From Siphonodentalium dalli (lineage: Eukaryota > Mollusca > Scaphopoda > Gadilida > Siphonodentaliidae), in assembly GCA_032622095.1 (NCBI GenBank), contig CP136063.1, positions 212,801,982 to 212,865,981 of the forward strand: DNA of 64,000 nt, given 5' to 3'. This document shows positions 1 through 64,000 of this stretch, piece after piece; position 1 is the first letter of the stretch, and each line of letters opens with the position of its first letter. The notes beneath the pieces were generated by a model that worked only from the letters and a program-made list of their open reading frames with translations, was not told where the DNA came from and made no database searches. The position numbers and the translations under genes were made by a program.

Positions 1-540
1 ATACATGTGCAGTGGTATGATTTCCCGTGACATTAACCCTTCTTTCTTTCATCCACCCATAAAACGCAGGTATATATGACGCAATCCTTTTTCATGATAG
101 ATGGAATATGGTATAAAATATTTTTTGAACAATAATATCGTGGTTTACAAAAACCTTCTTGATTCTCTCTTTCACATATGTTTTCTGGCAAAATTCAGCA
201 CAGTTCCACGGTAATTCGTACTCACAATTATAAATAAAAAATACTGTATGTAGGCCCACATACATGTATGTCGCAGGAGTTTATCTCCTCCAGCAACCTA
301 GCGACTTGTCGAATTTCACTCTTGGACGAGCCCTTGTCAAATCAGAGAGGGAGACTCCTGGCAGGTCGCACTTAGTTGTTGTCAGAAATTGATTTTGTTA
401 CATTGTGTTTGTCTTACATGGTTCCTATTGCCTATTGTTTTTTCCTATGTCATCAAACAAATTAAAAGTCAAAAGCAGACATCAGTAGATAACGATCATA
501 CCAAGTGATAACACGTCATTATGTTAAGTGATAGCTTAAT

Positions 541-591
541 ATAAAAAAACAAAAACAAAACAAAACAAAACAAAAACAAAACAAAACAAAC
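541..591. repeat. (CAAAA)n simple repeat
   Basis: An uninterrupted A-rich run made of CAAAA and CAAAAA units, with no other structure. Confidence 0.9.
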
Positions 592-696
592 GGGTTACCT
601 CCAAACTTTTATTTCAAGTAGATACTCATCGCAGAATCATGTGAGGAAGAATTATATTATATGACAGTATTTTCTTCATATGTCATGTAATTTCTT

Positions 697-1130
697 TACC
701 TTAAAGATACGGGCGGCGTTGGCGGTGGGTATGCTGTTAAAATATTCACCTCCGTCAAAAACCGCCATAAACAGAAAGAATAGTATAATATAGACATACC
801 TTGTTCTTATACCAATCAGAAATATGGCATCAACAGTATGTTATTGTCAAATGATTTTCCGTTGTTATGTAAACGAAAGCAAAAAACGTTACAGAACCTT
901 GCTTTTGTTTAGATCCGGATATGGTAAACACAAAGCGCGTTATTTGTTACTGTTTTCCTGATATGGAAATAATAAAGAGCGTTTATATCATTATGTGTAT
1001 GATTAACCAACAGAATTGAGCTGTGTTATGTAAACAGAAGCAAACCTTCTGTAACACGAGCAGGCTCTTGTTTACATACATCATCTTACGTCTTGACGAC
1101 AATATACTATTTACGCGCTAATTATGTTTG
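697..1130 (-). repeat. Dispersed MITE-like element, related to 8485-8994
   Basis: The left end (TTAAAGATACGGGCGGCG...) and the following GTTGGCGGTGGGTATG segment match, in inverted orientation, the right end of the element at 8485-8994. Shared internal words include AAAATATT, CGTCAAAAA and the phrases around 'gatatggaaataa' and 'aaagagcg'. The far end is not sharply defined. Confidence 0.5.
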
Positions 1131-1302
1131 GCATATGAACAAAACTATATATATATTAATATTCCTTCTGTTGATAGCGATTTGAACAAATATGAATATT
1201 TCTGCAACGAACCCCGCCCGTGCCTTTAAATGTACTAAAAATGTTCATGAAATTTATGTTTTTGATCCCAATAAAAATTATTAAAAAATAATATATATAT
1301 AA

Positions 1303-1450
1303 GAATATGTAGCTAATGTCGTCGCTTAAAATGTTTATGTCCGTGAGGGGGATTTGAGCATCTATTGGGCGAGGCTCTGTCGAGTCCAATAGATGCCAAA
1401 TCCCCCGAGCGGACATAAACAGTTTAAGCGACAACATTAGCTACATATTT
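1303..1450. repeat. 148-bp palindromic (foldback) element
   Basis: Two arms of about 65 bp are reverse complements with few mismatches. The outer arm is AATATGTAGCTAATG and the inner arm reaches GCATCTATTGG. The loop is short. It looks like a MITE that is nearly all inverted repeat. Confidence 0.8.
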
Positions 1451-2467
1451 TATTTATCCATCGCACAAAACATGCATTATGTGCGGTAAATCTGTTATTT
1501 TCCTCAGTGTTACATTCGTTACTTCGATGACGCCCTTACATTTATTAGGTCAAGCAAACTAATTAGCATTCATGACGTGGCAAAACCGGAGTGCAGGTTA
1601 GAGCGAAATAGTTCGTTGGGTTTTTTAATAGTTATTCTAAGCTGACATTTAGCTCATGGTTTATAGATGTTTTAGAGCGAAAACACATATCCGATTGCGA
1701 ATTTTGTATCAATTGCGGTGAATTATGGACGATATAAAGGTCACAAAATCACAATGACGTCATTCAGGTCGGTTGACGTCCCTAGTTACCTGCGCAATTT
1801 GCATAAGAAATTACGTCATGAAAGTAGTACTAACCTAATAAAGATACGTTGACCTAATAAAGCTACTTTGACGTAATAAACGTAACGTTTATTAGGCAGG
1901 CTTTATGTAGGCAATAGAGGTAGTGAGCGGTGGATAAATATTTATCATATGACTCAATCATTATTTACGTTGGAAACTATGTCATTAATCAATTTCATAT
2001 CAGTTACTAATTCATATCACCTTCCGATAATTTGATTGGTTTGTTGACAAAAAGTGTGTTGTGATTGGCTGAATGGCAGCCGGGGGCCGAGCCACATCTC
2101 TGACTAAATGCAGGTCAAATTCGTGCGCGTCAAATACACGAATCAACGCGATGCCGAAATTCTCGCAATTATAATCTTGAAATATATAGTTTTGGACATT
2201 GTTATACGATAAATAGAATATGTAATTCGTATTTATCTAATAAACATACGATATAATGTCACAAACTGAGAACAGAATAGCGCACTATATCTTCGCGTGC
2301 ATATCATTTCTGCTAGTTCACCAGGTGTAATTGGGCTTCCAGTGCAATGAAGTGACGTCACATTAACCTTTTGCTGCCGATGTCATATAGCTATTTCGTG
2401 ATTTGTGTGCGTTTTGGACATCATAATCAATTTATAGGTGTCATATGATAAATATAATATGTAATTC

Positions 2468-2587
2468 GTGTTTCTCTCATATGATATTTATGAAACTCGT
2501 CACGATTTTTCAGTTTTCTCTCGCCGGAGTCTCGAGAAAACTGAAAATTCTTAGACTCGTTTCATAAATATCATATGAGAGAAACAC
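2468..2587. repeat. 120-bp palindrome
   Basis: Arms begin GTGTTTCTCTCATATGATAT and close on a short loop around CTCTCGCCGGAGTCTCGAG. Pairing is nearly complete over about 55 bp per arm. Confidence 0.85.
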
Positions 2588-2758
2588 TCATTTCATATCC
2601 TCTATATATGACCCAGTGGCAGTGGCTGAAACGAAGATAAACCCCAAATATCGAACAAACACACTGACTCGCAACGTAACTGTTTGTACATTCTAAATTA
2701 CAACATGAATTGTATTTTCTTTATGGTATTTTGAACATCATTTATGAATTGAGATTGT

Positions 2759-2858
2759 GCAAGCATGACTGGTTATTATGCAAGCATGACTGGTTATTAT
2801 GCATGACTGGTTATTATGCAAGCATGACTGGTTATTATGCATGACTGGTTATTATGCA
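2759..2858. repeat. Short tandem repeat, 17/21-bp units
   Basis: Five consecutive copies of a unit containing GCATGACTGGTTATTAT. Some copies carry an extra AAGC, giving 21-bp and 17-bp variants. Confidence 0.9.
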
Positions 2859-3570
2859 TGCTCTGACGATCGAAACATACATTTCCACAAATCAGTCCTC
2901 TCATCTAAATTGTATGTACACTATTCTGTAACATGTTGATTGCTTATTGGTTGGTTTCAACTAAATCACTAGAATACTATTCACGCCAATCGAAACTAAT
3001 TTACTACCGCTTCCGAAGTTTATCAACAATGCGTAAAGTCACAGTGTAGTATTTCTGACTGTGTTGATACACAACACGTAAATATCATATTCATCAACAA
3101 TGCGGAAAATCACACTTGCTGCAGCTTGCTGTAGTATTTCGGATTATATTGATAAACAAAGTGTAAATTTGCATGCGCCTAGTGCATGCCAACGATGTCG
3201 TGAAGCCATTTTGATTTCGACTTCGGAAGTCATTGGTGTTTACAATTGTCAGACTTAAATGGACATGTCTCATTCGAGCTTCCAAACTTTGTCTATGAAA
3301 TTTGGCAGGAGGTATAAGATAGGCTGACGAATACACGAACTATTGACATACCGACTTCATACGCTCTGAAAAATAATGTCCATGATCACAGCCATTTTCC
3401 ATCTGTTTTCATTTTTGCGCACATAAGTGAAATACACGCTCTTTAGTTCTACCATATCAGGAATAGACTAACACGTAACGCTCTTTTCTCTCGATGCAGT
3501 GCACATGGCTTTTGTTTGTTGGGGAACCAAACACCGTGCTTGAAGTTGTATTTTTTAGGATGCCAATGCG

Positions 3571-3648
3571 TCTTTCCGGGACATATAATTTCCGGGTCTT
3601 TCCGGGACATATAATTTCCGGGTCTTTCCGGGACATATAATTTCCGTA
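3571..3648. repeat. 26-bp tandem repeat, three copies
   Basis: Three exact head-to-tail copies of a unit starting TCTTTCCGGGACATATAATT. No coding content was seen. Confidence 0.95.
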
Positions 3649-3769
3649 GAAAGTTAGTTCATGTATTTATCGACCTATTTCGATACCGAGAAAAATCATG
3701 GCGAAAATTGGTAGATGTATTTTAGACCACAAACTGACACGTGGCTTTAAAATAATTTTTATTTAAATG

Positions 3770-3905
3770 CATTTGGGGAAAAAAAACTAATTCCGTTATA
3801 ACATTTGCCGGGGTACCCTGAGTGACCACCTCGAATTTGGTTGATATCGGTCCAGTGGTCTTGGATATACGGACAGACGGACATATATCCTCCTCTTATA
3901 ACTGC
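3770..3905 (-). repeat. Dispersed repeat, inverted relative to 60570-60760
   Basis: The GGGGTACCCTG core, followed by a 'cggacagacggac' microsatellite-like edge, matches in inverted orientation the sequence near 60590-60730. That copy has the same GGGGTACCCTG core, 'tataacggcgttag' and 'aaaacatttggat'. This is an unclassified dispersed family. Confidence 0.55.
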
Positions 3906-3965
3906 TAACTTTACAGGGGACTGTAGACTTATTAAATTCAGCCATTTATAGGGTCAACCCATATT

Positions 3966-4170
3966 ATACTCAACAGAATAAATGCAACACACAAATGAAT
4001 TTGAGCCAGGGATGAGCGCAAAATACGATGTAAACAACATGGTAATTACGATGTGAATGAGTTCATGGCTCGGGGCATTATTTCATTTTCGTTATACTTA
4101 TCAGGTTTTTATACGTTGTCTTTTATGTACGTGTGTTTTGTCATCTTGATTATAGTATGAGACGGCCCCA
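3966..4170 (+). repeat. Dispersed repeat family, three copies in window
   Basis: It contains ACTCAACAGAATAAATGCAA, AATGAATTTGAGCCA and GGTAATTA words, and ends near a 'ggccccataaatg' phrase. The same words recur at 12610-12835 and 59200-59390, so this is one interspersed family. Confidence 0.6.
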
Positions 4171-4863
4171 TAAATGGTTGTATTTAGGTATAGCCCTCTT
4201 CAATAAACACTTTGTTATTCATGCAGTGAACGGCATTTATTTGTAATGATGCAAGAGTGAGGGACGGGGGTGGGCAACTTTGGTCAAAACTTTCAATAGT
4301 TGGAAATGTCATTCCTGACACAACATTAGTTGGAAATGTTACATCACATATATATATATATTGATATTGTTTTGATTGTTTGATTTTCCAACCAGTCATC
4401 CTTAAATGTATTGAACTCCAAGTCTCCAAGACATACGCGTACAATACCTGAGACCACATTATTACCGGAGACCAAACGCTAACAAGCTAACAGCACTATT
4501 CAATATAACCGCAACAGAACAATTGCCAAGAATCTCTCAGTTTTTATAAAAAAAGGTCATGGATATATTTCGGAACTCTTGAGGCTACATTTTCGGAAAA
4601 ACAAGTAAACCCCTTCAAAATATACCGATATAATATACTTAATGCTTGCAGATGTACCAAAACTTGATAAAGAAGGACCCCAACACCAATATAATAGTTT
4701 ATGGCTATAGATGCGCTTATTTGATAAGTACTACAATCTGATTCCTCAGGAGGCTTAATCACTTAAACCATTCAAAATCCATATCCATTGACCGAACACG
4801 TAATCAATAACGCCGAACTCAATAACAATAACCCTATGTGCATCCATGCAAAATATATATATA

Positions 4864-5522
4864 CTAGCCGATGAGCCCGACGTTGTCCGGGCTATTCAAA
4901 AACCAAATTTCAAGTCGATAGCTCTACCCAGCCCGAAATTTAAAGTCGATAGCTCTACCCGTTTCCGAGATCTGGTCTGTGCATGCGCGAAGCTGGCGTC
5001 ACACGGGCTCGGCGACCCGATAAAATTCGTATCCGGGGCAAGTTACATTCACATACCAAATTTCAAGTCGATAGCTTCACCCGTTTCCGAGATCTCGTCT
5101 GCGCATGCGCGAAGCTGGCATCGCACGGGATCGGCGACCCGATAAAATTTGTATCCGGGGAAATTCACATACCAAATTTCAAGTCGATAGCTCCACCCGT
5201 TTCCGAGATCTGGTCTGCGCATACGCGAAGCTGGCGTCGCACGGGCTCGGGGACCCGATAAAATTCGTATCCGGGGCAAGATACATTCACATAGCAAATT
5301 TCAAGTCGATAGCTCCACCCGTTTCTGAGATCTCGTCTGCGCGTGCGCGAAGCGGGCGCCGCACGGGCACGCCAATACGACAACGTCCACCGCCTGGTCA
5401 AACTACACACACGTACCAAGTTTCGTCCCGATCGGTCGAGAATCGTAGATTTATATAAATGACAGACAAACAAACAAACATACATACAGACAGACAAACA
5501 GAGGTCTTCAAAATATATATGA
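4864..5522 (+). mobile_element. Solitary member of the CCCGAC..GTCCGGG-head repeat family
   Basis: It starts CTAGCCGATGAGCCCGACG with a GCCCGAC/GTCCGGGC hairpin, then carries several ~115-bp sub-repeats (CCAAATTTCAAGTCGATAGC, CGTTTCCGAGATCT, GCGCATGCGCGAAGCTGG, GACCCGATAAAATTCGTATC). It ends in a GACA/CAAA microsatellite and a 'cttcaaaatatata' tail. The same head, sub-repeats and tail build the 8.7 kb array at 27305-36042, so this dispersed copy shows the unit is or was mobile. No coding domain was seen and the class is unknown. Confidence 0.7.
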
Positions 5523-6040
5523 GATACTTGCATCGATATCTGCATTAATTATGTTTCTGTTATATCTATTTTGATGATCAGAATACCAATAAATTGATTG
5601 ATTAGTGGGTAATATGTTTTTTTTTTTTAGACGAACAGCAGTATATTGTTCTACTATCGGTTAAAATTTTGATATGAAAAAAATGGAAGTTGTCCAACCT
5701 GAGAGAGGTATAACGTCAGGTTGGAAATTCCCAACACTTGGAAAGTTTGAGGTGCAAAGGGGGTGCAGATAGTATTTCGCGAACATGGGGAGTTTAGTCT
5801 AGTCCAAGGGGGTGGGTGGAGCATTTGGACATTTTAAGGTGGACACCCTTACCAACCGAGACCCTCTTGTGCGCTGGCATGTTTTTTACTGATGGAACAA
5901 AGATCACGATGCTAATATGAACATAGCACGGGTGACATAGATTGTTCATGTTTTGTATATATATATATATATATTTTTTTAAATTATTATTATTATTTTT
6001 TTTTTTACAAAATACGCTATATATGGAATTCGACAGATCT

Positions 6041-6210
6041 GGGCCCTGTTTCATGAAAGCAACTTATGACATAGTTGGGACTTAAGATGGTCATAAGTTC
6101 AAACTTCAGTCATAAGTGCGTTTCACGAACAAGGTCTAAACTTAAATTGGTCTTAACTTTAAGACTGGTGTGAGGTGTCTTAAGATAATCTTAAAGTTAA
6201 GACCCACGTG
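6041..6210 (+). mobile_element. GGGCCCTGTTTCATGAA-type MITE-like element
   Basis: It begins GGGCCCTGTTTCATGAAAGC and contains 'cttatgac', 'gcgtttcacgaacaagg' and repeated 'cttaagat' words. An inverted relative with the same terminus lies at 8995-9121. No coding capacity was seen. Confidence 0.6.
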
Positions 6211-6299
6211 ATAAGTGGCATATCGATCACAAATATGGCGGCCAATGTTATTTTGCAATTACGGAGATATCTGTACATTGTTTGGGGTGGACAACTCGT

Positions 6300-6905
6300 C
6301 GTCTGGTATACAGGGTCGTGGCTACAGAGTGAGAGGGGGTGTTCGCCTCGAAATGTCCAACAACACCCCCTTAAACAACACCAAATTCTCTTTGGGTTTA
6401 AACATTCCAACTGGTACCTCAAACTTTCCAAAACCAAAGTTTGGAAAGGGAACCCCCCCCCCCACCGTATAACCATAGGGTTAGTTTGGTCAAAACAATT
6501 CAGAGCACAGGCTTATCATCAGGGACGTGGCAAATGGGGTTTGTGTGTTGTCCACCCCCACACACACACTTTGGTCAAAATGTTTAGCAATTGGAAATGT
6601 CATGCCTGACAACATTAATCGTACACTATATATAGGTTTCAATTGTTTGAATTTCTAACTAGTAAAGGAATGTGTTGTTTTAGACAAACAGCAGCAACCA
6701 AAATGGCAATCAGTTGGAAAATCACCAACTTTAGGGGCGTCAGGTTAGAAATTTCGAACTGTTGGAATATTTCAGATACCGATTGGAAAGTTTAAATCCA
6801 ACGGGTGGGGTGGACTTGGCATTTCGCGAACATGGAAGTTTGGCCCGGTTAAATTAAGTGGCGGGTGCAGTTGGAAATTGCACGATGTACCCCCACCCCA
6901 CACAC
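6300..6905 (+). repeat. TTGGAAATTTCCAAC-rich dispersed repeat
   Basis: Contains many copies of the self-complementary word family TTGGAAA/TTTCCAAC, with 'tttggtcaaaa', a 'tttagacaaacagcagcaacc' phrase and C-runs. The same phrases occur at 4240-4350, 5640-5835 and, at greater length, at 40130-41700 and 52790-54310. It is an unclassified non-coding repeat. Confidence 0.55.
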
Positions 6906-7412
6906 ACAGACCAACTAGCCACACCGAGCCTCATCGAATGTAGGATATAGTCAATTATCAGCTGTGTATGTGACCTATAGATAATATATATTACAAAATT
7001 GTATTACCCACGAATTAAACTTTTGATAAGAATTATGGCCTAGCCCAAAGCTCACAATCTCCTATAAGTTATTCCATATGTGTGTGGAAAGATGGGCTAA
7101 AATGAGATCAATTAATGTATTGATTCTTTCCTCTTTCCAAATTTCCGTCGGCTGTTTACAAAGCAGATATGTCATATAGGAAAGGTAACACAAACGCTCC
7201 TTATCAAAATATGTTTTAGAAAAAGTGACAATTTTCTATAGAGAATATTATTGGTATTGAGTTTATGCCCACGCCCATGTTTCGTGATTTCCAAATTTTT
7301 TTCATGTTTTTTGTGCAGGGGTAGGATGACTATTGTACAGCATATTGTATATATGATATAGATAGAACCGCACGAGTGTCTGAATTTTGACGAAATTATC
7401 GCACGAGATTTG

Positions 7413-7475
7413 TTGGCGGAGCGATACCTCGAGTGCGGGACGCAGTCCCGTACGAGAGGTATCGCGTTCCGCCAA
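7413..7475. repeat. GC-rich hairpin
   Basis: TTGGCGGA..CGATACCTC pairs with GAGGTATCG..TTCCGCCAA, with an inner GGGAC/GTCCC stem. It is an inverted repeat of about 63 bp in otherwise AT-rich DNA. Confidence 0.8.
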
Positions 7476-8484
7476 TTTACGTGAATTTAATTGAGTTTTA
7501 ACGGCATTTTAGGGTTAACTCAACAATCAGACAGGGAGCTCTTCTATCCGCGAGTGCACTTGACCCATCTTGACCAGCGCAAAGGTGTTAATTGGGTTTT
7601 CCCAGATTTTCCAAAAATATAACCCAATCAGCGCGCTGCGATTTCGGCAAGTGGGTTGTCGCCCTTGCGTTGAAAAAGTAAAAATAGTAACGGCGAAAGC
7701 CAGTCTAACAACACTGAATGAAATAGTTCCGTCGATAGATTGCACTAGTGCGATTCTGAGAATTATCACACGCCTGGAACGTCGTGCGATCATGCGAAGT
7801 ACGTTGATAGATATGTAATAAATACACATCCGTAACGGTGACACCCCTTAATGCGAGTGTGCTAATGAAAACGTAGTTATATATATATCCATGGTATGAC
7901 AACCGCATAAAACATCTGCATAAAAATAATAACAAAGTTACTCTAACAAATATTTTTTCATTTCCCTTTGAATCGAAAAATGACCTATGTGTGTCCTGAT
8001 GACATCGCCGATTTATTTTGATTATTGCTACACGTAGAGAGCGATGGTCGATAAATCGCCGCCTGATCATTGCTCTCATTGGATTAACTCGGCGTAAATG
8101 CAGGGTCGCAGTCATGCATCGATCCATATAATTATATTGTCTTATTTCTGACACCGCTACTCACCAGTAAACGCAAAACTGGTCATTTTAAGAGCCTGTG
8201 ATGGACTTATGTTCGAATTTACATCGTGGAACCCATGCAAGTCTAAGATCCATATGCGAATATAAGGCCACTGGCTATAGACAGTAAGATACATGCGCTG
8301 ATTCGCCCACCCCCATCCCAGCCGCTATCCAGCATCCCTGGCACACAAAAATGTCAACTCGGACTCGGCTCTTTCTCGATAACCTCTCAATGCCGTACAT
8401 ACATATTGCACAAGCCCACATTATTTTGTTCCGGACTGTATAAAAATGTCCATAACCAGTCTAAATGAGCGGGAACTTAACTTA

Positions 8485-8994
8485 CTACTTAAAGGCACGT
8501 GAGGCCTTAGTTTTCGAAAATATTCATATTTGTTCCAATCACCGTAAACAGAAAAACATTAAAACGCATACAGTTTCGTTCATATATACCATGACCATCG
8601 CGTAAACAGCATGTTATCATAAAGATTTACTATATTTGACCTAAGCAAGAGCCTGATTGTGTTACAGAAGACAGCACAACGCTGCTGGCTAATCACACAC
8701 AAATGGCAGAAACGCTCTTTATTCGTTCCATATCAGGAATTCACCAACAAAAAACGCTCTTTATGTTTACCATCATAATATAAACAAACACCAGAAAAGT
8801 AACTTTTTATGCTTTTGTTTACATAACAATGGTCAAATATATGACAATAACATACTGTTTATGCGATATTTCTTATTTGTATACGGACAAAGTCTGTCTA
8901 CATTTTGTTGTTCTTTCTGTTTGTGGCGTTTTTTGACGGGTGGAAATATTTTCACAGGATACCCACCGCCAAGGCCAACCGTACCTTTAAGTAG
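8485..8994. mobile_element. ~510-bp MITE with imperfect TIRs
   Basis: Left end CTACTTAAAGGCACGTGAGG and right end (reverse complement) CTACTTAAAGGTACGGTTGG form a terminal inverted repeat of about 25 bp, with TTAA inside both ends. The interior is AT-rich and non-coding. A related copy lies at 697-1130. Confidence 0.65.
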
Positions 8995-9121
8995 GACTTA
9001 ATCTTGTTCTGTGAAACGCGTTCTTGAAACGGAAAAGTTACATCATAAGATCCACCTTAAATCTTAGATTAAGTCCATCTTAAGATAATCTTATGACATT
9101 GCTTCATGAAATAGGGCCCTG
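8995..9121 (-). mobile_element. GGGCCCT-type MITE-like element, inverted copy
   Basis: The right edge 'gcttcatgaaatagggccct' is the inverted terminus of the element at 6041. The interior shares 'cttatgac', 'gtttcacagaacaag' and 'cttaagat' words. It abuts the MITE ending at 8994. Confidence 0.6.
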
Positions 9122-9896
9122 TACCAGTATTGTAGTACTTGTACGTAATTTATACGTTCACTCCCCGTTGTGTTTAGGACAATATTTATCTTTCATTTTC
9201 CCCGACCGTGCAGCACCAACCCCACTCTGTATCACAAACAATGTCCGACCCATCCCTGGTCATTCTGACATATTCTACCTATCAAGTACACCAAGGTGAG
9301 TACGGTCAAGTAGGTACGAGTTCGCGTTCGATGTCTAACACGCGTTATTTGAATCAATAGATCTATAAACAGGAGAACTTCAAACGAAAGCATAATACAT
9401 TGGCTGCGGACACACCACAGTAGCGATGACATACGTATTAGTTGGTGTGACAATTTATTATGGTGGAGTTTGGTGCTAGCAAGAACAAATAACAAAGTAA
9501 GTAAGTTTCAAAAGGTGACCGAGAGAGAAAGAAACCTATATGTCGGCATGGACAAAATATTCTGTGTTAGGACGCTTTGTGGCCAAACATGCCAAACTAG
9601 CGAGCTCTCATAATTTTCTCTGACGTTGTTAGGGATTGGCCAAATAGCTGTTATATTAATGTTGAATATAATGTTTAATCGCATTATCTTCACCTCAGTA
9701 TCCACCCACTACGTACAGAATCAACACGGAAGTACATTTGCGGTATACGCTATACATAACGGCTAAAAGTAGAATGGCTATTTGAGTCCCCGATCTCACG
9801 ATATTCTGTGAAGATTGATGACTAATGCGCCGTTTGTGAGAGTACGGCGACCTAAATCACGTGATCAGGCGATCAATGTATTCCCAGAAAAATAAT

Positions 9897-9915
9897 GGAA
9901 ATCCCGGGATTTCAC
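9897..9915. promoter_or_regulatory. Back-to-back NF-kB (Rel)-like sites upstream of ACOD1
   Basis: GGAAATCCC is immediately followed by GGGATTTCAC. On the reverse strand the first site reads GGGATTTCC, a good match to the Rel/NF-kB consensus. The second matches it with one mismatch. They form an inverted pair 17 bp upstream of a TATA box, in the position of a proximal promoter. A CACGTG E-box lies at 9859-9864. In vertebrates ACOD1 is a strongly inducible macrophage immune gene, so a kB promoter fits. Binding is inferred only. Confidence 0.6.
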
Positions 9916-9932
9916 ATCCGTTATGAAAGTCG

Positions 9933-9938
9933 TATAAA
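9933..9938 (+). promoter_or_regulatory. TATA box of ACOD1 and short 5' UTR
   Basis: TATAAAG lies 135 bp upstream of the proposed start codon at 10073. A transcription start about 30 bp downstream (near 9963-9968) would give a 5' UTR of about 105-110 bases. The start codon has a purine (G) at -3. Confidence 0.55.
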
Positions 9939-10072
9939 GCGGACAACCGAAACACTAATGTTAGTAAATAAGTTGTTTCTCTCGCCGCAGCAGATTGTCA
10001 GAAATACTATAGTAACGGCCACTGCTGTTTGTCCGATTTCACACAGCCGGGAGTTGTAGATTTGATTCAGAC

Positions 10073-10090
10073 ATGAAACCGCTTTTCAAG
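10073..10090 (+). CDS. ACOD1: ACOD1 exon 1 (start codon, six residues MKPLFK)
   Basis: ATGAAACCGCTTTTCAAG is followed directly by a strong donor GTAAGA. The exon ends in phase 0, matching exon 2. It was chosen because it lies just downstream of the TATA and kB sites and supplies a basic start to a presequence that continues in exon 2. It is too short to stand alone. The support is donor quality, phase and context, not homology. An unseen alternative first exon remains possible. Confidence 0.65.
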
Positions 10091-11999
10091 GTAAGATAAA
10101 CATAAAGCCTAACTATGTTAGGGCCATAAATTATCTGAACGTTCATACATTGATGTCTGATAAGAAATGATAACACACGAAGTCGTGTTCAGCATCACCT
10201 GACTGCGACTGGACTGAACAAATTTAGTGCATTTGCGGCATGTGGCGTTTTCACTAAAAATTACAATAAGTCTAATGGCCACCTATTCAAACTGATATTT
10301 CAAAAATCATTAATTTCAAGGTCTTTATTTGGCAGATATGAATGATTCAAGACAAGGCAATTATCTACAGGGAGTGTTTAATGTAGCGTAGTGTCGGGTA
10401 ATTTCCAAACTGATGGTCGTGGAACATGCCCATCAACCAAGTAAAACACCAGCTGAAATTAACTCGAGTACATATGTGTTTGATAACTGTTTTTATTTTT
10501 ATCTAAAAATACCAAAAACAAAAAACAAAAAACAAAAGAATACTAATGCAAATAGTCCCTGTTGATAATATTCTATCTTTTATACTGTTTGGATCACTAA
10601 TTAAGCAAATTAGTCTCATCAATATTTTTCGATTCAATTTTACTAGTTTCCCGATCTTTCCCCTTTTCATGTTATTTTTAGCATGTTACCCGTCGCCATT
10701 TTACCCCTTTTTTTCGCTGTTAGCATTTTAGCATGTTATCACCCCCAATTTACCATTAACGTTTTAATAATTTGTTCGATTTGTAATTTTATGCGCTTTT
10801 GTATTTCTTAGTAACGTCTCACTTATAGTTTTACATTTTTGTTGATGTCCATAATTATGTCTTAGATTTGCAATTGTATTTTATGTTTAACATGTCAATC
10901 GTTTTAGAGCACTTCGGTGTATTTCACGCTATACAAAACTGTTATTTATTTATTTATTTATTATTATTTATATCTTTTGGAAACTTAGTTTTCCAGAAAT
11001 GAAACTACATCATCCACCTTATGCTTTCGTCGGAAAGCTAGAGAATTTGTCAAGTGCAGCTTGTTGTTGTTTGATCATTTATTTTAAGTGACATGTGCAT
11101 AAATTACATTAAAGTGACACAATATTATGTTAGCATAAACGCATTGCCTCCTGTGCCTTTATGTCACTATTATACATATCAATATGTGTCTCATTCTCAC
11201 GTGATCATTCCATTCACACATTCTTCCTCTCTATCATACATATATATATACACACTATTGTGCCCGTCATCATGTTTATAATATTTTGGGTAGGAGATAT
11301 CAAGGGGTGACACAATCGTTGTGCACATTCTCTCTGATTATTCTGTAAAATGTATCGCTATCTAATATAAAATTAATTTATCAGTTCTTCCGTTATATGC
11401 TTTATTTTTTTAAAGTGGCACATTCTCTTGGATATTTATTCATTAATATTTGAATTACATCATTATCATACTTCATATTTTCAGCTAAGTGTTCTTTCTT
11501 CATTTTCGCTAAAAATTCTTGTCTGATACTGTAATAAAGGATACATTTTAAAAGGAATGGTTCATTTTGCAAAAAAAAAAGATAATGCTAGTGCAAATTT
11601 TGACATATACTTCAGAAAGACACTTCTTGCTTTTCAAAAGCAAACCATATTCCCTTACGTTCTGTTCGGTTTGAACAAATAATCCATCGTGTGTACTGGG
11701 TCACAATTTCAGCGTTCTGTTTGGTATTTATTTACAGTTTTATTCAATTTAGTTTTTAACCCTTTCATGGCGGAGCTGCGTTGGTGCAGCATTAAAGACT
11801 GATGTGGTTGTAATAATTAATCATCGCCATCGTACACACATAGATATCTGAAAACGATATTTCAAATCAATAACTCGGTCAGGGTGGTTATATAATATAA
11901 CTATATTTACATATGGTAAACGTCAATTAACTGTGTATAAAATATGTGTGTACGTATATGACTCTAATAAGAATATAGTATTTCTCTTGCTACTTACAG
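10091..11999 (+). other. ACOD1 intron 1
   Basis: AT-rich non-coding DNA of 1.9 kb. It contains an A/CAAAA patch near 10505-10540, a TTTA run near 10945-10970, a short TA run near 11240, and no recognised exon or element. It ends with the acceptor CTTGCTACTTACAG. Confidence 0.65.
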
Positions 12000-12126
12000 G
12001 TCCCACTATTTGCCTGCAGTAGGCAGTTGCAGAAACGATTTGTGCAAACAGCACCCGGACTGATCCAACCGAATACAGAGAACAAACAGAACAACAAGTC
12101 TGACATCCACAATCTTGCATTCAAGG
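12000..12126 (+). CDS. ACOD1: ACOD1 exon 2 (mitochondrial presequence)
   Basis: This 127-bp exon is bounded by a pyrimidine-rich acceptor (TACTTACAG) and a consensus donor (GTGAGT). It enters in phase 0 and leaves in phase 1, which joins correctly to exon 3 (G|AG makes Glu49). It encodes residues 7-48, starting VPLFACSRQLQKRFVQTA. With exon 1 this gives an N-terminus rich in K, R, hydroxyl and hydrophobic residues, with no acidic residue until Glu33. That is typical of a mitochondrial targeting peptide, with a possible cleavage after KRF. The human protein has no such long extension, so this part rests on splice signals and composition, not homology. Confidence 0.75.
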
Positions 12127-12629
12127 GTGAGTCGATATTCATGTTCAAAATAGCATCAACCAAACTGTTCTCCTGCAAATAGGCTCATATTGAACTTATT
12201 TCAAAACACAAGAAAGCCCATATCGGTATTATTGGAATCTAATTTACTCGTTATATGGACCTAAATCGATTTACCAGATATACGCTCTTTATAATGTGTT
12301 TTCACTGTGGCCCGCGCCACAATAAAGGGGCTTACTTCAGAAGGAAATAAGTCACAAACGAACATAATTATGTAAACATTTAGATCCAATATGAACCTAT
12401 ATATTGACACGAGGTTGACAAATTACCAACTAAACGCCTAAAATAGTAAGTAACCCTGATATTTTAAAGGATATCTTCAGATGTGAAGTTTAGAATGCGA
12501 TGAAACTTTGGGAACATAATCTCACACATCTGCCACAACTAATGATGTAGTTAAACTGCAAGATTCAACTTTCAAATTTCAAAAAATCATAAATTCACGG
12601 GGTTCAGTAATTGCAAATGAATGAATTTG

Positions 12630-12803
12630 AGCCATGGATTAGTGCAAGATACACCCATGTGCTCCATGCACAATGCAAATGCACATGGTAATTATACTGA
12701 AAATGAGTTTTTGACTCGAGTCATAAACTCATTTTCATTATAATTACCGTGTTGTTTGCGTCGTTCATAGAGCACATGTTGTATTTTGCACTAATCCATG
12801 GCT
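12630..12803. repeat. Palindromic copy of the GAATTTGAGCCATGGATTAG family
   Basis: AGCCATGGATTAGTGCAA at the left pairs with TTGCACTAATCCATGGCT at the right, and a central ATGAGTTTTTGACTCGAGTC region closes the palindrome. The flanks resemble 3966-4170 and 59200-59390. Confidence 0.75.
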
Positions 12804-13293
12804 ATAAAAGGAAATGGTCCCATAAATTGCCACACTTAGTGTACAGTATACCCCTTTAATATGAAGTGAAATCGATTCACTACAAATCGGTCGGAGCCCT
12901 GAATAAATCTTTAAATTGACAGCGATCTCGAATTGTAGGGTGATGATACAGCACCCCCACCACATTTCTGATTGGACCAGTGTGGAAATGAGATATGATA
13001 ATCGTATACAGGTTTATTTGAAAATGATAAAACCGATATATCATCCGCCAGAGTAAAGTGAAAGTAAAAGTGAAAGTGAAAGTGAATCATATAACTGCCC
13101 AAGGTAGATGCATAATTTTCCGCATGTCCATGCAGTCCATGAAAGCGCGACCTTGGCGCGGACGTAATTCACATCATATCGTTCGGCAAATGTCCCAGTT
13201 CTGGGTTCGGTGTAAAATCCGACTCGAATAGCTACACAATACTGCAATATAGAGTAATGGCACTGTAATGCCTAGCTATTCGAGTCGGTTTAA

Positions 13294-13699
13294 CCCTTTA
13301 CCCAACAGAACGGCCCTGTGCCAATGCATTCTCTTATATATGCGAGTCGACCATAGGTCGCCTCGCATATATAAGAGAATGCATTGGCTTAACATATTAA
13401 AAATGATAAAATTGTAAGAAAAAATTATAAAATTGTTGTAAGAAAAAATGGTAAAAAGTGTTAAAAACAGATTTTTTAGGCCAATGCATTCTCTTATATA
13501 TATGCGAGGCGACCTATGGTCGACTCGCATATATAAGAGAATGCATTGGCACAGGGCATAACTGTAACCATCACAATGTGGTCAATGAACCGGTTCCAAT
13601 GATATCCATATTTGTATGGTGTTATTGAGACACTCCGAAGATATTTTAGGCTGTTGAAGCTTTATTTGGCCGGTTTTGGCCGGTTTGTTGGGTAAAGGG
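13294..13699. mobile_element. piggyBac-type MITE (TTAA target) with nested hairpins
   Basis: TTAA at 13290-13293 and 13700-13703 flanks perfect terminal repeats CCCTTTACCCAACA / TGTTGGGTAAAGGG. A TTAA duplication with CCC-starting termini is characteristic of piggyBac-superfamily elements. Inside are two ~70-bp hairpins built on GCCAATGCATTCTCTTATAT, in mirror arrangement (about 13314-13389 and 13480-13558). That hairpin family recurs at 26439-26616 and 51515-51590. No transposase is encoded. Confidence 0.85.
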
Positions 13700-14932
13700 T
13701 TAACCAGAACTGTAAATGTCCATGATTTGGTGAGAAATGTTTCAATTCGAAGAAATGTTCGGAACCTCCCAACGCACTGCAAATTTTCTGCCAATTGCAG
13801 GCCATTTAATCGCAACATTGTTGACGGTATACAGTTTCTGTAAATATTAATTCATGGTATTCGGTAAATTTCCGCTGTTTGGTGAACAATAATCCAATTT
13901 GAAGAAAGTCTAGGTGTCATTTCCCGGAATTTTCCAACGCACTGTACCTGGCCAATTTGGAAGGTGTTATGTGCGATCCTTTGAACGATTTATGACTACA
14001 TGCCCTATGCACCTTATGGACCTAGTCACTGAGACTTCGACATCCGAACGTGACCACTTGAAATCCACTGTGCTCCCTTTCCCATGAAAGTGCCTCTAAA
14101 CATTGAGTGTCAAACTCAACTATTAATATATCTATATGAACAATTAATCCCTTATGTTTTATAGCCTCCTTCAATACTATATACTCATTGACGGTCAGTT
14201 CCCTGGTCCTGCATCATATCATATTAGCAGGACCACTTGACCATGGGTGGTAACATATTATGAAAATATTTTTGTCTGTGTTGTCATAGCTATACATCAT
14301 TAACGTTAGTTTTGAGTGTTTCTCTTGGAGATTTTATTTCGAGAACACAATGCATAATATAACAGCTAACATTGCTGATGAAGTATGTCTCAGTTGGAAT
14401 GTAGACTAAATGTCGTATTGCAAAGTATCGGGTGTTTATTTAATCCGATTAGTATATTTTTGGTCCGCAATTAGAGGCTTTATGATGTGGTGAATGAGAA
14501 ACCTGCAGTGATAAGCCGTAGTTGTTGTTAATAATTTGAAGGATCAGTCGTTTTAACGGAATTATGAGGTGATGCATTCATGAAACCAATGTATTTTATA
14601 ATTTAGATATATGCCTAATAATATGATCTTGAGGGCGTTACCATTTCTGGCTATGGTTTTCTTTATCGGAAGAACAATACGCAGTCATTGTTACTACTCG
14701 TCTACTTTTTCGTTGATCGTAGTCACTTTGTTGTTTCTTATAACTATTTTGTCATCTGGACATTTTTCGCAGAATTCCTTTAGATCAATACGGGGTTCTA
14801 TTTGTTTAACGTTCTCTGCGTGAGTATATTCTGGATTAAAATATATTTTGTTCTTGTCTTGAGTCCTAATATCGTTTTTTGTTGTAGTTCCTGGCTTGCT
14901 TAGATATTTCAGCTCGCACACCTTCAGATCCA

Positions 14933-15306
14933 ATACTTATGGATTACTGTTAGGGCCACTTCCTAATGGCGCTTTCGGCGCGCGCCGAAAGCGACAAAAA
15001 GTGCTCCATTAGTAACGCGCCGAAAGCGCCGAAAGCGAGCACCGAAAGCGACAAAATGTGCGATATTATAGCGCATGTTTCGGCGGGCCGAAAGCTTCAC
15101 AAAATGTGCGCCGTTAGTAACGCGCCGAAAGCGACAAAATGTGCGCCGTTACGGCGCACATTTTGTCGCTTTCGGCACGCTGAAACATGCGCTAATATCG
15201 CACATTTTGTCGCTTTCGGCGCGTTACTAATGGCGCACTTTTTGTCGCTTTCGGCGCGCGCCGAAAGCGCCATTAGGAAGTGGCCCTAATAGTATTCCAT
15301 AAATAC
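14933..15306. repeat. ~375-bp CpG-rich palindrome
   Basis: The outer arms (TTAGGGCCACTTCCTAATGG and its complement) enclose repeated GCGCCGAAAGCGACAAAA words. The whole sequence folds on a centre near 15148. It is strikingly GC/CpG-rich compared with its AT-rich surroundings. A 14-base C run follows at about 15340-15353. Confidence 0.85.
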
Positions 15307-15725
15307 TGATTTGCATTGGTCTATTTTTACCAGGTGTTTTCCCCCCCCCCCCCAAGTATTTTTCGTGCTTCGCGTTTTCGTAGAACCGAACCAATAGTTG
15401 TAACAAAAGACGTAATATATATTATCGGAATTTGTATTATAGAAAGCCAGAAGGAAGTGACTTAATTAATACATGCTTGTTGTGTGGTCGAACATGAACA
15501 CAGACCATGCCGAGTTTATATATGCTTTATATATGCTTTATTCTCTGATCCAGAATACATAAATGGATATTGAGAAATATAAATGGAGATAGTATACAAA
15601 AAATAAATAGGGTGAAACATGGAATATGCATGTATATACATAATATACATAGACTCTCCGGTTGACATGCAGCCTGATCAGTATGACTGGGTATAAATAC
15701 TTAGTGACTTTTGTAGAGCAAATCC

Positions 15726-16226
15726 GTGCTCATATCAGCAGCATTTTCATTTTCTACCACAACCACTACTACCACTCTCATTTTCTCAATCACCACCGTC
15801 ATCAACAGTCACCATAATCATCATCATCTTTGCCACCATCATATGTACTTCACACCACCACCATCATCATCATTATCATGGACATCATCATCACCATCAT
15901 CATCAACATCATCATCATCATCACATATACTCGACATCACCATCACACCACCATCATCATCATCATCATCATTTATCCTCATCAGCATCATCATCATCAT
16001 CGTGATGATCACTCTCAGCATCGTCAGTGACCATATTTACATCATCATCGTGATCATCATCACCATTTTTCATCATCATTATCGTCATCTCCATCTCCGT
16101 TGTCATCGTCGTGAGATCCATCGTCCCCGGCATCGCCATCACCGTAGTCGTATACATCATAATCATCCTAGTCATCATCAACGACAGCAACAAAAACAAC
16201 AACAACAAGAACAACAGAAACAATAA
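15726..16226 (+). repeat. (CAT/CAC)n then (CAA)n microsatellite
   Basis: About 500 bp of trinucleotide repeat, mostly CAT with CAC interruptions, changing to CAA/CAACAA at its right edge, where it meets the 3' end of a minus-strand LINE fragment. Its long open frame (His/Ser/Ile-rich) is a composition artefact. Confidence 0.9.
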
Positions 16227-16247
16227 AGCAATAACAACAATGTCACG

Positions 16248-16530
16248 TTAAGAAAACCCCTGGTTAATAATACGGATAAAAGCACACAACCTTCGCAAGG
16301 AAGCTACATCCGTCATGTTCAGAATATCATTCATGATTATTGTATTTGGTCGGCCCAGACATTCTCTTGGCAAATACCGTGTACGTTGTTCAGTAAATTT
16401 CTTGCATTCAAACAAATAATGAAATTCGTCACCGACCCTCCCATCATCGCAAATGGTACACATGTCGTCGCATCCAATGTGGCATGACCACCGGCTGGTT
16501 TCAATTGGTAATCTAAGTTTCGGGTAGCAA
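16248..16530 (-). pseudogene. Non-LTR retrotransposon fragment (C-terminus of ORF2)
   Basis: Reading from about 16530 down to 16248 gives a frame with LPIETSRW, a Cys knuckle (CTICDDGRVGDEFHYLFEC, pattern CxxC...HxxxxC) and a C-terminus ending NQGFS. The same layout occurs in the LINE fragments at 56227-57207 and 57859-58338. Only the extreme C-terminus is present (5' truncation). The downstream edge in element orientation runs into (TTG)n and then (ATG)n, suggesting a microsatellite-type LINE tail. Confidence 0.75.
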
Positions 16531-16684
16531 AAGCTAATTTAATGCAATAGAAAAGGGAAGGTAAAATATTTCAATAAGAAATGAACTTCTAAACGGATAT
16601 ACGTGATTATCAACTAAATACCTGACATAAACCACACAGGCTGAAGGGACCGCAATGCTATCCATACAGCTAATCATATATAAT

Positions 16685-18635
16685 GGTACAGTGTATTCCG
16701 GTGTAACACGATATCTCCCCCCCCCGGGGTATCTTCCCCCCACCCTGGGTATCTTCCCCCTCACTCGTACATTTTTTTTCACTCACTTATTTTATATTAT
16801 TATGGTAAGAAATGCCGAGAAAACTATTAAAACATTTTTTTGTTGTGGTTATTTTGAAGTTTAACTTAACCCAATAATAGCATCAATATGTCAAAATATT
16901 ACATTATGATTCTATCGTTTAATTTGCTTTATATAGTCATGAAATGGCGAGAAATTAACTTTATATGAGCAAAATTTTATAGAGTAAAAATTTTGGGTGG
17001 GGGGGGGGGGGTGGAGATAACCAGGCCTGAGTATCTCCCCCCCCCACCCAGCACCTACATATGACAAAAATTAAACGTATGATTTTATTGCTTAATTTGC
17101 TTTATATAGTTATGAAATGGCGAGAAATTAACTTTATATGAGCGAAATTTGATAGAGTAAGAATTTGGGGTGGGGGGAAGATACCCAGGCCTGAGTATCT
17201 TCCCCCAACCCAGCACCTACATATGACAAAAATTAAACGTATGATTTTATTGCTTAATTTGCTTTATATAGTCATGAAATGGCGAGAAATTAACTTTATG
17301 TGAGAACAATTTGATAGAGTAAGAATTTGGGGGTGGGGGGGGGGAGATACCCAGGCCCGAGTATCTCCCCCCCCCCACCCAGCACCTACATATGACAAAA
17401 ATTAAACGTATGATTTTATTGCTCAATTTGCTTTATATAGTCATGAAATGGCGAGAAATTAACTTTATATGAGCAAAATTTGATAGAGTAAGAATTTGGG
17501 GTGGGGGAAGATACCCAGGCCTGAGTATCTTCCCCCCCCCCACCCAGCACCTACATATGACAAAAAACATATGATTTTATTGCTTACTTTGCTTTATATA
17601 TAGTCATGAAATGGCGAGAAATTAACTTTATGTGAGAACAATTTTATTGAGTAAGAATTTGGGGTGTGGGGGGATACCCATGCCTGAGTATCCCCCCCCC
17701 AACCCAGCAGCTACATATGACAAAAATTAAACGTATGATTTTATTGCTTTAAATAGTCATGATATGGTCAGAAATTAACTTTTTATGACAAAAAGTTGAT
17801 AGAGTAGGAATGACTATATAAAGCAAATTAAGCAATAAAATCATATGTTTAATTTTTGTCATATGTAGGTGCTGGGTGGGGGGGGGGGGGAGATACTCAG
17901 GCCTGGGTATCTCCCCCCCCCCCACCCCAAATTCTTACTCTATCAAATTTTGCTCATATGGTCGGAACAAAAATTCAGACACGTATGGCATTTTTTCCCT
18001 TTCGATCATTTTTTGTACCCACCCACCCCCACCGCCAATTTTTTTTCCGTTTTCAGTTTTTTCCGACCATTTTTTGACACCCACCCCCCTTTTAACACTA
18101 AAACAGAGATTTGCGGGGGGAAATTCACTGTAAACAGCTGTATATGAATTTCTGTGCATACTATTTATCATGGATGTTAACATGGACATGTAAATAGGAA
18201 TGAGTCATTTTGAGGTCATTCGGCCAAAAAAACATGGCTGCCAGCGGCCATCTTGGATTTCAAAATTTGCAACAAAATACAACACGATAACTGCCTGCAG
18301 TCAGTTTACAGTTAGAATTACATTATTTATGTCATTCAAAGTGGTTTTGAAGCCCAACTCATTGGCAAAACACTAAAAAACAAGCAGGAATTTTTTTTTT
18401 AGTTGGGGAAAAAATTGCTTGTTGGTGGCTTTGACCACCCACCCCCACCCCGGCATACGTGCCGGAAATTTTATTTCACCCCCCCTGGTTTTCTCGGCAT
18501 TTCTTACCATAATAATATCAAATAAGTGAGGGAAAAAAACAATATGAGTGGGGGGGGGGGAGATACACAGGGCGGGGGGGGGAGATACCCAGGGGGGAGG
18601 GGGGAGATAAACTGTTACACCGGCAACCGTGTACC
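16685..18635. mobile_element. ~1.95-kb foldback element with internal ~165-bp tandem units and G/C-run hairpins
   Basis: Inverted ends: GGTGTAACACGATATCTCC at the left, and its near complement GGAGATAAACTGTTACACC at the right; a TTCTCGGCATTTCTTACC segment is likewise mirrored. Inside are about five tandem ~165-bp units (CACCTACATATGACAAAAAT, GTCATGAAATGGCGAG). They are separated by hairpins in which a G-run pairs with a C-run around the loop CCAGGCCTGA. An inverted unit lies at 17815-17960. Nothing is encoded; the C/G runs open frames by chance. Confidence 0.8.
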
Positions 18636-19238
18636 TATTGAAATTAAATAATTAACGATGATTTACGCCACATATGTCTTTATGTATGACTATAATACAC
18701 AGTGGCAGAAAGGTAACCCCTGCTAAGCTCAATTGTAAAAAGTAGTGAACTCGCGCTTCGTTCCGGATAGCGTTTGGTTTTTACATCCGCGAATTTCCGG
18801 CGTCATTATAATACGCTTCACTGACATGGAACGGGTCTAGTTACGCATACTGACATGGACCGGGTCTAGTAAATCCGACTCTAGTTACGCATACTGTATC
18901 GGTAATATTTCGGCACACCCCGGTAGATGTGTATTAACCCACTCGTATTTAATTAGCACCTTGTGTCGGCAATCTGAAACAGTTTAATCTTCTAACTAAT
19001 CGCTTAAAGATGATCTATCTCTTTGTAAACATGTGTTATATAGTTACCTGGGTATATACACTATTATATATGAATGGAAGACCCCTGTCCGGAAATGCTT
19101 CTATCGATTAATATTGATTATATTTCGAATATGTTCTGGTCTAAAAACTTGTGGTTGTTTATAGCTAACGAACAATATGGTAACTGTTAACAGAGACCAG
19201 AAATGTAATTGTGTAATTTTGTCACAAATAAACGTTAA

Positions 19239-19576
19239 AGTCATATTATGGACCACTGTTCCAACTGGAGGAATGTAGCATTCTACTAACATTGCCGAAA
19301 ATCTGAAGAAAATCAACGTACCACTCCAATGACTCCATAGGAAACATCGCCTGAATTACGCTCAATTGTAAATATTTACTTCTCGATTCGGGACGCAACT
19401 ATCGACGATAAACTTACGAAACCGATTTCGCCATCGAGAGTCACTGCATTTAAATAAGAAGTAAGAATGACGGTGTGTGTTGTAAATTTGGATATACTAT
19501 TTGTAAAAAATACTACTTTGAACAAGATTATTCTCCATTACTATTTGATCACCAGATCGGAGTGTTTCACATCACT
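19239..19576 (-). mobile_element. TTAA-flanked MITE (family with AGTGATGTGAAAC / GACATATTATG ends)
   Basis: TTAA at 19235-19238 and 19577-19580 flank an element starting AGTCATATTATGGACC and ending GGAGTGTTTCACATCACT. Family members occur at 20663-21029, 21437-22032, 37031-37247, 38985-39310, 48159-48531 and 51631-51970. They share the internal words GCGATAAAC and TTCGGGACGCAACTATCG. No coding capacity. Confidence 0.75.
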
Positions 19577-20370
19577 TTAACACTCCCAAATTTCTATTTC
19601 TTTGGATTCGGGGGTAAAGTATTTGATTCGTGTCGAGGAACCCACGCATCAAAGCTCCAGAATTATCAAGATATCAATTTTTGAAATCCGTTATTTTTCA
19701 CCAGTGACCTGGAATATTTGGCGCCCTAGCAAATGTTCGACGAGCCGACCGACATACTCTCGAAACCAAATTGCGTTGAACAAATGCTGATATATAACAC
19801 GTTTTGAAAAATTTATACTACAGTTGACAGTGGTTAGCATTATTTATTTAAAAAAATATTTAATCGATAACTATAGCGTCGTTAGAACAAATGTTGTTGA
19901 AATTCGATTATACGGGGACCATCGAATCGGACTGTGTACCTTTAAGATATTTGCTTGGATCACAAATATGCGTTTTCAACATAACTAGCGTCGCCATATG
20001 ACGGTATATGCAATACGCGCCTTGCCGATAGTGGGCAACAGTGGCCACACCTGGTCAATATTAGACGCCTTTGTGATGATTTGTTATCGCATGTAATCTA
20101 ATGTGAATACATTCTGCTTAAAGGACTCAAGACCCGGAACTCAAGACTATCATCAAGTAAATGAAAACATATACTGACTTTGTTCTTATTTTCATTATTA
20201 ATAACTCTCGAATAATGATGTTTCGCGTGTCAAAACCATTATCATGTAAACATTACTGTTACCGTGTAATTATAGATAACAGTCCAATTAGTCCAATATG
20301 ATACCAAATTTAATAAAACAGTGACGTTAAATATTGGAAAAGCTCAAAACATTGAAGAATATTTTTAAAA

Positions 20371-20540
20371 TCTTATGCGCCGCAGGTGCTCGTATATAGG
20401 TAGTACCCACCCACCACCCCATCCCGCCACCCATATATAGTATCTTATGCGCCGCAGGCGCTCGTATATAAGTAGTACCCACCCACCACCCCATCCCGCC
20501 ACCCATAGTAACTTATGCGCCACAGGCGCTCGTATATAGG
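20371..20540 (+). repeat. ~70-bp tandem repeat, 2.3 copies
   Basis: Units begin CTTATGCGCCGCAGGCGCTC and contain CCCACCCACCACCCCATCCC. Starts are near 20371, 20443 and 20512. It lies between the two copies of the local duplication. Confidence 0.85.
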
Positions 20541-20662
20541 TTGACAGTGGTTAGAATTATTTATTTAAAAAAATATTTAATCGATAACGAAAGCGTCGTT
20601 AGAACAAATGTTGTTGAAATTCGATTATACGGGGACCATCGAATCCGACTGTGTACCTTTAA

Positions 20663-21029
20663 GTGATATGAAACACTCCGATCTGGTTATCAAATATGAA
20701 TGGAGAATAATTTTGTTCAAAGTGGTGATTTTTACAAATATAATATCCAATTTGACAACACACACCGCCATTCTTATACATTAATGCAATGCAGTGACTC
20801 TCGATGGCGAAATCGTTTTCGTTAGTTTATCGCCGATAGATGCGTCCCGAATCGAGTAGCAAATATTTACATTTTAGCATAGTTCAGACGATGTTTTCTA
20901 TGGAATGGTACGGTCGATTTGCTTCAGATTTTTAGCCATGTTAGTAGAGTAGTACATTCCTCCAGTTGGCATAGCGCCTTGATACTAACTTATCATTTTC
21001 ACGGACCCGAGCAAGTACATAATATGTCT
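20663..21029 (+). mobile_element. TTAA-flanked MITE, with empty site in paralogue
   Basis: TTAA at 20659-20662 and 21030-21033. The element starts GTGATATGAAACACTCC and ends CATAATATGTCT. The paralogous empty site at 19942-19945 has a single TTAA, so this is a genuine insertion with target-site duplication. Confidence 0.85.
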
Positions 21030-21209
21030 TTAAGATTTTTCTTGGATCACAAATACGCGTTTTCAACATAACTAGCGTCGCCATATGATGGTATATGCAA
21101 TACGCGCCTTGCCGATAGTGGGGCAACAGTGGCCACACCTGGTCAATATTAGGCGCCTTTGTGATGATTTGTTATCGCATGTACTATAATGTGAAGACAT
21201 TCTGCTTAA

Positions 21210-21357
21210 CCCTTTCAGTGCCAAGTCCGATTTTTGTATCAATCCATATTTCCTTGGTCATTTTTCAAATTTATTGATTATAATAATGTGATACATTGAT
21301 GGAAAGAGCTCATGGAAATATGGGTTGATACAAAAATCGGACTTGTCACTGAAAGGG
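21210..21357. mobile_element. 148-bp palindromic piggyBac-type MITE
   Basis: TTAA at 21206-21209 and 21358-21361 flank arms CCCTTTCAGTGCCAAGTCCG and its near-perfect complement. The arms continue to about 45 bp (TTTTTGTATCAATCCATAT). The empty site with one TTAA is at 20118-20121 in the duplicated copy. The same termini occur on the element at 51123-51626. Confidence 0.9.
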
Positions 21358-21436
21358 TTAAAGGACTCAAGACCCGGAGCTCAAGATTATTAACAAGTAA
21401 ATTAAAACATACACTGACTGTTCTTATTTTCATTTA

Positions 21437-22032
21437 TTAAAGACATGTTATGGACTAATTTCGGGTACGAGAAACTGATGAGTTAGTATTCAGTCGCTAT
21501 GCCAATAGGAGGAATGTAGCATTATAGTAACATCGCTTAAAATCTCAAGCAAATCGCCGGTACCACTCCAAATTTGGTATCAATTGGACTAATTGGACTG
21601 TTATCTATAATTACACGGTAACAATAATGTTTACATGATAATGGTTTTGACACGCGAAACCTCATTATTGGAGAGTTATTAAAGTGATGTGAAACACTCA
21701 TGTAGGGTGATCAGATATAAATGGAGAATAATCTTGATAAAAGTAGTTATTGACAACACACATCGTCATTCTTACATATTAATTAAATACAGTGACTCTC
21801 GATGACGAAATCGTTTTCGTTAGTTTATCGCCAATAGTTGCGTCCCGAATCGAGATGTAAATATTTAAAATTCAGCGTAGTTCTGACGATGTTTTCTATG
21901 GAGTGGTACCGGCGATTTGCTTGAGATTTTAAGCGATGTTACTATAATGCTACATTCCTCCTATTGGCATAGCGACTGAATACTAACTCATCAGTTTCTC
22001 GTACCCGAAATTAGTCCATAATATGTCTTTAA
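21437..22032. mobile_element. Compound inverted MITE (two opposed family members)
   Basis: TTAA at both ends. The outer ~130 bp on each side are reverse complements (GACATRTTATGGACTAATTT, CGGGTACGAGAAACTGATGA). Between them lies an inverted copy of sequence found at about 20200-20320 (GTTTTGACACGCGAAAC), followed by a complete AGTGATGTGAAACAC-type member ending CATAATATGTCTTTAA. It looks like an inversion or fusion of two copies. Confidence 0.7.
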
Positions 22033-22225
22033 CTCAAATATATATGTAATTTACATAATTAGAACATATCTCTCAAATGATGAGGTTATATAGGTGTTCT
22101 TATAATGATATAGCATACATTAATTATAAAGAACACTGATTTTTCCCCTTCAAATTGATAGTTAGAAACTGAGTTGTTTATAAAATTCACGAATGTGGCA
22201 CCTCCTAACTAAAGTTCTGCGGAGT

Positions 22226-22475
22226 CGAGCCTTGAAATAGGGTGTCTGTCATTAGCAGAATGAGGTTCCCAGAGGGTGAATTTAGTGATGCTACCCCGCA
22301 TAGCGGGCTAGCATCACCAAATTCACCCTCTGGGGACCTCATTCTGCTGAGGTGTAAGCAGAATGAGGTCCCCAGAGGGTGAATTTGGTGATGCTAGCCC
22401 GCTATGCGGGGTAACATCACTAAATTACCCTCTGGGGACCTCATTCTGCAAATGACAGACACCATATTTCAAGGC
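22226..22475. mobile_element. 250-bp palindromic element with 11-bp target duplication, next to exon 3
   Basis: The 11-bp direct repeat TTCTGCGGAGT (22215-22225 and 22476-22486) flanks inverted ends GCCTTGAAAT.GGGTGTCTGTC. Inside are two tandem hairpins, each with arms AGCAGAATGAGGTYCCCAGA and GGTGATGCTAGCCCGC. An 11-bp duplication is in the range made by Mutator-like elements, but the class is a guess. Its right edge is 47 bp upstream of the exon 3 acceptor. Confidence 0.85.
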
Positions 22476-22533
22476 TTCTGCGGAGTGAATACCCACCAAG
22501 TTTTAACCTTTTATTTGAATCATATATCCACAG

Positions 22534-22721
22534 AGGAGCCAGCTCGGGTGACGACTGTTACGTCATGGATTTCTGATCTGGTCGCCAACACGACGCACGA
22601 GGATCTGACACCGACGACGATCACACGGAGTAAGAGAATGTTTCTAGATACCCTGGGTGTCGGCATTCTCGGAGCTGAAACAGAGATATCCCACATGATG
22701 ATGCAGTGGGCTAGCCTACAT
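22534..22721 (+). CDS. ACOD1: ACOD1 exon 3 (N-terminal helical domain)
   Basis: Acceptor ATATCCACAG and donor CAT|GTACGT; entry phase 1, exit phase 0. It encodes residues 49-111. The segment ITRSKRMFLDTLGVGILG matches the N-terminal signature of MmgE/PrpD enzymes (human RSKRMILDTLGAGFLG), and SWISDLV aligns with the preceding helix. The flanking open frame extends into palindromic intron DNA upstream, so the exon start was set at the splice acceptor. The donor is slightly off consensus (GTACGT). Confidence 0.92.
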
Positions 22722-23606
22722 GTACGTCAATGGACCTATATATCAGTATTGATATAAAATTTTGTATTTATATTTTATGCCATTTTGTAATTCAAGTCGA
22801 GTATTTGTCGCTGGAACAGGCAATCTGATTTGTTAAGAGCTGCTAACTTTATTTTCCGATTTGCCAAATATTAAATTAGCACGGTTTCATTGACAACACG
22901 TGTAAAACGTTACCGCATTGCCATGAGTCGCGTAATCGAGTCAACCGTAACGTTGTTTTCTAAGGTACGGTTATCAGGGATTTCTTATGGAGTGGTTACG
23001 AGTAACACAATGGAATGTATAGATAGTTGATAACTACCAAAATGAGATCTAACTTCAATGTCGATAAAAAGTGTTTTCCGTGAAGTTTCTTTAAATATTT
23101 TTGGTGGATTGAATTACAATGAAGATAAACGTACCCTGTTTCGTTGGATATTCGTGGATTCGAGCAAGAAAACAGTTTGTGACTCGCAGGCGAGGCATAT
23201 AACTGCTAATGTTTTAGCTTTGAGTCTCTTAATATAAGTTGGATTCGATCATACGTGTATATTTACACACTAAGTGTTGTCATCACTAAATCCAGCATTC
23301 TGATTGGTCGGCGCCCACGTGGCTAGTTGCAGTTATTTCTCGGTGAATGCGCAAAGCCTAATAACACCAAGCTAATAACACCATCGATACGTCATTAGGT
23401 TTGGAAAGACGAATGCGTAATGCTTTGGGCGCATTTTGACTCGCGCAGGATTGACTTAATAAATCATCGGGTTTCAACATGAAGAGAAATTGTTCCTATT
23501 AACTTTTGCCAAGGGTGCTATTGGGTATTTTGGGCTGATCTTGTCACGATACACTTTTCGATTTAAATATATTTACAAAAGTGGCTTTTTCGCTAAATGT
23601 ATATAA

Positions 23607-23771
23607 ATATAAGGATTAACTGTCATGTGGACTATTTTTATGGAGATGTAACGGTGAGGTAAGTGGACATAACTTGTATGTAAAACGCTTCGTGTTTTAC
23701 ACAAGTTATGTCCACTTACCTCACCGTTACATCTCCATAAAAACAGTCCACATGACAGTTAATCCTTATAT
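23607..23771. repeat. 165-bp near-perfect palindrome
   Basis: Arms of about 78 bp (ATATAAGGATTAACTGTCAT, ...GTGAGGTAAGTGGACATAAC) are almost exact reverse complements around GTAAAACGCTTCGTGTTTTAC. There is virtually no loop. Confidence 0.9.
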
Positions 23772-23974
23772 AATGTACAATGTAGTTCACATACATACAT
23801 GTATATATTATACGTACATGTCAGTGCGAGGTCGCACATAATCGGATATTTTAATGTTATATGCTCTGTTTGAGTCTCAAAATATAAGTTGGATTCGATC
23901 ATACGTGTATACTGTACAACGCAGTTCATACACATACATGTATATATTATACGAACATGTCAGTGCGATGTCGC

Positions 23975-25826
23975 ACGGCAATCGGATACTTTAATGTTAT
24001 ATGCCCTGACAGGACAGTGTACACGTATATGCGATGTCGCACGGTAATCGGATACTTTAATGTTATATGCCCTGACAGGACAGTGTACACGTATATGTCG
24101 CACGGTAATCGGATACTTTAATGTTATATGCCCTGACAGGACAGTGTATACGTATATGTCGCACGGTAATCGGATACTTTAATGTTATATGCCCTGACAA
24201 GACAGTGTACACGTATATGTCGCACGGTAATCGGATACTTTAATGTTATATGCCCTGACAGGACAGTGTACGGTAATCGGATACTTTAATGTTATATGCC
24301 CTGACATGACAGTGTAATCGGATACTTTAATGTTATATGCCCTGACAGGACAGTGTACACGGTAATCGGATACTTTAATGTTATATGCCCTGACAGGACA
24401 GTGTACGGTAATCGGATACTTTAATGTTATATGCCCTGACATGACAGTGTAATCGGATACTTTAATGTTATATGCCCTGACAGGACAGTGTACACGGTAA
24501 TCGGATACTTTAATGTTATATGCCCTGACAGGACAGTGTACGGTAATCGGATACTTTAATGTTATATGCCCTGACAGGACAGTGTAATCGGATACTTTAA
24601 TGTTATATGCCCTGACAGGACAGTGTACACGTATATGTCGCACGGTAATCGGATACTTTAATGTTATATGCCCTGACAGGACAGTGTACGGTAATCGGAT
24701 ACTTTAATGTTATATGCCCTGACATGACAGTGTAATCGGATACTTTAATGTTATATGCCCTGACAGGACAGTGTACACGGTAATCGGATACTTTAATGTT
24801 ATATGCCCTGACAGGACAGTGTACACGTATATGTCGCACGGTAATCGGATACTTTAATGTTATATGCCCTGACAGGACAGTGTATACGTATATGTCGCAC
24901 GGTAATCGGATACTTTAATGTTATATGCCCTGACAGGACAGTGTACACGTATATGTCGCACGGTAATCGGATACTTTAATGTTATATGCCCTGACAGGAC
25001 AGTGTACGGTAATCGGATACTTTAATGTTATATGCCCTGACATGACAGTGTAATCGGATACTTTAATGTTATATGCCCTGACAGGACAGTGTACACGGTA
25101 ATCGGATACTTTAATGTTATATGCCCTGACAGGACAGTGTACGGTAATCGGATACTTTAATGTTATATGCCCTGACATGACAGTGTAATCGGATACTTTA
25201 ATGTTATATGCCCTGACAGGACAGTGTACACGGTAATCGGATACTTTAATGTTATATGCCCTGACAGGACAGTGTACGGTAATCGGATACTTTAATGTTA
25301 TATGCCCTGACAGGACAGTGTAATCGGATACTTTAATGTTATATGCCCTGACAGGACAGTGTACACGGTAATCGGATACTTTAATGTTATATGCCCTGAC
25401 AGGACAGTGTACGGTAATCGGATACTTTAATGTTATATGCCCTGACATGACAGTGTGATCGGATACTTTAATGTTATATGCCCTGACAGGACAGTGTACA
25501 CGGTAATCGGATACTTTAATGTTATATGCCCTGACAGGACAGTGTACGGTAATCGGATACTTTAATGTTATATGCCCTGACAGGACAGTGTACACGTATA
25601 TGTCGCACGGTAATCGGATACTTTAATGTTATATGCCCTGACAGGACAGTGTACACGTATATGTCGCACGGTAATCGGATACGTTAATGTTATATGCCCT
25701 GACAGGACAGTGTACACGTATATGTCGTACGGTAATCGGATACGTTAATGTTATATGCCCTGACAGGACAGTGTAATCGGATACTTTAATGGTATATGCC
25801 CTGACAGGACAGTGTACACGTATATG
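23975..25826. repeat. Satellite array, about 37 copies of a 41-61-bp unit
   Basis: Each copy has the core CGGATACTTTAATGTTATAT followed by GCCCTGACAGGACAGTGTA. Full units (61 bp) add CACGTATATGTCGCACGGTA; others are shortened to about 50, 46 or 41 bp. In the middle, 50-, 46- and 41-bp forms repeat as a ~137-bp higher-order unit. Partial related copies occur from about 23790. Open frames on the minus strand (repeating AYNIKVSDY) follow from unit length and are not proteins. Confidence 0.95.
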
Positions 25827-26438
25827 CATTATTAAGACCATGACATAATTAAAACTGCACAAATTCAACACATCATTCGCAGTTGGGTGCAATTTATTTG
25901 ATTTTATGAATAAAACTATTCATGGCTGGATGCCATTTTTTTTACGAAAGCTATACGAGTGTGTTGCAAAGCATAATTGATTTTCATATGCAGTGAAATA
26001 TATGTATATTATGAACACCACTTATGTAACTACTCGTCAATGAGTATTTAGTAAATCAAGGGCTAAGGACAGATGTTCCTCAACATGATTTTATTGACAC
26101 CTTGGTATCGCATTCCTGCAATCAAACTTTTGCCATCTAAGATGCGTTTTACTATTCCTGGTCCCCGTTTATTCTTTAGTTACTAAACATTCATTATCGA
26201 GTAGTTCCCTTGGGAAGTGTTCAGATAACAAGCATATTCCCCTCCAATAAACATGACTTCTTCTTCACTTGCATGATTTATCGTCTGCCTATTTTCCGAA
26301 TACCCCTCAACATGAATAATATTGATCATCCCAGCATATGAATTGTATGTGTATTCGTGTTTAACAGATGAGCGAAACCATTTAGTATAGAAAGGGTTAA
26401 ACCTTCCATGACTGGAGCTTCCTGAACTTTTGCGAAAA

Positions 26439-26616
26439 CCCTGTGCCAATGCATTCTCATATATATGCGAGTCTCCCATAAGGAGCTTGCATATATATAA
26501 GAGAATGCGTGGGCCTAACAATATTTACCTTGACCTTGAAAGACAGTGCATTCTCTTATATATGCGAGGCTCCCTATGGAATATATATAATATAATGTAT
26601 AACGTAATGCACTGAC
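26439..26616. repeat. Two hairpins of the AATGCATTCTCTTATATATG family
   Basis: GCCAATGCATTCTCATATAT with its inverted partner near 26500, and a second half-copy near 26548-26616 ending 'aatgcactg'. These are the same hairpins seen inside 13294-13699 and near 51515-51590. Confidence 0.7.
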
Positions 26617-26684
26617 ACATGACCTATAATGCTGCGTCAGCGCAGCTCCCGTCATGACATTTTTAACTGATGAGAGAATTAATT

Positions 26685-26862
26685 TAGTATACATTAATGT
26701 CCTAAATAATCCACCCCTTAACCACAGCAGAATTATGGGTAACTTTTCAGGTTTTAGTCGGAAATATGGCCTGTTGCCATTCATCGGAATGCTCTCAGTG
26801 AGAGCTTTCCGATGAATGGCAACAAGCCATATTTCAGACTTATTTAGGGCATTACTGTATAT
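26685..26862. mobile_element. Foldback element just upstream of exon 4
   Basis: The inner arms GAAATATGGC.TGTTGCCATTCATCGGAA (26757-26796) pair with 26801-26839. The outer words TATACATTAATGTCCTAAATA and TATTTAGGGCATTACTGTAT are also complementary. The right edge lies about 26-50 bp from the exon 4 acceptor. Confidence 0.75.
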
Positions 26863-26888
26863 AATAGACAAACCTCTTCTCCACACAG

Positions 26889-27202
26889 GGCGAGATAGAG
26901 AACACAGAAGGAAGGTCCAAGCTTCGGAGTGTCATCTGGGGACCACGGAGTATATCCGCTTCGCCGTCCATCGCAGCTTTCATAAACGGAATCAACGTTC
27001 ACTCAATGGATTTCGATGACACATGGTACCCTGCCACGCACCCTAGCGGGCCGGTTCTACCCACCATCTTAGCACTTGCTGAGACGATGACTGGATCATA
27101 TACTCCAACCTTACGGGATGTTTTAGTGGCATACAATGTCGGGATAGAGATTCAGGGGCTTCTACTAAGGTGTTCAAACAAAGCAAAGGAAATACCGTGG
27201 AG
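26889..27202 (+). CDS. ACOD1: ACOD1 exon 4 (catalytic DFDDTW..ATHPSG exon)
   Basis: Acceptor TCTCCACACAG and donor AG|GTGAGT; entry phase 0, exit phase 2. It encodes residues 112-215 and the first two bases of Arg216. The motif HSMDFDDTWYPATHPSGPVL carries D152, T156 and H162, equivalent to human active-site D93, T97 and H103. AYNVGIEIQGLLL matches human AFNVGIEVQGRLL. The frame runs without a stop. Just downstream (27305) an 8.7 kb tandem array begins in the intron. Confidence 0.97.
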
Positions 27203-27304
27203 GTGAGTTCCGATTCCGAACGTGTGGATGAAATAGAGTGTTGCCAAAACGAGATGGCGATAAGCGCTGAGGGGTGGGCAGTCATGAAGCATTATATATA
27301 TATA

Positions 27305-29783
27305 CTAGAAGGTGACCCGACTTCGTCCGGGCTATTAAAAAACCAAATTTCAAGTCGATTGCTCCACCCGTTTCCTAGATCTGGTCTGCGCATGCGCGAA
27401 GCTGGTGTCGCACGTGCTCGGCGACCCGATAAAATTCGTATCCGGGGCAAGATACATTCACATACCAAATTTAAAGTCAATATCTCAACCCGTTTCCGAG
27501 ATCTCGTCTGCGCATGCGCGAAGCTGGCGTCGCACGTGCTCGGCGACCCGATAAAATTCGTATCCGGGGCAAGATACATTCACATACCAAATTTCAAGTC
27601 GATAGCTACACCCGTTTCCGAGATATATAGCCCAATGTCATTTGCGGATACCTCGGCCGGTGATGAGTTAACGCGACACAGTCAAATGCATCGGCAGGGT
27701 GAGAGTTAACGTAATCTAACTTTATGACCTCTGATGACGTCATAGAATTTACGCATTGATTTTATCCTGATAAAAGCATCGTACCACTTGTACCTAATAA
27801 TTGAGGCAGATAACTAAAACGGATACATACATATTATATATCGTTGGAAAGATGAAGCCACACAGATTCTAACCGTGCAAATTATATGACTGGCAATTTA
27901 TTATTCGCGCTATATCGTATCGATTTGTGAGCACCGAACTGAAATATATTAGCGCAAAACGGCGTAAAAACAGATTTGACCTCCGCACGTGAAAAGTTGA
28001 CCTCGCACGGACAAATAAATATGCCTATGTTCGTCTCCGGCCGAAAACACATCCAAATACCAAATTTCATCGAAATTGGCTTAGTCGTTTTCGAGTCCAT
28101 CGATTTCAAACACACACACACACAAACACATACACAGATCTTTCAAAATATATAATAGACTAGAAGGTGACCCGACTTCGTCCGGGCTATTAAAAAACCA
28201 AATTTCAAGTCGATTGCTCCACCCGTTTCCTAGATCTGGTCTGCGCATGCGCGAAGCTGGTGTCGCACGTGCTCGGCGACCCGATAAAATTCGTATCCGG
28301 GGCAAGATACATTCACATACCAAATTTAAAGTCAATATCTCAACCCGTTTCCGAGATCTCGTCTGCGCATGCGCGAAGCTGGCGTCGCACGTGCTCGGCG
28401 ACCCGACAAAATTCGTATCCGGGGCAAGATACATTCACATACCAAATTTCAAGTCGATAGCTACACCCGTTTCCGAGATATATAGCCCAATGTCATTTGC
28501 GGATACCTCGGCCGGTGATGAGTTAACGCGACACAGTCAAATGCATCGGCAGGGTGAGAGTTAACGTAATCTAACTTTATGACCTCTGACGACGTCATAG
28601 AAATTACGCATTGATTTTATCCTGATAAAAGCATCGTACCACTTGTACCTAATAATTGAGGCAGATAACTAAAACGGATACATACATATTATATATCGTT
28701 CGAAAGATGAAGCCACACAGATTCTAACCGTGCAAATTATATGACTGGCAATTTATTATTCGCGCTATATCGAATCGATTTGTGAGCACCGAACTGAAAT
28801 ATATTAGCGCAAAAACGGCGTAAAAATAGATTTGACCTCCGCACGTGAAAAGTTGACCTCGCACGGACAAATAAATATGCCTATGTTCGTCTCCGGCCGA
28901 AAACACATCCAAATACCAAATTTCATCGGAATTGGCTTAGTCGTTTTGGAGTCCATCGATTTCAAACACACAAACAAACACACACACAAACAAACACATA
29001 CACACACAGATCTTTCAAAATATATAATAGATAGAAGGTGACCCGACTTCGTCCGGGCTATTCAAAAACCAAATTTCAAGTCGATTGCTCCACCCGTTTC
29101 CTAGATCTGGTCTGCGCATGCGCGAAGCTGGTGTCGCACGTGCTCGGCGACCCGATAAAATTCGTATCCGGGGCAAGATACATTCACATACCAAATTTCA
29201 AGTCGATAGCTACACCCGTTTCCGAGATATATAGCCCAATGTCATTTGCGGATACCTCGGCCGGTGATGAGTTAACGCGACACAGTCAAATGTATCGGCA
29301 GGGTGAGAGTTAACGTAATCTAACTTTATGACCTCTGACGACGTCATAGAAGTTACGCAGTGATTTTATCCTGATAAAAGATCCCCGTACCACTTGTACC
29401 TAATAATTGAGGCAGATAACTAAAACGGATACATACATATTATATATCGTTGGAAAGATGAAGCCACACAGATTCTAACCGTGCAAATTATATGACTGGC
29501 AATTTATTATTCGCGCTATATCGAATCGATTTGTGAGCACCGAACTGAAATATATTAGCGCAAAAACGGCGTAAAAATAGATTTGACCTCCGCACGTGAA
29601 AAGTTGACCTCGCACGGACAAATAAATATGCCTATGTTCGTCTCCGGCCGAAAACACATCCAAATACCAAATTTCATCGAAATTGGCTTAGTCGTTTTCG
29701 AGTCCATCGATTTCAAACACACAAACAAACACACAAACTTACACATAAACTTACACACACACAGATCTTTCAAAATATATAAT

Positions 29784-29817
<34 letters not shown>

Positions 29818-32800
29818 TAGAAGGTGACCCGACTTCGTCCGGGCTATTCAAAAACCAAATTTCAAGTCGATTGCTCCACCCGTTTCCTAGATCTGGTCTG
29901 CGCATGCGCGAAGCTGGTGTCGCGCGTGCTCGGCGACCCGATAAAATTCGTATCCGGGGCAAGATACATTCACATACCAAATTTCAAGTCGATAGCTACA
30001 CCCGTTTCCGAGATATATAGCCCAATGTCATTTGCGGATACCTCGGCCGGTGATGAGTTAACGCGACACAGTCAAATGAAGCTGGTGTCGCACGTGCTCG
30101 GCGACCCGATAAAATTCGTATCCGGGGCAAGATACATTCACATACCAAATTTAAAGTCAATATCTCAACCCGTTTCCGAGATCTCGTCTGCGCATGCGCG
30201 AAGCTGGCGTCGCACGTGCTCGGCGACCCGATAAAATTCGTATCCGGGGCAAGATACATTCACATACCAAATTTCAAGTCGATAGCTACACCCGTTTCCG
30301 AGATATATAGCCCAATGTCATTTGCGGATACCTCGGCCGGTGATGAGTTAACGCGACACAGTCAAATGCATCGGCAGGGTGAGAGTTAACGTAATCTAAC
30401 TTTATGACCTCTGATGACGTCATAGAATTTACGCATTGATTTTATCCTGATAAAAGCATCGTACCACTTGTACCTAATAATTGAGGCAGATAACTAAAAC
30501 GGATACATACATATTATATATCGTTGGAAAGATGAAGCCACACAGATTCTAACCGTGCAAATTATATGACTGGCAATTTATTATTCGCGCTATATCGTAT
30601 CGATTTGTGAGCACCGAACTGAAATATATTAGCGCAAAACGGCGTAAAAACAGATTTGACCTCCGCACGTGAAAAGTTGACCTCGCACGGACAAATAAAT
30701 ATGCCTATGTTCGTCTCCGGCCGAAAACACATCCAAATACCAAATTTCATCGAAATTGGCTTAGTCGTTTTCGAGTCCATCGATTTCAAACACACACACA
30801 CACAAACACATACACAGATCTTTCAAAATATATAATAGATAGAAGGTGACCCGACTTCGTCCGGGCTATTCAAAAACCAAATTTCAAGTCGATTGCTCCA
30901 CCCGTTTCCTAGATCTGGTCTGCGCATGCGCGAAGCTGGTGTCGCACGTGCTCGGCGACCCGATAAAATTCGTATCCGGGGCAAGATACATTCACATACC
31001 AAATTTCAAGTCGATAGCTACACCCGTTTCCGAGATATATAGCCCAATGTCATTTGCGGATACCTCGGCCGGTGATGAGTTAACGCGACACAGTCAAATG
31101 TATCGGCAGGGTGAGAGTTAACGTAATCTAACTTTATGACCTCTGACGACGTCATAGAAGTTACGCAGTGATTTTATCCTGATAAAAGATCCCCGTACCA
31201 CTTGTACCTAATAATTGAGGCAGATAACTAAAACGGATACATACATATTATATATCGTTGGAAAGATGAAGCCACACAGATTCTAACCGTGCAAATTATA
31301 TGACTGGCAATTTATTATTCGCGCTATATCGAATCGATTTGTGAGCACCGAACTGAAATATATTAGTGCAAAAACGGCGTAAAAATAGATTTGACCTCCG
31401 CACGTGAAAAGTTGACCTCGCACGGACAAATAAATATGCCTATGTTCGTCTCCGGCCGAAAACACATCCAAATACCAAATTTCATCGAAATTGGCTTAGT
31501 CGTTTTCGAGTCCATCGATTTCAAACACACAAACAAACACACAAACTTACACATAAACTTACACACACACAGATCTTTCAAAATATATAATAGATATATA
31601 TATATATATATATATATATACTAGAAGGTGACCCGACTTCGTCCGGGCTATTCAAAAACCAAATTTCAAGTCGATTGCTCCACCCGTTTCCTAGATCTGG
31701 TCTGCGCATGCGCGAAGCTGGTATCGCGCGTGCTCGGCGACCCGATAAAATTCGTATCCGGGGCAAGATACATTCACATACCAAATTTCAAGTCGATAGC
31801 TACACCCGTTTCCGAGATATATAGCCCAATGTCATTTGCGGATACCTCGGCCGGTGATGAGTTAACGCGACACAGTCAAATGAAGCTGGTGTCGCACGTG
31901 CTCGGCGACCCGATAAAATTCGTATCCGGGGCAAGATACATTCACATACCAAATTTAAAGTCAATATCTCAACCCGTTTCCGAGATCTCGTCTGCGCATG
32001 CGCGAAGCTGGCGTCGCACGTGCTCGGCGACCCGATAAAATTCGTATCCGGGGCAAGATACATTCACATACCAAATTTCAAGTCGATAGCTACACCCGTT
32101 TCCGAGATATATAGCCCAATGTCATTTGCGGATACCTCGGCCGGTGATGAGTTAACGCGACACAGTCAAATGCATCGGCAGGGTGAGAGTTAACGTAATC
32201 TAACTTTATGACCTCTGACGACGTCATAGAAGTTACGCATTGATTTTATCCTGATAAAAGCATCGTACCACTTGTACCTAATAATTGAGGCAGATAACTA
32301 AAACGGATACATACATATTATATATCGTTGGAAAGATGAAGCCACACAGATTCTAACCGTGCAAATTATATGACTGGCAATTTATTATTCGCGCTATATC
32401 GAATCGATTTGTGAGCACCGAACTTAAATATATTAGCGCAAAAACGGCGTAAAAATAGATTTGACCTCCGCACGTGAAAAGTTGACCTCGCACGGACAAA
32501 TAAATATGCCTATGTTCGTCTCCGGCCGAAAACACATCCAAATACCAAATTTCATCGGAATTGGCTTAGTCGTTTTGGAGTCCATCGATTTCAAACACAC
32601 AAACAAACACATACACACACACACACACAGATCTTTCAAAATATATAATAGACTAGAAGGTGACCCGACTTCGTCCGGGCTATTCAAAAACCAAATTTCA
32701 AGTCGATTGCTCCACCCGTTTCCTAGATCTGGTCTGCGCATGCGCGAAGCTGGTGTCGCACGTGCTCGGCGACCCGATAAAATTCGTATCCGGGGCAAGA

Positions 32801-35800
32801 TACATTCACATACCAAATTTCAAGTCGATAGCTACACCCGTTTCCGAGATATATAGCCCAATGTCATTTGCGGATACCTCGGCCGGTGATGAGTTAACGC
32901 GACACAGTCAAATGCATCGGCAGGGTGAGAGTTAACGTAATCTAACTTTATGACCTCTGATGACGTCATAGAATTTACGCATTGATTTTATCCCGATAAA
33001 AGCATCGCACCACTTGTACCTAATAATTGAGGCAGATAACTAAAACGGATACATACATATTATATATCGTTGGAAAGATGAAGCCACACAGATTCTAACC
33101 GTGCAAATTATATGACTGGCAATTTATTATTCGCGCTATATCGTATCGATTTGTGAGCACCGAACTGAAATATATTAGCGCAAAACGGCGTAAAAACAGA
33201 TTTGACCTCCGCACGTGAAAAGTTGACCTCGCACGGACAAATAAATATGCCTATGTTCGTCTCCGGCCGAAAACACATCCAAATACCAAATTTTATCGAA
33301 ATTGGCTTAGTCGTTTTCGAGTCCATCGATTTCAAACACACACACACAAACAAACACACAAACTTACACACAAACACATACACAGATCTTTCAAAATATA
33401 TAATAGACTAGAAGGTGACCCGACTTCGTCCGGGCTATTAAAAAACCAAATTTCAAGTCGATTGCTCCACCCGTTTCCTAGATCTGGTCTGCGCATGCGC
33501 GAAGCTGGTGTCGCACGTGCTCGGCGACCCGATAAAATTCGTATCCGGGGCAAGATACATTCACATACCAAATTTAAAGTCAATATCTCAACCCGTTTCC
33601 GAGATCTCGTCTGCGCATGCGCGAAGCTGGCGTCGCACGTGCTCGGCGACCCGATAAAATTCGTATCCGGGGCAAGATACATTCACATACCAAATTTCAA
33701 GTCGATAGCTACACCCGTTTTCGAGATATATAGCCCAATGTCATTTGCGGATACCTCGGCCGGTGATGAGTTAACGCGACACAGTCAAATGCATCGGCAG
33801 GGTGAGAGTTAACGTAATCTAACTTTATGACCTCTGACGACGTCATAGAAATTACGCATTGATTTTATCCTGATAAAAGCATCGTACCACTTGTACCTAA
33901 TAATTGAGGCAGATAACTAAAACGGATACATACATATTATATATCGTTGGAAAGATGAAGCCACACAGATTCTAACCGTGCAAATTATATGACTGGCAAT
34001 TTATTATTCGCGCTATATCGAATCGATTTGTGAGCACCGAACTGAAATATATTAGCGCAAAAACGGCGTAAAAATAGATTTGACCTCCGCACGTGAAAAG
34101 TTGACCTCGCACGGACAAATAAATATGCCTATGTTCGTCTCCGGCCGAAAACACATCCAAATACCAAATTTCATCGAAATTGGCTTAGTCGTTTTCGAGT
34201 CCATCGATTTCAAACACACACACACACACACACACACAAACAAACAAACACATACACACACAGATCTTTCAAAATATATAATAGACTAGAAGGTGACCCG
34301 ACTTCGTCCGGGCTATTAAAAAACCAAATTTCAAGTCGATTGCTCCACCCGTTTCATAGATCTGGTCTGCGCATGCGCGAAGCTGGTGTCGCACGTGCTC
34401 GGCGACCCGATAAAATTCGTATCCGGGGCAAGATACATTCACATACCAAATTTAAAGTCAATATCTCAACCCGTTTTCGAGATCTCGTCTGCGCATGCGC
34501 GAAGCTGGCGTCGCACGTGCTCGGCGACCCGATAAAATTCGTATCCGGGGCAAGATACATTCACATACCAAATTTCAAGTCGATAGCTACACCCGTTTCC
34601 GAGATATATAGCCCAATGTCATTTGCGGATACCTCGGCCGGTGATGAGTTAACGCGACACAGTCAAATGCATCGGCAGGGTGAGAGTTAACGTAATCTAA
34701 CTTTATGACCTCTGACGACGTCATAGAAGTTACGCATTGATTTTATCCTGATAAAAGCATCGTACCACTTGTACCTAATAATTGAGGCAGATAACTAAAA
34801 CGGATACATACATATTATATATCGTTGGAAAGATGAAGCCACACAGATTCTAACCGTGCAAATTATATGACTGGCAATTTATTATTCGCGCTATATCGTA
34901 TCGATTTGTGAGCACCGAACTGAAATATATTAGCGCAAAACGGCGTAAAAATAGATTTGACCTCCGCACGTGAAAAGTTGACCTCGCACGGACAAATAAA
35001 TATGCCTATGTTCGTCTCCGGCCGAAAATACCCTAAAATACCAAATTTCATCGAAATTGGCATAGTCGTTTTGGAGTCCATCGATTTCAAACACACACAC
35101 AAACAAACACACACACAAACAAACACATACACACACAGATCTTTCAAAATATATAATAGACTAGAAGGTGACCCGACTTCGTCCGGGCTATTAAAAAACC
35201 AAATTTCAAGTCGATTGCTCCACCCGTTTCCTAGATCTGGTCTGCGCATGCGCGAAGCTGGTGTCGCACGTGCTCGGCGACCCGATAAAATTCGTATCCG
35301 GGGCAAGATACATTCACATACCAAATTTAAACTTAATATCTCAACCCGTTTCCGAGATCTCGTCTGCGCATGCGCGAAGCTGGCGTCGCACGTGCTCGGC
35401 GACCCGATAAAATTCGTATCCGGGGCAAGATACATTCACATACCAAATTTCAAGTCGATAGCTACACCCGTTTCCGAGATATATAGCCCAATGTCATTTG
35501 CGGATACCTCGGCCGGTGATGAGTTAACGCGACACAGTCAAATGCATCGGCAGGGTGAGAGTTAACGTAATCTAACTTTATGACCTCTGACGACGTCATA
35601 GAAATTACGCATTGATTTTATCCTGATAAAAGCATCGTACCACTTGTACCTAATAATTGAGGCAGATAACTAAAACGGATACATACATATTATATATCGT
35701 TGGAAAGATGAAGCCACACAGATTCTAACCGTGCAAATTATATGACTGGCAATTTATTATTCGCGCTATATCGAATCGATTTGTGAGCACCGAACTGAAA

Positions 35801-35963
35801 TATATTAGCGCAAAAACGGCGTAAAAATAGATTTGACCTCCGCACGTGAAAAGTTGACCTCGCACGGACAAATAAATATGTCTATGTTCGTCTCCGGCCG
35901 AAAACACATCCAAATACCAAATTTCATCGGAATTGGCTTAGTCGTTTTGGAGTCCATCGATTT

Positions 35964-36007
<44 letters not shown>

Positions 36008-36042
36008 AACACATACACAGATCTTTCAAAATATATAATAGA
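27305..36042 (+). repeat. 8.7-kb tandem array of ten ~0.76-1.03-kb units
   Basis: Units start at about 27305, 28160, 29031, 29817, 30839, 31621, 32653, 33408, 34286 and 35161. Each begins CTAGAAGGTGACCCGACTTC with a CCCGAC..GTCCGGG hairpin, then one to three ~115-bp sub-repeats (GCGCATGCGCGAAGCTGG, CCGATAAAATTCGTATCCGG). Next come a unique ~450-bp body (GGATACCTCGGCCGGTGATG, CACACAGATTCTAACCGTGC) and a (CA)n-rich tail ending AGATCTTTCAAAATATATAA. Units 3+4 and 5+6 form a ~1.81-kb higher-order repeat. Open frames of up to 202 codons recur only because stops are rare in the sub-repeats. Confidence 0.95.
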
Positions 36043-36818
36043 TAACCATTAATACTTGGCAGTCAAAACATAACTCAATTTGATATCAATGATAAACCAG
36101 TAATCACACATGTGAATAACCTATGAGGAAGTGACAGATATAAATTACTGTTACATCCATTTGAATCTTTCTCATCGCATATATGCCTGGACACGCGCGC
36201 TAACATTTTGCATTGTAGATATTGTAGATAATCATCATAATGTTTGTTTAATTAAGGAACGAGTCGCATTGACTCATAGTCCCCATATACTGTATTGTAT
36301 ATCAAATTATCTTTGTATGTACAAACTTGTTATTGAATATAACATATTGTTTACACTAAAACGAGATGACCGCTTATAAATATGAACATTGAGTGAGCTG
36401 CTGAAAAATACTCCATCCAATTTGACGTAAATAGTAGAAAATTACCAAGCCAGCTTGACACATGATCCCGTAACACACATCCGAGTAATAACGATGAGAA
36501 AAGTATCATACATAATAGTAAATTTCAGACATACTGTTATGCTCATTCAGCATGATATTTTCATTGTCCACAAAGTACGATGCAAATTATCTTTCGGTAG
36601 CATGTATATTCGGAGTCACGCCCACGGTTAAGTGGTCCTGATAATTTGTTATGATGCGGGGCTCCTGCTCAATTGCTATGGTGCTGGTAGGGAAAAGCGA
36701 TCAATTTGCAGGACCACTCAACAAGGAACAAGGAGTGGTATTATGTGCATAATATATGTCTAGCCTAAGAGCACAACACAATTTGACGTAGATGACCACT
36801 AAGACTTCCACGTGATAC

Positions 36819-37516
36819 AGTACCAGTCAGAAGAAGTGGTATATATTGAGGCGCGCCTTTATTGCGATATTGGGCGCGCTTAATTTCGAAAAAGGCGCGC
36901 TTGTAATTGCGTTATCGAACGCAAAATATTGAGATATTAAGCTCGCTAAATTCCATACAGACCCGATAGTGTTATAATTATATTAGCTAAATACTGTGCA
37001 TATACTGTACACATAGTGTACATATACCAGTAAAGTGATGTGGAACCCTCCGGTATGGTGATCAAATAGAAATGGAGAATAATATTGTTCAGAGTAGTTC
37101 AGGCAATGTTTTCTATGGAGTGTTACGGTCGATTTGTTTGAGTCTTTCGGTGATGTTAGTAGAATTCTACGTTCCTCCAGTTGGCATAGCAACTGAATAC
37201 TAATTTACCTGTTTCACGCACCGAACAAGTACATAATATGTCTTTAACAACTATAATTATATACAAATCTTAAACTTTGTCTCTATTTGTGCAATAAACA
37301 ATATATATAGAAAAGCAATAATTTGATTTAAATGTCACACTTTTGAGTGCAAGATGTCGCAATATTAAGCGCGAAATACTGCGACATTAAGCGCAAAATA
37401 GTGCAATAATATCGCAAGCGGCGCGCTTATAAGCGTTTCCACCTTGCAATATTATACTGCGATATTGGGCGCGAAAATATCGCGCTTAATATATACCACT
37501 TCCTTTGACTGGTACT
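36819..37516. mobile_element. GCGC-rich MITE ending 51 bp before exon 5A, with nested element
   Basis: The inverted ends AGTACCAGTCAGAAGAAGTG and GTGG-compatible CACTTCCTTTGACTGGTACT define it. The interior alternates GGCGCGCTT and GCGATATTGGGCGCG words. A truncated TTAA-family MITE (37031-37247) is nested inside. The right end lies 51 bp upstream of the exon 5A acceptor. The same element sits at 47975-48800 in copy B. Confidence 0.8.
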
Positions 37517-37567
37517 ATATTATGGTATGAGAAAACTCTATATCAGATTGTAATATTATTATTTCAG

Positions 37568-38480
37568 ATTTCACCCTCCGGCTGTGGTTGGTGTAATGGG
37601 TAGTGCCGCAGCCGCTGCCAACTTACTGGGACTGGGTCCACAGAAATGCCGCCACTCTCTCGCTATCGCCGCATCGTTCGCCGGAGCACCAATGGCCAAT
37701 GCGGGCACACCGACGAAACCACTCCATACTGGAAAGGCTGCACGATTCGGTCTGGAGTCGGCTTTGTTTGCTGATCACGGCATGGAAGGAAACAGTGAGA
37801 TCCTTGACATGGACTCTGGATTTGGGGCTTTCTACGATGATTACGATCCGCAAGAATTTCTAGAAAAGCATTCAAATCATAAAGGTTTTTTCTTGGATAA
37901 GCAGGACATTGCTATAAAGCGTTACCCGGCCCATCTGGGGATGCATTGGGCGATCGACGCCACCATGGCTGTTCGCGAAGAAATCAGAAAGACTGCGAGG
38001 CGCATCGAACCGGAAATGATTCAAGAGATAGAAATATCAACCCCGAACTCGAAATACATCAACCGCCCTCTACCGTCAACAGAACACGAAGCGCGTCATT
38101 CATTCCAATTCAATGTCAGCACGGCTCTGTTGGATGGTTACGTTACGCCAGAGTCATTTTACCACAGCCACAGAAGGCGCAGCGAACTTCTGAACATGTT
38201 AGACAAAGTCAAGATAGTCATTCCAGAAGATAATGTGCCGAACTTTAATGAAATGTACATATCCGTTAAAGTGACAATGTCGAACGGAAATGTTATTACT
38301 AAGCGATGTGACGCACCGTATGGGCACTGGAGAAACCCATTATCAGCTGCCGATCTGGAAAAGAAATTCAAAAGGAACACAAAGTCACTATCACGCGAGA
38401 AACAGGATGGCATCATCAACGCCGTGAAACAACTCGACAAACCTATTCAGACAAGTGAGCTCATCGGCTGGCTCCAGTGA
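37568..38480 (+). CDS. ACOD1: ACOD1 exon 5A (terminal exon, copy A)
   Basis: Acceptor ATTATTTCAG; entry phase 2 (AG|A gives Arg216); stop TGA at 38478-38480. It encodes residues 216-519, about 58% of the protein. FHPPAVVGVMGSAAAAANLL begins the exon. H218, K266 (GTPTKPLHTG), K333 (AIKRYPAH) and H338 match human H159, K207, K272 and H277. EHEARHSFQFNVSTALLDG and APYGHWRNPLS are also family hallmarks. The human C-terminal extension is absent. No consensus AATAAA is near the stop. The first seen is at 39076-39086, inside a downstream MITE. Confidence 0.97.
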
Positions 38481-38980
38481 GCGCCATTGCAATGAACTAT
38501 AAAGGAACAGTCCCCGACAAACGAGCACTCAGCTACACGCAAACACGCCTGCTTGTTTTGTTTGATGCAGATGCTTGATTATTGCATTTACCTGTTCAAA
38601 CTGGGCTCATCAACTGGTTATGGTTGTACAAAAGAACAATTGAATGTTGAACGAATGTTGAATGTTGTGTTAACTTCACGGACCCCATTTTTTTCAGCGT
38701 ATACTGCAGAGCAGAATAGCCGAAAAATAATGTATTCGCCGTTCGTGATAATGAGAGCGATGTAATATCACATCGTGCATGGCCAATGAAAAGAGGTCAT
38801 ACTGTGACTATATTGCTACACAATTACAGAGCGTGTGGTGTCATTTCTAGCCAAAGCTTTTGTCGGCCGTATCAGCTCCATTTTTTTATTTCAAATATAT
38901 GAGTGTTGTTATGGATTGATGTCTAAAGAATAGAAATGCATGCTATGGTGCAAATATATACATGAAACCCAGCTATTTAT
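38481..38980 (+). other. Probable ACOD1 3' UTR/downstream flank (copy A)
   Basis: Unique sequence shared with copy B (49765 onward, interrupted there by a LINE). Near 38690 copy A has an extra ~20 bp compared with B. No coding sequence is supported. Overlapping AATAAA signals at 39076-39086 may serve as a distal poly(A) signal. Confidence 0.4.
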
Positions 38981-38984
38981 TTAA

Positions 38985-39310
38985 GGACATATTATGGACC
39001 TGTTCGGGTTCGTTGATCTTATGCGCTATGCCAATCTGAGGAATGAAGCATTTTACTAACATCGCCGAAATTGTCAATAAAATAAAACCATACCACTCCA
39101 TGGAAAACGTCGTCTGAACTACGCTCAATTGTAAATATTTACATCTGGATTCGGGACGCAACTATCGGCGATAAACAAACACAAATGATATCGTCATCGA
39201 GAGTCATTGCGTTTAACTAATATATCAGAATGACGGTGTGTGCGTTGTCAATTTGGATTAATATTTGTAAAAGTAACTACTTTGAGCAAGATCATTCTCC
39301 AATATAAGTC
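38985..39310 (-). mobile_element. TTAA-type MITE family member (copy A)
   Basis: After TTAA at 38981-38984 it starts GGACATATTATGGACC and contains TTCGGGACGCAACTATCGGC. It is inverted relative to 37031-37247, so exon 5A sits between opposed copies of the same family. Its distal end has decayed. The region 39310-40130 beyond it holds nothing recognised. Confidence 0.65.
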
Positions 39311-40129
39311 ATTGCAACTTATTACAGAAATAGCTTTATTGCAATTTATAGTCAACGCATATAATGTGTCATTTGATCATGATCGTAGTGTATGTGAACG
39401 TTTTATATATGCTATTTTATATATGGTATATATTATATAGTACGTGTACGGTGTACAGGTTTGATTTACACAATTGATCAATTAGAAAGAATTTCCGAAC
39501 ATTCGAGCTGCGTTAGCGATGGATGGTTTCTGAATGCAGGTTTCCATCGTTTTCACAAAGGGTAAGCATGTTGCACATTTGGTGCATCTGTCACGTATAA
39601 CGATCTTAGCATTGACATATTATTTCCCCCATCTCAGCTGACACGGAAGGGTTCAGATATAACACCACACGCAATTTCTGACAAAGAACATGTACAGATG
39701 AAGGCCGACTCATAGTCAATCAGCACTAGTCATTTATCCATTTGAAAGATACATGTTTTGACAGCAACTGTTGAACGACATCATGCCTGTTTATTTGTCT
39801 GTTAATTGATATGTGTTGACATCGGTGAAAATTGATTTATTCAAACGTGTTTAATCTATCTACATATATATAAAAGAGTAGTACTGTATATATTTGATAA
39901 TGTAAATATTTTCACATCCTGTTGAATTATCATTAAAATTCTCAAACAAATTGAACACATTTTATATATACCAATCCCATTGTATTATCTATACACATGT
40001 GGTACCTATATACATGTAAAAAGCCCCACGCCGATTTGAATCATGAAACTATGCTCGGTTTTGTTAAGTTCGGAGGATCAATTACGTAAATAATTTTAAG
40101 AATTTAGATGTATTTGCGTTCAAATTATT

Positions 40130-41700
40130 CTCATTGTTTGAATGTCCAACCAATTTAGTGGGGAATATGTTGTTTTTAGACCAACAGCAGCATAATTTTC
40201 TACTTTTTTCAAACTTTTGGTCTCAAATTTCTATCAGTTGGAAATTGTCCAACCTTATTGCTTAGAAATTTCCAATAGTAGGAAAATTTGAGGTACCATG
40301 TTGGAAATTTTCCATCCTTAGTGGTGTGTGTCAAGTTGGAGGTTAAAATTTCCAAAAGTTGATAAGTATTTTCCTGGCTGAAAATTCCGACCCAAGTGCG
40401 TGTGTGTTTGTGGGGGAGTTTCGTCTGATTCAAAGTGGGGGTTCATTTGGAAATGTCAAGGTCCACAACCCCAACAAAAACTATCTAGCCACGTCCATGT
40501 ATGAAATGTAGGAAACAGTTGAAAATATCTATGACTTTGACAAAATTTGTCAGCGGTATATAACTTACGTGTATTTAGTATACTATTTACCAGCCTATCA
40601 CATCTGTCATTCCAGGGACTTCCAGTTCACCTTGGAAATTCCAACTGCACCCCCTTGAATCAAACCAAACACATGTTTTGTTGAATTTCATTTGCACCCC
40701 CCCCCCACCGTTTTGGACTCCAACTGCTCCTGTACAGGTCTAGTAGCTTATTCCGAATGGCTATTGTACTATAACCAGATGGAGGAACAGAACCATCGTT
40801 CTATATGCCCGGTATGAGAAATTTTAGAGATCTGAACCTGAGAAAATTGCGTAAATTCTAACATCTTGTGGTCTATTCCAGACAAATTCACATGACCACG
40901 GGGAGGGACCATGGTTTGCACTGGTGTGAGAAAATTTTGAAATCTGAACACAAAAAATCGCAAAATCCTGGCATCTGGACTGGCCTCAAGTTTTGCTAGT
41001 GTTTGAAATTTCAAACCTGTTATCCTGTTGTCCACAATTTTGACCAAATGTTGTAAAATAATGTTTTCTTAAACTAATTGGCATTTTTTTAGGCCACGGG
41101 GAGGGAACATGACAGACTGGGCAGACCATGGTTCGGCCCGGTGTGACAATATTTTGTAATCGGAACAAGAAAATAGCAAAATCGTAGCATATAGACTGAC
41201 CTCAAGCTTTCCCAGTGTTGGAAATTTCAAACCTGACACCTCCACTTAGGTTGGAAAATTTCCAACTGATGACCATTTCAGTCCACAATTTTGACCAAAT
41301 GTAGAAAAATATTGTTTTCTTAAATTAACTAGCAGTTTTTGACTGGCCACGGGGAGGGACCTGGACACAATCTTTCCAACTGTTGGAAATTTCCAATCTG
41401 ACACTCCCCTAAGGTTGGAAAATTTCCAACTGATGGCCATTTCAGTCTAAAATGTTTACCAAAAGTAGGAAAATGTGCAAATATTAGTATAAAACAACAA
41501 ATTCTCTTATAATAGATTGTTGGAAAATCAAACAACAAGACCAATTTCAGCTTGTTGTTAGTGTGAGATTTCCAACTAATGTTGCGTCAAGTATGAAATT
41601 TCCAACTGTTGAAAATTTTGACCAAAGTTGGGGGGGGGGGGGGGGGGGGGGTCAGATACCCACAAAAACCCCATGTCGCCACGTCTCTGTCTCCTTCCCC
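40130..41700 (+). repeat. TTGGAAATTTCCAAC-rich repeat block (copy A)
   Basis: Dense in TTGGAAA, TTTCCAAC, TTTTGACCAAA and 'ggccacggggaggga' phrases, in about three degenerate internal repeats, and ends in a ~23-base G run near 41630. It corresponds to 52790-54310 in copy B. It is non-coding and related to 6300-6905. Confidence 0.7.
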
Positions 41701-42054
41701 ACATGTAATTACGTCAGTGCAACGCGAAGATTCAAATGAGCTATTGAATGTGATTAATAATCTTCAGCGTTCTCTCCATACTTAGATCATGTCATGAATA
41801 TATACTCTATAGGAATCAGGGAGCTAAATGTGTGCCAGGCTCGGGGAGCGAGTGCACCGTGGAATGCTAGAGGTGAAGATAACTGTTCAAAGAATGTCCT
41901 TCACCTGATACATGTGACACGTTATTAACTGATGACATTTTGTTTATTTGATTTGTACATCATATATAACAAGAAAACTAAGATGCATGCATCAGGTCGG
42001 CCGTGAACTATCTACCATAGAATTGTTGTAGCTATCGATTATTCATTTTGAAAC

Positions 42055-42930
42055 ACCTGTCTGTATGTATGTATGTATGTGTGTATGCGTGAATGCATGT
42101 GTGTATGTGTTATAGACTCTAACACTGCTCGAATTTGGTATTTAACGTGTCAACTTGACCTCGCTCATAGGCATGTTTCTGGACCTTGACCGATCCGACT
42201 AAAAATTTGTGTGTAGGACTACTTCGATCCCGGGAGCAATATGGACGGGTCCAATTTCACGTGGGACCATGTTCTCGAACGTGCTGATATAGGCATGTTT
42301 CTGGACCAATTGAACAATAGTTTGGCCAGACGCTGTATATACTGGGTACTGTCCAGATGGAGGCGATCACAAAAAAAATCCCTAACTAGCCCGAACGAAG
42401 TCGAGTACATCAGCTAGTTTAATATATATTTTGGACATTTGTCTGTCTGTTTGTCTGTTAGCTATGGCCGGGAAAACTGCCGGACAGATTTGACGAAATT
42501 TGATACCTAGGGGAAATTATTTCCAGGGAGTATTTTGGACGGGTCAAATCTTGATCCCGACCTGACTTTGACATTCAAAAAGATCAATTCAAGGTCAAAT
42601 CTGGTAAAACGGAAGTATTTCAACGAAATTTGATACCTACTGTTACTTTTGTCCCAGGAGTGTTTCGGGTGGGTCAAATCATGACCCTGACCTGATCTTG
42701 ACATTCAAAATTGTCAATTCAAGGTCAAATCGGGTATAAAGCCGGGCGGATTTCGACGGGTACTTTTGTCGTGACTTTTGTCCGGGGAGTGTTTTGGACG
42801 GGTCAAATCGTGACCCCGACATGACCTTCACCTTTAAAATAGTCAATTCAAGGTTAAATCGCGCATTTCTCCGAAAATCAGAGGGGAACATCCCGGACGA
42901 AGTGGGGTCCACGAGCTACTATTATATATT
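42055..42930 (-). mobile_element. Minus-strand relatives of the CTTCGTCCGGG-head family
   Basis: Reading on the minus strand, heads occur near 42929 (TAGCTCGTGGACCCCACTTC, GTCCGGG) and near 42419 (CTAGCTGATGTACTCGACTT, GTTCGGGC). Between them are ~100-bp sub-repeats with GACGGGTCAAATC and TCAATTCAAGGTCAAATC, plus TATG/TGTC microsatellite tails. They resemble the heads of the intron 4 array but have different bodies. Confidence 0.65.
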
Positions 42931-44361
42931 TCTAGATTTAGTTACAAACTAAATACCTGTATATTGTACAAGGAAATGTTTGACAAATATATCTGTATCA
43001 ATATTACCATACGGGTCATTAAAATAGATACGACGAAACAAATTTTGAAGGGTGCATGTATCAGGTAAATTTTTATATTTCAAATGATGACAGGAATGCA
43101 GAAAGTTGAAGTACCTACGTAATACTGGCTATCCTCATGAAGAGATATACATGTATATAAAAACCAGATGAGGGATATGTCTGTACAGTTGCTAAACAAT
43201 TCAGTCATGCAAAAGAGGATCAAAGAGTAAGATACCAAATTGCTGCCTGTGGTAATGTTTTGTAACGAAATTCGGGAAAATTAGATTACTCTCACCCTGG
43301 TTATCCAGAAGATAATTGTGGAATCTGATGACGATCGGACAAGGGTGTCGTCTGTAGGATCACCAAATTATTTAGCCATAAAAATAGTAAAATTGAAGAT
43401 CACCGCTGGCAGTGATGTCTTCACAAGGACAGTTTGAGAACAAAATATGGCTCCCATCTAGCGGTGACCCAAAATATCCACATAAGAAAAAGTTCTCCAA
43501 TAAAAGCTGGTTGCAGGGTGCGCCAATTGATTCAAATTCGAAATTTAGCAGGGTGTACTGCTTGTGGCCATGTTTTCCCCGCAAATTTGATAGACTGATG
43601 GACAAAACCACTGAATCCGTTGAATCGATATACATGTATACATGGATTAATTTATATGCATTGTTATACACAGTACTGGTATATAAAGGTACTGAAAATA
43701 ACTATATTACTAGTATACACAAAATAAACCATATATCATGGCTATGGGTTCTAATATCCGAACATGACAGCTGAGAACTTGGTGTGAATTAAAGAGTGGT
43801 GGTTTCTCAAGCATATCTAACCCTCCACGTTAGAAACATGCCATTAAATGTCATAAGTATAATCTAGCTTGAGGACAGAAGTGATCCATAAAACCCCCCT
43901 TAATTCAACCAGGTCCTCGCGCGATGTATGATCGATCACATGATGATCTAGGGGGATTAGAATTGATGTATAAAAACAGCACTGCATGTAAATATAAAAT
44001 AAAATATTGCTACATCTTATTACAGATTATTGCCATATATAATCAGTGATTATACAGACAGTCTGACAAAATAAAGTTTCAGTGACACTCTATCCGAAGA
44101 GGGGAATAATTTCATCTGTTACAGTCAATGGAGCAATTATGAATCTGGAAAGGTGAAATTTCTAAGTAATACTAGATATCGACATGACGCGATAAAATAT
44201 AACGTAAATGCAATATGGCCGCTGGCGACCATTTTTTCCTATGAAATTAAAAAAATATTTGATAGCTCTCATCTGATAGATCAATATCAAGATAAATATG
44301 AAGTTTGGTGATGATCGGATGAGTGAAGTGGACTGTGGTCTGTGCTAAACGGTTTAGTAAT

Positions 44362-44665
44362 GCTTAAAAAGATTCTTACCTTAATATTTTTATGTTCACT
44401 TTATAAACTTCACTGAGTCATCTTTGTCATGTATTGAGTTTGATATCTTTTGTTAACAGTTTATAAATCATGTATGTCTCATGTTTGTTATTTTAATTTA
44501 TGTGTTTATTATCATTAAATAAAGTTGCATTCCTTAAAAAGATTCTTACCTCAATGTTTTTATGTTCACTTTATGAACTCCACTGAGTCATCTTTGTCAT
44601 GTATTGAATTTGATATCTTTTGTTAACAGTTTATAAATTATGTATGTCTCGTGTTCTTTATTATA
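44362..44665 (+). repeat. 170-bp tandem duplication
   Basis: CTTAAAAAGATTCTTACCT recurs 170 bp apart, followed in both copies by 'catctttgtcatgtattga' and 'gttaacagtttataaat'. The first copy contains AATAAA near 44517. The second is cut short at about 44665. Confidence 0.85.
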
Positions 44666-45928
44666 TTATATACACTTTATAGTGTTTTCAGAACGAAAAA
44701 AAATTGAATAAAATCAACAAATTTGTAAATTTAAAAACAATTCAAACGTTGTTGTATTCCATGTCCCAGCCCGGACATATACACCAAATTTCAATAATAT
44801 TCATTGAGAAACAACGGACCAAACGCTATATAACACCCGTATACATCTTTTATTCCGAATCGGACTCGGGTACATGTTATAGTAGGTACCGAATTGACAC
44901 ACGTCGACTGGGCGAGTTGGCCATGGGGCGATTAGGCCGATTCCGGCACATTCTATAATTTACCGTATGTATCCGTTTACGCGTAGTTTACTTTAGAAAG
45001 TTCCGCAATTAATACCGTAAATAGAGCGACCTTATTTGACAGAGAATGCCTCTGTTATTGATTATCAAGTTGCTGTACATTAAAAACGACAAATTCACAT
45101 GCTCGTTCAAGCGCAGTAGTCTATTTTCCCCATGTTAAAGGACATCCACAAATACTAAATAACGCTAACCTACTGCCGAATGTTTGACACGACAACTGTT
45201 AACATATTTGGGCTGAATTCATCTGACGCGGTATTATTCCTCAAAATAAACAACAAAACCATCGTTACTTGGAAATGTAGTTTGGGCTAACATTTACATA
45301 AATCCTCCAGATCAATTATCCGACACACACGTCAGATCAAAAAGTCACATGAAGTAACCGGCCAAATTGGCCGAAATAATTTTAACAGGTGAATTAATGG
45401 GGCAGTGGATGTTTGTTGCGGGGACATTTATAAACTGCTGTACATGTAGTTCTGGGTTTTTCCAGGTAAACTTTGGCTGCAGGGTAGAACTGTCGGACAC
45501 TTTGGGAACTATTTAAAAAAGTAAACACATGACCTATAATTTTTCTTGCATTTTCGTGATCAACTGGTGTCAATCTAGCTGGGTAAACAACACTGGAGTG
45601 GCCTGCAGGATTCAATTGGTGAATTTAACTGAAACGTTAACACTGTCGTCTATGGGAAACCATTTAGTTCAGTGATTCCTATATAGCTACGCCTGCATTG
45701 TGCTTTGCGTCGCATACAATCATGGAATTTCTCCCGGGTAGTTAATTCAATATTTGTTGCGATATCGGCTCACAAAGGTCTCAATAAAACATGCAATCTC
45801 GAGCTGGGACCACTTCCTATTATTTAGGAACAAGTATTAACAAAGCAATATATGCCCTGTCTTGTTTGTTCAATGCTATAAAGTTCACTGTCAGAACTGG
45901 TCAGAACATAAAAAAGTTCCCAGGTTTT

Positions 45929-47728
45929 AAACTGGTGGAATACTAGTATGATATACGGGCATAAGCTATAGATTAGGGATTCACGACATGAGAACTGGTG
46001 GAATATGATATACGGACATAAGCTATAGATTAGGGATTCACGACATGAGAACAGGTGGAATATGATATACAGACATAAGCTATAGATTAGGGATTCACGA
46101 CATGAGAACAGGTGGAATATGATATACGGACATAAGCTATAGATTAGGGATTCACGACATGAGAACAGGTGGAATATGATATACGGACATAATCTATAGA
46201 TTAGGGATTCACGACATGAGAACAGGTGGAATATGATATACGGACATAAGCTATAGATAGGGATTCACGACATGAGAACTGGTGGAATATGATATACGGA
46301 CATAAGCTATAGATTAGGGATTCACGACATGAGAACTGGTGGAATATGATATACGGACATAAGCTATAGATTAGGGATTCACGACATGAGAACTGGTGGA
46401 ATATGATATACGGACATAAGCTATAGATTAGGGATTCACGACATGAGAACTGGTGGAATATGATATACGGACATAAGCTATAGATTAGGGATTCACGACA
46501 TGAGAACTGGTGGAATATGATATACGGACATAAGCTATAGATTAGGGATTCACGACATGAGAACTGGTGGAATATGATATACGGACATAAGCTATAGATT
46601 AGGGATTCACGACATGAGAACTGATTGAATATGATATACGGACATAAGCTATAGATTAGGGATTCACGACATGAGAACTGGTTGAATATGATATACGGAC
46701 ATAAGCTATAGATTAGGGATTCACGGCATGAGAACTGGTTGAATATGATATACGGACATAAGCTATAGATTAGGGATTCACGACATGAGAACTGATTGAA
46801 TATGATATACGGACATAAGCTATAGATTAGGGATTCACGACATGAGAACTGGTTGAATATGATATACGGGCATAAGCTATAGATTAGGGATTCACGACAT
46901 GAGAACTGGTGGAATATGATATACGGACATAAGCTATAGAGTAGGCATTCACGACATGAGAACTGGTGGAATATGATATACGGGCATAAGCTATAGATTA
47001 GGGATTCACGACATGAGAACTGGTGGAATATTATATACGGACATAAGATATAGAGTAGGCATTCACGACATGAGAACAGGTGGAATATGATATACGGACA
47101 TAAGCTATAGATTAGGGATTCACGACATGAGAACTGGTGGAATATGATATACGGACATAAGCTATAGATTAGGGATTCACGACATGAGAACTGGTGGAAT
47201 ATGATATACGGACATAAGCTATAGAGTAGGGATTCACGACATGAGAACTGGTGGAATATGATATAAGGACATAAGCTATAGATTAGGGATTCACGACATG
47301 AGAACTGGTGGAATATGATATAAGGACATAAGCTATAGATTAGGGATTCACGACATGAGAACTGGTTGAATATGATATACGGACATAAGCTATAGATTAG
47401 GGATTCACGACATGAGAACTGGTTGAATATGATATACGGACATAAGCTATAGATTAGGGATTCACGACATGAGAACTGGTGGAATATGATATACGGACAT
47501 AAGCTATAGATTAGGGATTCACGACACGAGAACTGGTGGAATATGATATACGGACATAAGCTATAGATTAGGGATTCACGACATGATAACTGGTTGAATA
47601 TGATATACGGACATAAGCTATAGATTAGGGATTCACGACATGAGAACTGGTGGAATATGATATACGGACATAAGCTATAGATTAGGGATTCAAGACATGA
47701 AAACTGGTTGAATATGATATACGGACAT
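45929..47728 (+). repeat. 57-bp minisatellite, about 31 copies (end of copy A)
   Basis: The unit contains GAATATGATATACGGACATA, AGCTATAGATTAGGGATTCA and CGACATGAGAACTGG. Few substitutions separate the copies (GGTGG/GGTTG/GATTG, CTGG/CAGG, GATTAGGG/GAGTAGGC). It runs straight into the first base of copy B. The homologous array at the end of B has only 4 copies. Confidence 0.95.
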
Positions 47729-47974
47729 AAGTACGATGCAAATTATCTTTCGGTAGCATGTATATTCGGAGTCGCGCCCACGGTTAAGTGGTCCTGATAA
47801 TTTGTTATGATGCGGGGCTCCTGCTCAATTGCTATGGTGCTGGTAGGGAAAAGCGATCAATTTGCAGGACCACTCAACAAGGAACAAGCAGTGGTATTAT
47901 GTGCATAATATATGTTTAGCCTAAGAACACAACACAATTTGACGTGGCTGACCACTAAGACTTCCACGTGATAC

Positions 47975-48800
47975 AGTACCAGTCAGAAGAAGTGGTATAT
48001 TGAGGCGCGCCTTTATTGCGATATTGGGCGCGCTTAATTTCGAAAAAGGCGCGCTTATTATTGCGATATCGAACGCAAAATATTACAGACCCGATATTGT
48101 TATAATTATATTAGCTAAATACTGTGCATATATTGTACATATAGTGTACATATACCGTAAAGTGATGTGAAACACTCCGGTATGATGATAAAATAGAAAT
48201 GGAGAATAATATTGTTCAGAGTAGTTATTTTTACAAATATTATATCTAAATTGACAACCCACACCGTCATTCTTATATATTAATTAAATGCAGTGACTGG
48301 CGATAGCGAAATCGTTTTCGTTAGTTTATCGCCGATAGAAGCGTCCCGATTCGAGTAGTAAATATTTACAATTTAGCGTTGTTCAGGCAATGTTTTCTAT
48401 GGAGTGTTACGGTCGATTTGTTTGAGTCTTTCGGTGATGTTAATATAATTCTACATTCCTCCAGTTGGCATAGCAACTGAATACTAATTTACCAGTTTCA
48501 CGCACCGAACAAGTACATAATATGTCTTTAACAACTATAATTATATACAAATCTTAAACATTGTCTCTATTTGTGCAATAAACAATATATATAGAAAAGC
48601 AATAATTTGATTTAAATGTCACACTTTTGAGTGCAAGATGTCGCAATATTAAGCGAGAAATACTGCGACATTAAGCGCAAAATAGTGCAATAATATCGCA
48701 AGCGGCGCGCTTATAAGCGTTTCCACCTTGCAATATTATACTGCGATATTGGGCGCGAAAATATCGCGCTTAATATATACCACTTCCTTTGACTGGTACT
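47975..48800. mobile_element. GCGC-rich MITE before exon 5B, with nested TTAA-family element
   Basis: Same inverted ends as 36819-37516 and the same 51-bp spacing to the exon acceptor. The nested element (48159-48531) is fuller than in A: it keeps a ~160-bp central part that A has lost across a short GTT microhomology. Confidence 0.8.
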
Positions 48801-48851
48801 ATATTATGGTATGAGAAAACTCTATATCAGATTGTAATATTATTATTTCAG

Positions 48852-49764
48852 ATTTCACCCTCCGGCTGTGGTTGGTGTAATGGGTAGTGCCGCAGCCGCT
48901 GCCAACTTACTGGGACTGGGTCCACATAAATGCCGCCACTCTCTCGCTATCGCCGCATCGTTCGCCGGAGCACCAATGGCCAATGCGGGCACACCGACGA
49001 AACCACTCCATACTGGAAAGGCTGCACGATTCGGTCTGGAGTCGGCTTTGTTTGCTGATCACGGCATGGAAGGAAACAGTGATATCCTTGACATGGACTC
49101 TGGATTTGGGGCTTTCTACGATGATTACGATCCGCAAGAATTTCTAGAAAAGCATTCAAATCATAAAGGTTTTTTCTTGGATAAGCAGGACATTGCTATA
49201 AAGCGTTACCCGGCCCATCTGGGGATGCATTGGGCGATCGACGCCACCATGGCTGTTCGCGAAGAAATCAGAAAGACTGCGAGGCGCATCGAACCGGAAA
49301 TTATTCAAGAGATAGAAATATCAACCCCGAACTCGAAATACATCAACCGCCCTCTACCGTCAACAGAACACGAAGCGCGTCATTCATTCCAATTCAATGT
49401 CAGCACGGCTCTGTTGGATGGTTACGTTACGCCAGAGTCATTTTACCACAGCCACAGAAGGCGCAGCGATCTTCTGAACATGTTAGACAAAGTCAAGATA
49501 GTCATTCCAGAAGATAATGTGCCGAACTTCAATGAAATGTACATATCCGTTAAAGTGACAATGTCGAACGGAAATGTTATTACTAAGCGATGTGACGCCC
49601 CGTATGGGCACTGGAGAAACCCATTATCAGCTGCCGATCTGGAAAAGAAATTCAAAAGGAACACAAAGTCACTATCACGCGAGAAACAGGATGGCATCAT
49701 CAACGCCGTGAAACAACTCGACAAACCTATTCAGACAAGTGAGCTCATCGGCTGGCTTCAGTGA
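48852..49764 (+). CDS. ACOD1: ACOD1 exon 5B (duplicate terminal exon)
   Basis: A complete second copy of the 913-bp terminal exon, with the same acceptor (TTATTTCAG), phase, length and TGA stop. I count seven base differences from 5A by eye. Four change the protein: Q to H (in PQKCRHS), E to D (SEILD), M to I (EPEMIQ) and E to D (RSELL). Every active-site residue is kept. No second copy of exons 1-4 lies between, so it could be used only by splicing from exon 4 past 5A, or it is silent. It could instead be the other haplotype misassembled in tandem. Confidence 0.85.
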
Positions 49765-49804
49765 GCGCCATTGCAATGAACTATAAGCGAACAGTCCCCG
49801 ACAA

Positions 49805-50660
49805 TAAATACTACTTTACCAGCTATTCTAGGACAGCTCAAATTTACCACACCAGGCTGAGATTAAGATGTAGCAATCTTAACAGCGATCTAAAAGATAA
49901 CCACCTCAAAGACTTGCCTTATTGCATGTGTGGTTGCATTGAAACTGCTAGACATTTTTTTCTGGAATGCGCTCAATATACCTCTCACAGAGAAGAACTT
50001 CTTAATACCCTATCTGACGTAACAATAACTAGTGAATTATTACTATGGGGATCTGATGAATTATCCTATGAAACTAATAAAAAATCTTCATGGCAGCTCA
50101 GAAATTTATAATAACCAGTAATCGCTTTCAACGATTCTTCTCTTAAGCTGTTCCAAAATTGCAATATTGAACTTGAATGGTACATCATAAACCGAGATGC
50201 TATTGATCTCTCGAACGTGGGTCGTCGGGTCGATGGACCACTGCAGATGTTCACATGGTTATTTTTCCAATCACAAATTATGTATAAATACTTTTTATTT
50301 CCTTGAAATGTGTTATTATATATCTTTTTGGTTTATTTGAAATTAATTATATGCATGTTCAGATATATAATTACACCTCACACTCTGTACTCTCTGACCT
50401 TCTCTCTAAAATTCTGACATTATCTTCTGTCCCTTAGTCTCGCCTCCATCTCATATTTCTTCTTTCTATGGATCTTTGTTATGCCTCTATTATTTACCCC
50501 TACTTGACTTGCAGTCAAGTAGGGCTGTGCCATTGTCAAGGGAGAGGGCTTCAAATAAGTCTATGGCTTGTTGCCTAATCCCATTTTTCTTCTAAATTTG
50601 TATCTATTGTAATTATTTATCTGAATGTCCATAGAGGGAAAAATAAATACTGTTTAAACT
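49805..50660 (+). mobile_element. 5'-truncated non-LTR retrotransposon inserted in copy B
   Basis: A 15-bp direct repeat AACAGTCCCCGACAA (49790-49804 and 50661-50675) flanks the 856-bp insert. Copy A has the uninterrupted site near 38500-38520. The first ~300 bp encode an ORF2 C-terminus (HTRLRLRCSNLNSDL, then C.C and HFFLEC, the Cys/His knuckle of this LINE type). The rest is 3' UTR, ending in an AATAAATACTGTTTAAACT-type tail without long poly(A). The open frame that seems to continue ACOD1 past its stop is this insert. Confidence 0.92.
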
Positions 50661-51122
50661 AACAGTCCCCGACAAACGAACACTCAGCTACACGCGAACA
50701 CGCCTGCTTGTTTTGTTTAATACCGATGCTTAATTATTGCATTTACCAATTGAAACTGGGCTTATCAACTGGTTGTGTTTATACAAAAGAACAATTGAAT
50801 GTTGAACGAATGTTGAATGTTGAATGTTGTGTTAACTTCACGGACCCAGAGCAGAATAGCCGAAAAATAATGTATTCGCCGTTCGTGATAATGAGAGCGA
50901 TGTAATATCACATCGTGCATGGCCAATGAAAAGAGGTCATACTGTGACTATATCGTTACATAATTACAGAGCGTGTGGTGTCATTTCTAGCCAAAGCTTT
51001 TGTCGGCCGGATCAGCTCCATTTTTTTTATTTCAAATATATGAGTGTTGTTATGGATTGACGTCTAAAGAATAGAAATGCATGGTGCAAATATATATATA
51101 TGAAACCCAGTTATTTATTTAA

Positions 51123-51626
51123 CCCTTTCAGTGCCAGTGGCCGATCTCATCGGCCCTAATTTACGGTCTGTAAAATCGGCCCTAAAAAAAATTCAAAATA
51201 AAATGTTTTTGTTTTTAGATTTGTTTTAGATTTTTTAGATTATTTTTTAGATTTTTTTTTGTATGCTTTTTTGGGTATGCTTAAGCATGCTATAGCGAAT
51301 TAAAAAACAAACCCGAAAAAACCTTAGGGGCATGTTATAACTCAAAACTATCACCAAGTATTCATAGTAATAATTTTGATGCCCATGAAAAACGTAATAT
51401 TCCCTGGCACTAAACCTACAAAATACTGAAAGAGTTAAAGAATATAAGAAAAAATTATTAAAATTGTAAAAAATTATAAAAAATAATAACAAATGATGAA
51501 AATTTTTTTATTCTAATGCATTCTCTTATATATGCGAGGCGACCTATGGCCGACTCGCACATATATGAGAATGAATTGGCACAGGGTATATGGGTTGATA
51601 CAAAAATCGGACTTGGCACTGAAGGG
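51123..51626. mobile_element. piggyBac-type MITE carrying a nested hairpin (copy B only)
   Basis: TTAA at 51119-51122 and 51627-51630 flank ends CCCTTTCAGTGCCAGTGG and (reverse complement) CCCTTCAGTGCCAAGTCCG. The interior is A/T-rich and includes the AATGCATTCTCTTATATATG hairpin near 51515-51590. Copy A keeps the empty site with one TTAA at 38981-38984. No transposase. Confidence 0.9.
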
Positions 51627-51630
51627 TTAA

Positions 51631-51970
51631 AGACATATTATGGACCTGTTCCGGTTCGTTGATCTAATAAGTTGGTAATCATGCGTTATGCCAATCTGAG
51701 GAATGAAGCATTTTACTAACATCGCCGAAATTTTCAATAAAATCAAACCATACCACTCCATGGAAAACTTCGTCTGAACTACGCTCAATTGTAAATATTT
51801 ACATCTGGATTCGGGACGCAACTATCGGCGATAAACAAACACAAATGATATCGTCATCGAGAGTCATTGCATTTAATTAATATATCAGAATGACGGTGTG
51901 TGTGTTGTCAATTTGGATTAATATTTGTAAAAGTAACTACTTTGAGCAAGATCATTCTCCAATATAAGTC
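51631..51970 (-). mobile_element. TTAA-type MITE family member (copy B)
   Basis: Equivalent of 38985-39310. It starts AGACATATTATGGACC directly at the TTAA now shared with the piggyBac-type insertion. The following 51970-52790 holds nothing recognised. Confidence 0.65.
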
Positions 51971-52789
51971 ATTGCAACTTATTACAGAAATAGCTTTATT
52001 GCAATTTATAGTCAACGCATATAATGTGTCATTTGATCATGATCGTAGTGTATTTGAACGTTTTATATATGCTATTTTATATATGGTATATATTATATAG
52101 TACGTGTACGGTGTACAGGTTTGATTTACACAATTGATCAATTAGAAAGAATTTCCGAACATTCGAGCTGCGTTAGAGATGGATGGTTTCTGAATGCAGG
52201 TTTCCATCGTTTTCACAAAGGGTAAGCATGTTGCACATTTGGTGCATCTGTCACGTATAACGAACTTAGCATTGACATAGTATTTCCCCCATCTCAGCTG
52301 ACACGGAAGGGTTCAGATATAACACCACACGCAATTTCTGACAAAGAACATGTACAGATGAAGGCCGACTCATAGTCAATCAGCACTAGTCATTTATCCA
52401 TTTGAAAGATACATGTTTTGATAGCAACTGTTGAACGACATCATGCCTGTTTATTTGTCTGTTAATTGATATGTGTTGAAATCGGTGAAAATTGATTTAT
52501 TCAAACGTGTTTAATCTATCTACATATATATAAAAGAGTATACTGTATATATTTGATAATGTAAATATTTTCACATCCTGTTGAATTATCATTAAAATTC
52601 TCAAACAAATTGAACACATTTTACATATACCAATCCCATTTTATTATCTATACACATGTGGTACCTATATACATGTAAAAAGCCCCACACCGATTTGAAT
52701 CATGAAACTATGCTCGGTTTTGTTAAGTTCGGAGGATCAATTACGTAAATAATTTTAAGAATTTAGATGTATTTGCGTTCAAATTATTC

Positions 52790-54310
52790 TCATTGTTTGA
52801 ATGTCCAACCAATATAGTGGGGAATATGTTGTTTTTAGACCAACAGCAGCATAATTTTCTACTTTTTTCAAACTTTTGGTCTCAAATTTCTATCAGTTGG
52901 AAATTGTCCAACCTTATTGCTTAGAAATTTCCAATAGTAGGAAAGTTTGAGGTCCCATGTTGGAAATTTTCCATCCTTAGTGGTGTGTGTCAAGTTGGAG
53001 GTTAAAATTTCCAAAAGTTGATAAGTATTTTCCTGGCTGAAAATTCCGACCCAAGTGCGTGTGTGTTTGTGGGGGAGTTTCGTCTGATTCAAAGTGGGGG
53101 TTCATTTGGAAATGTCAAGGTCCACAACCCCAACAAAAACTATCTAGCCACGTCCATGTATGAAATGTAGGAAACAGTTGAAAATATCTATGACTTTGAC
53201 AAAATTTGTCAGCGGTATATAACTTACGTGTATTTAGTATACTATTTACCAGCCTATCACATCTGTCCTTCCAGGGACTTCCAGTTCACCTTGGAAATTC
53301 CAACTGCACCCCCTTGAATCAAACCAAACACATGTTTTGTTGAATTTCATTTGCACCCCCCCCCCGTTTTGGACTCCAACTGCTCCTGTACAGGTCTAGT
53401 AGCTTATTCCGAATGGCTATTGTACTATAACCAGATGGAGGAACAGAACCATCGTTCTATATACCCGGTATGAGAAATTTTAGAGATCTGAACCTGAGAA
53501 AATTGCGTAAATTCTAACATCTTGTGGTCTATTCCAGACAAATTCACACGGCCACGGGGAGGGACCATGGTTTGCACTGGTGTGAGAAAATTTTGAAATC
53601 TGAACACAAAAAATCGCAAAATCCTGGCATCTGGACTGGCCTCAAGTTTTGCTAGTGTTTGAAATTTCAAACCTGTTACCCTGTTGTCCACAATTTTGAC
53701 CAAATGTTGTAAAATAATGTTTTCTTAAACTAATTGGCAATTTTTTAGGCCACGGGGAGGGAACAGGACAGACTGGGCAGACCATGGTTCGGCCCGGTGT
53801 GACAAAATTTTGTAATCGGAACAAGAAAATAGCAAAATCGTAGCATATAGACTGGCCTCAAGCTTTCCCAGTGTTGGAAATTTCAAACCTGACACCTCCA
53901 CTTAGGTTGGAAAATTTCCAACTGATGACCATTTCAGTCCACAATTTTGACCAAATGTAGAAAAATATTGTTTTCTTAAATTAACTAGAAGTTTTTGACT
54001 GGCCACGGGGAGGGACCTGGACACAATCTTTCCAACTGTTGGAAATGTTCAATCTGACACTCCCCTAAGGTTGGAAAATTTCCAACTGATGGCCATTTCA
54101 GTCTAAAATGTTTACCAAAAGTAGGAAAATGTGCAAATATTAGTATAAAACAACAAATTCTCTTATAATAGATTGTTGGAAAATCAAACAACAAGACCAA
54201 TTTCAGCCTGTTGTTGGTGTGAGATTTCCAACTAATGTTGCGTCAAGTATGAAATTTCCAACTGTTGAAAATTTTGACCAAAGTTGGGGGTGGGGGGTGG
54301 GGGGTGGTCA
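52790..54310 (+). repeat. TTGGAAATTTCCAAC-rich repeat block (copy B)
   Basis: Homologue of 40130-41700 with scattered substitutions. The terminal G run of A is here broken into GGGGGTGGGGGGTGGGG. Confidence 0.7.
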
Positions 54311-55172
54311 GATACCCACAAAAACCCCATGTCGCCACGTCTCTGTCTCCTTCCCCACATGTAATTACGTCAGTGCAACGCGAAGATTCAAATGAGCTAT
54401 TGAATGTGATTAATAATCTTCAGCGTTCTCTCCATACTTAGATCATGTCATGAATATATACTCTATAGGAATCAGGGAGCTAAATGTGTTCCAGCCTGGG
54501 GGAGCGAGTGCACCGTGGAATGCTAGAGGTGAAGATAACTGTTCAAAGAATGTCCTTCACCTGATACATGTGACACGTTATTAACTGATGACATTTTGTT
54601 TATTTGATTTGTACATCATATATAAATAATTTTAACAGGTGAATTAATGGGGCAGTGGATGTTTGTTGCTGGGACATTTATAAACTGCTGTAGTTCTGGG
54701 TTTTTCCAGGTAAACTTTGGCTGCGGGGTAGAACTGTCGGACACTTTGGGAACTATTTAAAAAAGTAAACACATGACCTATAATTTTTCTTGCATTTTCG
54801 TGATAAACTGGTGTCAATCTAGCTGGGTAAACAACACTGGAGTGGCCTGCAGGATTCAATTGGTGAATTTAACTGAAACGTTAACACTGTCGTCTATGGG
54901 AAACCATTTAGTTCAGTGATTCCTATATAGCTACGCCTGCATTGTGATTTGCGTCGCATACAATCATGGAATTTCTCCCGGGTAGTTAATTCAATATTTG
55001 TTGCGATATCGGCTCACAAAGGTCTCAATAAAACTTGCAATCTCGAGCTGGGACCACTTCCTATTATTTAGGAACAAGTATTAACAAAGCAATATATTCC
55101 CTGTCTTGTTTGTTCAATGCTATAAAGTTCACTGTCAGAACTGGTCAGAACATAAAAAAGTTCCCAGGTTTT

Positions 55173-55400
55173 AAAACGGTTGAATATGATATACGGGCAT
55201 AAGCTATAGATTAGGGATTCACGACATGAGAACTGGTGGAATATGATATACGGACATAAGCTACAGATTAGGGATTCACGACATGAGAACAGGTGGAATA
55301 TGATATACGGACATAAGCTATAGATTAGGGATTCACGACATGAGAACTGGTGGAATATGATATACGGACATAAGCTATAGATTAGGGATTCACGACATGA
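55173..55400 (+). repeat. 57-bp minisatellite, 4 copies (end of copy B)
   Basis: Same unit as 45929-47728 (TGATATACGGACATAAGCTA, TAGGGATTCACGACATGAG), contracted to four copies. The duplication ends here. Confidence 0.95.
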
Positions 55401-55970
55401 TCGACATCAAATATTTTTTCTCGATGATCCAATATTTTAATTTTGTAATTTGACCAAAGTTTCTGAAAAATTGCCAAACAAAATCAGATGTGTAAAAGAA
55501 AGGAGAAAAACGAAAACTGGCCACAATAATTTTCTGGCCAGTAAGAACCATGTTAACCCCTCGTCTCAGTTACATATAAACATCTACTTGGGGGAATCAA
55601 ATGAGATGTGCCGTTTAAATAATGTTCTTTTCCGTTTCACATTCAGGTGATACATATCTAATTTAGTTATTGTTATTAGCAGGCATTTGTTAAACCCACC
55701 GACCTCTATTGTCAGGACGTGGTGTTTTTTACATATGGAGATCTCGAAGTTTCCGTAAACATACCCATTTTAAACTGTATTGCAGACAACAGTTGGTCAA
55801 TTGGATATATTGCGGCAAAATACATTACTATTTTTGGGACAAGAGTTACGTCCCGTCATGTTCATACCGATACATTCTAAATTTATAGTCCATATATCGG
55901 TATACAAAAAAAATATGTTGTACTCCAAATACATGTTCATATACTGATAAACATATTATATTTGTTGTCC
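55401..55970. other. Unassigned DNA
   Basis: AT-rich sequence after the end of copy B. It has only short open frames, and no repeat or domain was recognised. Confidence 0.6.
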
Positions 55971-56219
55971 AACCAGAAACTCTACTTACATGTAGAGGTA
56001 AGCATATATTTATCGCCTAACCAGAAAAATTCTACTTACATGTAGAGGTAAGCATGTATTTATCGCCCAACCAGAAACTCTACTTTCATATAGAGGTAAG
56101 CATATATTTATCGCCCAACCAGAAACTCTACTTACATGTAGAGATAAGCATATATTTATCGCCCAACCAGACACTTTACTTACATGTAGAGATAAGCATA
56201 TATTTATCGCCCAACCAGA
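55971..56219 (+). repeat. 48-bp tandem repeat, five copies
   Basis: The unit AACCAGAAACTCTACTTACA-TGTAGAGGTAAGC-...-TTATCGCCC contains the inner inverted repeat CTCTAC..TGTAGAG. It directly abuts the 5' end of the LINE fragment at 56227. A minus-strand frame of repeating 16-residue units follows from the period. Confidence 0.9.
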
Positions 56220-56226
56220 TATTCGT

Positions 56227-57207
56227 ATGACACATTTACACGTTGGCAGACTTATATGCAACTTGTTGGAAAAGATCTGCGAAAAAGCAATATCAGCCAT
56301 GTATCAACTCATTAAAGTTGGCAGAAAAAATGACATATCGATTAAAACCATGTTCGAATTGTTTGATAGAAAAATAGTTCCCATTCTTACATATGGTTGT
56401 GAGATATGGGGCATATACAATAATATTAGCATTGAGCGGGTTCATCTTAAATTTTGTAAGCTAATTTTATGCATGAAATCATCAACTCCAAATTATATGG
56501 TCTACGGTGAGACCGATCGCAAACCAATTGATATCATTATTAAAACGAAAATCCTTAAATTTTGGAGTTCCATGATCATAGGAAGAAAGTCCAAGTTATG
56601 TAATACTATATACTGGCTATCTTACGATTACTTGACATACAGTGAAATAAAAATACCATGGATCCTCGGTGTCAGGAAAATTTTTGATCATTGTGGCATA
56701 AGCTACTCATGGAATAATCAGAAAACATGTGATTTAAATATGCTCCAAACTGAAATTAAAAGGTTGCTGAATGACCAATTTATACAGACCTGGCATGGTG
56801 AACTGCAATTATCTAGAAAAAACTCATTATATGCCATTATAAAAACCAAACCAAAATTTGAAAGTTACATGAGTGGCCAAAATTACAAATCTGTAACTGA
56901 TCTAGTCCGATTTAGAACTCGAAATCATGCATTACCGGTGGAGGCTGGAATATGGACTAATATCCCCAGAAATGACCGTATTTGCTCATTATGCCGTAGT
57001 GACACTATTGCTGATGAACTCCACTATTTGATAGACTGTCCATATTTTAAATCAGAACGAGATAACTTATTCCCTATTTACAGTAGAAGCGATTACAGCC
57101 TTCATAAACTGAAATTACTATTGAGCACATCCCGACCGTCCACTATGAGGAAAACCTGTAAGTTTATCAAAATTATAACGTCAACCGTCTGTTCTCCAGG
57201 GCAGTAA
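56227..57207 (+). pseudogene. Non-LTR retrotransposon ORF2, C-terminal third
   Basis: A 326-codon frame. KAISAMYQLIK and FDRKIVPILTYGCEIWG (about residues 20-60) are the region just after the reverse-transcriptase catalytic core. VRFRTRNHALPVEAG and CSLCRSDTIADELHYLIDC (CxxC..HxxxxC) are near the C-terminus. The catalytic FADD-type motif and the endonuclease are absent, so the copy is 5'-truncated. The frame is intact over this part, which suggests a fairly recent insertion. It is followed by a hairpin and an A-run tail. Confidence 0.88.
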
Positions 57208-57247
57208 ACGACGATACACATTAACGTCGTGTATCTTCATCGTTTAC
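57204..57247 (+). other. LINE 3' UTR stem-loop and A-run
   Basis: GTAAACGACGATACAC pairs with GTGTATC..TCGTTTAC around ATTAACG, starting at the LINE stop codon and followed by GCCC and a 12-A run at about 57252-57263. Such 3' hairpins are recognised by the reverse transcriptase in some LINE families; that role is inferred here. Confidence 0.65.
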
Positions 57248-57263
57248 GCCCAAAAAAAAAAAA

Positions 57264-57858
57264 ACCCAATTCGTTCTGATATTAAGTATAATATTTATGT
57301 TTTCAACATCCACCATACTTGTGTTTTTAAAAATATTTGTCAAACTGTATACCGTGTGCCGATGCTGTTAAGTTAAGTTAGCTATATAAAGAATAAGTTG
57401 CATTGAAAAAACATGAATACTCAGTAGCTTAACAGCCTCCGCTCACGGTATAATGGTCGGAATTTGTTTTATGTATACATGTATTCATTACATCTTCTCT
57501 TTATACCACCTGATTTGGTGGCTAAAAGAATGAATAAACTATATAGAGGTATAATTACGTTCATCCCTGGATTACACGGCTGACGTTTTGAAGTCTGATA
57601 GTGATCATTATTCCCACCCCGTCCGCGGTACAACTACATGTATGTAAATCAATAGGTCGACGCGAAATACTCTTCTATGGACTTTACATGCAACAGAAAG
57701 ATTCAGATTCATTTTAATTCTTCGACCAAATTCATGGTTTTAAGAATATAAATATGCATAAACATAGGTTAAACACATAACATATCATTGCTCGCAACCC
57801 CAGACGATCAGGATGAGATAATAATTACACAGATAATATAATTAACACAAGATAACAA
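57264..57858. other. Unassigned DNA between two LINE fragments
   Basis: AT-rich, short open frames only. Nothing recognised. Confidence 0.6.
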
Positions 57859-58338
57859 TTACACAGGAGAGCAATTAGCTCTTTCATTGATGTGGCAAAT
57901 ACATTTACACAAGTTTCGGATTATATTTGGTTTACTATTTGAAAGAAGAATGGTAAGTTTTCTCTGATTATGGAAGTTCCAATAAGATTTCTTGATGTAC
58001 CTTTTTCTGTTAAGGGCTAGTTCTGGACATTCAAGTAATACGTGGTATTCATCGCCAATAGCATTCATTTCACAAAACGTACATTTGCGCTCAGACTGTG
58101 GAGTTTTATTCCATCGCCCGGTCTCTATTGGCAAATAATGGTTCGCCGTTCTAAATCGGATTAGAGCTATTATATCTTTGTTAGAGGCATGTGAAATAAA
58201 TTCTTCCATTCGAAACGTTGACTTCAGAATCCTATATGTTTTTCCTTTCCCTGAGTTACTCATAGCGGAATGCCAGTTTTGGACAAATTGATCTCTAGAA
58301 TTTCGTCTATAATTATTCAACAAGAAAGACTTGTTCAA
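57859..58338 (-). pseudogene. Non-LTR retrotransposon ORF2 C-terminus, minus strand
   Basis: A 159-codon frame with DQFVQNWHSAM, IRFRTANHYLPIETGRW and CTFCEMNAIGDEYHVLLEC (CxxC..HxxxxC), ending NERANCSPV. It has the same architecture as the fragments at 56227-57207 and 16248-16530 but is clearly diverged, so it belongs to another subfamily. It is 5'-truncated. The neighbouring 58370-58540 resembles the 'cgctctttat..atatcaggaat' dispersed family. Confidence 0.85.
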
Positions 58339-59199
58339 GGTGCGGACCCTTTCTTGTTCGATTGGGCTTTATTTCGTTTCATATGACATATCACAACATT
58401 TAGAAATAACAAAATCGGGAACAGACTTTCCATCGACATTAGACAATAAAGAGCGTTTCCTTTTAGACTATTCCTGACATGGGTGAAAATAAGAGCGCTT
58501 GTCTCATTTTGTGAGAAAACAGCTGGAAATTGCCGCCCCACTCATGCAAACTTGAAGGCAGTGTTCAGGCCACTCGCTACGCTGGTATGACCACTGCCAT
58601 CATGTATTCATAAGGTATTAAAAATCAAACATTTTTATTTAAGACATTTGTCGGTTACAACTCAATGTGATTTGATCAAGCCAATTTCTAAATAAACATG
58701 GACAGTTCAGTTTCCCATAATAATGCAGAGTGAATTGTAACCGACATAAGTCTTAAATATAAACATGAAATGTTTCCTTACATTGTGTATACCCTATGGT
58801 AGTTTTCAAAGCAGCGTAGCGAGGGACTGAACTGTGCCTTGTAATTTGACGTATATGTATTTATTATATTCTTCCCCTTTAAATAGTGATAAATTGCCGC
58901 AACGTAAATATCGAATTTAGTGTCTAGACCAACAGTAACCATATCATTTCGTTATTCAAAAAATATTTATTCACCGTGGCTTACTGTCGGTAAAAATGAG
59001 ATCTTCACTGTCGCTTACTTCCGGTAAAATCACCGAATAATTTCAACTGAAATTTTGTGAACGGTTTGTGAGATATTTGGAATTAATTATGGAATATTAA
59101 TACATTAAAATAGTTATCGACAAGGTTAAAGCATATAATAAATAGAACACCTATTGTGTTTTGAGCGAATCCCATTTCTGGTACCATGCCCTTTTATAA

Positions 59200-59390
59200 T
59201 CAACAGAATATGACTCCAGTCATAAATTCATTTTCGTTATAATTACATGCATGTAACATGTTGTTTGCATCATTCATAGAGCATATGAGTGTATTGTCGC
59301 TAATCCATGGCTCAAATTCATTTATTTGTTGCATATATTCTGTTGAGTATAAAAGGAGATGGTCCCACAAATGACCGGATTTAATGTACA
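59200..59390 (-). repeat. Dispersed repeat (family of 3966-4170 and 12610-12835)
   Basis: Shares GCTAATCCATGGCTCAAATTC, 'gttgcatatattctgttgagtat' and 'ggtcccacaaatg' with the other copies, in inverted or palindromic arrangement. Confidence 0.65.
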
Positions 59391-60569
59391 GAACCCCTTT
59401 AAATATATTTTATTTACCAACATCGGGCAGTGTGTTCACTATATGATTGAGGCATGTGTCGATAACAGGGGGAATTAAGTATGGTGCTTATCTTAAGCCA
59501 TCTCATACACATTTAAAATACATATTGTAATATGAAAGGTAACCATTTCATACCGACAAAAATATAATTCACAATTCAATGTAAATGGATGTATATAGCC
59601 CAATCAAATAACTATTGTTATTATTAATGGTAGTGTGCCTGATAGCATGTTTTCGGTAATTTGGGATATTATATATGATTTAGTTTTGATTTCAATTGTT
59701 GATTTTAATTTTAACTGTTTGTCCCATATATAGCCTATATCATATACCTCCGTTCTGTGCTTAATGTTCTTTTAATCTGTAAGTTAATTATATATTTTGA
59801 ACTTTTTGAACAAGGGAAGAGATTGCGGACATTATAGTGTGTTTTCCCAAAAGTATTAAGGTTTCCGAGGCATAGGTCTCTTTCAGCTTCAAAGACTGGG
59901 CAACAATGTAAGAAGGTCTTCGCAACATATACAATATTGATGATCTTGCAAATGATTGCGACATAAATCTTATACAGTCCATGTTGCTATACACCATAGA
60001 CGTGGTCAACACTGGACAAATTTACTTTGTCTTGTGTACGCAAAATCCATGTTAACGTTTCCAATGGGTGGTTTGTGAGTCTAACATTAAATTGAAAGTA
60101 GACAAACGTCAAGTACTTGTTATAAAATACTAGGCTCTTTGCAACATATATTATGTGAAAGATTAAAGTATCCCAAGCAACACAACCTATATATATTTTA
60201 CAGTTTACATAGGTTGTGGTATCAAGTATATGACTGTTTATAAATGTAGTTTAGACATGTCAGAGGTACATGTAGACATCCGGCCCCATGCCGCCATGTC
60301 GTCTAAAATGCACTACTTACAAGCAAGTACAATATGGTAGTAATAGCCTGTTAGATTTCAATAGAAATAAAACGAGTATTTGGTTAAAACAAATATTTTA
60401 TTCACACAACATCCACACCATACATATGAGTTCTGAACTCCAAAAAAATAATAATATAGAATTACACACCTTTTAAGGAATGTCCATCTTATGGAAGTTT
60501 GATGTACACGTATAATGTGTAACGAGTGTACGATAAGCAAAACGCTGAACACTGGAGGCGTGGTCTATA

Positions 60570-60760
60570 TATATATATATATAAAATAGTAGGATATGTA
60601 TGTCTGTCCGCCTGTCTGTCTTCTCCCTGACCCATGACCGATTTCAACCATACTTGGCGTGGTGAAGACTCGGGGTACCCTGGCGAATGCTATAACGGCG
60701 TTAGATTAAAAACATTTGGATTTAAAATCCAGTTAATTTAGTTAATAAAAATATATTTTG
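60570..60760 (+). repeat. Dispersed repeat (inverted relative of 3770-3905)
   Basis: Starts beside a TA run with 'gtatgtctgtccgcctgtctgtc', then the GGGGTACCCTG core and 'ctataacggcgttag'. Unclassified. Confidence 0.55.
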
Positions 60761-60963
60761 TTAAATTAAGCAGAGGTGTTCAATTAAAAAAAAAATTAAT
60801 TGAAAAATAAATTTAATTCCATTTGTTTTTTTGTATCTGTTTTAAATATAAAACTGTTTAAACAATCAAAATGTTGTGTCACTCTCCCAGAAGAATCGCC
60901 GCGGTGATAATTGTTGTGCTTGTCGTACATTATGAACATACTGTACATAAATGCAGAACTCAG

Positions 60964-61758
60964 TTAAATTGGATCCCCCACACTCGTTATATCAGTGGGA
61001 TCGAAGATGGGATTCAACATAATGTTAGAATTATTCGTCACTACGACGTCAGAGTAAATGTCTGAAATGGCGGCGAAACTTTCATTTGGTCTCCGAGCAT
61101 TTAACGTTGGGGCGTTAGTCGGTTCTATTCGAGCCGCCCCGACTCTCAGAGATGCAGGTTTTGGAGGTGGTGGTGGCGGCGCTCGCCGCTTGGCGGCAAT
61201 TCCGGCAGAATTCACCACGGCATAATGGTTTTCGGCGACATCCGGTGTGACTGGAACGCCAGGAACGGGCGGAGCGTAATCAGACGGCACGGAATCTAAG
61301 TCAATTGCACGTGATATGCCCATGACGTCATTGTTCTCGTAACTATCTCCCTCAGATATCACATCACCTCTCGTCAAATTATGTTGACCGCGTTCCTTTA
61401 CCCTCGTGGTATCTCCGATGGTATCGATCGGTTCATAATCTTTATCGAAACCTTGGTTATCTATGCCACTCGGAGTATTCCCTGCGTCGCCCTGTCTGTC
61501 AGCGTCAGTTGGCGATTGAATTTTACGAATTAAAGACTTCCTGTCGTTACCAGGATCTAATGGATCCATACTGGCGATGGAGACCATGGACTTCGAGATG
61601 TGCCTATCTTGTACTTTCTTGAAGAGTGCTTCGACGTTTGACCGCGGAACGACGCCTATTCTGAAGAATCCTAACTTTCCTTGGTCGATGTTTCGGCAGT
61701 CAACCACAGTGGATGCCATGTTTTCAGCCGAAGGACCGTCGCAGAGAATTCCATCGAG
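60964..61758 (-). CDS. YrdC/Sua5-type protein, terminal exon with long Tyr/Pro-rich tail
   Basis: On the minus strand, the acceptor TTTTTTTTTCAG precedes LDGILCDGPSAENMASTVVD, the second conserved block of YrdC/Sua5 threonylcarbamoyl-AMP synthases (GP....STVVD). The frame is phase 0, matching the upstream exon, and runs 264 codons to TAA at 60964-60966. About 45 residues finish the fold (KLGFFRIGVVPRSNVEALFK). The remaining ~200 look disordered: acidic and polar, with RRAPPPPPPKPASLR and five tyrosine motifs (DYEPI, SYENN, DYAPP, HYAVV, IYSDV). Classical YrdC proteins stop soon after the domain. The family makes the threonylcarbamoyl adenylate for tRNA t6A; whether this member does so is unknown. 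Confidence 0.85.
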   Translation of the reverse strand, partial: LDGILCDGPSAENMASTVVDCRNIDQGKLGFFRIGVVPRSNVEALFKKVQDRHISKSMVSIASMDPLDPGNDRKSLIRKIQSPTDADRQGDAGNTPSGIDNQGFDKDYEPIDTIGDTTRVKERGQHNLTRGDVISEGDSYENNDVMGISRAIDLDSVPSDYAPPVPGVPVTPDVAENHYAVVNSAGIAAKRRAPPPPPPKPASLRVGAARIEPTNAPTLNARRPNESFAAISDIYSDVVVTNNSNIMLNPIFDPTDITSVGDPI

Positions 61759-63066
61759 CTGAAAAAAAAATTAGAACAAATATGTCATTTGTTTTCCTTG
61801 TCGCCGATCATTTCCACAGTCATGTATCTCTAGGACCTACTGATCATCCTCTTTAAAAATGTGTAAATCGGTTGAAAAATGTCCCAAGTTATAGCCCATC
61901 GAAAATTGATGCATATATCTACCGTGGAGAAAGAGCTTGCGCGCAAAAACTCTCAAAACGAAGCATAGCAACTGGATTTGGTTTATGTGAGCGTGTTAAA
62001 CATAGACAAAAGACAATTCTATCAAATTTTGACCAAGATCCACTGACATTTGTCCATGTTAGGGAGGCGGTCAAATTGTATTGAAGTATATATGGGTGCA
62101 CTGATCATCGTTGTGAATCGGTTGACAAATTGATGTTCGCCAAAGACTGCAGGGCCGGTAAATGAGTAACTAAATTGACCCAGTTTGTTTTGATCGTTCA
62201 AACTGGGTCAAGTTTGAGTCGTCTGAATGATGTTCATGTCAGTTGCATCTTTTAGCTCGAGTGAACTTATTCGCACGGCTGACTTTGGATTGGTTTAACA
62301 AGCCATGTCAAGATTCACTCTACTCTTGAAGTTCTGCGTTGTATCCCTCCACCAACACATGATTGGGAGATGCTTCTAAAAATTGTATATATAACACAAA
62401 TATAATATTCGTCATTTCATCATTCTTCTGTTTTGTTATATCTAATAACTGATCGGCTGAGAACGATATATATCGCTAACCCTCGAATTTGTCCATTAAA
62501 GTGTATATATAACATCATGAATTCGTTTTAGTTATTACATAAATGCTTTATATTCGTTCAAGCTACGAGCGAGTTAGAACATAGACATATTTTATTAGAT
62601 AAAAGCATATAAAACATTTCTTCTAAATAATAATGATTTTCGCTCTTACTTGAAACACCCTTCTTGAGTAATTTGTAATCTTCAATATTGTGTTGATAAA
62701 CTAAAACTACAACATTGAACTGATTCCAACTCACGACACATGCCCACATATACACATGTGCGTATATTGGTATACATGGATATAATGACCACTCTGTATA
62801 GCAAAAACTGAATAGGTACCTCAAACATGAAACTATGTATACGGCATATACCTATAGCTCCAACCAACGTCGGTGGTATAATTGGATATTCAAATCGGAA
62901 AAAACAGTCGATATAGTACTTGTTTCCAGTGGCCACCGAATTTGAACTACCAGCATCAAAATATAATACCCAGCCACACGTAGACGCACGTATGTATCTA
63001 ATGCAGTTATACCGGAATGCTCTGTAAGTAAGCCAGTGTGACGTAATTTGTATACACTAAACTTAC
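61759..63066 (-). other. Intron of the YrdC-type gene
   Basis: Donor AAT|GTAAGT (boundary at 63066/63067) and acceptor TTTTTTTTTCAG (at 61759-61761). Both sides are phase 0. A 70-codon open frame at 61872-62084 lies inside it but has no recognised domain or splice support. Nothing else was identified. Confidence 0.8.
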
Positions 63067-63272
63067 ATTCTTAATGCCGAGTTTCCCTAAAACTTGTAGG
63101 TGGTGGGTGGTGTCTGCTTCTCCAGTCGGGTTAGCTGACGTCGAAATGACAGGCCCAGTTTGATCTATAAGGTACAATGACAAGGTCGCATTGGACATGC
63201 GCACTGCTATACTATCAGGGCGTCCAACGAGTTTCTCCGCAGAGCCAATGCCGAGATTTTCTAGCCACTGAC
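63067..63272 (-). CDS. YrdC/Sua5-type protein, internal exon
   Basis: A 206-bp exon with acceptor TTTATTATTCCAG and donor GTAAGT; entry phase 1, exit phase 0. It encodes QWLENLGIGSAEKLVGRPD, SIAVRMSN and GPVISTSANPTGEADTTH. TSANPTGE is the hallmark motif of the YrdC/Sua5 fold, part of the nucleotide and threonine-binding pocket. It joins in frame to 60964-61758 (GKLGIKN|LDGILCDGP). The ATG seen just upstream in the open frame is intronic. The N-terminal half of the domain, with its basic nucleotide-binding residues, must lie beyond the window. Confidence 0.88.
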
Positions 63273-64000
63273 CTGGAATAATAAACATCAGAAGTTCACC
63301 GTATCGTATCGCATCATTTTGTCGAACATTAATGTAGACTGTCGTATTTGAATGCTTTAAGATGGAGGTAAAGTGGCAACATTTAAATGGGGAATCCAGT
63401 GTTAATTTTCAGAACAAGATTTCTCAATATTTACAAACAGTAGATGAATGTTTCATGTCTTGTTGGAATGTTTGAGCATTATAGCTAGTGACAACGCAAA
63501 GCTGATTTTTCATTTTACTTTTTGTTTTGTGATATTTGATGGAAATATTTTAATCAATGATTTACTTGTGACCCACTTTTTTATAATATCCAATAATATT
63601 CAACCTGGGATGAAAATCAAAATTCCGCTCCTCGTTGTCACTTGATAAGTATTCAAACTTTCCAACAACAAAAAAAGGTATATGATCAACTGCGCTTTGT
63701 GAGGTTTGATCAGTCTTTTACCAAAAATTAACACTGAATTCCACATTCAAATATTTGCACAACCTCCCTCTTAACATGAAATTAGAGATGAGTAAGAAAC
63801 ATAATTATATATATTATCGTCATCAATCACTACCCCTCAGTGCAATTGGAGTACACACACTTGAACCTATATTGTGTTGTGTGCGTTGAACATAAACTGG
63901 AAGCTGTTTCGAGAAGTTATTGCTTTGAACACGAACGAACATAATCACGTCGTACTTGCTTAGTACTAATTTAGTGTTTCAACATGTGTTTGTCAGTTTT
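63273..64000 (-). other. Upstream intron of the YrdC-type gene, running out of the window
   Basis: No exon could be assigned. A minus-strand open stretch at about 63835-63980 was considered (see rejected list). The rest is AT-rich and featureless. Confidence 0.5.

Follow-up and report, generated by a model that had tools for sequence, protein, structure and literature searches.

A tandem pair of near-identical terminal exons in a predicted ACOD1 gene of the scaphopod Siphonodentalium dalli

The ACOD1 gene and its terminal exons

The window analysed here, a stretch of 64,000 nucleotides from Siphonodentalium dalli, carries on its forward strand a gene whose last coding exon is present twice. 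Exon 5A (37568..38480) and exon 5B (48852..49764), for which the numbering of the initial annotation is kept, are each 913 bp long and hold 303 codons plus a stop. They are 99.2% identical, and their seven base differences lead to four conservative amino-acid changes. The reading frame of 5B is intact, free of stops and frameshifts, and the 195 bp of intron directly before the two exons are identical, so that the two do not differ in acceptor, pyrimidine tract or likely branch region. The initial annotation had proposed two 913-bp exons with a common acceptor, about seven base differences and four amino-acid changes, and comparison of the copies confirms it on each point.

Its sequence identifies the gene as animal ACOD1/IRG1, a cis-aconitate decarboxylase of the MmgE/PrpD family that is predicted to make the immune metabolite itaconate. 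The Pfam domains MmgE_PrpD_C and MmgE_PrpD_N score 134.9 and 74.1 bits in 5A and 133.4 and 73.8 bits in 5B, against curated cut-offs of 32.1. With 5A as the only query, the closest solved relatives are six distinct cis-aconitate decarboxylase chains (E=6.7e-88 to 5.6e-86), which we take to be mammalian, followed by weaker matches to IDS-epimerase (5.8e-23) and Bacillus IRG1 (1e-12). The active-site check covered seven positions (D93, T97, H103, H159, K207, K272 and H277), and all seven aligned residues are identical in the gene; D93, T97, K207 and K272 are presumably active-site positions of ACOD1. The duplicated exon encodes H159, K207, K272 and H277, and the equivalents of D93, T97 and H103 lie in an upstream exon. 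In sequence, domains and the active-site residues checked, the gene matches animal ACOD1/IRG1, but mammalian ACOD1 has one terminal exon instead of two. None of the four amino-acid changes falls on the seven positions, in agreement with the earlier claim that no catalytic residue had changed, and at all four sites both copies differ from the mammalian residue. H103, H159, H277 and Y318 are named as active-site residues of ACOD1 (PMC7347537).

A tblastn search with the N-terminal half of a mammalian ACOD1 located two coding exons upstream on the forward strand: an N-terminal exon at 22534..22721 (E=1.5e-8) and the exon with the D93, T97 and H103 equivalents at 26889..27202 (E=6.8e-30), which is followed by a donor GT at 27203. 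Both have splice sites and a single DNA match in the window. The proposal that exons 1-4 are single therefore holds for the two that were found, whereas a set of four upstream exons was not confirmed. A scan for the first coding exon (ATG, at least 12 codons, fixed phase, GTRAG donor) gave three candidates, of which one, at 9241..9295, has a consensus donor; it is a weak candidate and is not accepted as proven. Scans of the window with Rfam at the gathering threshold and with ARAGORN each returned 0 matches. The locus thus holds a tandem pair of homologous terminal exons, each with an acceptor, an open frame and a stop, and two upstream coding exons in single copy. A complete second gene containing 5B is unsupported within the window, where each of these upstream exons has only one match.

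The duplicated unit and its junction

The duplicated unit extends beyond the exon and is interrupted by insertions. Self-BLAST and the junction sequences place copy A at 36573..47731 and copy B at 47729..55400, both on the forward strand, copy A comprising the end of the intron, exon 5A, the 3' region and a satellite. The copies are collinear across the entire unit, in five blocks whose BLAST identity, gaps included, is 88-99%. This rules out chance or a repeat family as the source of the exon copies; the duplication is far beyond chance. At the A/B junction (47726..47732, forward strand) the interior of the satellite is joined to the start of the unit, with an AAG microhomology at 47729-47731; a random blunt join is computed to give at least 3 bp of microhomology with P about 0.05. 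The satellite has a 57-bp repeat. Its array in copy A (45947..47731, forward strand; about 31 units) stops at the junction, and that in copy B (55178..55400, forward strand; about four units) terminates at another phase of the repeat. On the side of copy A, the sequence before 36573 is free of satellite. None of the 64,000 bases is an N, and the junction is free of an N gap.

Could the two copies be haplotypes of a single ordinary ACOD1 3' end, assembled head to tail, so that each chromosome has just one terminal exon and A and B are alleles? Heterotype false exon gain is a documented class of assembly error in which, as in the ACOD1 pair, part of a gene is repeated next to itself at near identity and the copies differ about as much as alleles do; a gap between the copies is given as one of its marks (PMC9516828), and the window has none. 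The copies meet at a satellite, in which A ends, and the unit starts about 530 bp past a block of repeats in the intron. Assemblies are prone to break in such repeats. On the other hand, an overlap-based misjoin requires the same repeat on both sides, which the lack of satellite before 36573 does not provide, and the join bears the AAG microhomology. The clean junction, its microhomology and the unbroken sequence favour a real tandem duplication, as does the cutting of array A in a phase unlike that of the end of array B. We regard a false duplication as possible, though on the unlikely side.

Several differences of size separate the copies. A 3.4-kb stretch of A (41970..45373, forward strand) is absent from B; the aligned blocks overlap by 2 bp at this point and there is no clear target-site duplication. 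B holds 157 bp of a dispersed repeat (48215..48371) that is missing from A. Because the same repeat recurs elsewhere in the window (20716-20871, 19366-19522, 39129-39285, 51789-51945 and, in part, 21749-21870), this difference looks like a deletion in A, and an insertion in B is disfavoured. A MITE-like insertion in B (51123..51626) has a TTAA target site and CCCTTTCAGTGCC-type terminal inverted repeats. The 3' region of B also contains a LINE-like 3' end (49805..50660), recognized by eye from its reading frame, which runs in the sense direction on the forward strand. It would be 5'-truncated, is flanked by a 15-bp target-site duplication (49790-49804 and 50661-50675) and begins 40 bp past the stop of 5B. 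AATAAA matches occur in the 3' region of B at 49803, across the edge of this piece, and at 50076 and 50642. The earlier suggestion that one copy had gained a LINE 3' end is supported as far as this LINE-like piece goes. Past the stop of 5A the first AATAAA matches, candidates only, lie 596 and 601 bp downstream (39076..39086, forward strand). Two RT-like ORFs (56002-57207 and 57859-58368) gave no Pfam match above the cut-off. The large insertion differences also agree with published hemizygosity in a mussel, as would be expected if A and B were haplotypes.

If the duplication is real, it would have arisen from two breaks, one in the terminal intron at 36573 and one within the satellite array that lies beyond the gene, joined at the 3 bp of AAG microhomology. 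The segment copied in this way would run from the final 1 kb of the intron through the terminal exon and the 3' region into the satellite, of which only a part was included. Two transposable elements would later have entered B, while some 157 bp of an older repeat would have disappeared from A, which would also have come to differ by the 3.4-kb stretch.

Further tandem expansions, of about 97% identity, lie in the same intron within 27294-36044. Because of them the locus seems prone to duplicate.

Divergence between the copies

Outside the exon, A and B differ at 2.07% of noncoding sites (103/4980). Within it, differences by codon position number 0/304, 0/304 and 7/304, so that third positions (2.3%) have changed at about the noncoding rate, whereas first and second positions together show 0/608 changes against 12.6 expected at that rate (P=3.5e-6). 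A model in which B alone was neutral for its half of the divergence is disfavoured (P=0.0019), and this holds when the rate is taken from the same block of the alignment (P=0.0016) or from third positions (P=0.0009). Nonsynonymous sites are less diverged than noncoding ones (P=0.003) and synonymous sites show no difference from them (P=0.80), although dN/dS alone is non-significant, with four nonsynonymous and three synonymous changes (P=0.19). Because all seven differences are at third positions and a neutral B is disfavoured, coding constraint acted on both exon sequences while they diverged. This pattern fits two exons in use, and alleles of one exon would show it too. Together with the intact frame, it also opposes 5B as a decayed pseudoexon.

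The alleles of a single gene would likewise be expected to differ at third positions only. Some bivalves, moreover, show allelic divergence on the scale seen here (2.07% of noncoding sites, plus large insertions), heterozygosity in a mussel having been given as 1.73%. Allele-like divergence is also compatible with a duplication that is real but recent, arising by unequal exchange between diverged alleles or lately fixed, in which 5B is a silent 3' fragment whose apparent constraint stems solely from a divergence older than the duplication. The region between 5A and 5B holds no copy of an upstream coding exon, and 5A lies nearer the upstream exons with an identical acceptor, both of which suit a silent 5B. 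Yet an unconstrained 5B is disfavoured if the divergence followed the duplication (P about 0.002), and it has acquired neither a stop nor a frameshift. We consider this explanation unlikely.

The noncoding divergence is patchy, with a variance/mean of 3.36 in 200-column bins that none of 2000 shuffles matched, as would be seen with recombining alleles or with gene conversion. It is 0.4-1.2% in 250-base windows around the exon, 5.8% (28/479) directly after it and 1.4% (42/2981) beyond. The stretch that differs most is flanked by the two insertions of B, whose heterology would stand in the way of conversion. This would suit old tandem paralogous exons whose low divergence reflects homogenisation instead of selection. 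However, the third positions diverge at the noncoding rate, so the exon was not homogenised in its entirety, and the differences follow codon position. The longest identical tract (313 columns) is unremarkable, as 24% of shuffles give one as long when all sites are used and 12% when only noncoding sites are. Homogenisation by conversion is therefore very improbable.

The reading that we tentatively prefer, at close to an even chance, is a real and fairly young tandem duplication of the ACOD1 3' end, in which both exons are constrained, 5A is the default and 5B a minor alternative last exon. The two intact exons with their identical intron tails, the confinement of change to third positions, the gap-free junction, the other tandem expansions in the intron and a similar arrangement in oyster AOX all speak for it. 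The allele-like and patchy divergence, the repeats at the end of copy A and near its start and the non-significance of dN/dS alone speak against it.

Two putative last exons and their known counterparts

Under the preferred reading, the upstream exon could splice to the acceptor of either 5A or 5B. With the same acceptor in both and polymerase reaching 5A earlier, 5A is the expected default, and 5B would be a minor form used once transcription runs past the poly(A) signals of A. The enzymes would be nearly identical and the messages would differ in their 3' UTR, that of B running into the LINE-like 3' end. Since the four changes are conservative and fall at sites where both copies differ from the mammalian residue, the contrast between the two isoforms would probably be greater in the 3' UTR than in catalysis. 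A stronger form of this model seems to us rather doubtful. In it, a single promoter of the immune-induced ACOD1 gene would serve both last exons, which would each encode about two thirds of the protein and be kept by purifying selection, and B would have a UTR of its own made of the LINE-like 3' end and its poly(A) signals. If true, the animal would possess an additional message for this enzyme under different regulation, at a stage when the duplicates have diverged by no more than 2%.

Alternative last exons that arose by tandem duplication have been described before, and the ACOD1 pair is likely a further example, with use of 5B putative. The nearest precedent found is the AOX gene of the oysters Crassostrea virginica and C. 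gigas, in which terminal exon 10 is tandemly duplicated (PMC5589949). As here, a stress-tied metabolic enzyme is encoded by one gene, each copy has its own stop, and functional residues are conserved in both (PMC5589949). The oyster copies are old, being found in two species and 63.5-65.9% similar, and code for 41 aa with 14-15 residue differences (PMC5589949), whereas the ACOD1 exon codes for 303 aa and its copies are 99.2% identical. Both AOX mRNAs are observed and shift under air exposure, and in one AOX message the two exon copies are retained one after the other (PMC5589949). The ACOD1 pair is known from DNA, and no such double-exon message is proposed for it. Tandem duplicated exon substitution in human, fly and worm, for example in tropomyosins, similarly exchanges the C-terminal part of a protein through homologous alternative 3' exons, with C-terminal swaps making up 77/236 human events (PMC9741552). 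Those are annotated splice events and mostly ancient, unlike the nearly identical swapped region of ACOD1, whose use is putative. Among the literature matches listed, a duplicated ACOD1 terminal exon was not met with, which argues only weakly that none has been described.

Should A and B prove to be two haplotypes, the locus would be a clean case of false exon gain that passes reading-frame and selection tests. Most human duplicated-exon events are ancient (PMC9741552), so little can be seen of how such pairs survive early on. A pair that has diverged by 2%, both copies being constrained and their 3' regions already different, would make that first stage testable. ACOD1 suits such testing: in one mussel study it rose 222- to 656-fold after infection with Vibrio (PMC6401078).

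Two copies of the terminal exon of an ACOD1 gene

An ACOD1/IRG1 gene runs along the + strand, and the window holds its 3' part: two upstream coding exons recognisable by homology (22534-22721 and 26889-27202, both +) precede two copies of the terminal exon, 5A (37568-38480, +) and 5B (48852-49764, +). Each copy is 913 bp long, as the initial annotation proposed, and the two share phase and stop; the four upstream exons of that annotation were not reproduced beyond the two recognisable ones, and 9241-9295 is one weak candidate for the first, start-codon exon. Joined to either 5A or 5B, the two upstream exons can be read through as 470 residues in one open frame. The MmgE/PrpD N and C models score above cut-off on both terminal exons, and the nearest solved structures to 5A are chains carrying the name cis-aconitate decarboxylase. 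Seven aligned active-site positions were compared and each is conserved: D93, T97 and H103 in an upstream exon, and H159, K207, K272 and H277 in the duplicated exon. Four of them, D93, T97, K207 and K272, we take to be active-site positions of ACOD1. The remaining three, H103, H159 and H277, have been named as active-site residues, together with Y318 (PMC7347537). Counting bore out the seven base differences and four amino-acid changes claimed between the copies, and the replacements (Q/H, E/D, M/I and E/D) fall where both copies depart from the mammalian residue.

Coding constraint during divergence

The differences between 5A and 5B number 0, 0 and 7 at codon positions 1, 2 and 3 (304 sites each). 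Noncoding sites differ at 103 of 4980 in the second alignment, which used non-overlapping blocks, and this rate predicts 12.6 changes at positions 1 and 2 (P=3.5e-6 for none). Those positions also stand apart from noncoding sites by Fisher test (P=1.5e-5) and from third positions (P=4e-4). Were only B's half of the divergence unconstrained, P would be 0.0019, 0.0016 or 0.0009 under three choices of rate, on the assumption that the divergence arose after duplication. Compared with noncoding sequence, divergence is distinct at nonsynonymous sites (P=0.003) but not at synonymous ones (P=0.80); the plain dN/dS contrast is not significant (4 nonsynonymous in 708 sites, 3 synonymous in 201 sites, P=0.19). 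Both copies were thus coding while they diverged, be they exons of the same chromosome or alleles.

Taken over its full length, the exon is less diverged than the rest (first alignment, 7/913 against 100/4980; P=0.007). Local homogenisation does not explain this: third positions are as diverged as noncoding sequence. The differing third positions lie, in copy A coordinates, at 37643, 37799, 38018, 38186, 38246, 38315 and 38474; copy B has a pyrimidine at all seven and copy A a purine at five. Divergence is patchy, ranging from 0 to 5.7% across 250-base windows, and none of 2000 shuffles clusters the differences as strongly. Recombining alleles could produce such clustering, and so could partial gene conversion; that the exons are old and kept alike by gene conversion seems very improbable. 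Just past the exon (38481-38984 against 49765-51122) the copies differ at 28/479 sites (5.8%), several times the rest, and most of this stretch sits between two elements inserted in copy B.

The duplicated unit and its junction

Self-comparison places the exons in two larger tandem copies, collinear but interrupted: copy A (36573-47731) and copy B (47729-55400). A LINE-like insertion of 856 bp (49805-50660, +) starts 40 bp past the stop of 5B, with a 15-bp target-site duplication on both sides. It opens with a + strand frame that by eye resembles the zinc-knuckle C-terminal part of a LINE protein and matched no family model; on account of this frame we read it as a 5'-truncated LINE 3' end in sense orientation, in keeping with the LINE 3' end first noted there. 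Further along copy B lies a 504-bp MITE-like element (51123-51626), presumably piggyBac-like given the TTAA on both sides and the matching inverted ends; parts of it are also matched at 13314-13560, 21211-21356 and 26438-26579. Self-comparison also finds an extra 3.4-kb stretch in copy A (41970-45373), and a 157-bp piece from an older dispersed repeat, kept in copy B, is missing from copy A. Beyond the unit, open frames at 56002-57207 (+) and 57859-58368 (-) resemble, by eye, the C-terminal regions of LINE proteins, in opposite orientation, and neither gave a Pfam match above cut-off.

At the junction near 47728, copy A's array of a 57-bp satellite, about 31 units long, breaks off 16-19 bases into a unit and runs straight into the start of the duplicated unit, with AAG common to both sides. 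The array in copy B has about 4 units and stops at base 45 of a unit, where the downstream flank begins. A tandem duplication sealed by microhomology would leave just such a layout; about 5% of random joins would share at least 3 bp. The satellite (45947-47731 and 55178-55400) can be read on the - strand for 513 codons without a stop (46201-47742). The intron before 5A holds further tandem expansions of about 97% identity within 27294-36044, offset by some 0.88 and 1.8 kb and with an internal 122-bp repeat whose consensus recurs at 4936-5368. A higher-order satellite occupies 23968-25820 (46-61-bp units, periods near 135 and 257 bp), and the Pfam matches from one of its frames look spurious.

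Could the copies be two haplotypes assembled in tandem? Their 2% divergence and large insertion differences are allele-like, heterozygosity in a mussel is 1.73% with extensive hemizygosity (PMC7653742), a value that may not be that of S. dalli, and false exon gains are on record as a type of assembly error (PMC9516828). However, the copies join without a gap, the window containing no N bases, and an overlap misjoin would have needed a satellite ahead of 36573 in copy A, where none lies. The junction and its lack of a gap are what the choice hangs on: we consider haplotypes the less likely account and tentatively favour, from the sequence, a genuine tandem duplication whose two terminal exons may both be usable.

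A proposed choice between last exons

The last 195 bp of intron are identical before 5A and 5B, so the acceptor region does not distinguish them. Candidate poly(A) signals, consensus matches only, begin with an AATAAA 596 bp downstream of stop A, whose counterpart in B is at 51736. Copy B offers AATAAA sooner, the matches at 49803, 50076 and 50642 falling within the LINE-like piece or at its edge, and its MITE-like element adds more AATAAA/ATTAAA matches. With identical acceptors 11.3 kb apart, we infer that 5A, transcribed first, should win by default, and that use of 5B would require both read-through of A's poly(A) signals and a 5A acceptor left unused. That the duplication is real and 5B silent strikes us as unlikely.

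Duplicated terminal exons in alternative use are an established kind, and the C-terminus is swapped in 77 of 236 human tandem-duplicated exon events (PMC9741552). The tandemly duplicated terminal exon 10 of oyster alternative oxidase (AOX) is, according to its authors, the first such case in a mollusc, and there one message carries both copies in a row (PMC5589949), whereas for ACOD1 we propose a choice between last exons. Its size, apparent youth and near identity, and the LINE-like 3' region, further set the ACOD1 exon apart. In three mussels infected with Vibrio, cis-aconitate decarboxylase rose 222- to 656-fold, with a mean of 416 (PMC6401078). If both terminal exons of the S. dalli gene are used, the two enzymes made would be almost identical, their messages differing in the 3' UTR.
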